NCBI GenBank assembly: GCA_017477435.1
Contig: JAFUVV010000021.1
Coordinates: 1-37,287 of the forward strand
Length of the DNA: 37,287 nucleotides
Direction: 5' to 3'
Source of the DNA: Prevotella sp.
GTDB lineage: Bacteria; Bacteroidota; Bacteroidia; Bacteroidales; Bacteroidaceae
The position numbers were made by a program, and so were the translations under genes. Under the pieces are notes generated by a model, which was given only the letters and a program-made list of their open reading frames with translations, did no database searches and had not been told where the DNA came from. Positions 1-37,287 of the stretch are shown here, in pieces (the stretch's first letter is position 1; each line of letters opens with the position of its first letter).

Positions 1-174
1 ATTGCCAAGAAAGTGTATCATGTCGATCAAGACCTTTATATTTTATCGGCTGCCATAGGGAAAGTACTCTTTGAGAGGAAACCCTTAGGCGAGCTATTTG
101 TTAAACCAAAACATCCTCAGAATGACTCCGATAATGGTCAGTTGACCTTATGGAAAAATTTCTTTGGACAGTAG
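1..174 (+). CDS. C-terminal fragment of an unidentified protein (cut by window edge)
   Basis: Frame 1 is open from the first base to a TAG at 172-174, giving 57 residues that end in LWKNFFGQ. The start lies outside the window. The composition (many Lys, Leu and Phe, no membrane segment) looks like a normal coding sequence, and the next gene starts 27 bases further on in the same direction, so the two may be co-transcribed. I do not recognise the family. The call rests only on the open frame, its plausible composition and its close spacing to a real gene. Confidence 0.55.
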   Translation: MAKKVYHVDQDLYILSAAIGKVLFERKPLGELFVKPKHPQNDSDNGQLTLWKNFFGQ

Positions 175-201
175 TGAAAACTTATCATTTATTTTTTGAG
201 A

Positions 202-2187
202 ATGAAAAAGACATTTTCTATGTTTGCGGCATTGCTCATCGCTATGTCGGTATTTGCCCAGGAGGGCCGTTGGAGTAAGGAACGTGTGTGGACATGGTAT
301 AGGGAACAGCCGTGGCTGTGCGGGGTGAACTACATCCCTGCCAATGCTGTCAACTATACTGCCATGTGGGACAAGACGAGTTTCTCGCCGAAGGTAATCG
401 ACAAGGAGCTGCAGTTGATGGAAGACATGGGTATGAACTGCGTGAGGGTGGTGTTGCAGCATGCCGTCTATGCCGACGATGCGAAGTACTTCCTGCGCAC
501 GTTCGACAAGTTTCTCGACATCTGCTCGCGCCACGGCATTCGTGTGATGCCGATATTCTTCGACGACTGCACGTTTGGCGTGAACACCGATCCTGTCATC
601 GGTCATCAGGGTGAGCCCGTTGTGGGTTGGTATGCCTGGGCATGGTCGCCATCGCCGGGATATACCATTCTTGCCGATGAGCGGCAGCACGTGAAGCTGG
701 AGAAGTATGTCACCGACGTGATGCGTCGCTATGCCAACGACAAACGCATATTGGCGTGGGACCTCTACAATGAGCCTACGAATTCGAGGCTGAAAAATTA
801 TAGCTGGGTGCTGTTGAGGAAAGTGTTCCGTTGGGCGCGCAGCGTGAATCCGTCGCAGCCTATTACGTCGGGGTTGTGGAATGGGAATAAGGAGCTGGAT
901 GATTTCCTTAGCGATAATTCCGACTTTATCACCTTCCATTGTTATTCTAATAAGGAACGCACGCAACAGGAGGTGCTTCGTATGACGGAAAAAGGCCGCC
1001 CAGTGGTATGCACCGAATGGATGAACCGCCCTATGGGATCGACATTCGCCGACATACTGCCCATGTTCTGCCAGTCGAACATAGGATGCATGGCGTGGGG
1101 ACTGGTGAACGGAAAGACGCAGACTCACCTGCCATGGGGCCATCGACCAGAGAATGGCGAGTATAAAGGCAAATGGCAGCACGATATATTCAAGGGCGAC
1201 TTCACTCCCTACGATCCTGCTGAGGTGGAGTTGATAAAGACTACCATCGCCAACCGCAATGCAGCAGACAGTAGCATGAAGTATGGCGACACCTCTCGCT
1301 TAGGCCGCCCATACTCGAAAGACCCCCATGTGGTGAGGTTCGGCGACAGGTACTTGATGTATTATTCCATACCTCCGCACAACTGGAACAAGAATGAGGG
1401 TTGGAATATCGGCATTGCCGAGAGTAGCGACCTTATAAAATGGAATAAAGTGAATGAGATAACCCCTGCAGCCGATTACGAGCTGCGGGGGTTGTGCGCT
1501 CCATGTGCGTTGGTGAGAGATGGTGAGGTTCATCTCTTCTATCAAACCTACGGCAATCGCCGCCACGACGCCATTTGCCATGCAGTGTCGAAGGATGGCA
1601 TCACTTTTGTCCGCGACGCAACTAATCCTATCTTCCGCCCTGATGAGTCGGCGTGGTCGTGCGGCAGGGCTATCGATGCCGAGGTGGTGAAGTTCCGTGG
1701 GAAGTATTTCCTCTATTTCGCCACACGCGACCCCGAGTTTAAGATACAGAAGCTCGGCGTGGCCGTTGCCGACAAGGACTCCGACTTCTCTCGCAGTTCA
1801 TGGCATTTGGCTGCCGACGAGAGTATTCTCTATCCAGTGCTCGACTGGGAGGGCGAGTGTATTGAGGGGCCGTCGGTCTACGTGAAGGGTAAGACCATGT
1901 ATATGTTCTATGCCGGCTCTTACAATAATGCACCCCAGCAGATTGGAGTGGCTGTGAGTAAGGATGGTGTCCACTTCAAGCGAATGTCGGCAGTTCCGTT
2001 CAAGCCCAATGGCAGAGAAGGAGAGTGGAACAGTTCGGAGTCGGGCCACCCACACATCTTTAAAGACACCGACGGGAAGACGTATCTCTTCTATCAGGGC
2101 AACAACGATAATGGAAAAACATGGCTGCTCACACAGGAAGAAGTCGGATGGAAGAAGGGCAAACCATACTTAAAACGAGCAAAATGA
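202..2187 (+). CDS. Secreted bimodular glycoside hydrolase, GH5-like plus GH43-like
   Basis: This 661-residue protein starts at the ATG at 202 (a TTG at 196 is possible) with a signal peptide ending near VFAQ. Residues about 25-340 form a GH5/clan-A type barrel: the LYNEP motif gives a candidate acid/base at Glu191, and VCTEWMN gives a candidate nucleophile at Glu272. Residues about 360-655 form a five-bladed-propeller hydrolase of GH43 type with all three expected acids visible: Asp374 in SKDPHVV, Asp492 in IDAEVV and Glu555 in IEGPSV. Both modules therefore look catalytically complete. It probably acts in the periplasm or at the outer membrane on a plant or host polysaccharide, but the substrate cannot be read from sequence. 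Its stop overlaps the start of the next gene (ATGA), so the two are translationally coupled. Confidence 0.85.
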   Translation: MKKTFSMFAALLIAMSVFAQEGRWSKERVWTWYREQPWLCGVNYIPANAVNYTAMWDKTSFSPKVIDKELQLMEDMGMNCVRVVLQHAVYADDAKYFLRTFDKFLDICSRHGIRVMPIFFDDCTFGVNTDPVIGHQGEPVVGWYAWAWSPSPGYTILADERQHVKLEKYVTDVMRRYANDKRILAWDLYNEPTNSRLKNYSWVLLRKVFRWARSVNPSQPITSGLWNGNKELDDFLSDNSDFITFHCYSNKERTQQEVLRMTEKGRPVVCTEWMNRPMGSTFADILPMFCQSNIGCMAWGLVNGKTQTHLPWGHRPENGEYKGKWQHDIFKGDFTPYDPAEVELIKTTIANRNAADSSMKYGDTSRLGRPYSKDPHVVRFGDRYLMYYSIPPHNWNKNEGWNIGIAESSDLIKWNKVNEITPAADYELRGLCAPCALVRDGEVHLFYQTYGNRRHDAICHAVSKDGITFVRDATNPIFRPDESAWSCGRAIDAEVVKFRGKYFLYFATRDPEFKIQKLGVAVADKDSDFSRSSWHLAADESILYPVLDWEGECIEGPSVYVKGKTMYMFYAGSYNNAPQQIGVAVSKDGVHFKRMSAVPFKPNGREGEWNSSESGHPHIFKDTDGKTYLFYQGNNDNGKTWLLTQEEVGWKKGKPYLKRAK

Positions 2188-2924
2188 ATTTTTGGAAGAT
2201 ACTTTTCATTTTCACCCTGCTGCCCTCTACTATATTGGCACAGGAGGAGGAGTTCAGTGCCGACCGCCCTGGCGCTACCACGGGTACCGACGTGATGCCC
2301 GTGGGAAGGCTGCAATGGGAGACAGGCGCGGGATACGAACGTGATAAGAGCAGCGCACCCACCGAGCACACATGGACATTGAACACGTCGTTGCTCAGAT
2401 ATGGCATGGCGAAGTTTGCCGAGCTACGACTGCAGAACGACATCTATAGCACGCACGCCGACGGCGATGCACTGTACGGCTCGATAGCGATTGGTACAAA
2501 AATCAATATGTTCGGAGGCCGGGGGCTGCTGCCCGCAATATCACTGCTTGGCGACGTCGCGGTTCCCTATGGCAAGCGGGTCGATGGCGAGCATCGCCGT
2601 GTCGGCGGACAGCTGCACGCCCTGTTCGATACCGCCATCAGCCATCGCTGGAGCCTCGGATGTGATGTCGGACTCGATTGGGACGACAACGACTCCGACT
2701 GCACGGTTTTCCTCGGAGCATGCCTCAGCTTTCAAGCAACAGACAATCTCGGGCTGTTTGTTGAAGAATATAACCATTTTGGCAACGGGCACACCAGCTG
2801 GTTAGAGACCGGGCTATCCTACCAAATAGGTGACAATCTCCAGCTCGACATAGCCACCGACATCAGCCTGAATGCCCCGGCCGATCATTTCGTCGTTCAG
2901 TTCGGCGTGGCGTGGAGGATGTAG
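2184..2924 (+). CDS. Outer-membrane beta-barrel, transporter / phenol MetA-pathway-like
   Basis: A 246-residue protein starting at the ATG that overlaps the upstream TGA. An N-terminal signal peptide ends near ILAQ. The mature part opens with FSADRPGATTGTDVMPVG, followed by alternating amphipathic strands (RLQWETGAGYERD, FAELRLQNDI, GLFVEEYNHFG) and a C-terminal aromatic-rich strand ending in FGVAWRM. This layout matches the small outer-membrane channel family often annotated as 'transporter' or MetA-pathway of phenol degradation (PF13557-like). Coupling to the GH5-GH43 gene suggests passage of its product or substrate, but that is inference. The 63 bases of open frame before this ATG lie inside the upstream gene and are not used. 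Confidence 0.7.
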   Translation: MNFWKILFIFTLLPSTILAQEEEFSADRPGATTGTDVMPVGRLQWETGAGYERDKSSAPTEHTWTLNTSLLRYGMAKFAELRLQNDIYSTHADGDALYGSIAIGTKINMFGGRGLLPAISLLGDVAVPYGKRVDGEHRRVGGQLHALFDTAISHRWSLGCDVGLDWDDNDSDCTVFLGACLSFQATDNLGLFVEEYNHFGNGHTSWLETGLSYQIGDNLQLDIATDISLNAPADHFVVQFGVAWRM

Positions 2925-2957
2925 CAGTTCATAGTTCATGTTTTTTTGCTTTATGCT

Positions 2958-2988
2958 TTGGTCCTTTTGTGGAAAATGAATAATTTTG
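2958..2988 (+). promoter_or_regulatory. Bacteroidota-type promoter for the DUF6057 / lipoprotein pair
   Basis: TTG at 2958-2960, a 20-base spacer, then TAATTTTG at 2981-2988. This matches the Bacteroidota -33/-7 consensus (TTG-N19/20-TAnnTTTG). Transcription would start near 2995, giving a leader of about 27 bases before the ATG at 3022. Confidence 0.7.
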
Positions 2989-3021
2989 CATTGTTAAACG
3001 CAAAACAATCTTGCTTTAGAG

Positions 3022-4800
3022 ATGAAAACGATATTTAGATTATTGCCTTTGTTATTCTGTTTGTTGGCGATAGCGTTCCTTACCTACCACCTCGACGTGA
3101 CCCAACGCTTCCTGTTCTTCCAAAGGGAGCAGCAACAGATGTTTCTCTTCGATGGCGACTTCATTGCCGACCGCTATTTCTCATTGGGAGGATTGTCGTT
3201 GTTTGTGGCACAGTTCATGGTCCAGTTCTTCTCCCTTCAGTTGGCAGGTCCTCTTCTGACAGCTATCACCGGAGTGCTTATGTCGCTGATGCTGTGTAAG
3301 GCGTTGCGTCGATTCAGTAAGTCGCTGATACTCCTTGCCCTTTGTTTCATGCCGTTGCTGTATCAGGTGGAGTCGCTTTTCGATTTCAACTATGGATACG
3401 ATGGCTTTATAGCCATGACCTTGATGGTGGCATGTTTCTGGCTGTATACTGCCATGGCGGAGCGGCTGAGTGGTCGTTGGCATTGGCGGATAGCCTTGTC
3501 GGTCGTGCTGTCGCTGGCTGTCTACATATCAATGGGCCCAGTGGGGCTCCTCTTTGCCGTGATGGTGTTGCTGTATGACATATTCACCAAAGCCGAGAAG
3601 TGGTATTTCCAGGTTCTTCCGTTGGCATTGGTGTTGCTTGCGGGCTTCTGGCTGGTATCGAATGGCCGGCTCGAGTCGGAGCGCTTTGCACTGCTCCCCG
3701 ATTTTCACTATGAGCCTATACTCAAGCCTGTGTTCAGGCATTACATATCGTGGATCGCTCTTGTCGCAGTGTTGCTGGCGGCATTTGTCATCAGTCGCCT
3801 GCCAAAGTTGAACGCCACGATCGACGTCGCTATCGCCGCAGTGCTGTTTGTGGTGGTGGCATGGCTCTTTATACGCTCTGCAAATATAACGAGGAAGAAG
3901 GACCTGATTTTCCCGGTCATTGAGATACAGCATTATGTTGCTACGGGACAGTGGGATGAGATACTCAACAGCAAGTATTTGCGCCTCAACAGCTATCTGA
4001 TAGCCAATTATTGCAACCTTGCGCTCTCTCATCAGGGCCGTCTGCTCGATAATCTCTTCGCTTTCCCTCAACAGGGTGTCAACACTCTGATGGTGCAGGG
4101 CGAATATGCTGAGATGAGTATTGAGACTTTTGTCGCCTCGCCCCACATTTTCTATCAGATGGGTAATATTGCCGTGGCCCGCAACAAGGCGTTCGATGCT
4201 TCGGTGGCTTTCCAATATGGAAACCCCACCATAGCCCAGATGCTGGCAAAGACAAATATCGTGTATGGTGACTATCCGATAGCAGAACGCTATCTGAATA
4301 TGCTCAAGAAGACATGGGGCTATGCCGACTGGGCAAGGCGGTATGAGAAATTCCTCTACAACGATGCTGCCGTGGAAGCTGATCCCGAGCTGGGGTTGAA
4401 GCGCAAGGATCTCCCTCGGGAGTCGCCCGACATCATGTCGCGTGGCGTGTATGTCGACCTGCTCAATATCCTTGACGGGGGTACCCCCGACCGTGCTGTC
4501 TTCGAATATGCCGTGGCATTCCTTCTGTTGTCGAGAGATGCTGAGGATACTTGCAAATTCGTAGAGAAATACTATGCCACTCCCGTCATGCCGACGGTGC
4601 CGGTGCTCCTGCAGGAAGCACTTGTGGAGCAGAATCCAGCAGACTATTGCCTGAGCCACGGCGTGAGCCAAGAGATTATCGACCGATATAAAGACTTCCA
4701 GCAGATGTTCCTTGATGTGCAGAGCGGCGATGCAGCGGCCGAGGCAATGTTTGAACAGAAATTCCAAAACACATACTGGTATTATTCACTTAACGTATGA
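3022..4800 (+). CDS. DUF6057-type polytopic membrane protein
   Basis: A 592-residue protein. The first 300 residues contain about ten hydrophobic segments (for example the N-terminal LLPLLFCLLAIAFL and later TIDVAIAAVLFVVVAWLF), so this half is an inner-membrane domain. After the charged NITRKKD break, the remaining 290 residues are soluble and helical, with repeat-like stretches (VARNKAFDASVAFQYG, YPIAERYLNMLKKTWG) that suggest TPR-like packing on one side of the membrane. The architecture resembles Bacteroidota DUF6057 proteins, whose function is unknown to me. The stop overlaps the next start (ATGA), which indicates a stable two-gene unit with the lipoprotein downstream. Confidence 0.75.
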   Translation: MKTIFRLLPLLFCLLAIAFLTYHLDVTQRFLFFQREQQQMFLFDGDFIADRYFSLGGLSLFVAQFMVQFFSLQLAGPLLTAITGVLMSLMLCKALRRFSKSLILLALCFMPLLYQVESLFDFNYGYDGFIAMTLMVACFWLYTAMAERLSGRWHWRIALSVVLSLAVYISMGPVGLLFAVMVLLYDIFTKAEKWYFQVLPLALVLLAGFWLVSNGRLESERFALLPDFHYEPILKPVFRHYISWIALVAVLLAAFVISRLPKLNATIDVAIAAVLFVVVAWLFIRSANITRKKDLIFPVIEIQHYVATGQWDEILNSKYLRLNSYLIANYCNLALSHQGRLLDNLFAFPQQGVNTLMVQGEYAEMSIETFVASPHIFYQMGNIAVARNKAFDASVAFQYGNPTIAQMLAKTNIVYGDYPIAERYLNMLKKTWGYADWARRYEKFLYNDAAVEADPELGLKRKDLPRESPDIMSRGVYVDLLNILDGGTPDRAVFEYAVAFLLLSRDAEDTCKFVEKYYATPVMPTVPVLLQEALVEQNPADYCLSHGVSQEIIDRYKDFQQMFLDVQSGDAAAEAMFEQKFQNTYWYYSLNV

Positions 4801-6275
4801 AAAAGCACTTTTTATTTTTCACCCTCTTCCTCTCAGCATCCCTTCTCTTCTCCTGTGGCGGCGATGTGAAGATTGCAGGCAGCGTAGACGAAGAACCCGA
4901 CATCTTCCCCGACTATAAAGAAGTGACTATTCCCGTAAATATAGCGCCGCTCAACTTTGCGCTGAACAATGCTGAGGGCATACCGACGCGACTCAAGATT
5001 GAAGCCGGCGGGCATACAATCACCGTGAAGGGCGACAATGGAAGTTTCGATATCCCCCAGCGCAAGTGGCGCAAGATGCTCGAAGCCTCGCATGGAACGG
5101 CGCTCACATTCACCGTCGTCAGGAAAGACAAAGATGGATGGATGGCGATGAAGCCGTTCCACGTCAATGTCGTAGCCGACAAGGTAGATCCCTACATCGC
5201 CTATCGGCTCATTGCACCAGGATATATCGTATGGAAAAAGATGGGCATCTATCAGCGTTGCGTAGAGAATTTCGAACAGACGCCAATCTTTGAAAACAAG
5301 CTTACCACCTACAACTGCGTCAACTGTCACCTCTTCCAGCAGCGCAGCCCTGAGCGACTCATCTTCCATGCTCGCAACCGCCACGGAGGTATGGTCTATG
5401 CCGACAGTGAGAAGATAGAAAAACTGAACACCAAGACCGACCAGACCATCACTCCGCTCGTATACGGCTTCTGGCATCCCACCGCCGACTATGTGGCTTT
5501 CTCCACCAACCAGACCCGACTCGTCAACTTCATGCACAACGAGAACTACATGGAGGTCTACGACTTCGAGTCGGACGTAGTCGTCTACAACATCCGCACC
5601 CACGAGATAACGACGTGCCCACAGCTGTCGTCGTCGAAGGCATTCGAGACATTCCCCGCCTTCTCCCCCGATGGGAAGAGCATATATTTCTGCTCAGCCG
5701 ACTCAGTGGCGCCCATGCCCGAGCGATACCTCGACACCCACTACAGCCTCTGCCGCATCGACTTCGACGCAGAGAAAGGAACATTTGGAGAAAAAGTCGA
5801 CACGCTCTACAATGCACGTCAGACGAAGATGAGTGTGTCGTTCCCCCGCGTCTCTCCCGACGGACGCTACCTCTGCTTCACCCTTCATCGGTATGGCAAC
5901 TTCTCCATCTGGCAGCGCGATGCCGACCTATGCATGCTCGACCTCTCCACGGGGCAAATGCAGATGCTCGATGATGTCAACAGCCAGCAGAGCGAGAGCT
6001 ATCACTCCTGGAGCAGCAACAACCGGTGGATGGTGTTCAGCAGCCGCAGGGTCGACGGTATCTACACACGACCCTTCTTCACCTATGTCGACGCCGACGG
6101 ACATGCCCACAAGCCATTCATGCTCCCACAGCGGAATCCCCGAAAGTTCTATTCCAGCCTGATGTACTCCTATAACATACCTGAGTTCCTTGAAGGCAAG
6201 GTGACAATACCACAGGCCGACATCGCACGCCATATGCGCAATACCGAACCAATGAGGGTCACGTTTAAAAACTGA
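4797..6275 (+). CDS. TolB/PD40-like beta-propeller lipoprotein with one CxxCH motif
   Basis: A 492-residue protein with a lipoprotein signal (LLFSC, lipidated Cys20). Residues about 40-150 form a beta-rich N-terminal domain. Residues about 230-470 carry PD40/TolB-like propeller repeats (FPAFSPDGKSIYFC, FPRVSPDGRYLCF, SWSSNNRWMVFSS). Between them is YNCVNCHLF, where Cys174, Cys177 and His178 form a textbook c-type haem attachment motif. Only one such motif is present, and no distal Met ligand can be assigned. The gene is translationally coupled to the DUF6057-type membrane protein, so the two probably work together at the envelope. Whether haem is really bound is untested; the motif could instead bind a metal or form a disulfide. 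Confidence 0.75.
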   Translation: MKKHFLFFTLFLSASLLFSCGGDVKIAGSVDEEPDIFPDYKEVTIPVNIAPLNFALNNAEGIPTRLKIEAGGHTITVKGDNGSFDIPQRKWRKMLEASHGTALTFTVVRKDKDGWMAMKPFHVNVVADKVDPYIAYRLIAPGYIVWKKMGIYQRCVENFEQTPIFENKLTTYNCVNCHLFQQRSPERLIFHARNRHGGMVYADSEKIEKLNTKTDQTITPLVYGFWHPTADYVAFSTNQTRLVNFMHNENYMEVYDFESDVVVYNIRTHEITTCPQLSSSKAFETFPAFSPDGKSIYFCSADSVAPMPERYLDTHYSLCRIDFDAEKGTFGEKVDTLYNARQTKMSVSFPRVSPDGRYLCFTLHRYGNFSIWQRDADLCMLDLSTGQMQMLDDVNSQQSESYHSWSSNNRWMVFSSRRVDGIYTRPFFTYVDADGHAHKPFMLPQRNPRKFYSSLMYSYNIPEFLEGKVTIPQADIARHMRNTEPMRVTFKN

Positions 6276-6290
6276 AAACTTAAAACTTTG

Positions 6291-6455
6291 AAGTTTCGGA
6301 AGTGCTCAACTTCAGGAGTTAATGGGAGTTAGCTCACTGCGCTCGCTGAAGTTAACGGACAATAGACTTGCATATGTCTGCTAACTCCCGTGGTCGAAGA
6401 CCACTAACTCCCGATAACTCCCATTAACTCCTGAAGTTGAGTACCTACGAAACTT
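6291..6455. repeat. 41-bp inverted repeat between convergent genes, probable bidirectional terminator
   Basis: The left arm at 6291-6331 and the right arm at 6415-6455 are inverted copies matching at 38 of 41 positions. The 83-base centre contains a smaller perfect hairpin, GTGGTC-GAA-GACCAC, at 6390-6404, and several copies of TAACTCCC. It lies between two genes that converge, where a two-way terminator would be expected. The flanks are A-rich tracts made of repeated AAAACTT units (about 6266-6290 and 6461-6508). Confidence 0.65.
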
Positions 6456-6460
6456 AAGTT

Positions 6461-6508
6461 AAAACCAAAAACTTAAAACTCAAAACTTAAAACTTAAAAC
6501 TTAAAACT
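6461..6508. repeat. Low-complexity AAAACTT tandem tract
   Basis: About five imperfect copies of a 9-10 base unit reading AAAACTTAAAACT run up to the 3' end of the oxidoreductase gene. The reverse complement of this tract closely matches the tract that runs into the start of the HTCS gene at 18454-18494. Confidence 0.6.
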
Positions 6509-6511
6509 TTC

Positions 6512-7822
6512 CTACTTCCACTTTGGCATCTTCCACGGTTTGCGGTAAGCCTTTTCTATATGTTTGTCGGCCTGGCGGTTGTGGAAAGTGTGATGCACGT
6601 CGTCGTACGTGAGCATCTGGCGTGTGCGAGCAGCGATGTTACCCATGTGAGCATACTTTGCACACAGACTGCCGTTCTCTATCGGGCAAGCCATGTCGAA
6701 GCGCCGTTCGCGTACGCAGCGGATGAAGTCGAGTGTGTGTGCGAGGTGAGAGTCGTTCGTCGGGCGCCACTCCTGCTGCTCCCTGCCCTTGTCCTGAGGA
6801 TAGAGCACCATGCCCTCGCGGTTGACGACGAGAGTGCCCTCCGTACCCTTGAACTCCACACCATAGTTCTTCCCGTAAGGTCCTGATTCTATTGTGACAT
6901 TGCTCCAACAGATATTAAATCCGTCGAACTCATATATCACCTGCAGCGTGTCGAATGTCTCGGCAAAGTTGTCGGGATAAGCATTGTTACCTCCCGCCGC
7001 CATCACCCGTTGCGGCATGCCCTTCACGTTCATCCCCCACAGCGCCATGTCGAGCAGATGCACGCCCCAGTCCGTCATCAGTCCGCCGCCGTAGTCCCAG
7101 AACATCCGCCACGACCCGTGGAAGCGCGAGCGGTTGAACGTCCGGTCGGGGGCCGGGCCGAGCCACATCTGGAAGTCCACGCCCTCAGGCACGGGGCCAT
7201 TCTGAGCAGGATTCAGTATGGCAGCATATCGGAAGTTTGCCCACACGTTCACGCGTGCCACACGTCCCAGCTCGCCACTGTCCACTATCTTCTTCATCCT
7301 CTGCCACAGCTCACAGCTGCGTTGCTGCTGTCCCACCTGCACCACGCGGCCGTAGCGCTTCGCTGCCAGCACCATCGCGTCGCACTCGGCAATGCTGTTC
7401 GCAATAGGCTTCTCCACATAGACATCCTTCCCTGCCGAGCAGGCATCGGTCATCATCAGGCAGTGCCAGTGGTCGGGCGTGCCAACGATGACAGCGTCGA
7501 GATCCTTGCGCTCGAGCAGCCGGCGATAGTCGGTGTAGGTATCGACACGATACCCCCATCGCTTTTCAGCCTCTGCAGCCTTGTCGTCGAGGATGTTTTT
7601 ATCTACGTCGCACAGTCCGATGCATTTCACTCCTTTGCACTGCATGATGTCGGTCAGGTCATACCAGCCCATGTTTTTGCATCCTACGAGCGCCACGTTA
7701 AGCTGATCGCTCGGGCTGACGCGTTTGCCTGAGAGCGTGAATGCACTTAGTGAGCGTGGCAATAGCAGTCCTGCAGTCACTGCTGCAGCCGACTGGCGCA
7801 GAAATTCTCTTCTTGTGGTCAT
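6512..7822 (-). CDS. Tat-exported Gfo/Idh/MocA family oxidoreductase
   Basis: A 436-residue protein. The N-terminus TTRREFLRQ followed by a hydrophobic stretch is a twin-arginine signal, as expected for an enzyme exported with its NAD(P) cofactor bound. Residues about 40-160 are the Rossmann domain: NVALVGCKNMG is the nucleotide-binding turn and VEKPIA holds the family lysine (Lys138 of the EKP motif). The C-terminal half matches the Gfo/Idh/MocA alpha/beta domain. Bacteroidota relatives include GH109 enzymes, which use NAD to hydrolyse alpha-N-acetylgalactosaminides, but sequence alone does not tell this from a sugar dehydrogenase. It is a single-gene unit, driven by a consensus promoter at 7899-7928. 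Confidence 0.85.
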   Translation of the reverse strand: MTTRREFLRQSAAAVTAGLLLPRSLSAFTLSGKRVSPSDQLNVALVGCKNMGWYDLTDIMQCKGVKCIGLCDVDKNILDDKAAEAEKRWGYRVDTYTDYRRLLERKDLDAVIVGTPDHWHCLMMTDACSAGKDVYVEKPIANSIAECDAMVLAAKRYGRVVQVGQQQRSCELWQRMKKIVDSGELGRVARVNVWANFRYAAILNPAQNGPVPEGVDFQMWLGPAPDRTFNRSRFHGSWRMFWDYGGGLMTDWGVHLLDMALWGMNVKGMPQRVMAAGGNNAYPDNFAETFDTLQVIYEFDGFNICWSNVTIESGPYGKNYGVEFKGTEGTLVVNREGMVLYPQDKGREQQEWRPTNDSHLAHTLDFIRCVRERRFDMACPIENGSLCAKYAHMGNIAARTRQMLTYDDVHHTFHNRQADKHIEKAYRKPWKMPKWK

Positions 7823-7898
7823 GGCTTTGGTTTTAAGTTATGATTTTAAAAAGTTAAGATATCAGATGTCGAAATAATATATAAAAAGGTTGACATCG

Positions 7899-7928
7899 CA
7901 AAGTTAGTGCAAACCGAGCACAGTACAA
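7899..7928 (-). promoter_or_regulatory. Promoter for the Gfo/Idh/MocA gene, inside a repeat
   Basis: Read on the minus strand: TTG (7928-7926), a 19-base spacer, then TAACTTTG (7906-7899). This is an exact match to the Bacteroidota consensus. The spacer differs by one base from the one in the opposite-facing promoter at 8438-8467. The leader to the ATG at 7822 would be about 70 bases. Confidence 0.75.
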
Positions 7929-8172
7929 AATAAATTTATTTATTTTTAATAAATTTATTTATTTTTAATGTCGAGGTGCAGCCTAAACATTACCTTCCCT
8001 TCTACGCTTCGCTCGAAACGGTGACCTTCGGTTCTTCAACCGCAAGTTGGAAAGATACATCTTTTTCTCGAAACTGATGTGTTTTCGGCGGAGTTTATTT
8101 TCGTTTATGGCTTTATTGACATTTGCCGACCTTCAGCAAATGCCTTATTTTAAGCCTATGTATTGCAAACGG

Positions 8173-8194
8173 AAAATTTTGCTAGCAAAATTTT
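8173..8194. repeat. Perfect 22-bp palindrome centred on GCTAGC
   Basis: A self-complementary sequence with core TTTTGCTAGCAAAA flanked symmetrically by A/T runs. A second, 18-bp copy lies at 8240-8257. Both sit inside the divergent promoter region, so they could be operators or hairpin arms. Confidence 0.6.
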
Positions 8195-8239
8195 CATTAA
8201 CTGGGCACTTTATTGCGATTAAAGAGCCTCTTTATTCGA

Positions 8240-8257
8240 AATTTTGCTAGCAAAATT
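8240..8257. repeat. Perfect 18-bp palindrome, second copy
   Basis: AATTTTGCTAGCAAAATT is fully self-complementary and shares its core with the palindrome at 8173-8194. The centres are 65 bases apart. Confidence 0.6.
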
Positions 8258-8349
8258 ATTTGTTCGAGAATAATAGTATGTACTTATTTTACATTGCTTC
8301 GTTTTTTGAAATTACGTTGCGCTTCGGCAAAAAAATAAATAAATTTATT

Positions 8350-8379
8350 TTGTTCTGTGCTCGGTTTGCACTAACTTTA
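8350..8379 (+). promoter_or_regulatory. Upstream, degenerate copy of the repeat promoter
   Basis: TTG at 8350-8352, a 19-base spacer, then TAACTTTA at 8372-8379. It is the same module as 8438-8467, 88 bases upstream, but the last base of the -7 box is A rather than G, so it is probably weaker or inactive. Confidence 0.45.
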
Positions 8380-8437
8380 CATCGCTTCGCTCTGTGAAGT
8401 TAGGCTGCACCTCGACAAAAAATAAATAAATTTATTT

Positions 8438-8467
8438 TGTTCTGTGCTCGGTTTGCACTAACTTTGC
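8438..8467 (+). promoter_or_regulatory. Promoter for the secreted-protein gene at 8519, inside a repeat
   Basis: TTG at 8438-8440, the 19-base spacer TTCTGTGCTCGGTTTGCAC, then TAACTTTG at 8460-8467. It is an exact consensus match about 50 bases upstream of the ATG at 8519. Confidence 0.75.
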
Positions 8468-8518
8468 AAGCGAATAGTATTGTTTTCGAGTAATAAACAT
8501 TCATAATTTTCAACAACA

Positions 8519-9106
8519 ATGAAACTGATTAGATTATTTGCGTTGGCAGCCGTTATGGTGTGTAGCGTTTCAACGAGTATTGCACAGACAAACCTGGTTG
8601 GTCGTGTGTATGAGAATAAGAATATCCTTGCCGACGAGATGAACAAGGCTTTGAAGAATGCCGATGCTGATATTGATAAGGCTAAGGCGGAGGCTCTGGA
8701 AAAGGCAGAAAAGAAAAAGGGCGGGAAATTGACGGCAGAGGAGTTGGCCAAGCTCGATGAGGAGATAATTGAGGCCCGTAAGATAATGGAGGCTATGAAG
8801 AAGGGTATGTCGACCAGCGTCGGTGTAGAATTCAAAAGCGCCACTGAGATGGTGATGCGCATGAGTATGAAGATAAGCGACGAGGCGTTGAAGGCTGCTG
8901 GGGTCAGTTGGCTGAAGCGTAAGGCAATGAAGGCTGCGCTCGCAATGGCACCGAAGTCGGAGAAGGCGAAATATGTGGTAAAAGGCGATATGATTTTTGT
9001 AGATGAAGGAAAAGAAAGAGATACACTGCGCATAAGCAGCGACGGGAAATATCTCTATGGTAAGTTGGATGCGAAAACAAAATTTACGCTCAGTCGCGTT
9101 AAATAA
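8519..9106 (+). CDS. Small secreted protein of unknown function with a helical charged region
   Basis: A 195-residue protein with a clear signal peptide (LFALAAVMVCSVS, cleaved near SIAQ). Residues about 40-95 are rich in Lys, Glu and Ala with heptad-like spacing (KAKAEALEKAEKKKGGK, AEELAKLDEEIIEARKI), so a coiled coil or long helix is likely. The C-terminal 60 residues look beta-rich (KYVVKGDMIFVDEGKERDTLRIS). I recognise no family. It has its own promoter and terminator, so it is a single-gene unit, and it is probably periplasmic. Confidence 0.75.
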   Translation: MKLIRLFALAAVMVCSVSTSIAQTNLVGRVYENKNILADEMNKALKNADADIDKAKAEALEKAEKKKGGKLTAEELAKLDEEIIEARKIMEAMKKGMSTSVGVEFKSATEMVMRMSMKISDEALKAAGVSWLKRKAMKAALAMAPKSEKAKYVVKGDMIFVDEGKERDTLRISSDGKYLYGKLDAKTKFTLSRVK

Positions 9107-9130
9107 TATAAGGTACACGCATATAATATG

Positions 9131-9171
9131 AAAAAATCCCTGACAACGTATTGCCAGAGATTTTTTTTTTT
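9131..9171. terminator. Bidirectional intrinsic terminator
   Basis: A stem reading AATCCCTG...CAGAGATT (one mismatch) extended by an inner CAA/TTG pairing around a CGTA loop. It is followed by a run of 11 T on the plus strand and preceded by a run of A that acts as a T run on the minus strand. It lies between the convergent genes at 8519-9106 and 9188-9742 and would serve both. Confidence 0.8.
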
Positions 9172-9187
9172 GTAGAATTAGTATTGC

Positions 9188-9742
9188 TTATTTCCTGATT
9201 GCAGCCTCTCGGTCGGCATCCCAATACTTACAGTCGAGCTCGAAGAAGGTGGTTGTGTAAGGTATTGTCATGTCGGTTTTAATAATTACCACCTGATAGA
9301 GCTTCGCTGCTTCGTCGAGCTTTTTGATGAGTTTCTCGTGAGGAATCATTGTGACATCGCTAGGGTTGAGAGCCTCTTGAAGCTGCTTCTTGTATTTGTC
9401 CCATCCGGGAGCGAGTTGTTCCGACAGCCGCTCCTGCTCGCTGTCTTGATAGATGTGTGCAAACACATGCGGTGCCTTGCCTATCATCTCGTTCACCTTG
9501 GCAATCACCTCGTGGTAGCTCTCGGTGGCCATAAGGGTGGTAATGCCGGGATTAGACTGCAGAGGGTAGGCCATGTCGGTGATTACTATCCAGTTGCGAT
9601 GTCCCAAGAGTGGGAGTTTTTCTTCTAATGTTGTTTTCCAGTCTTGCATGTTATTTTTGTCTGTTTTTATGGTTGTCTGATTTGTGCATGCAGTGATGAT
9701 AAGGCATGCGATGAGTAAACAGTGGCTGATTATCTTTTTCAT
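9188..9742 (-). CDS. Lipoprotein resembling RbsD/FucU sugar mutarotases
   Basis: A 184-residue protein with a lipoprotein signal (LLIACLIITAC). The stretch LGHRNWIVITDMAYP resembles the conserved RbsD/FucU segment, in which Gly-His and a following Asp belong to the sugar-binding site of the pyranase/mutarotase fold. The rest (MIGKAPHVFAHIYQD, MIPHEKLIKKL, VVIIKTDMTIPYTT) is compatible with an alpha/beta protein of that kind, though this is a motif-level match. RbsD and FucU are normally cytoplasmic, so an envelope-anchored relative would be unusual. It is the last gene of a minus-strand operon, six bases behind the GH116 gene, which would fit a role in interconverting anomers of released sugars. 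An unrelated lipoprotein remains possible. Confidence 0.55.
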   Translation of the reverse strand: MKKIISHCLLIACLIITACTNQTTIKTDKNNMQDWKTTLEEKLPLLGHRNWIVITDMAYPLQSNPGITTLMATESYHEVIAKVNEMIGKAPHVFAHIYQDSEQERLSEQLAPGWDKYKKQLQEALNPSDVTMIPHEKLIKKLDEAAKLYQVVIIKTDMTIPYTTTFFELDCKYWDADREAAIRK

Positions 9743-9748
9743 AATCTA

Positions 9749-12268
9749 TTAGATATTTGTTGTGAATGTTTCGTTTTCGATGGTCTTTTTCACTTTCAGC
9801 GTCTTGTCGCCGATAGTAAGTTTGTCGAGATTTAGCTTACCGTGTATTACGCTGAGGCTTACTTTTCCACTTTCTATTTGGCATGTGCCCCATGCATAGC
9901 CGTTGCTCCAGAAATAGTTGCCTGGTGCAGATGTGAACGACATGGTGTGGTTGACTCCCGAATAATGGAAGTCGCTTAATGCGATAACAGCGGCCCAGCT
10001 TGCCATAGCGCGTGCATAGTGATGTCCGCACTCAGGCTCGTTGAAAGGATTACGCTTTGAACCGTCAAACCTGTCGCGCACTGCCTTGAAGCATTTCAAT
10101 CCGTCGGAGGTGAGGCCTTCGTACATCATGCCCACTGCGGCACAATACTCAAATCCTGTCATAGCCTCGTTGAAATAGGGGAATGGCACTTCGAGCCGCC
10201 CTTTTGGCCACGAGCCCATTACGAGTCCCGCCTCCTTGGCATAGACGAAAGTGCGCATATTGTTGAAATGACGACCGAAGTCGGGCAGATAGTTATACTT
10301 CATTATGCTCTGCAGTGTAGTCTTAATGTGGTTCTTGTTGCCGAGGTAACCCAGTCCGCAGATATGAGCCATGTATTGTCCTACGAGCTGATCTACAAGA
10401 CATCCCTTTCCGAGTTGGAAATCAGGAATCTTCACGTTGGGATCGTCCATGTTGAGATATTCGAAAGTCTCTGGGTCGGTAATCTTATGCTCGTAGTATT
10501 CGCCGTTGAACAGGTTGGCATCCATCCACTTGCTTCCTTTCTCGAATAGGGCGCGGCATTTCTTTGCGAATGGCTTGTCCTTCATTGCCAATGCCATTTC
10601 CTCTGCTGCTCTGAGAGCTCCCATATACCAGAAGCCCATCTGTGGGTTCGGTCCGAAGTAGTTCACATCCATGGTGTTGTGCTGGCTTCCTTCCATCACA
10701 CCGTCCTGATTGCCGTCCCATCCTTTCTCTGTCCATGCATACGAGAGCACTTTCTTCACTTGTGCCCAGTTGTCGCTTAGGAATTTGTTGTCGCCAGACA
10801 ACTGCCATTCGCGATACATCTTCATAATGCATCCCATCTGACCGTCGGCAGCAACATTGTCGTAAGTTGATGCTTCTGAGAGAGGCAGGTTGGCGCGGAA
10901 ACTCATGTAGCCGTTCTCTCTTGTGGCATAGTTGAATTCCACGTCGCGCATTGTTCTTGCCAGGTCGCCGAAGAGGAATGGCGTGGCTACCTCATAGTTC
11001 CACACATGAGTGCACGATCCTTTGCACGAACCGACATGGTTCCACACTCCTTCCCAGCCCATCATGTGTCCGCTTGGGAGTCGGAACACTGTCTGCGAGC
11101 GCAGGGTGGAGAGGTTGAACAGCGCAGCCTCTTTTACCACGTCGGGCAGGGTAGAGCTCATGAACGAATTAACGAACTGCAATGTGTTGGCTTCGAGTTG
11201 TGGAATGCGTGGCAGAATCTTTTCGGCAGCGTCCCAAGCATCGGCGTAGAGAGTGCTGTAGTAGTTGCCCACCACTGTTTGCGACCATGCCTTGCGATTT
11301 GGGAAATTCCAAGTGAGATAGAACACAAATGTCTCTGTGGCATTTGGAGCGATACGCTTCTTCACTGCCAACGAAGCCATGGGGTCGTCTTCCAGTGGTT
11401 GTTTCTTTTCCACCATAATGCCGTCGTCGCTGAAGTCATCCCAGAAGTTAAGGATAGCATTCTGCCAACTGTTGAGCTTCGAGCATGTGCGATAGCTTAT
11501 CTCGCCCTTGCCGCATGTGGTCAGAGCCATTGTTCCCCAAGCAGGATCGGCCTTGTCAACACCCTCGGAATAGAAGTATATGCCTTTGATGTCGTTGCTC
11601 TCTTTGAACATATTCTGATTCTTCTTTGCCCCAGTCATTCCGTTGTGTCCGTCGCGACCGATGAAGTTGCGCATTGTACCGCAAACCGAAACCTCCATCG
11701 GCGCGTTTGTGGTGTTGGTGACCTCGTATGCCAGCACTGCCACGGGCAGGCTGCTGTCGTCGGTGTTGCATGGGATGAGCGGGTTGAAGCCCTTTATGCG
11801 CACTTTCACAGGAATCGTCTTGTCCGACAGACTTACCTGTCCGAATGGGTATGCGGTATCGAACGACGCATTCTCGAAGCGTGGCATGCCGTGATGGTTT
11901 ACTGCCTCACCGCCGCCACCTCCAAGCATCTCTTGGTCGTAGAGCGGCCCTTCGAGCAGCGTAGTCGATGCAGCCTTGCCGTCTGGCTTCACGTAGATGG
12001 CAAAGAACGGAGCGTTGCTGCTTCCGGTGTAAACGGTGCTGAAGCCTTTTGCTGGAATGTTCATAATCTCCCAGTCGCGCAGTTCACCACGTCCACCCAG
12101 CGACACCTGTCCTGTTCCGATGCCGCCAAGAGGCAAGGCAATCTGAAAGAGATGGCGCGAGTCGTAATGCTTCATGATTGGCCACGATGCCGGTTTCCAT
12201 TCTTCGGCAGAAATGTTTGCTGCAATAATTGCAGACACAAGTGTTAAGAGAATTCTTTTCATTTTCAT
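9749..12268 (-). CDS. Secreted GH116-family beta-glycosidase (GBA2-like)
   Basis: An 839-residue protein with an N-terminal signal peptide ending near ANISA. The segment LPLGGIGTGQVSLGGRGELRD is the hallmark of the GBA2-type N-terminal beta domain (residues about 20-330). From about residue 370 the (alpha/alpha)6 domain begins. DGVMEGSQHNTMDV aligns with the family acid/base region and points to Asp534. I cannot place the nucleophile glutamate with confidence: the usual region reads CTHVWNYEVATPF here. Known GH116 activities include beta-glucosidase, beta-xylosidase and beta-N-acetylglucosaminidase. It is the middle gene of the operon, 16 bases after the GH51 gene. Confidence 0.85.
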   Translation of the reverse strand: MKMKRILLTLVSAIIAANISAEEWKPASWPIMKHYDSRHLFQIALPLGGIGTGQVSLGGRGELRDWEIMNIPAKGFSTVYTGSSNAPFFAIYVKPDGKAASTTLLEGPLYDQEMLGGGGGEAVNHHGMPRFENASFDTAYPFGQVSLSDKTIPVKVRIKGFNPLIPCNTDDSSLPVAVLAYEVTNTTNAPMEVSVCGTMRNFIGRDGHNGMTGAKKNQNMFKESNDIKGIYFYSEGVDKADPAWGTMALTTCGKGEISYRTCSKLNSWQNAILNFWDDFSDDGIMVEKKQPLEDDPMASLAVKKRIAPNATETFVFYLTWNFPNRKAWSQTVVGNYYSTLYADAWDAAEKILPRIPQLEANTLQFVNSFMSSTLPDVVKEAALFNLSTLRSQTVFRLPSGHMMGWEGVWNHVGSCKGSCTHVWNYEVATPFLFGDLARTMRDVEFNYATRENGYMSFRANLPLSEASTYDNVAADGQMGCIMKMYREWQLSGDNKFLSDNWAQVKKVLSYAWTEKGWDGNQDGVMEGSQHNTMDVNYFGPNPQMGFWYMGALRAAEEMALAMKDKPFAKKCRALFEKGSKWMDANLFNGEYYEHKITDPETFEYLNMDDPNVKIPDFQLGKGCLVDQLVGQYMAHICGLGYLGNKNHIKTTLQSIMKYNYLPDFGRHFNNMRTFVYAKEAGLVMGSWPKGRLEVPFPYFNEAMTGFEYCAAVGMMYEGLTSDGLKCFKAVRDRFDGSKRNPFNEPECGHHYARAMASWAAVIALSDFHYSGVNHTMSFTSAPGNYFWSNGYAWGTCQIESGKVSLSVIHGKLNLDKLTIGDKTLKVKKTIENETFTTNI

Positions 12269-12284
12269 TTTTAGGTTTTATTAT

Positions 12285-14207
12285 TTATTTAAGTTTTATT
12301 CTTACAAGTCCCACGCTGTGAGGTGGGAGTGTCGCTTTCAGGCTTTTCTTCACCATCGATGCATCAATTTCAGTCTCGTTGAAATAGCTGTATGGCGTCA
12401 CATCGTCGGCTGCGAATAGCTTACTCTCAATAATCTTTCCTTTGACAGGAATATTGAAATCCTTTTCTGTGTCGTAGCTGGAATTTATCAAGGTGATGGT
12501 CATTATTCCGTCTTTTATTGTAGCAGCCACGGTATTGTCGTCGTTGTCGCTCACCTTGCACACTTTCCCGTCTTGGTGAACTCTCATCAGTTTGAACATC
12601 TGTCCGTTTGCTGTGAGCCAGCTCTTCTCCCTGTCGATCAGGATAGCCCCTTCGCCAACGGGTTGGAAGTAGCACACGAAAGGAATGTCGAGCTCGTTGC
12701 TTTGGTTGATGAAGAAGTGCATCACCCTGGCCGTATATATCCCTTCCGCCACGCACGACGGCCGATACCAGGCATACCACTGGTTCCACTCGTCGAACGA
12801 GATGTGGAGCTTCTTTCCTGTCTTGTCGAGCGAGGCCCTCATGTTCTGTGCATGTCTGACGACGTCGTCGGCCGATTTCGCCACTGCCTCATACGTCGCT
12901 TTGGTGTCTTCAGGCGTGGTGTAGTGGAGGTTAGCGCAATTCCATGCCGCCGGACCGTTATATGTATGGAGCGAGATGTTCTCCACTTTCCCTGCCAGTC
13001 GCGCTGCCGAGTTGGCTGCCCAGTTGTCGTTGGGGTAGGGGCCCGATGACACAAATTCAATATCCGGGCTCACCTTCTTCATCTCGTCGGCATGTTTTTC
13101 TGCCATGTCGGCATATCCCTCGGGGCCTTTGGGGCCTTCCATATGGCCATATCCCATTTCGTTGCCCAGCGACCAGAACCTAACGTCGTAGGGCTCCTTA
13201 TGTCCGCGTTCGGCTCTTTTCCGCCCATATTCCGTATTCTCGTCGCCGTTGCAGTACTCCACCCACTCTGCGCTCTCTTTCGGTGTGCACCATGCCAGGT
13301 TTATTGTCATCATCGGCTCGGCTCCCACCTCGCGACAGAGGGCGATGAAGTCGTCGGTGTTTATCTCGTGATAGTCGAATCCGTCGGTATAAGGCTGCGT
13401 TTCTATCTCTGTTGCAGCCTGCAGCGGTCCGCGCTGGTCGGCGGGCAGCAGTCCGTCTTTCCACCTGTACTCCCCGGCGAAGTTTCCTCCTGGCCAGCGC
13501 AGCAGCCGCGGACCGATGGCTTTCAGCTGTTCTACTACGTCGGTCCTCATGCCGTGGAAGTTCTCCTTTGGCATCATCGACAGCGCTCCGAAGATGACCT
13601 CTGCCTTCTCCGAGAAGCTGAATCTTACCTGTGCATCGCTGTCATCGGCCGATGGAGTCATTTCGAAAGCGTCTATGGCCCAGTCGTCGCTCTTTGTCAG
13701 GTGGAGCGCTTTCGAGGCATAAACCTTTCTTCCCGTTCTGTCGGTCAGCGTGACGTTCAGCGTCACCGGTGCCGACACCTTCGTGATCACCCTCATCTCA
13801 TACTCCTTTCCGCCTTTCAGCATCAGCTCTCCCTGGGCCAGTCCAGCCGTCTGCCCGGAGGTGAGATTGGCCACCACCTGCGAGCTCAGCTCGTTGCTGC
13901 GGCGCATGTTGTTGAGAAAGACGTGGCGCGTATAGCGGTCTCTGCCGTCCATCATAAACAGCACCTTTTCGCCTATCCCTGTCCAGTGAGCTGCCACGCC
14001 GCGGTTCTTCGAAGGTTTGCCGGCAAACTTGCGGTTCTTGAGCATCTGCGCACTCAGTCCGCCGTTCACCGCAGCACGTGTGTGCTCAAGGTTATGGCCG
14101 AAGATATACGGCGATATGTCGGCAGCCGAACCGACGTCGATCCTTTGCCCCACAGCGGTAAGCATGCAGAGTACGGACAAAATAAAAACAATGCCTCTTT
14201 TCGTCAT
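12285..14207 (-). CDS. Secreted GH51-type alpha-L-arabinofuranosidase
   Basis: A 640-residue protein from the ATG at 14207 (TKRGIVFILSVLCMLTAV signal peptide). An in-frame upstream ATG at 14234 would put nine extra residues ahead of the signal and is less likely. Residues about 30-190 are the N-terminal beta/CBM-like region, and about 200-530 a TIM barrel. FWSLGNEMGYG places the acid/base at Glu350 and ISFDEWNQWY the nucleophile at Glu473, both typical of GH51. A beta-sandwich completes the C-terminus. The expected reaction is release of alpha-L-arabinofuranosyl groups; some GH51 members are endoglucanases. It is the first gene of the minus-strand operon with GH116 and the RbsD-like lipoprotein. 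Confidence 0.87.
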   Translation of the reverse strand: MTKRGIVFILSVLCMLTAVGQRIDVGSAADISPYIFGHNLEHTRAAVNGGLSAQMLKNRKFAGKPSKNRGVAAHWTGIGEKVLFMMDGRDRYTRHVFLNNMRRSNELSSQVVANLTSGQTAGLAQGELMLKGGKEYEMRVITKVSAPVTLNVTLTDRTGRKVYASKALHLTKSDDWAIDAFEMTPSADDSDAQVRFSFSEKAEVIFGALSMMPKENFHGMRTDVVEQLKAIGPRLLRWPGGNFAGEYRWKDGLLPADQRGPLQAATEIETQPYTDGFDYHEINTDDFIALCREVGAEPMMTINLAWCTPKESAEWVEYCNGDENTEYGRKRAERGHKEPYDVRFWSLGNEMGYGHMEGPKGPEGYADMAEKHADEMKKVSPDIEFVSSGPYPNDNWAANSAARLAGKVENISLHTYNGPAAWNCANLHYTTPEDTKATYEAVAKSADDVVRHAQNMRASLDKTGKKLHISFDEWNQWYAWYRPSCVAEGIYTARVMHFFINQSNELDIPFVCYFQPVGEGAILIDREKSWLTANGQMFKLMRVHQDGKVCKVSDNDDNTVAATIKDGIMTITLINSSYDTEKDFNIPVKGKIIESKLFAADDVTPYSYFNETEIDASMVKKSLKATLPPHSVGLVRIKLK

Positions 14208-14260
14208 AGTATCAAATTTAGGGGTCTCCCGCAAAGCCTTTGCTCTGGAGATTACGCTGA

Positions 14261-14290
14261 CAAAGTTAGTGCAAGTTGAGCGGAGAACAA
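14261..14290 (-). promoter_or_regulatory. Proximal promoter of the GH51-GH116 operon
   Basis: Minus strand: TTG (14290-14288), a 19-base spacer, then TAACTTTG (14268-14261), an exact consensus. The start site would be near 14255, about 48 bases before the ATG at 14207. Confidence 0.75.
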
Positions 14291-14349
14291 AATAAAAACG
14301 TAAGTTTTTTAATTTTCTATCCTGAGACGCAGCCTGACTTCAACGAAGT

Positions 14350-14379
14350 TAAAGTTAGTGCAAGTTGAGCGGAGAGCAA
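14350..14379 (-). promoter_or_regulatory. Second promoter module upstream of the GH51 operon, degenerate
   Basis: Minus strand: TTG (14379-14377), 19 bases, then TAACTTTA (14357-14350). The spacer is nearly identical to that of the proximal module, 89 bases away. The last -7 base departs from consensus. Confidence 0.45.
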
Positions 14380-14457
14380 AAGACGTGTTGTTGAGCGAAG
14401 CGAAAAATTTATTTTTTTTGCTGAGAAGCAGCCTATTTTCTTCGGACGTATGGCTGA

Positions 14458-14487
14458 CAAAGCTAGTGAAAACCAAGGACAGGACAA
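14458..14487 (-). promoter_or_regulatory. Third, distal promoter module upstream of the GH51 operon
   Basis: Minus strand: TTG (14487-14485), 19 bases, then TAGCTTTG (14465-14458), which fits TAnnTTTG. The spacer has diverged from the other two modules but keeps its exact length. Confidence 0.5.
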
Positions 14488-14575
14488 AATAATAGGAAAA
14501 TATTATTTTCGTTTCTGGCCTTATATTTCCGGCAATTTCGCTGCTTCGGCACCCTCATCTCTGATGGTCGGCTCC

Positions 14576-14660
14576 AGTACAAGGCCCATGTACTCTCAGT
14601 ACACGAGCCATGTACTCTCAGTACACGACTCATGTACTCGCAGTACAAAGCCCATGTACT
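14576..14660. repeat. Four tandem AGTAC-N9-GTACT palindromes, 22-base period
   Basis: Arms AGTAC and GTACT enclose nine bases (for example AAAGCCCAT), with three bases (CTC or CGC) between units. Units start at 14576, 14598, 14620 and 14642. The same unit recurs at 18140-18180 and 35387-35405. Confidence 0.8.
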
Positions 14661-14774
14661 GTTGCAGGCATATTTCTCTGGCGACAATGAAACGACCGCC
14701 CAGTTATGCATCCCCAGTGTCGTGTCTCGACAAGACCAGCATCGATGCAAAGTCATTTTTTTCGTTCTCCGGCG

Positions 14775-14805
14775 TTGCCTGTCCTGAAAATAATACATAC
14801 CTTTG
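14775..14805 (+). promoter_or_regulatory. Promoter for the GH92 / lipoprotein operon
   Basis: TTG at 14775-14777, a 20-base spacer, then TACCTTTG at 14798-14805, matching the Bacteroidota consensus. The leader to the ATG at 15041 would be about 230 bases, long enough to hold regulatory structure. Confidence 0.65.
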
Positions 14806-15040
14806 CAGAAAAGTTTACCTATGTGTCGATATTAAGTACCCGCAGCGAGAAACATGATATTTTTTTCTGTCCGTTTATACGGAAATGCCTGGCTCACTCG
14901 TCTTATTTATAACAAGGAAATAAAAGAATTCTCCCGACTCGCATATGCTCATGGTCGCGAGCAGAATCCGGACGAAAAAGGCAGAGTCGGATTGCTGATG
15001 CGGGTGGAGGACAGAATTGAAATTAAGTTAAAGTTTTAGT

Positions 15041-17332
15041 ATGATGAAGCGTTTCCATCTTCTTCTCTTTTCAGTGTTTACGATTGCCGTTCTTAATGCC
15101 CAGCAGAAAGACCTGGCTTCGTGTGTGAATCCGTTTATCGGAGCATCGACCAACATCGACGCTGCCGGTGCCTCCCATGGCTTGGGAAAGACATTCCCCG
15201 GCGCTGCAACGCCGTTCGGGATGACGCAAGTGAGCCCCCAGACAATCACTGGAGGCGATAACGGACCAGGCTATAGCTATGAGCACACGACCATCGAAGG
15301 CTTCTCGATGACCCAGATGAGCGGCGTGGGATGGTATGGCGACCTTGGAAATATCATGGTCATGCCCACCACCGGCCCTCTCCATACTGCTGCCGGAAAA
15401 GAGGATGGCAGCGTGAAAGGGTGGCGCTCCCGCTACGACAAAGCCACCGAGACGGCCCGGGCAGGCTACTATTCGGTTGTGCTCACCGACTATGACATCC
15501 GTGTCGAGGCTACGGCATCGCCCCACTGCGGCGTACTGCGCTTCACATATCCCGAGAACAAGCTGTCGCGATTGCAGATAGACCTGGCCCGCAGAGTAGG
15601 GGGCACGGCCGTGGAGGAATATGCCGAGCTGACCGGCGAGAACACTATCGAGGGCTGGACACGTTGCACCCCCGATGGCGGTGGATGGGGCGACGGAGCA
15701 GGAAAAGCTCTCTACACCGTCTATTTCCACGCCGAGCTGAGCCGGCCCATTGCCGACTATGGCTTCTGGAGCGCCGACATCCCCGACGGACAAAGCCGGC
15801 ACAACGGCGATGTCGCAAGCCGCGAATATCAGCAGCGAGTGGCCGAGGCAAAGGTGTTGCGCGGACAGAAATCGCTGCAAGGCAAGCATATCGGATTCTT
15901 CACAGAGTTTCCGACGACGAACGGCGAACAGGTAGAGCTGAAAGTGGGAATCTCCTTTGTCGACCTCGACGGCGCCCGCCGCAACTTCGAGGCCGAGATG
16001 CCGGGCATGGACTTCGATGACGTCTGCCGTCAGACCACCGAGAAATGGAACCGCGAGCTTGGAAGGGTTGAAGTGGAAGGCGGTACCGACGACGAACGCA
16101 CTATCTTCTACACTGCCCTCTATCATACAATGATCGACCCCAGAGCCTATACCGACGTCGACGGACGCTACATCGGCGGCGACTATAAAATCCACCATAG
16201 CCAGTCGACATTCACAAAACGCACCATCTTCAGCGGCTGGGACGTCTTCCGCAGCCAGTTCCCGCTACTCACGATCATCAATCCCACCGTCGTCAACGAC
16301 ATGCTCGCCTCACTCATCACCATGGCCGATGAGAGCCGACGCGAGTACTTCGAGCGATGGGAATTCCTCAATAGCTACACCGGATGCATGCTCGGAAACC
16401 CCGCACTGTCGGTACTCGCCGATGCATATGCTAAAGGAATACGAGGCTACGACATCGAGAAAGCATATCAATACGCCAAGAACTCATCGGCTAAGTTTGG
16501 CAACGACGAGAAAGGATACACCCCCGGAAGAACCGGAGTGTCGCACACTCTCGAATACGCCTATACCGACTGGTGCATTGCTCAGCTTGCCAAAGCGTTA
16601 GGAAAGAAATCAGAAGAAAAACTTTATCTTCGGAAGAGCCAAGCATGGCGCAACGTCTTCGACTCTGAGAAGCACTGGTTCCGCCCGCGCAACGACGACG
16701 GCACGTGGATGGAATGGCCCGAGCACGGACGCCTCACGGAGTGGTATGGAGCAATGGAGAGCAACGCCTTCCAGCAGGGATGGTTCGTCCCTCACGACGT
16801 GAAAGGCATGACGAAGATAATGGGCGGCAGGAAAGCAGCGCTCGACGACCTCCAGTGGATGTTCCATAACACCCCAGAGGACATGATGTGGAATCAATAC
16901 TACAACCACGCCAACGAGCCAGTCCACTTCGTGCCATATCTCTTCAACCAGCTTGGAGAGCCATCGCTCACGCAGTACTGGACACGCTACATCTGCTCAC
17001 ACGCATATAAGAATAAGGTGGAAGGACTCTGCGGCAACGAAGACGTCGGACAGATGTCGGCCTGGTATGTCCTATCGGCAGCAGGCATCCATCCCGTATG
17101 CCCTGGCAACACACGCGTGGAGATTACATCGCCAGTGTTCTCGAAGTTGACATTCCACCTCCCCGGCGGCAACACCTTCCGCATCATTGCCCACGACAAT
17201 TCGCCCGAGAATGTCTACATCGGCCGTCAGACGCTCAACGGCCGCAGCTACAAGAAATGCTACATCGACCACAGCGATATCACAGCCGGCTCCACACTCG
17301 AACTATGGATGACAGATAAGCCGAAGAAATAA
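15041..17332 (+). CDS. Secreted GH92-family exo-alpha-mannosidase
   Basis: A 763-residue protein with a signal peptide ending near VLNAQ. It opens with CVNPFIGAS, the usual GH92 start, followed by the N-terminal beta-sandwich (to about residue 270). The (alpha/alpha)6 catalytic part follows. YYNHANEPVHFVPYLF carries the candidate acid Glu626, and GNEDVGQMSAWYV is the calcium/base region. GH92 enzymes are calcium-dependent inverting alpha-mannosidases that trim N-glycans and yeast mannan; the linkage specificity cannot be read here. ATG codons at 15041 and 15044 are both possible starts. C-ending codons are strongly preferred. A lipoprotein gene follows seven bases downstream. Confidence 0.9.
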   Translation: MMKRFHLLLFSVFTIAVLNAQQKDLASCVNPFIGASTNIDAAGASHGLGKTFPGAATPFGMTQVSPQTITGGDNGPGYSYEHTTIEGFSMTQMSGVGWYGDLGNIMVMPTTGPLHTAAGKEDGSVKGWRSRYDKATETARAGYYSVVLTDYDIRVEATASPHCGVLRFTYPENKLSRLQIDLARRVGGTAVEEYAELTGENTIEGWTRCTPDGGGWGDGAGKALYTVYFHAELSRPIADYGFWSADIPDGQSRHNGDVASREYQQRVAEAKVLRGQKSLQGKHIGFFTEFPTTNGEQVELKVGISFVDLDGARRNFEAEMPGMDFDDVCRQTTEKWNRELGRVEVEGGTDDERTIFYTALYHTMIDPRAYTDVDGRYIGGDYKIHHSQSTFTKRTIFSGWDVFRSQFPLLTIINPTVVNDMLASLITMADESRREYFERWEFLNSYTGCMLGNPALSVLADAYAKGIRGYDIEKAYQYAKNSSAKFGNDEKGYTPGRTGVSHTLEYAYTDWCIAQLAKALGKKSEEKLYLRKSQAWRNVFDSEKHWFRPRNDDGTWMEWPEHGRLTEWYGAMESNAFQQGWFVPHDVKGMTKIMGGRKAALDDLQWMFHNTPEDMMWNQYYNHANEPVHFVPYLFNQLGEPSLTQYWTRYICSHAYKNKVEGLCGNEDVGQMSAWYVLSAAGIHPVCPGNTRVEITSPVFSKLTFHLPGGNTFRIIAHDNSPENVYIGRQTLNGRSYKKCYIDHSDITAGSTLELWMTDKPKK

Positions 17333-17339
17333 TATCGAT

Positions 17340-17924
17340 ATGAATAGAAGATTAGATTTTTTGATTATTGCATTCCTGCTCCTCGCCAGCGGAGCATGCA
17401 TCATCGGATGCAGAAAAGCTGTTGTGGAAGCAGAGCCGACAACCGAGCCCAGCACGCAAGTAAGTTGCTTGGATATCGTCGAGCGCTACATGTCCGACTC
17501 CATCGGCAGTCAATACCTCCAGGGCGAAGTATGCATCCCGTGCGTCATGCCCGTCGAGGTAGACGAGAGCGACTCGGCCGACGTGCGCGTATGGGGCGAC
17601 TTCTGGGTGTTCAACTACAACATCTCCGGCGACACACTGAAGACCGTCTCCGGCGGCGACCACCCCGGACTGTTCCATCTCGTGAAGACCGGTACGACGT
17701 ATGAAGTCACCTCCTTCGACGCCGTCATCAATGGTGCCGGCAATCTGGAGAGCGCACGGAGGATCTTCGGCGACAAGTATGAGGAATACCATTCCATCAA
17801 CAGCGACGAGACATTGCGCGAAGCCATGCGCACCGCCATTACCAGCGACTACGTCAGGAAGTACGGTCTCAACGTGAAATACTATCAGGACTACGGCTGG
17901 CCCGCCGTGAGTATAAATAACTAG
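17340..17924 (+). CDS. Lipoprotein of unknown function, GH92 operon
   Basis: A 194-residue protein whose signal contains two candidate lipidation cysteines (LLLASGAC and IIGC). The mature part includes VRVWGDFWVFNYNISGDTLKTVSGG and a C-terminal helical and aromatic segment ending in YYQDYGWPAVS. I do not recognise a family. It starts seven bases after the GH92 stop and shares that gene's C-rich codon use, so the two form one operon closed by the terminator at 18265. It is probably a periplasmic or outer-membrane lipoprotein. Confidence 0.7.
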   Translation: MNRRLDFLIIAFLLLASGACIIGCRKAVVEAEPTTEPSTQVSCLDIVERYMSDSIGSQYLQGEVCIPCVMPVEVDESDSADVRVWGDFWVFNYNISGDTLKTVSGGDHPGLFHLVKTGTTYEVTSFDAVINGAGNLESARRIFGDKYEEYHSINSDETLREAMRTAITSDYVRKYGLNVKYYQDYGWPAVSINN

Positions 17925-17959
17925 ATGACGATAACGTCAACGCCAACGGGAACGATAAC

Positions 17960-17998
17960 TCTTCACTCTACACTCTACACTCTTCACTCTACACTAAA
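17960..17998. repeat. Low-complexity CTTCACTCTACACT tract
   Basis: About five imperfect copies of CTCTACACT/CTTCACTCT in a row, directly after the GH92-operon lipoprotein gene. A similar ATTCTTCACTCTTC tract lies at 36459-36497. Confidence 0.55.
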
Positions 17999-18139
17999 AC
18001 TCTCCCCCCTGGCGGATTTAGGTAGCTCACGCGAGATACGCAGCAAGCTGACGTCCGTTCGCTGACATAGGGCTCCATTCCAATAGTCTTTTCATTCCGA
18101 CCGAGTCTTCATACAGCGGCACTGCAGCCGTCGGTCTCC

Positions 18140-18180
18140 AGTACAAAGCCCATGTACTCACAGTACAAAGCCCGTGTACT
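18140..18180. repeat. Two tandem AGTAC-N9-GTACT palindromes
   Basis: Units at 18140-18158 and 18162-18180 have the spacers AAAGCCCAT and AAAGCCCGT and again a 22-base period. They lie upstream of the GH92-operon terminator, so they would be present in the 3' end of that transcript. Confidence 0.8.
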
Positions 18181-18264
18181 TAATCGAAACACCCCCCAAA
18201 AAAGAGTTGAAGACCCCGATGGGCTAAAAAGTGGGATTGTGCAAACACGCGTGATCGTACTCCA

Positions 18265-18302
18265 CCGGCATCAGAAAAATGATGCCGGCAGTTTATTTTT
18301 TC
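18265..18302 (+). terminator. Intrinsic terminator of the GH92 operon
   Basis: A perfect 9-bp stem CCGGCATCA/TGATGCCGG with the loop GAAAAA (18265-18288), followed by the T-rich CAGTTTATTTTTTC. It ends transcription from the GH92 operon before the HTCS gene. Confidence 0.75.
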
Positions 18303-18400
18303 GATGCAGATACTTATGTACAGACGGAACTGACTCGACTGGATGTCGTCGGTGGATGGAAAAACGCGGCTGAAGATGCGGCTGTGTGAAATAAATAGAG

Positions 18401-18408
18401 TAAATTTG
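18401..18408 (+). promoter_or_regulatory. Possible -7 element for the HTCS gene
   Basis: TAAATTTG fits TAnnTTTG and lies 73 bases before the TTG start at 18481. No TTG is present at the proper -33 distance, so it is a partial match. Confidence 0.4.
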
Positions 18409-18453
18409 CAACGGGACTATAACGGAAAGGGACGGGACAGACGTCTTTTGTAA

Positions 18454-18494
18454 AAAGTTTTAAGTTTTGAGTTTTAAGTTTTGGGTTTTAAGTT
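18454..18494. repeat. Low-complexity TTTTAAG tract running into the HTCS start
   Basis: About four imperfect copies of GTTTTAAGTTTTG extend past 18481 into the first codons of the HTCS frame. It is the reverse complement of the tract at 6461-6508, with few differences. Confidence 0.6.
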
Positions 18495-21400
18495 GAAGTA
18501 TAGTATACGATACGTGTTTCTGGTGGCGTTGTTGCTGCCGGTGTGTGCCGGTTGGGGTGGTGAGTATCGCTTTTGGCACTATGATCGCAATGGCGGACTG
18601 TCGGATAATACGGTGAACGCCATACAGCAGGACTATATGGGATTCATGTGGTTTGGCACGAAGTATGGTCTCAATCGCTTCGACGGCCGGAAGTTTAAGA
18701 CGTATCACTCTGGTCTCGACGGGCGCAGCATGGGCAGTGACTATGTGAACACGCTCTATGCCGGCGACGGACGTGTATTGTGGGTGGGCACCGACAACGG
18801 GGCGTATGTGTATACTCCCGATACTGACTCGTTTGAGCGTTTCACTACCGACGCCGCCGACGGCGAGAGGATAGCTTCCAACGTGAAGCTTATCGCGGGC
18901 CACGGTACGATGGTCTTTTTCTCTACCGAGCAACAGGGGGTGTTTAGATATGATACGTCGAGCCGACGGATGGACCACTTTGTGATGGACGGATTTCCGA
19001 TAGTGACAGCTTTCGCTTTTGGGAACGACGGCCGCGCGTGGCTGGGGTTCTACGGTGGCGGACTGTTCTACAGCGACGATGGGCTGAAGACGCTGAAGCC
19101 TTATCGCAATGCTGCGGGGGAGGAACTGTTCGCCTCGATGATGGTGAACGGCATCGTGCTGTCGGACGACGGTGAGATATATGTCGGAACGGACCGTCGT
19201 GGTGTGCTGGTTCATACGATTGGCGGCACCGCGGTGCGCTCTCTCCTTGCCGGGGAGGGCAGTAAGGGGCATCATGTTCATGGTCTTGTGAGAAGTGGCA
19301 GCGAGATATGGGTGGCTACGGAGAACGGCGTGTATGTCTACGATATGCTTGAACGTGCGATGGACCACTACGGCTATGAGCCGACGAATCCCTATTCGCT
19401 GTCGGATAATCCCACGCAAAGCTTGTTCTGCGATAAGGACGGCGGCATGTGGGTGGGCACCTATTTCGGCGGTGTAAACTATGCCGTGAGGAATACGTTT
19501 GTCTTCGAGCATTTCTTTCCGAGAGTGGATATTGCCGGCTCGATACATGGTCGACGCGTGAGAGACATTGTCGAGGACCGCCGTGGCCAGATATGGGTGG
19601 GCACAGAGGATGGCGGACTCAACTGCTACGACCCTGCTACGAGACGGTTTGCACTGATAGAGTCGAGTCGCGACTATCCCAATATCCACGGCTTGTGTCT
19701 CTCTGGCGACACGCTGTGGGTGGGTGCTTTCGGCTCGGGGCTGAAGCTTATCGACACGAGGACGGGGCAGCTGATTGGCTCGTATGTGGGCGGCAAGGGC
19801 GACGGACGTCTCTACGATAATAACATCTTCATGGTGAAGAAGTTGTCGGGCGACAGGATATACGTGGGCACACTCAGCGGCCTGTTCCGCTATGAGCCGT
19901 CGAAGGACGGATTTGAAGTTGTCGACGAGTTGCCGCGCAACATTGTCTACGACATGCTTGAGGACCGTCGCGGACATCTATGGGTGGCTGTCTACGGCAT
20001 GGGGCTCTATCGTCGTAGCACGGCGAACGACAAGTGGGTGCTCTATTCGGCAAAGAACGAGCGGCACCATGTGCCGTCGGACAATATCATCGGCATCAGC
20101 GAGACGAGCGACGGCAGGATATGGATATCGACGGAAGGAGGCGGAGTGGGGTGCTACGACAGCGACGGCGACACCTTCGTGGGTGTGGATATCCCTCAGT
20201 ATAATCCCCGCAAGGTGGTGTTCGGCATCGTGGAAGACAAGCAGCGCCTGCTGTGGCTGTCGACGAGCGACGGCCTGCTGTGCTATAATCCGAAGAGTGG
20301 CGACTGCAGGGTATATACCACGAGCAATGGTCTGCTCGACAACAACTTCAACTACTGTTCGTCGCTCTACAGCTCCGACGAGAAGATATATATGGGCACA
20401 CAGCGCGGATTGGTGGAGTTTCGTCCTGGCAATCATTCCCTTTTCAGAGACAACTCGCGGATTGTGGCCACCGAACTGCTTATAAATAATGTGGTGGTGG
20501 ACAATCATGCCGAGGGCTCTCCGCTTCAGAAGAGCATCCTTGCCACCGACAAGATCAGTCTGTCGCACGACCAGAATACGTTTGCCCTGAAGGTGGGTAC
20601 GATTAGCTTCAACGAGTCATCGTCGCCGAATCTGGAGTATATGCTCGAGGGCTTCGACAGCGGTTGGCTTGACCTTCACGACGACAACTACATTAAATAT
20701 ACCAACCTGCCGGCGGGCCACTATACACTCCACGTGCGCACTCACTTGAGCGACGGTAACGTGTCGAAGTCGGCCTATGAGTTGGATATCACCATCCGCC
20801 AGCCGTTGTATTGGACGTGGTGGATGCGGATTGTCTATCTGCTCCTTGCTGCTCTCATCGGCTATGCTGCGTATAGGTACATTGTCTACCGCAGCCGGCT
20901 GCAGCGCAAGATTGCCATGGCAAAGTTTGAGCGAGAGAAGGAGCAGGAACTTTATCAGAGTAAGATAAACTTCTTCACCAACGTGGCCCACGAGATACGC
21001 ACCCCACTCACTCTCATAAAAGGTCCGCTGGAGGTGATCCTGCGGCGTAAGCACGACAAGGACGAGGAGGAAGACCTGAACATCATGGACCAGAACGTGT
21101 CGCGACTGCTCGACCTGACTAATCAGTTGCTCGACTTCCGTCGCACTGAGCGCGATGGGCTGAAACTGAACTTCGAACAGTGTAATATATCTTCACTCGT
21201 CGAGAGTATCCTCATCAGGTTCAAGCCTCTCATGCGTAACAAGAATATAGAAAGCACCTATTATCCTCCTGCCCAGCAGGTGAGTGCCTACGTAGACAAG
21301 GAGGCGCTGACGAAGATCATAAGCAATCTGCTGAACAATGCCGTGAAATACTGTGAGAAGACAGTTGTCGTCAGACTCGAGAGTGGCGACGACGACTTTA

Positions 21401-22440
21401 CGATCACTTGTGAGAACGACGGTGCAGTGGTGCCACGCGATATACGAGAAAAACTGTTCACTCCCTTCTTCCGTGGCGACACGTCGTCGTCGGGAACTGG
21501 CATCGGCCTTGCCCTGGCCCATACACTTGCCGAGCTGCATGGAGGACGGTTGGTTATGGTCGACCGCGACGATTTGAATGTTTTCCAGCTATCGTTGCCC
21601 CTCCGACAGAGTATGACGATAAACATGCCAACCGACGAAGAGGGCGACGTTGATGCTTTCGATGATCAGGACGACAACAGTCGTCATCTACCAGTGGTGC
21701 TCATTGCCGAAGACAATCAGCAGATGCTGCGCTATCAGCGACGTGTGCTGCAAGACTCCTACTATGTCCTCACCGCCTCCGATGGCAGTGAAGCTCTGAA
21801 GGTGTTGGCCGACCATGATATCGACATCATTGTCTCCGATGCCATGATGGAGCCAATGGGTGGATTCGAGTTCTGTCAGGCAGTGAAGCAAAATGTCAAC
21901 TACAGCCATATCCCCTTCATTCTCCTCACGGCTCTTACTCTCGACTCGGCCAAGGTGGAAGGAATAGAGAGCGGTGCCGACTCATATATCGAAAAGCCCT
22001 TCTCTGTGCAATATCTGCTCAGTGTGATTCAAAACCTCCTTCGCAGTCGGGAGAATATGCGTCGGCTCTATGCCACGTCGCCATTCCAGCAGCTCGACAC
22101 TTCGGCGGTGAGCCAGACAGATGAGAACTTCGTGACGAAGCTGCAGAAGGTTGTCGATGACAATCTTGCCGATAGCGATCTCGACCTCGACCGGCTGGCC
22201 GAGGAGATGGCAATGAGTCGTACAAATCTCAACCGGAAGATAAAAGGCATGTACAACCTCACTCCGAACAACTACATAAAAGTCGAACGGTTGAAGCGAG
22301 CCGCGCAGTTGATGAAGGGCGGGAATATGAAAGTGAGCGAGGTGTGCTATCTGGTGGGATTCTCATCGCCTTCTTATTTCACACAGTGCTTCCAGAAGCA
22401 GTTCGGACTGCTTCCGAAAGATTTTGTCGGTCAAGAATGA
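18481..22440 (+). CDS. Hybrid two-component system regulator (HTCS)
   Basis: A 1319-residue single-polypeptide sensor/regulator. A signal/anchor (VFLVALLLPVCAG) precedes a periplasmic double propeller of Reg_prop blades (for example DYMGFMWFGTKYGLNRFDG, RRGHLWVAVYGMGLY) to about residue 690. Then come a Y_Y_Y domain, a membrane helix (MRIVYLLLAALIGYAAY), a histidine kinase with His837 in VAHEIRTPL, and an ATPase domain (GTGIGLALAHTLAEL). A receiver domain has its phospho-acceptor at Asp1120 (IIVSDAMM), and a C-terminal AraC-type helix-turn-helix completes it. Such proteins bind glycan fragments in the periplasm and switch on nearby utilisation genes. No ATG is available: an in-frame TAA lies at 18475-18477, so TTG at 18481 or 18493 must serve. 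The stop overlaps the GH38 start. Confidence 0.92.
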   Translation: MGFKLKYSIRYVFLVALLLPVCAGWGGEYRFWHYDRNGGLSDNTVNAIQQDYMGFMWFGTKYGLNRFDGRKFKTYHSGLDGRSMGSDYVNTLYAGDGRVLWVGTDNGAYVYTPDTDSFERFTTDAADGERIASNVKLIAGHGTMVFFSTEQQGVFRYDTSSRRMDHFVMDGFPIVTAFAFGNDGRAWLGFYGGGLFYSDDGLKTLKPYRNAAGEELFASMMVNGIVLSDDGEIYVGTDRRGVLVHTIGGTAVRSLLAGEGSKGHHVHGLVRSGSEIWVATENGVYVYDMLERAMDHYGYEPTNPYSLSDNPTQSLFCDKDGGMWVGTYFGGVNYAVRNTFVFEHFFPRVDIAGSIHGRRVRDIVEDRRGQIWVGTEDGGLNCYDPATRRFALIESSRDYPNIHGLCLSGDTLWVGAFGSGLKLIDTRTGQLIGSYVGGKGDGRLYDNNIFMVKKLSGDRIYVGTLSGLFRYEPSKDGFEVVDELPRNIVYDMLEDRRGHLWVAVYGMGLYRRSTANDKWVLYSAKNERHHVPSDNIIGISETSDGRIWISTEGGGVGCYDSDGDTFVGVDIPQYNPRKVVFGIVEDKQRLLWLSTSDGLLCYNPKSGDCRVYTTSNGLLDNNFNYCSSLYSSDEKIYMGTQRGLVEFRPGNHSLFRDNSRIVATELLINNVVVDNHAEGSPLQKSILATDKISLSHDQNTFALKVGTISFNESSSPNLEYMLEGFDSGWLDLHDDNYIKYTNLPAGHYTLHVRTHLSDGNVSKSAYELDITIRQPLYWTWWMRIVYLLLAALIGYAAYRYIVYRSRLQRKIAMAKFEREKEQELYQSKINFFTNVAHEIRTPLTLIKGPLEVILRRKHDKDEEEDLNIMDQNVSRLLDLTNQLLDFRRTERDGLKLNFEQCNISSLVESILIRFKPLMRNKNIESTYYPPAQQVSAYVDKEALTKIISNLLNNAVKYCEKTVVVRLESGDDDFTITCENDGAVVPRDIREKLFTPFFRGDTSSSGTGIGLALAHTLAELHGGRLVMVDRDDLNVFQLSLPLRQSMTINMPTDEEGDVDAFDDQDDNSRHLPVVLIAEDNQQMLRYQRRVLQDSYYVLTASDGSEALKVLADHDIDIIVSDAMMEPMGGFEFCQAVKQNVNYSHIPFILLTALTLDSAKVEGIESGADSYIEKPFSVQYLLSVIQNLLRSRENMRRLYATSPFQQLDTSAVSQTDENFVTKLQKVVDDNLADSDLDLDRLAEEMAMSRTNLNRKIKGMYNLTPNNYIKVERLKRAAQLMKGGNMKVSEVCYLVGFSSPSYFTQCFQKQFGLLPKDFVGQE

Positions 22441-24299
22441 AACACTTTTTGCAAATGAACAGACTATCCATACCCATCCTCATGATACTGCTTTGCATGT
22501 TGCTCCCATCAGCGGCGCAACAAGCATATTTCGCCGATGGCTTCCACGGCGGTATCTATGGTCACTATCCAGTGAATACTTATACGCAGTTTCTTGTCGA
22601 CCAACTCCGTGAGCATCCTTCGTGGTGCATCGGCTTGGAAATAGAACCTGAGACGTGGGACACGGTGAAGGTGCGCACCCCCGAGGCCTATCGGCAGTTT
22701 AAAGCGATGGTGGAGGAGAGCGGACGTGTGGAATATACCAATCCGAGCTATGCCCAGTCGTATCTGTATCCTGTCTCTGGCGAGAGCATCATCCGCCAAT
22801 TTCAATATGGCATGCGTAAACTCCACAGCCATTTCCCTTCGATGACCTTCACCACCTACGCCACCGAAGAACCATGCTTCACAAGCTGTCTGCCGCAGAT
22901 ACTTGCACAGTTGGGATTCCGTTATGCCGTCCTTAAATGCCCAGATACGTGCTGGGGAGGATACACCGAAGCATTCGGTGGCGAGATAGTCAACTGGATA
23001 GGCCCCGACGGAACATCATTGCCCACGGTGCCTCGCTACGAATGTGAAGCATTGCAGCCGGGATCAGTGTGGCAGACGATAGCATGGAAGAACAGCAGTG
23101 AATACATTGAAGCATGTCGGCAGGCAGGGATAAAGCATCCCGTTGGCATGTGCTATCAGGATGCAGGATGGACATTCGGTCCGTGGCTGAGAAAAGACAG
23201 TACATCGAAATATATACTATGGACTGACTATATAGAGAATATTGCCGACCGTAGCAAGGCCACCGACTATCGTATGACCCAGGAAGGAGTCAGGGTGGCA
23301 CTTGTGTGGGGGTCGCAAGTGATGCAGCGCATCGGACAGCAGGTGAGGCATGCAGAGAATATGCTTCTCGACGCTGAGCGTATCGGTGCAGCCCGTTATG
23401 TTCTGACAGGAGTGAGACCCGATCAGGAAGCAATCGACGAAGCATGGCGCACACTGATGCTTGCTCAGCATCACGACTCGTGGATAGTGCCCTACAACAG
23501 GCTCAATTCCCATGGCACATGGGCAGACAATATAGCCCTCTGGACAGATGCCACATGTCATAAGGCTGGTCGCATTATCGGCGCATCCTTGCCGATGAGT
23601 GGTGGTAGGACTTTCTATTTTAATACTACCGGCAAGAGTCGTCGAGAAGTCGTCACGGCTACCGACGACAGTGGACAGCTCGTTGACGTCCTTGTTGATG
23701 CACCACCGTTTGGCATCATCGAAGCAATTCCCTCTGCCGGGAAGAAGATGAAAAACTTCTCTACTGTCAAGACGAAGAACGACAAGTCTATTGTCGAGAA
23801 CAACCAATACCGGCTCATCTTCGACTTAGCCCATGGAGGAATACTCACTTCGCTCTACGACAAACGAGTGAAGCGTGAGATGGTCGACCGTAGTTCGCCC
23901 TATGGCTTTGGCGAACTGCGGGGATACTTTCCCAGAGTGAGTCGCTTTTGTTCCTCACGGGAGAGTAGGGCAGAGGTCGACGTAGTGAAGTCGACGCCTT
24001 ATGTCACGAGTATCTGCATCAGTGGCAAGGTTGCCGGAGTTGTTTTCTCACAGACGTACACCTTGAAGTACGACGACCCGCTCATCGATGTCGACCTTAT
24101 CGTCGATTGGAAAGAAAACGTTCGCGTGGGTAATCATTTCCAAAGAAGCAGGCGCAATCGTACGGTGGCATTCTACAATACGAAGTACAATCTCAACGTC
24201 ATGTTCCCTGCAGCCATTGACGATGCCCGATTGTGGAAGAATGCACCCTTCGATGTATGTGAGAGTAGGCTCGACAGCACATTCTTCGACCGATTGTAA
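22437..24299 (+). CDS. GH38-type alpha-mannosidase, 3' end lost at the IS21 junction
   Basis: The 620-residue reading frame starts at the ATG overlapping the HTCS stop, with a signal peptide ending near PSAAQ. YGHYPVNTYTQFLVDQL and the LAQHHDSWIVPYN motif match the GH38 catalytic and helical-bundle regions, where family members read QHHDA. The C-terminal beta-sandwich begins near residue 450 but is incomplete: the frame runs into the IS21 left end at 24295 and stops after two IS-encoded codons. GH38 enzymes usually have 850 or more residues, so the product has probably lost part of its C-terminal domain. The expected activity is alpha-mannoside hydrolysis, consistent with GH92 nearby. The family call is less certain than the truncation. 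Confidence 0.75.
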   Translation: MKHFLQMNRLSIPILMILLCMLLPSAAQQAYFADGFHGGIYGHYPVNTYTQFLVDQLREHPSWCIGLEIEPETWDTVKVRTPEAYRQFKAMVEESGRVEYTNPSYAQSYLYPVSGESIIRQFQYGMRKLHSHFPSMTFTTYATEEPCFTSCLPQILAQLGFRYAVLKCPDTCWGGYTEAFGGEIVNWIGPDGTSLPTVPRYECEALQPGSVWQTIAWKNSSEYIEACRQAGIKHPVGMCYQDAGWTFGPWLRKDSTSKYILWTDYIENIADRSKATDYRMTQEGVRVALVWGSQVMQRIGQQVRHAENMLLDAERIGAARYVLTGVRPDQEAIDEAWRTLMLAQHHDSWIVPYNRLNSHGTWADNIALWTDATCHKAGRIIGASLPMSGGRTFYFNTTGKSRREVVTATDDSGQLVDVLVDAPPFGIIEAIPSAGKKMKNFSTVKTKNDKSIVENNQYRLIFDLAHGGILTSLYDKRVKREMVDRSSPYGFGELRGYFPRVSRFCSSRESRAEVDVVKSTPYVTSICISGKVAGVVFSQTYTLKYDDPLIDVDLIVDWKENVRVGNHFQRSRRNRTVAFYNTKYNLNVMFPAAIDDARLWKNAPFDVCESRLDSTFFDRL

Positions 24300-24345
24300 A
24301 TGATAACGTAAAAGTATACCAGATAATAATCTAAAAGTATACCAC
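24295..24345. repeat. IS21 left terminal inverted repeat
   Basis: Begins with TGTAAATGATAACG and contains AAAAGTATACC twice (about 24310-24320 and 24333-24343). It matches the reverse complement of 26800-26851 at most positions. Confidence 0.8.
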
Positions 24346-24386
24346 TTTGGCAGTGTGCTGCAAAGGTACAAAAAGTTTGTTAAACA

Positions 24387-25139
24387 TTACTTGTTGCTGA
24401 TAATTTTTCTTGTTTCTTTAATTCGATATGATGTTCCTGTCATGTTGACGAGGTATGATTTATGACAGAGTCTGTCGACGAGTGCAGAGCATAGGACTTT
24501 ATCCTTGAGCACTTCCTCCCATCTGGTAAAAGGCAGGTTCGTAGTGATGATCGTGGATTTCTTTCCTGTCCTGAGTGAGAGATGGTTGAAGAGCATCTCT
24601 GCGCTTTCCTTGTCGAAGCCGACATACCCGAGTTCGTCGCATATGACGAGGTCGTAGCGTTCAAACTTTATTTCCAGATTCCTTAGTGTCTTCTCTGTCT
24701 TGGCCTCCCTAATCATAGTCAGCAAGTGCGGCACGGAAGTGAAGAAGACGGAATACCCTTCAAGACACGCCTTGATGCCGAGTCCGATGGCTGTGTGTGT
24801 CTTGCCCGTTCCGGGATTACCGTACATGACGATGCTTCGTCCTTCCTTGATAAAATCCAGCGTCTCGACCTCAGGCAGTATCATCTGTCCCTCCAGTGGC
24901 AGTTCCTCTCTCTTGAGTTCCTCGAGGTACTTCATCTGCGGGAAGTCTGCCCTGTGTATGCGTGTAATCTTGCTTCTCTCACGCCTCCTGGTCACTTCCT
25001 CCTCCAGCAGTCGTCGCAGGAAAGTGAGACATGACCACTGCTCTCGGACGGCATCTTCGGCAAGGATGGCCACGTTTTCCCTCACCGCAGCCAGTTTGAG
25101 TTCCCTGGCATACATGTCTATGATGTCCCTTTCGTTCAT
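24387..25139 (-). CDS. istB: IS21 helper ATPase IstB
   Basis: A 250-residue AAA+ ATPase that assists the IstA transposase. Walker A is GNPGTGKT (residues 107-114) and Walker B is LVICDELGY (Asp168, Glu169). An N-terminal helical domain (residues 1-90) precedes them, as usual for IstB. The ATG at 25139 overlaps the istA stop as ATGA and is preceded by the Shine-Dalgarno AAGGAGG at a good distance, so it is preferred over the ATG at 25148. Confidence 0.92.
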   Translation of the reverse strand: MNERDIIDMYARELKLAAVRENVAILAEDAVREQWSCLTFLRRLLEEEVTRRRERSKITRIHRADFPQMKYLEELKREELPLEGQMILPEVETLDFIKEGRSIVMYGNPGTGKTHTAIGLGIKACLEGYSVFFTSVPHLLTMIREAKTEKTLRNLEIKFERYDLVICDELGYVGFDKESAEMLFNHLSLRTGKKSTIITTNLPFTRWEEVLKDKVLCSALVDRLCHKSYLVNMTGTSYRIKETRKIISNK

Positions 25140-26731
25140 GGTACACACCTCCTTCCCGTGCCAGTGACGCCAGCGTTACCCTGCATGATGCCGTCCAGCT
25201 GTGCCAGCACGTCCTCGCTGCCGAGTTCTATCTCCAGGAAGGCATCCGTCCTCTGGCTGTCAGTAAACGTCAGCGGCGCGGCATCCCTCGTCTCCAGCGC
25301 CACCTTTATCTGGTCAAAGTTGATGCGGCGGGCACCGCGCATACGTATCTGCCTGACGGCATCGAGGATGTCCCTGTAGTCATGTCTGTTTTCCCTACAG
25401 TACTTGAGCAGCCGCAGGAAGTCCTTGCCGCTGTCTGCAAAGTGCACGCGGAAGAGTTCCTGCATCTTTTCCGGCATCTGCCTGAGAGCCACGGAGCCCT
25501 TCAGTGCGCCGGGCTTCTTCATGAGCGTACCTATGTAGTGGTTGATGTCAAACGTCCATGAGCCGGATGAGTAGCTACGCTCATGCTCGGCCATCTTCTT
25601 GTGCGCGGAGTCATAGACGCGTATCTTCTCCGAGTAGAGCTGCACGAGGACCGTCTGTCCCGCGAGATGGTCGGGTACGGAGTAGTGGCATCCCTTGACG
25701 GATATGGTGGACTGCTTGTCCACGGAGCACTGCAGCAGGTCGAAGCACCCGAAGTCGCCGGGAAAGTGGAGCATGCACTCCATGTCCCTGCGCAAAGCCT
25801 GCTGCTTGTCTCCCGTGGCAATGCTGCCGCTTTCCTTATTTATATTGTCGCATATAACGTCCAGCCACATCTGTGCAGCCTCTATGGAGTCAAAGTCCAC
25901 TCGTGTGGTGAAGGCACGCCCCCTGACGTAGTCCACGCTTCGCTCCACATGCCCCTTCTCCCATCCGGCGCGGGCATTGCAGAAGCGGTGGGAGAAACCG
26001 TAGAAAGCCTCCATGCGCAGCAGGGACTCCGTGGGCTGCTTCCCGTCCGGCCTCAGGATGACGGCCACCTTCATGTTGTCGTACACCATCGTGTGGGGCA
26101 CACCGTGCACGGTATGGAAGAAATTGCGGTGTGACTCCATGAAGGCCAGGTTGTCCTGGTGGCGGAAGAGATAGGCCCAGCGTCCCTCGCTGTGGCACAA
26201 GGCAAACACGGCCATCGTGAACGTAACCTGCTTGCCGGCTATGCGCAGCTTGACCTCACCCCAGTCAAACTCGCACTCCTCTCCAGGCTCATAGTACTGC
26301 TTGATAAACACATCCTTGGGCTTGCTCCTCTTCTCGGTCTTGCGTTGCTGGATGTACTTACACACGCTCGAATAGCTGATGCTGAAGCCCTTTTCTATCA
26401 AAGCACGGTAGATGTCCTGCCGCTTCAGACACTGTTTCCTCATGCCAGTCTGTCGGCGTTTGGCATTCTCCGTAAGCCAGTACTCAATCTCTGCGCATAC
26501 GGCATCTGTCAGCCTGGTGCGCTCCGTCCTGCGGGTCGGATACTTAGGCTTACTTGCAAGGCACATGTCTATGCCTTCTTCAGGGTCAGACATCACCTGA
26601 GCCTCATACTCACGGATGTAACGGGTCACGGTCTTCCTGTTCAGACCTGTCCTGCGGGCTATCTCCCGCAAACTCAAACCATCTATGCGATGGTAATGAA
26701 GAATCTGTTCCTTCTTGTCCATGTCGATCAT
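25136..26731 (-). CDS. istA: IS21 transposase IstA
   Basis: A 531-residue DDE transposase. An N-terminal helix-turn-helix (SLREIARRTGLNRKTVTRYI) binds the repeats in the IS ends. The integrase core shows Asp156 in CEFDWGEV, Asp218 in MVYDNMKV and Glu258 in GWEKGHVE, at spacing typical of the family. A C-terminal Mu-type beta domain follows (KGCHYSVPDHLAGQTVLV). The frame is complete, with no internal stop. It lies upstream of istB with the usual 4-base overlap. Confidence 0.92.
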   Translation of the reverse strand: MIDMDKKEQILHYHRIDGLSLREIARRTGLNRKTVTRYIREYEAQVMSDPEEGIDMCLASKPKYPTRRTERTRLTDAVCAEIEYWLTENAKRRQTGMRKQCLKRQDIYRALIEKGFSISYSSVCKYIQQRKTEKRSKPKDVFIKQYYEPGEECEFDWGEVKLRIAGKQVTFTMAVFALCHSEGRWAYLFRHQDNLAFMESHRNFFHTVHGVPHTMVYDNMKVAVILRPDGKQPTESLLRMEAFYGFSHRFCNARAGWEKGHVERSVDYVRGRAFTTRVDFDSIEAAQMWLDVICDNINKESGSIATGDKQQALRRDMECMLHFPGDFGCFDLLQCSVDKQSTISVKGCHYSVPDHLAGQTVLVQLYSEKIRVYDSAHKKMAEHERSYSSGSWTFDINHYIGTLMKKPGALKGSVALRQMPEKMQELFRVHFADSGKDFLRLLKYCRENRHDYRDILDAVRQIRMRGARRINFDQIKVALETRDAAPLTFTDSQRTDAFLEIELGSEDVLAQLDGIMQGNAGVTGTGRRCVP

Positions 26732-26799
26732 TTTTTACTCTCTGTACGTTTAACAGCACTCATGCGAGCTACTATAATAACGTAAATTCTCCGACCTAC

Positions 26800-26851
26800 A
26801 TGGTATACTTTTCAATTATTATGGTGGTATACTTTTCAATTACTATTTACA
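26800..26851. repeat. IS21 right terminal inverted repeat
   Basis: GGTATACTTTTCAATT occurs twice (starting at 26802 and 26826), and the end reads ATTTACA. It is the inverted partner of 24295-24345. Confidence 0.8.
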
Positions 26852-27283
26852 GGAGTAGGGCAGGTGATCGACTATTGTAGCGACCATTTTAACAAGGTGT
26901 CGCCGATGAGCAGCCTGCAAAACGACTTCATCACTTTCACTTTCAAAGGGTCTGCCGGCGAGAACGATCTCGCAGCAACGACCGATGTCTATCTGCAAGG
27001 TACGGCATATACCTACGAAGGGGGAGCCTATACGGTAGATGTACGCAATGACAAGACACGTATGACACGTGAAAATGCCTATAGCGACACATATAATATT
27101 ACATTCTGGCCAATCGACTACTTTGGTGTACCCGAAGATGAGAACATTGAGCGGATTGAGTATTATTTCAGCAGTGCCGACGGCTCGATCACCGTCACAC
27201 AGTCCGACGACGACTATGTGCAGGAAGGTGTTCCAATGCCAGATGTGAAGAAAGGCTTCACGTTCAGATTCGAGTGTGAGTAA
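26852..27283 (+). pseudogene. C-terminal remnant of a secreted PUL-type protein, 5' end lost at the IS21 junction
   Basis: The frame is open from the IS end (residues GVGQVIDYCSDHF, no ATG) to a TAA at 27281-27283. The first usable start is a GTG at 26864. The about 143 residues look like a beta-sandwich: FITFTFKGSAG, DVYLQGTAYTYEGG, NDKTRMTRENAYSDTYNITFWP, IERIEYYFSSADGSITV, FTFRFECE. This resembles the C-terminal domains of SusE/SusF-like or DUF4961-type outer-membrane lipoproteins that follow susD genes. It cannot be the missing end of GH38. A product without signal peptide would not be exported, so I treat it as a remnant. Confidence 0.65.
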
Positions 27284-27328
27284 TTATGAACTATGAACTA
27301 AAAACTATGAGCTATGAACTATAAACTA
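27284..27328. repeat. Low-complexity ATGAACT tract overlapping the first susC start
   Basis: Five imperfect copies of a CTATGAA/ACTA(A/T)AAA unit, one of which supplies the ATG at 27314. Small changes in copy number would move or remove that start codon. Confidence 0.6.
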
Positions 27329-30300
27329 AATAAAAGTCATCGGTTACCTATGATGCTTTTCCTCGCTGCTTTCCTTCTGATAGCAGCCAGCGGAAACGCT
27401 CAAGGACTCACAGGCCAGATCCTCGACGGGAAGAACAGTCCAGTGAGAGGTGCAGCCGTGGCAGTAAAAGGTGGTGAAAGCGTCACCACTGCCGACGATG
27501 GAAGCTTCACTCTTTCGGCAAGTGCCGACGACGTGATCACAGTCAGTCATCCCGATTATCTCTACAAAGAGATGAAAGTCGGCAGAGTTGGAGCCAAAGG
27601 ACTCACAGTCCATGTTGAGCGTCGTTTTGTAGATAATCAGCGTGATCTGACAGGTCCTTTCGGAGAGAATATCGATCGCGACAGCTATCTCGGTTCCGCA
27701 TCAACTGTCTATGGCAAAGACTTGGAGAAGTATCTTTCCACAGATATCCTGACAGGACTCCAGGGCCGCATTGCTGGATTTAGCATTTCACAGTATAGAG
27801 GCTCTCACATTGCCAATATCAGTTCCAACTCCAGAGTTGATCTCATTGGCAGCCTTCCTTCCGGATATGGAGTAGGGTCGTATGGCGACAATACTCGTTT
27901 CAACTATTTGTCGCGTAGTGTGGCTCCCGTGGTTATTGTCGACGGTGTGGAGCGCACCTTGTTGTCAATCGACCCAGAAGCAATAGAGTCGGTTACACTG
28001 CAGCGCGACGCCCTCTCGTCGATGTTCCTCGGAATGAAGAGCTCACGTGGAGCCCTCATCATCACAACGAGGAAGCCCACCGAAGGAAAGCTCAGCCTGT
28101 CGCTGACGGGTAAGTTCGGAGTGCATAGTAGCGTGCGTCATCTGAAGCCGCTATCTGCATCTGAATATGCTTACCTGCTCAACGAAGCATTGCAGAACGA
28201 TGGTAAAGGTGGTGTATATACATACAAAGACTATCAGGCATTCCTCGATGGTAGCGACCCCTACAGACATCCAAATGTGAACTGGGAAGACGAACTGCTC
28301 AACAAGAACGCCACCACTCAGTCCTACAACCTCAACGTCTCAGGAGGCAACCGTGTGGCACAATATGTTGTCAACCTCGGTTATATGAACGAAGCCGGAT
28401 TATTCAAAAAGAACAAAGACAACGGCTATAACACCAATCTCAACTACAATCGCTACATGATATCGTCGAAGGTGAACATCAATGTCACTCAAGACCTGAC
28501 AGCATCGCTCTCGGCAATCGGACGTATAATCGAAGGCAATCAGCCAGGTGGAACAGGAAGCGGATACAGTGATCTGCTCCTGAACATATTCCAGACGCCA
28601 AACAATGCCTATCCCGTCTATAACGAGAATGGTACCTACGGCGGTAATTATTCCCATCAGAATAATCTCCTCTCCCAGACTATGGAGAGCGGATATATTG
28701 CCGACAATACGAGAGATATCATGGCGACCGGTACGTTGAAGTACGACTTCAACCGTGTTGTAAAAGGTCTCTCGGCCAAGTTCATCGGCAATGTGACCAC
28801 CCAGACACGTACGGCCATCGTTCGTACAAAGCGCAATCCAGTTTATCAATACACTCTCAACGACGAGGGTAATCCTGTATATGTACAATACGGCTCCCCC
28901 TCTTCGCAGACAAACAATTTCACGTCGGTGTCCAACTATCATAATCTCTACGGACAACTATCTGTAGATTATCGCCGTGATTTCGGATTGCACAGCTTGC
29001 AGGCAACCGTCATGGGCGACACTCGTCACGAAATCGACGACTACGACCTGCCGATGATACCGTCCAACATAATGGAGGGCGTCAGCTATAGCTATGCAAA
29101 GAAGTACTTTGTACAGGCTAAGCTCACCGAGAGCTATTTCAACCGCTATGCTCCCGGAAAGCGTTGGGGCACGTTCGGAGCTCTCGGACTGGGATGGGAC
29201 ATAAGCCGTGAGGCGTTCATGGACGATGCCTCATGGGTAGACCGCCTGAAGCTTTATGGTACATGGGGACGCACCGGCAACGGTATAAGCAACTCCGGCT
29301 ACTACATCTGGCGTCAGACCTATTCGCAGAACCTGACCACGTTCTATCCCCTCGGTTCAGAGCGTAGCAACGGCTACTGGGTCACTGAAGACGGGCTCGC
29401 CAATCCGTATATCTCCTACGAGAAAGCCAATAAGCTCAACATCGGACTTGATATGGCATTCTTCAACAATCGCCTCAGTGCCACTGTGGAATACTATAAC
29501 GACAAGTATCTCGACCTCTTGCAGCAGCGTGGCAAAAGCATAGCCCTGCTTGGCATGACATATCCCTATGAGAACATCGGCCGCACACGCCGTCAGGGTT
29601 GGGATGTGACTCTCTCGTGGCAAGACCACGTAGGTGCACTCAACTACTACATCAGCGGAAACTGGAGCATTGCTCATACAAAGCTTCTGTTCATGGATGA
29701 GCAGGAGATGCCCTACAACTATCTGCGCCAGACTGGCCGCCCCGAGGGCATCGTCTTCGGTTTGCAGGCTGATGGCTTCCTCACTGCTGACGATATTGCC
29801 AACAACTATCCTACGATGGTTGGTTACGACGTACAGCCTGGCGACGTGAAGTATATCGACCAGAATGGCGACGGTGTTATCAATGAGTGGGACCGCACTT
29901 GCATCGGCGGCGACAAGCCAGTGCAGTTCTTTGGTCTTGATCTCGGTCTTGAGTGGCGTGGCCTCGAATTCTCAATGCTCTGGCAGGGGGTATGCGGCAG
30001 AGATCTCTACGTGAACAACCGTACTCTCGTCGAAGGTTTCCAGCCCATTGGTAACAGCTACGGGCAAGCCTATCGCAATATCATCGACCGTTGGACACCG
30101 GAGACAGCAGCCACAGCCAAGTATCCTCGCCTTTCTGCCGGAGGCAACACTTACAACTATGGTGGCTACTATGGTTCTTCGCTTTGGATGCACAACGGCA
30201 ACTTCGTCCGCTTGAAGAACGTCTCCTTGGCCTATAACTTGCCTGAGACATTCTGCCAGAATAAGCTGGGCGGTGTCAGGGTTAAGGTGTTTGTAGAAGG

Positions 30301-30409
30301 TCAGAATCTACTGACATTCTCTGCTTGCGACCTTGTCGACCCCGAGGTGATGTTCACAAGTTCACCGCTGCAGAGAACTATTTTCACAGGAATAAAGCTA
30401 AATTTCTAA
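27314..30409 (+). CDS. SusC/RagA-like TonB-dependent outer-membrane transporter, first copy
   Basis: A 1031-residue protein with a signal peptide (LFLAAFLLIAASGNAQ). The true start may be 27314 or the ATG pair at 27350. Residues about 30-105 form a carboxypeptidase-regulatory-like domain (GLTGQILDGKNSPVRGAAV). The plug (about 115-260) includes VVIVDGVERTLLSIDPEAIESV, the SusC plug signature. The barrel follows and ends in TIFTGIKLNF. The plug start is divergent, and I see no EVVVVGYG-type TonB box. It should import oligosaccharides together with the SusD-like partner 17 bases downstream. Its original upstream region has been replaced by the IS21 junction. Confidence 0.88.
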   Translation: MNYKLNKSHRLPMMLFLAAFLLIAASGNAQGLTGQILDGKNSPVRGAAVAVKGGESVTTADDGSFTLSASADDVITVSHPDYLYKEMKVGRVGAKGLTVHVERRFVDNQRDLTGPFGENIDRDSYLGSASTVYGKDLEKYLSTDILTGLQGRIAGFSISQYRGSHIANISSNSRVDLIGSLPSGYGVGSYGDNTRFNYLSRSVAPVVIVDGVERTLLSIDPEAIESVTLQRDALSSMFLGMKSSRGALIITTRKPTEGKLSLSLTGKFGVHSSVRHLKPLSASEYAYLLNEALQNDGKGGVYTYKDYQAFLDGSDPYRHPNVNWEDELLNKNATTQSYNLNVSGGNRVAQYVVNLGYMNEAGLFKKNKDNGYNTNLNYNRYMISSKVNINVTQDLTASLSAIGRIIEGNQPGGTGSGYSDLLLNIFQTPNNAYPVYNENGTYGGNYSHQNNLLSQTMESGYIADNTRDIMATGTLKYDFNRVVKGLSAKFIGNVTTQTRTAIVRTKRNPVYQYTLNDEGNPVYVQYGSPSSQTNNFTSVSNYHNLYGQLSVDYRRDFGLHSLQATVMGDTRHEIDDYDLPMIPSNIMEGVSYSYAKKYFVQAKLTESYFNRYAPGKRWGTFGALGLGWDISREAFMDDASWVDRLKLYGTWGRTGNGISNSGYYIWRQTYSQNLTTFYPLGSERSNGYWVTEDGLANPYISYEKANKLNIGLDMAFFNNRLSATVEYYNDKYLDLLQQRGKSIALLGMTYPYENIGRTRRQGWDVTLSWQDHVGALNYYISGNWSIAHTKLLFMDEQEMPYNYLRQTGRPEGIVFGLQADGFLTADDIANNYPTMVGYDVQPGDVKYIDQNGDGVINEWDRTCIGGDKPVQFFGLDLGLEWRGLEFSMLWQGVCGRDLYVNNRTLVEGFQPIGNSYGQAYRNIIDRWTPETAATAKYPRLSAGGNTYNYGGYYGSSLWMHNGNFVRLKNVSLAYNLPETFCQNKLGGVRVKVFVEGQNLLTFSACDLVDPEVMFTSSPLQRTIFTGIKLNF

Positions 30410-30425
30410 TGGGAGGAAAAAAGAT

Positions 30426-32243
30426 ATGAAAACATTGAAGACAATCATTCTGCTGTCGGTTGTGCTCGTTGCTGCTGCTACGTCGTGTACCGACGACTAT
30501 GAAGAGCTGCCAGTCGATCAATATACAATAGAATATGTATTTTCAGAGACTGACTCTGCCGGAGTTCAGGCAGTTCGTTTCCTTAATGCCATCTATTCTA
30601 TGCTGCCAAGTGGCTACAATCGTGTTGGCAGCGACTTCCTCGATGCTGCATCCGACGATGCCGTCTCGCTCTATATGGACAGCGACCCCGACGTGCTTCG
30701 TCTGCAGACAGGACGCTATACGGAGAGCAACCAAGTGTCGTCGGACATGACATGGGGCACGTGGTATGAGGCTATTCGCCGGTGTAATATATTCATTAAC
30801 AATATCGACCGCGTACCGTTTAACACCTCGTTTGTAAACTCCCGTGAGTATACCGACGAGAGTGGCGAGACCGTAGTCGGCGAGACTCGTCCGATGGGCT
30901 CCTCGTATAAGGCAGAGGCTCGTTTCCTCCGTGCTTTCTTCTATTTCCAGTTGTTGGAGCGCTACGGCGGAGTGCCATTGGTGGGCGACAAGGTGTTCGA
31001 CATCAACGACAATCTCGAATTGCCTCGCAATACGTTTGCCGACTGCGTAGACTATATCGTCGACGAGCTGACCGATATCCAAGACTCGCTCCGCTCTCTT
31101 CCGATGCGTGATGCCACGGCCTTTGCACATGTACCTACAAAGCAGGCCTGCCTGGCTTTCAAGTCGAGAGTGCTGCTCTATGCTGCCAGTCCGCTGTTCA
31201 ACGGCAATACCCTCGAGGCCGGCAATCCCTATGTGGGCTATACCGACTACAACCAAGATCGCTGGACACTTGCCGCAGAGGTGGCAAAAGACTTCATCGA
31301 CAACTACGGAATACTCTCTACCCGCACATCGATGAACAAAAACAAGTTCCAGCTGATCAGCGACTATCGGAAGGTGTTCATTAACTATTTCTCTTCCGAC
31401 ACTCGTGAGGTGATATTCTTCCGTAATAATGGTAACGGCACCTCCGTTGAGCGCAACAACGGTCCGCTCGGCTTCTCAGGCAACAAGCTTGGCAACGGTC
31501 GCACCAACCCCACTCAGAACCTCGTCGATGCCTTCCTCATGAAAGACGGCAAGCCACGTGGCCAGAGCAAGTATGCCTACGACCCGCAGAGGCCTTACGA
31601 AAACCGCGACGGCCGACTCGACTACACCGTTCTCCATCAGGGTTCCGTGTGGCTCAACACTCAGCTCGACACCTATCAAGGTGGTGCCAACAACCCCTCC
31701 GGATCGGGACGCTACAACCAGACGAGCTACTATATGTGTAAGTTCATGAACGACTTCACTACTTCTAATGAGTATGGCAGCCACAACGAGCTCTGGATCT
31801 ACTTCCGCTTTGCAGAGATACTCCTCAACTTTGCCGAGGCTGCCAACGAATGCAGCAATCGTGATGCATATCTCGACGATATCATCAACGTGCTCATCCC
31901 CATTCGCCATCGTGCCGGCATCGAGCCAGGCAGCGACAAACTCTACGGACTCGATCCGTCTATGACACGTGAGCAGATGCGTGAGGTGATCCACAACGAG
32001 CGTCGCCTCGAACTGGCCTTCGAAGAGCATCGCTATTTCGACATACGCCGCTGGCGTGAGGCCGAGACCATCTTCCGCAAGCCCATCCAGGGCATGCAGA
32101 TCGTCAAAGGCACATCGCAGATGGTATATACGCCTATCGACATACTCAACGTGGATTGGAGCAACAAGATGTATCTCTATCCGATTCCATATACCGAAGT
32201 GAATAAGAACAGCAATATGGTGCAGAACCCTAATTGGAAATAA
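30426..32243 (+). CDS. SusD/RagB-like glycan-binding lipoprotein
   Basis: A 605-residue protein with a lipoprotein signal (VAAATSC, Cys21). The N-terminal TPR-like core includes SDMTWGTWYEAIRRCNIFINNID and EARFLRAFFYFQLLERYGGVPL, which are SusD signatures. The C-terminal region has the usual NERRLELAFEEHRYFDIRRW and ends in NSNMVQNPNWK. It forms the lid of the SusC transporter and binds glycan at the cell surface. It lies between two susC genes, with GGAGG ahead of its ATG and only five bases to the second susC. Confidence 0.9.
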   Translation: MKTLKTIILLSVVLVAAATSCTDDYEELPVDQYTIEYVFSETDSAGVQAVRFLNAIYSMLPSGYNRVGSDFLDAASDDAVSLYMDSDPDVLRLQTGRYTESNQVSSDMTWGTWYEAIRRCNIFINNIDRVPFNTSFVNSREYTDESGETVVGETRPMGSSYKAEARFLRAFFYFQLLERYGGVPLVGDKVFDINDNLELPRNTFADCVDYIVDELTDIQDSLRSLPMRDATAFAHVPTKQACLAFKSRVLLYAASPLFNGNTLEAGNPYVGYTDYNQDRWTLAAEVAKDFIDNYGILSTRTSMNKNKFQLISDYRKVFINYFSSDTREVIFFRNNGNGTSVERNNGPLGFSGNKLGNGRTNPTQNLVDAFLMKDGKPRGQSKYAYDPQRPYENRDGRLDYTVLHQGSVWLNTQLDTYQGGANNPSGSGRYNQTSYYMCKFMNDFTTSNEYGSHNELWIYFRFAEILLNFAEAANECSNRDAYLDDIINVLIPIRHRAGIEPGSDKLYGLDPSMTREQMREVIHNERRLELAFEEHRYFDIRRWREAETIFRKPIQGMQIVKGTSQMVYTPIDILNVDWSNKMYLYPIPYTEVNKNSNMVQNPNWK

Positions 32244-32248
32244 CGACT

Positions 32249-35200
32249 ATGAAAAGATATATTATTATAATAATGTGCCTTTGCACATGTACATTATCGC
32301 TGCTCAGCCAGACGGTGAGTGGAGTAGTAACCTCTGCCGACGACGGCGAGCCCCTCATCGGCGTCACCGTCAAGGTGAAGGGCACCCAGTCGGCCACCGT
32401 CACCGACATCGACGGCCGCTACCAGATAGCCGCCTCGCCGTCGGCAAGGCTTGTATTCTCCTATGTGGGCTACGTTGAGAACGAAGCCGTCGTACATGGC
32501 TCCACACTCGACATCGTCCTCACCCCCGACGACAACGGACTCAACGAGGTGGTCGTCGTAGGCTATGGACAGGCAAAGCGCATCACCCTCACCGGTGCCG
32601 TCAGTGCCATCAATGGTAAGGAACTGCAGAAAGTGCCGGTCAGCAGCGTGCAGAACACCCTCGTCGGTAAGCTCCCCGGATTCTTCTCCCAGCAGCGGTC
32701 GGGACAGCCCGGTAAGGACGCCTCCGACTTCTTCATCCGTGGCGTCAGCTCGCTCAACTCCGCCGGCAACCAGCCGCTCATCATCGTCGACGATGTGGAA
32801 TACACCTACGAGCAACTCTCACAAATCAACGTCAACGAGATAGAGAGCATCTCCATCCTGAAAGACGCCTCCACCACAGCCATCTACGGTATCAAGGGCG
32901 CCAACGGTGTGCTCGTCGTGAAGACCCGCCGCGGCGAAGACGGACGGCCACGCATCAACGTGCGACTCGAGACCGGCGTGCAGACCCCCGTGCGCACCCC
33001 AAACTTCCTGCGCTCGTATGAGACAGCACAGCTTGTCAACGAAGCCTACCTCAACGACGGCCTGCAGCCACAGTTCACCGAGACCGACCTCGAACACTTC
33101 CGCACAGGCGACGACCCCTACGGACATCCCGACGTGAGCTGGTACGACGAAATATTCCGGAAGACAGCACAGCAGACAAATGCCAACGTCGACGTATCCG
33201 GAGGCACCGACCGACTGAAATACTTCGTCTCCGTAGGCTACTTCATGCAGAACGGACTCGTGCGCAACTTCTCATCCGCTGCCGACGACGTCAACTCTAA
33301 CTACCTATATCGCCGATTCAACTACCGCTCCAATATCGACTTCCAGGTGACCAAAAATCTATCGATGAGGCTCGACATCACCTCGCGGTTCATGAACATC
33401 AACGAGCCCTACAACCTCAATGCCACAGGACAGATATACAGTTGGGAAGAAATGCACCCCTATTCAGCACCCGTCGTCAACCCCGACGGCTCCTGGGCAT
33501 ACCTCTACGACACCTCCGGACGCCGCCCGACGCTCAACGCCCGCCTCGCCAACCAAGGCTACCGCCGCACACGGCGCAACGACAACAACCTCCTCTACAA
33601 CGCCAACTGGAAAATGGACTTCATCACGCCCGGACTATCTTCAAACGTGCGCATAGCCTATTCCACCATCGACGAAAACTGGCGCAGCGTCTGGCGTAGC
33701 GAGTTCCCAACCTATCACTTCAACTCCGACGGACAAGGCGGCGGCTACTACAACATCAACCCCGACCACGTCTACACCAACGGCTCCTATGCCGTCACCG
33801 CCGGAACAAACACCGCACGCAAAGACCTCAACATGCAGGCCTATCTCAACTACGCACGCGTGTTTGCCGAAGACCACGACGTCTCAGCCATGCTCCTCTT
33901 CAACCGCGAAAGCACAACCAATGAAAATTCCGGACAGAAAGTGCCCGAGAAATTCATGGGCATGACACTCAAAGTGGGCTATAAATACCAAAACCGCTAC
34001 CTCCTCGACTTCAACGCCGCCTACAACGGCTCCGACCGCTTCGCTGCAGGACACCGCTACGGATGGTTCCCAGCAGTAGGCGTAGGATGGGTCGTAAGCG
34101 AAGAACCATGGTTCAAGAAAATATTCGAGAAAAGCGTCGACCATCTCAAGATCCGATCATCCTTCGGACTCGTAGGCTCCGACGTCGCCATGGGCAACCG
34201 CTACCTCTACAACCAAGTCTACGAAGTAGGCTCCTCCTATTACTTCGGCGACCGCGCCATCAACTGGCCAGGCTATCGCGAAGGAGCCCTCGGAAACGAC
34301 CACGTCACGTGGGAGAAAGCACGTAAGTTCGACATCGGTATCGACCTTAACCTCTGGCGCACCGTCTCTATCACCATCGACTACTTCTACGACCACCGCT
34401 ACGACCAGCTCGTCTACCGCGGCGACATACCCCTCATCATCGGCGTAGGCACATCGCCCGTCAACGTAGCCAAGACCATGAACCAAGGCATCGACGGCCA
34501 GATAGGCTACCGCAACACATGGGGCGACTGGGGATTCAACACCAACTTCGTCTTCTCCTACGCCAAAAACCGCATCCTCTTCCAGCAGGAAGCCCAGCAG
34601 CGCTTCCCCTGGCTCATGCGCACAGGCCACCCCATCGGACAACCCTTCGGCTATGTGTGGGACGGCTACTATACCCCTGAAGACATCGCAGCCATCGAAG
34701 CCGGCAGCGACGGCGCACCCGCAGTGCCCGTCAGCGACATCGCCGTGCAGGCAGGCGACCTCAAATACAAAGACCTCAACGGCGACCGCCTCATCGACGA
34801 CTACGACAAGCAAACCATCGGAAAGCCCAACCTCCCCAACACCACCCTCGGATGGACCATCGGAGGATCGTGGAAAGGACTCACCCTGAGCATCCTCTTC
34901 CAAGGATCGTTCAACTACAGCTTCTCCGTCGTCGGCACAGGCATCGAGCCCTTCAAGAGCCAGTTCCAGCCCCTCCACCAGCAGCGATGGACAGAAGAGC
35001 GCTACCTTGCAGGCGAGCCGATCAACTTCCCCCGACTCACGTCGAACCCCGCCACCGTCAACTCCGCCGAAGCCTACATGAGCGACTTCTGGCTTGTCGA
35101 CGCATGGTACATCCGACTGAAGACCATCGACCTCAGCTACTCCCTGCCGCGCAGCGCACTGCCACGATTCCTCGACTCCGCACGCATCTACATGAACGCC

Positions 35201-35326
35201 TACAACCTGTTCACGTGGACCAGCTACGACAAGTATCAGCAAGACCCCGAGATCAGCACCAACACTGCCGGCGACGCCTACATGAACCAGCGCGTCATCA
35301 ACTTCGGCGTTGCCCTCGGCTTCTGA
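32249..35326 (+). CDS. SusC/RagA-like TonB-dependent transporter, second copy
   Basis: A 1025-residue protein from the ATG at 32249 (a TTG... frame further upstream overlaps susD and is not used). A signal peptide is followed by the carboxypeptidase-regulatory-like domain (VSGVVTSADDGEPLIGVTVKV). The TonB box/plug start LNEVVVVGYGQAK and plug motifs such as IESISILKDASTTAIYG are canonical. The barrel ends in INFGVALGF. Unlike the first copy it is a textbook SusC, and C-ending codons are strikingly preferred. No susD follows it, so it either shares the upstream susD or has lost its partner. Confidence 0.92.
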   Translation: MKRYIIIIMCLCTCTLSLLSQTVSGVVTSADDGEPLIGVTVKVKGTQSATVTDIDGRYQIAASPSARLVFSYVGYVENEAVVHGSTLDIVLTPDDNGLNEVVVVGYGQAKRITLTGAVSAINGKELQKVPVSSVQNTLVGKLPGFFSQQRSGQPGKDASDFFIRGVSSLNSAGNQPLIIVDDVEYTYEQLSQINVNEIESISILKDASTTAIYGIKGANGVLVVKTRRGEDGRPRINVRLETGVQTPVRTPNFLRSYETAQLVNEAYLNDGLQPQFTETDLEHFRTGDDPYGHPDVSWYDEIFRKTAQQTNANVDVSGGTDRLKYFVSVGYFMQNGLVRNFSSAADDVNSNYLYRRFNYRSNIDFQVTKNLSMRLDITSRFMNINEPYNLNATGQIYSWEEMHPYSAPVVNPDGSWAYLYDTSGRRPTLNARLANQGYRRTRRNDNNLLYNANWKMDFITPGLSSNVRIAYSTIDENWRSVWRSEFPTYHFNSDGQGGGYYNINPDHVYTNGSYAVTAGTNTARKDLNMQAYLNYARVFAEDHDVSAMLLFNRESTTNENSGQKVPEKFMGMTLKVGYKYQNRYLLDFNAAYNGSDRFAAGHRYGWFPAVGVGWVVSEEPWFKKIFEKSVDHLKIRSSFGLVGSDVAMGNRYLYNQVYEVGSSYYFGDRAINWPGYREGALGNDHVTWEKARKFDIGIDLNLWRTVSITIDYFYDHRYDQLVYRGDIPLIIGVGTSPVNVAKTMNQGIDGQIGYRNTWGDWGFNTNFVFSYAKNRILFQQEAQQRFPWLMRTGHPIGQPFGYVWDGYYTPEDIAAIEAGSDGAPAVPVSDIAVQAGDLKYKDLNGDRLIDDYDKQTIGKPNLPNTTLGWTIGGSWKGLTLSILFQGSFNYSFSVVGTGIEPFKSQFQPLHQQRWTEERYLAGEPINFPRLTSNPATVNSAEAYMSDFWLVDAWYIRLKTIDLSYSLPRSALPRFLDSARIYMNAYNLFTWTSYDKYQQDPEISTNTAGDAYMNQRVINFGVALGF

Positions 35327-35342
35327 CGACACACCCGACACA

Positions 35343-35385
35343 CCCCGGGGCCCGCATCGGCAACATTGCTACGCTCGCCCCGGGG
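35343..35385. terminator. GC-only hairpin after the second susC, possible terminator
   Basis: CCCCGGGGC at 35343-35351 pairs with GCCCCGGGG at 35377-35385, a 9-bp all-GC stem with a 25-base loop. There is no T run after it, so it could stabilise the 3' end rather than terminate. It adjoins one AGTAC palindrome. Confidence 0.45.
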
Positions 35386-35386
35386 C

Positions 35387-35405
35387 AGTACAAAGCCCAA
35401 GTACT
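35387..35405. repeat. Single AGTAC-N9-GTACT palindrome
   Basis: AGTAC-AAAGCCCAA-GTACT, the third location of this family in the window, again in an intergenic region behind a glycan-related gene. Confidence 0.75.
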
Positions 35406-35488
35406 GCAGAATGTAAATCTTCCAGCCGGTGGCGAAATATGGAATTGAAAAGACTGGGAAATGCGAGAAAAAGGCAAAAAAAGCGAAT

Positions 35489-35530
35489 TTTGGTTCGATT
35501 TTGATAGTCTTTGGTTCGATTCTTATAGTC
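35489..35530. repeat. Two tandem 21-bp direct repeats upstream of a secreted-protein gene
   Basis: Two adjacent 21-base copies share TTTGGTTCGATT and end in ATAGTC, with two differences between them. They lie just upstream of the candidate -7 element at 35549. Direct repeats two helical turns apart suit an AraC-type regulator dimer. Confidence 0.65.
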
Positions 35531-35548
35531 CGTTTCACGCAGGCAAGG

Positions 35549-35556
35549 TAATTTTG
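35549..35556 (+). promoter_or_regulatory. -7 element for the secreted-protein gene at 35616
   Basis: TAATTTTG fits TAnnTTTG and lies 60 bases ahead of the ATG. There is no TTG at -33, as expected for a promoter that depends on an activator. Confidence 0.45.
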
Positions 35557-35615
35557 CAGGCAGAATTATTATGTAAAAGAGTTAAAATGTTAAACTTAAA
35601 AAAGTTAGAAAGCGT

Positions 35616-36371
35616 ATGAAGAAAATTTTTACACTTATCGCAGGAGTCATGTTCGTTGCTTCGGCCAATGCTGTGACTCCTTACAAGAACCTCTACGTAG
35701 AGGCTAGTGTGTATCCCACAGGTTCAGGCTACGTCTACCTCGATGGTAAGAACGACGAAGACAAGGGATTTATTTATGAACAGTCAGAAGACTGGGGCGA
35801 GACCGCCTTTATCAAGTACGTCGGTGGCGAGAACGGCGGTGGCGGTGACGCTGTAGGTTGCAATGCTGGAATGGGTGTTTATGAGATTGCCGTTAGCGTT
35901 GAAGCCGAAGCCGACTATGAGCTCGTATGCTATGCCGACAAGATTAAAGAGGATGGCATTTATGGAAAAAGTGATGTCTATCCAGTTATCAATGGAACAG
36001 GAGAAGGACAGCGTAGCTGGAACTACGAATGGGTAGGCAAAGGCGAATGGATCAATATCAACTGTTCTGATGACATTTGCCCTGTAACCGGTAATTCTAA
36101 AGGTGATGCTGAGGGTTGCGATGGCCGTAAGCGTGAAGATTGCTTAAAGAAAACAGACCTTTGGAATGCTGACCCCGACACTTATGTCTATGTGATTATG
36201 CGCAAGGTGGGTGACGAACTGCCAAAGTTTGTTGAAGACGAAACCGCTATTCACGGTCTGACCATCGACAACAAGAGCAATGGTGCCACATACAACCTCT
36301 CTGGTCAGCAGGTAGGCAAAGACTTTAAGGGCATCGTCGTTGCCGGTGGCAAGAAGTATATCAAGAAATGA
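35616..36371 (+). CDS. Secreted protein with a Prevotella-type C-terminal motif, function unknown
   Basis: A 251-residue protein with a signal peptide (IAGVMFVASANA). The body is beta-rich with aromatic and Gly-rich stretches (YVYLDGKNDEDKGFIYEQ, GGENGGGGDAVGC) and several cysteines (CSDDICP, GCDGRKREDC). The last 30 residues, GATYNLSGQQVGKDFKGIVV and KKYIKK, match the short tail found on many secreted Prevotella proteins, probably a surface or sorting signal. I recognise no enzymatic domain; a surface glycan-binding protein is one possibility. It has its own promoter region and terminator. It ends the glycan-utilisation part of the window. Confidence 0.75.
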   Translation: MKKIFTLIAGVMFVASANAVTPYKNLYVEASVYPTGSGYVYLDGKNDEDKGFIYEQSEDWGETAFIKYVGGENGGGGDAVGCNAGMGVYEIAVSVEAEADYELVCYADKIKEDGIYGKSDVYPVINGTGEGQRSWNYEWVGKGEWININCSDDICPVTGNSKGDAEGCDGRKREDCLKKTDLWNADPDTYVYVIMRKVGDELPKFVEDETAIHGLTIDNKSNGATYNLSGQQVGKDFKGIVVAGGKKYIKK

Positions 36372-36396
36372 ACACTGAAAGCAGAAAAACTTTTTC

Positions 36397-36441
36397 ACCT
36401 CGGTGGGCATCGGTAGTGATGCCTCGCCGAGGTTTTTTTTT
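36397..36441 (+). terminator. Intrinsic terminator after the secreted-protein gene
   Basis: A long hairpin with outer stem ACCTCGG/CCGAGGT and inner stem GGCATC/GATGCC, followed by nine T. It starts 26 bases after the stop of the gene. Confidence 0.85.
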
Positions 36442-36540
36442 GTCTGCTTTTTCTGTTTCCATTCTTCATTCTTCACTCTTCATTCTTAATTCCTCCACTC
36501 TCCCCACCGACTTGAGTACGAGTCTGATTGTCTGCCTGCC

Positions 36541-36735
36541 GTGCTGTGGTTGGTGTTCCGCAAGAGGAGGTGGTATGGGAGAGTATATTTGATATACGCT
36601 GCTGTGTTGCTGGTTTATATTGTCTCGTGGGCGTTCATGCCGTGCATGGAACTCTCCCACGTATTGCTCGCTCTGACGCTGATGACGCGAGTCGTGATGA
36701 ACATTAGGAACCTCCCTAACTCCCAAACTTCTTAA
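36541..36735 (+). pseudogene. Possible fragment of a small membrane protein
   Basis: A 64-codon frame from a GTG, open further upstream without an ATG, encodes one clear membrane segment (VYLIYAAVLLVYIVSWAF) and a second weaker one (HVLLALTLMTRVVMNI). It begins just after a low-complexity tract and ends inside another. The hydrophobic pattern suggests a real but decayed or truncated gene; it could also be chance. Confidence 0.3.
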
Positions 36736-36753
36736 CTTCTTAACTCCATAAAC

Positions 36754-37245
36754 TTAAATCAATTCTACATTCTTAGAATTGAAGTCTCTTTCCTGTCTGT
36801 CGAGACTCATCCAGTAGGCTCGTTCCTCTGCGTCCATCTTCTCGATGGCATAGCGCAGAGTGGTGCGTGCCATCTCGTTGACGTGCTGACGGAGGAAGTC
36901 GCGCAGCAGATCCATCGACACCCGTTTGCCCATCTCGCGCAGCATCCATCCTACGGCTTTGTGCATGAGGTCGTGAGGATGGCTGAGATGTCTTTCAGCA
37001 TATCTCAGGCACCATGATGCGTCGCCGGCCTGCGATGTCTTCCATGTGCATACAATGCTCATTCTTTGTCGCCACAGATTCTGACTGTCGGCAAGGGCAT
37101 CGAGCGTTGTTTTTTTGTATGTTCTCATCTCCTCTTCACTGCTGTCGCGTCCGGCGAGCAGGGTGGGGAGCAGGAGCCAGTGGCCGAGGATTTTAGGTGC
37201 AGAGAGGTCGACAAGGTCCCAGTTGCTTGCCCGCGCAGAATCTAC
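36754..37245 (-). pseudogene. DNA alkylation repair protein (AlkD-like), N-terminus missing
   Basis: The frame encodes the C-terminal part of an AlkD-type HEAT-repeat glycosylase: NWDLVDLSAPKILGHWLL, SQNLWRQRMSIVCTW, HPHDLMHKAVGWMLREMGKR and TTLRYAIEKMDAEERAYWM. AlkD removes alkylated purines and normally has about 230 residues. Here the recognisable sequence extends 37 codons upstream of the only ATG (37128) and meets a TAA at 37246-37248, with no ATG, GTG or TTG in between. The first 60-70 residues are absent in all frames up to the window edge. A 124-residue product from 37128 would lack half of the fold, so a pseudogene is the better call. Confidence 0.75.
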
Positions 37246-37270
37246 TTACCGACGCAGAAGTTACTATCTG

Positions 37271-37278
37271 CAAATATA
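37271..37278 (-). promoter_or_regulatory. Possible -7 element upstream of the alkD remnant
   Basis: On the minus strand TATATTTG fits TAnnTTTG. The matching -33 box would lie near or beyond the window edge, so it is only half supported. It sits 23 bases before the in-frame stop that bounds the alkD remnant. Confidence 0.35.
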
Positions 37279-37287
37279 AGTATCTGA

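Follow-up and report, generated by a model that had tools for sequence, protein, structure and literature searches.

The question raised by this locus is how a mobile element came to lie between two genes, each of which is broken at its edge. The window, that is, the whole stretch of 37,287 nucleotides that was analysed, comes from a draft genome of Prevotella sp. (GCA_017477435.1, contig JAFUVV010000021.1) that comprises 62 contigs and is 77.87% complete. The first-pass annotation had described an IS21 element between two broken genes, and this description holds: the stump of a GH38 gene lies on the left, the C-terminal part of a DUF4961 protein on the right, and the istA and istB genes between them are intact. 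This IS21-family element probably marks the place where DNA was deleted within a single mannosidase-type polysaccharide-utilization cluster.

The element and its ends

The element spans positions 24295..26851 (2557 bp, no strand assigned), as defined by its ends and internal repeats. Its left end was redefined as 24295, where it begins with TGTAAATGATAACG, and its right end as 26851, where it finishes with ATTTACA. Two copies of an internal repeat, AAAAGTATACCA, are found at each end, at 24310 and 24333 on the left and, inverted, at 26801 and 26825 on the right. They are part of the left terminal inverted repeat on the istB side (24295..24344, plus strand), which is 82% identical to the reversed right end, and of the right terminal inverted repeat on the istA side (26801..26851, minus strand). 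The helper ATPase gene istB (24387..25148, minus strand; PF01695, 4.5e-59) scores 232.7 against NF038214, and the transposase gene istA (25136..26731, minus strand; PF22483) scores 210.9 bits against NF033546, both above the NCBIfam cut-offs used (200 and 160, respectively); IstA also matches the solved IS5376 transposase (2.1e-19). Both frames are open, and istB lies downstream of istA on the same strand, with overlapping frames. With these scores and its TGT/ACA ends, the element resembles IS21 and IS5376, and it has the terminal inverted repeats with internal repeats and the terminal CA of the family.

Target duplications of IS21-family elements measure 4-8 bp. In the window, the flanks CGACCGAT and GGAGTAGG have no common string of at least 4 bases near the two ends, and shifting the IS ends revealed no duplication either; the earlier statement that no direct repeat flanks the element was thus upheld with the redefined ends. 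A flush duplication was likewise absent from all seven two-ended copies of the IS group examined (0/7). Near misses not counted as flush were ATCAT on both sides of the G103 copy, 2 bases off its left end, and ATCTT at unequal offsets around the G081 copy. The seven do not include the one-ended copies (the ends of contigs C20, C15 and C53 of the same draft; G262, G116, G054, G127, G095, G235, G145, G222, G082 and others), two ends in G278:C15 that are not oriented as parts of a single element, or G261:C55, which represents the insertion already counted as G204:C3. Membership of the IS21 family rests on the proteins and the ends, not on a duplication. Internal repeats L1/L2 and R1/R2, as in the window's element, are described for the family in passages of PMC10122671 and PMC11208146; the absence of a flush duplication in 7/7 copies differs from the experimentally observed direct repeats of 5 bp given in a passage of PMC10122671.

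Two stumps of one cluster

On the left of the element, a hybrid two-component regulator of the cluster (HTCS; 18481..22440, plus strand; Reg_prop, HisKA, HATPase_c, Response_reg and HTH_18) is followed by the 5' part of a gene of the GH38 alpha-mannosidase family (22437..24294, plus strand; PF01074), whose ATG at 22437 and the regulator's stop codon overlap in ATGA. After 619 codons the GH38 gene is interrupted, and the stop of its frame, at 24297-24299, already lies within the IS. That the cut lies in the C-terminal part of the protein, as first proposed, is confirmed by the PF07748 match, which covers positions 1-144 of 206, and by the alignment with the G135 and G279 proteins, which breaks at an invariant CESRLDSTFFDR, about 190 residues short of the end of the G135 protein. 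On the right, the 3' part of the DUF4961 gene (26852..27283, plus strand; 143 codons; PF16328 positions 175-283 of 283) begins without its own start, also in agreement with the earlier reading; the first start codon in its frame is GTG 26864, past the break. This remnant is 72-73% identical to residues 275-419 of the G135 protein. Beyond it, three intact plus-strand genes encode a SusC-like transporter (27314..30409; TIGR04056, 611 bits; 81% identical to its G135 counterpart), a SusD-like protein (30426..32243; PF07980, 5.4e-59; 84%) and a second SusC-like transporter (32234..35326; TIGR04056, 929 bits; 86%).

The two broken genes had been called unrelated, a view that the comparison with relatives overturns, as in those genomes they belong to one polysaccharide-utilization cluster. 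A GH38 homologue, full-length or in two pieces, is present in 13 of the 15 relatives that have DUF4961, matches in G246 and G102 being weak or partial only. Both genes share one contig in seven of the 13, and in all seven they are on the same strand with GH38 first; they lie on different contigs in G135, G279, G284, G194, G301 and G355. The interval between the points corresponding to the breaks, measured in five of the seven collinear relatives and in two Dysgonomonas loci, is 11217 bp in G117, 11365 bp in G009, 11172 bp in G346, 11241 bp in G278 and 47881 bp in G271, and 6136 and 6289 bp in the Dysgonomonas loci L152 and L163. The order SusD - DUF5004 - DUF4961 - SusC - SusD - SusC was found in all ten mapped relatives of the 15, placing DUF4961 third in its block rather than at the end of a susC-susD-susE set, as had been surmised. 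The suggested loss of a complete transporter pair must also be revised: one SusD-like gene is missing, and both SusC-like genes and the second SusD-like gene are intact in the window.

On both flanks of the element, the genes, their order and their strand agree with the GH38-GH92-SusD-DUF5004-DUF4961-SusC clusters found in Prevotella, in Xylanibacter brevis (L146, matching G278) and in Dysgonomonas (L152, L163). In contrast with these clusters, the window lacks the middle, has the IS instead, and carries its GH92 gene (15041..17332, plus strand; Pfam PF07971 and PF17678) upstream of the regulator. The best relatives of this GH92 gene lie directly after GH38 in other genomes, with identities of 73, 72, 72 and 71% in G117, G135, G279 and G271 and of 63-65% in G009 and G346, so that at least one other rearrangement separates the window from its GH38-GH92 relatives. 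The window's HTCS is 48-50% identical to those upstream of GH38 in G117, G009, G346 and G278. In the GH38 tree, the window groups with L142, L144 and L158 and with the group of G135, G279, G271 and L143, apart from the G117/G009/G346/G278 group, which has the 11-kb layout. Within the window's own group, GH38 and DUF4961 are 48 kb apart in G271 and on different contigs in G135 and G279, and no gene of the block was found in the sequence retrieved past the end of GH38 in L142, L143, L144 or L158. The short gap is thus not seen in the closest GH38 relatives, which makes the ancestral arrangement and the extent of the loss uncertain.

A probable deletion and its alternatives

Two stumps, an intact IS, no duplication, and a collinear order in those relatives where GH38 and DUF4961 share a contig are what is observed. 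The ancestor would have carried, on one strand, the regulator, GH38, other genes, SusD, DUF5004, DUF4961, SusC, SusD and SusC, and everything between codon 619 of GH38 and about codon 276 of DUF4961 (G135 numbering) would have been removed, presumably as one deletion, with one IS copy remaining. If the ancestor had the compact layout, the loss might amount to about 11 kb; with the layout of G271, it might reach about 48 kb. It would include at least the C-terminus of GH38, one SusD-like gene and the N-terminus of DUF4961, and probably DUF5004. Two routes may be envisaged, and the data do not separate them: either two IS copies in the same orientation, one in GH38 and one in DUF4961, recombined, or a single copy inserted and a deletion next to it followed. 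Both had been put forward in the first-pass annotation, whose idea of a deletion at the IS is retained as the best reading (7/7 collinear relatives); IS-IS recombination is possible, and the comparison with the other full copy in the draft, on contig C45 (87-88% identical; copies in G103 and G265 are 81 and 79% identical), provides nothing positive in its favour. Identity to that C45 copy is uniform over the length of the element, at 82-93% per 200 bases, with no sign of mosaicism, and near-identical parent copies would have left no mosaic. As for the target duplication, it would be lost at a deletion junction, but its absence, formerly held to point to recombination, is weak evidence because none of the seven two-ended copies has a flush one.

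For the same reason, the missing duplication does not speak against a simple insertion into GH38 and DUF4961 fragments that already lay side by side. This would require an adjacent pair of fragments, yet none without the IS, for which a check had been proposed, occurs in the 10 mapped relatives or in 30 GH38 loci, several of which reach less than 10 kb past GH38, which makes such a history barely credible. Genus samples of 150, 150 and 398 genomes yielded no sister strain lacking the IS, 179 relatives with two candidates scored per genome no close sister, and a scan of genome contigs (30 loci), which may leave out records very near the window's genome, no empty site; the nearest GH38 relative is 68% identical.

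Could the stumps instead come from separate loci, joined through an inversion or translocation by IS-IS recombination, with the reciprocal halves elsewhere? The two genes do lie on different contigs in the six relatives named above, two of which, G135 and G279, rank with the window's closest relatives for either flank, and the C45 copy, too, is without a duplication and lies where a truncated open frame ends, which the DNA on its other side does not continue. The flanks of the C45 copy do not match the cluster's genes, however, and chance would seldom join genes of one cluster in collinear order and strand. A tetranucleotide shared by a C45 flank and the window's right flank (GGAG) brought up the C45 copy as the reciprocal product, but that flank has no DUF4961 N-terminus, and the match was taken as chance. 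Nor were reciprocal halves found in the draft, where at 77.87% completeness only residues 14-628 of GH38 and 275-419 of DUF4961 were recovered; such an exchange is accordingly considered unlikely. The first SusD was not found in the draft either, its best match (36%) being the window's own other SusD, and for GH2 the best match was 32%, with one shorter piece at 37%. A GH78-type homologue (63%) lies on contig C50, with no other gene of the reference set on that contig to mark a moved interval. Given the completeness of the draft, the lost pieces could lie in its missing part.

An assembly chimera, in which the contig wrongly joins two places at the IS repeat, might be suspected in a draft of 62 contigs, where C20, C15 and C53 each terminate within a related IS copy. 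These ends, however, are only 89-90% identical to the window's copy, and with the nearest full copy at 87-88%, no near-identical repeat that could confuse the assembly is known in the draft. Furthermore, both flanks come from one cluster and have a similar G+C content (51.7% left and 52.3% right of the IS). An artefact of this kind therefore appears very improbable.

If a deletion is the correct reading, GH38 would likely be inactivated and DUF4961 lost, and SusC-SusD-SusC would likely be cut off from the upstream part of the operon. TAnnTTTG is a Bacteroidetes -7 motif; between 24201 and 27400, it is absent from the plus strand and has one match on the minus strand, which faces outwards from the istB side, antisense to GH38. 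The locus illustrates how an IS can truncate a glycan-uptake cluster while the remaining transporter genes stay intact.

Other copies and breakpoints

That an IS marks an operon deletion is an ordinary kind of genome change, and there are hints that other copies of this element often lie at such breakpoints. The match to the left flank of G204:C3 stops at the IS boundary in G120, as does that to the right flank of G204:C19 in G332 and G179. In contrast, G325 departs from the left flank of G204:C3 62 bases before the IS, so that not every comparison breaks at the element. A search of 398 genomes for the empty sites of six other copies found no joined site with both flanks among the matches listed, two candidates being scored per genome, and the other flank could still exist in those genomes. 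It is conceivable, if quite unlikely, that this IS group, including miniature forms of 324-339 bp, as a rule lands at DNA breaks or combines its insertion with the loss of adjacent DNA, making no target duplication, and that most copies mark rearrangement breakpoints in Prevotella.

In work on laboratory evolution, some IS are proposed to insert at DNA breaks during large rearrangements (PMC11708052). As in the window, the IS lies at the centre of a deletion without duplication; the events described there concern E. coli and Pseudomonas fluorescens and other IS, whereas the window holds an IS21-family element, seen in its end state only and in a draft genome. Should the pattern of missing duplications and non-neighbouring flanks hold in complete genomes, this IS21 group would offer a test case for that proposal.

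IstA was found at E < 1e-50 in 4 of 398 genomes, the window's own included. No copy was matched in phages. One locus in viral contigs (38% identity) and eight plasmid records, which are 60-80% identical over part of the element, were detected and not used in the duplication test.

The IS21 element and the flanking gene remnants

The window, one (C48) of 62 contigs in a 2.32-Mb draft genome with a completeness of 77.87%, contains a real IS21-family element, which spans 24295-26851 between the flanking sequences CGACCGAT and GGAGTAGG. TGTAAAT is found at each end, read inward, together with two AAAAGTATACCA repeats per end, and the istA and istB frames are open and score above the IS21-family cut-offs of NCBIfam. 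To the left, a GH38 gene is truncated within its C-terminal domain, at position 144 of 206 of PF07748 and, in the alignment, directly past an invariant CESRLDSTFFDR; the ATG of this gene (22437) shares bases with the stop codon of a hybrid sensor-regulator gene. To the right is a DUF4961 gene reduced to its final 143 codons (profile positions 175-283 of 283), followed by SusC, SusD and SusC genes, all intact. The start-stop overlap at 22437-22440 reads ATGA; in the relatives G117, G009, G346 and G278, unlike in the window, other genes intervene between the regulator and GH38.

Linkage of the GH38 and DUF4961 genes in relatives

The element probably marks the place where part of a single glycan-utilization cluster was deleted. 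A search of 398 genomes with the full DUF4961 protein of the relative G135 gave matches in 16, the window's own among them, and the full GH38 protein of G135 was searched only in those 16. A GH38 homologue, full-length or in two pieces, is present in 13 of the 15 DUF4961-bearing relatives, the matches in G246 and G102 being weak or partial only. Seven of the 13 carry the two genes on a single contig (G117, G009, G346, G278, G172, G271 and G173, the last with just the C-terminal piece of GH38 on the contig of DUF4961), and in all seven they are collinear, on the same strand and with GH38 first; genes that the first-pass annotation had called unrelated thus belong together in relatives. Measured between the points equivalent to the window's two breaks, the interval amounts to 11217 bp in G117, 11365 bp in G009, 11172 bp in G346, 11241 bp in G278 and 47881 bp in G271, and to 6136 and 6289 bp in the Dysgonomonas loci L152 and L163; for G172 and G173, match coordinates rather than equivalent break points place the genes ~10 kb apart. 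The G117 interval holds the GH38 C-terminus, GH92, GH2-type and GH78-type (rhamnosidase) genes, a SusD-like gene, DUF5004 and the DUF4961 N-terminus. The order SusD - DUF5004 - DUF4961 - SusC - SusD - SusC is found in all ten relatives that were mapped, out of 15, and of this block the window retains the DUF4961 end and the last three genes.

In a GH38 tree of 40 rows, 35 of them different, the window groups with the loci L142, L144 and L158 (SH-aLRT 97), nested in an 11-row group that holds G135, G279, G271 and L143, and apart from G117, G009, G346 and G278. Within the window's group, GH38 lies 48 kb from the block in G271 and on a different contig in G135 and G279, and no block gene was found in the stretch fetched downstream of GH38 in L142, L143, L144 and L158. 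Because this nearest group differs in layout from G117, G009, G346 and G278, the size of the deletion and the ancestral layout are uncertain. The right-side genes of the window are nearest to those of G135, G279 and G246 (78-86%), with G271 more distant (55-73%). GH38 and DUF4961 are on separate contigs in six of the 13 relatives (G135, G279, G284, G194, G301 and G355). Translocation, by which the stumps would have come from separate places, is unlikely, but it gains weight at the expense of deletion from the fact that two of these, G135 and G279, rank with the window's closest relatives on either side. The window layout departs from that of relatives in another respect too, since a GH92 gene (15041-17332) sits upstream of the regulator, while its counterpart comes after GH38 in relatives; it matches the post-GH38 GH92 of G117, G135, G279 and G271 at 71-73%, and that of G009 and G346 at 63-65%. 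Three adjacent genes, two of them GH92, show 98-99% protein identity between G135 (C4:63179-70152) and G271 (C6:16527-23665), the neighbouring SusD, SusC and DUF4961 being only 46-75% identical; either the three genes were transferred recently or one of the two bins is contaminated.

Target duplication and other copies of the IS group

The deletion would have occurred by recombination between IS copies or by IS-adjacent deletion. Both are described as frequent reasons for an absent duplication, and insertion at pre-existing breaks is proposed there as well (PMC11708052). The first-pass annotation was right that no direct repeat flanks the element. Direct repeats of 5 bp have been observed for IS21-family elements, according to another study (PMC10122671), whereas none of the seven two-ended copies of this IS group that were examined (window, C45 of the same draft, G103:C125, G265:C4, G081:C78, G204:C3 and G204:C19) has a flush direct repeat of at least 4 bases. 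The missing duplication is therefore not peculiar to the window. An ATCAT repeat with a 2-base offset occurs in G103, and ATCTT at unequal offsets in G081, whose copy is internally deleted. The two G204 copies are miniature (339 bp on C3, 324 bp on C19), and the C3 insertion, which occupies the same site in G261, was counted once. These derivatives of 324-339 bp (G204:C3:96524-96862, G261:C55:8696-9034, G204:C19:47950-48273) keep both ends and are too short to hold istA or istB.

The one further complete copy that the draft yielded (G000:C45:5012-7567), likewise devoid of a duplication, cuts off an open frame at one flank, and this frame is not resumed at the other. Its identity to the window's element is even, at 82-93% per 200 bases, with no sign of a mosaic, although near-identical parents would leave none. 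That contigs C20, C15 and C53 terminate within related IS copies might point to a junction created by chimeric assembly; this is less likely because the related copies in the draft are only 87-90% identical to the window's (89-90% at these contig ends, 87-88% for the sole other full copy found). The ends of contigs C60, C57 and C54 of the same draft have in common one other IS21-type end, ~76% like the window's istA-side end.

Like the window's element, the other copies whose flanks were compared appear to lie at breakpoints, a lead that comes from a shallow search (two candidates per genome) of many-contig assemblies and from small numbers. G120 follows the left flank of G204:C3 over 8656 bp at 99.7% and diverges exactly where the IS begins; G325 departs from that flank 62 bases earlier than the IS. 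G179 and G332 have the right flank of G204:C19 starting at the edge of the IS, to within 3 bases, and these two agree with each other on a left neighbour that differs from that of G204:C19. For C45, the right flank is common to G317 from about the 8th base, and the left flank is not. A literature search of titles and abstract starts found no description of this junction, or of this IS group in Prevotella; the event is ordinary in kind, and the lead concerning the IS group is modest.

Gene content and expression

Elsewhere in the draft, which is 77.87% complete, searches found neither the GH38 C-terminus nor the DUF4961 N-terminus nor the first SusD, the best match to that SusD (36%) being the window's own other SusD. 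The loss of a full transporter pair, which had been raised as a possibility, is not what the block of relatives indicates: one SusD-like gene is lost and both SusC genes are kept. A GH78-type homologue (63%) is on contig C50 of the same draft, where no further gene of the reference set was found, and for the GH2-type gene the draft offers a homologue at 32% and some shorter pieces. To judge from sequence, SusC-SusD-SusC may now lack the promoter that once served them. Between 24201 and 27400, a scan for TAnnTTTG, a Bacteroidetes -7 motif, gave no plus-strand match; its single minus-strand match, at 24368, faces outward past the istB end in the direction of GH38.
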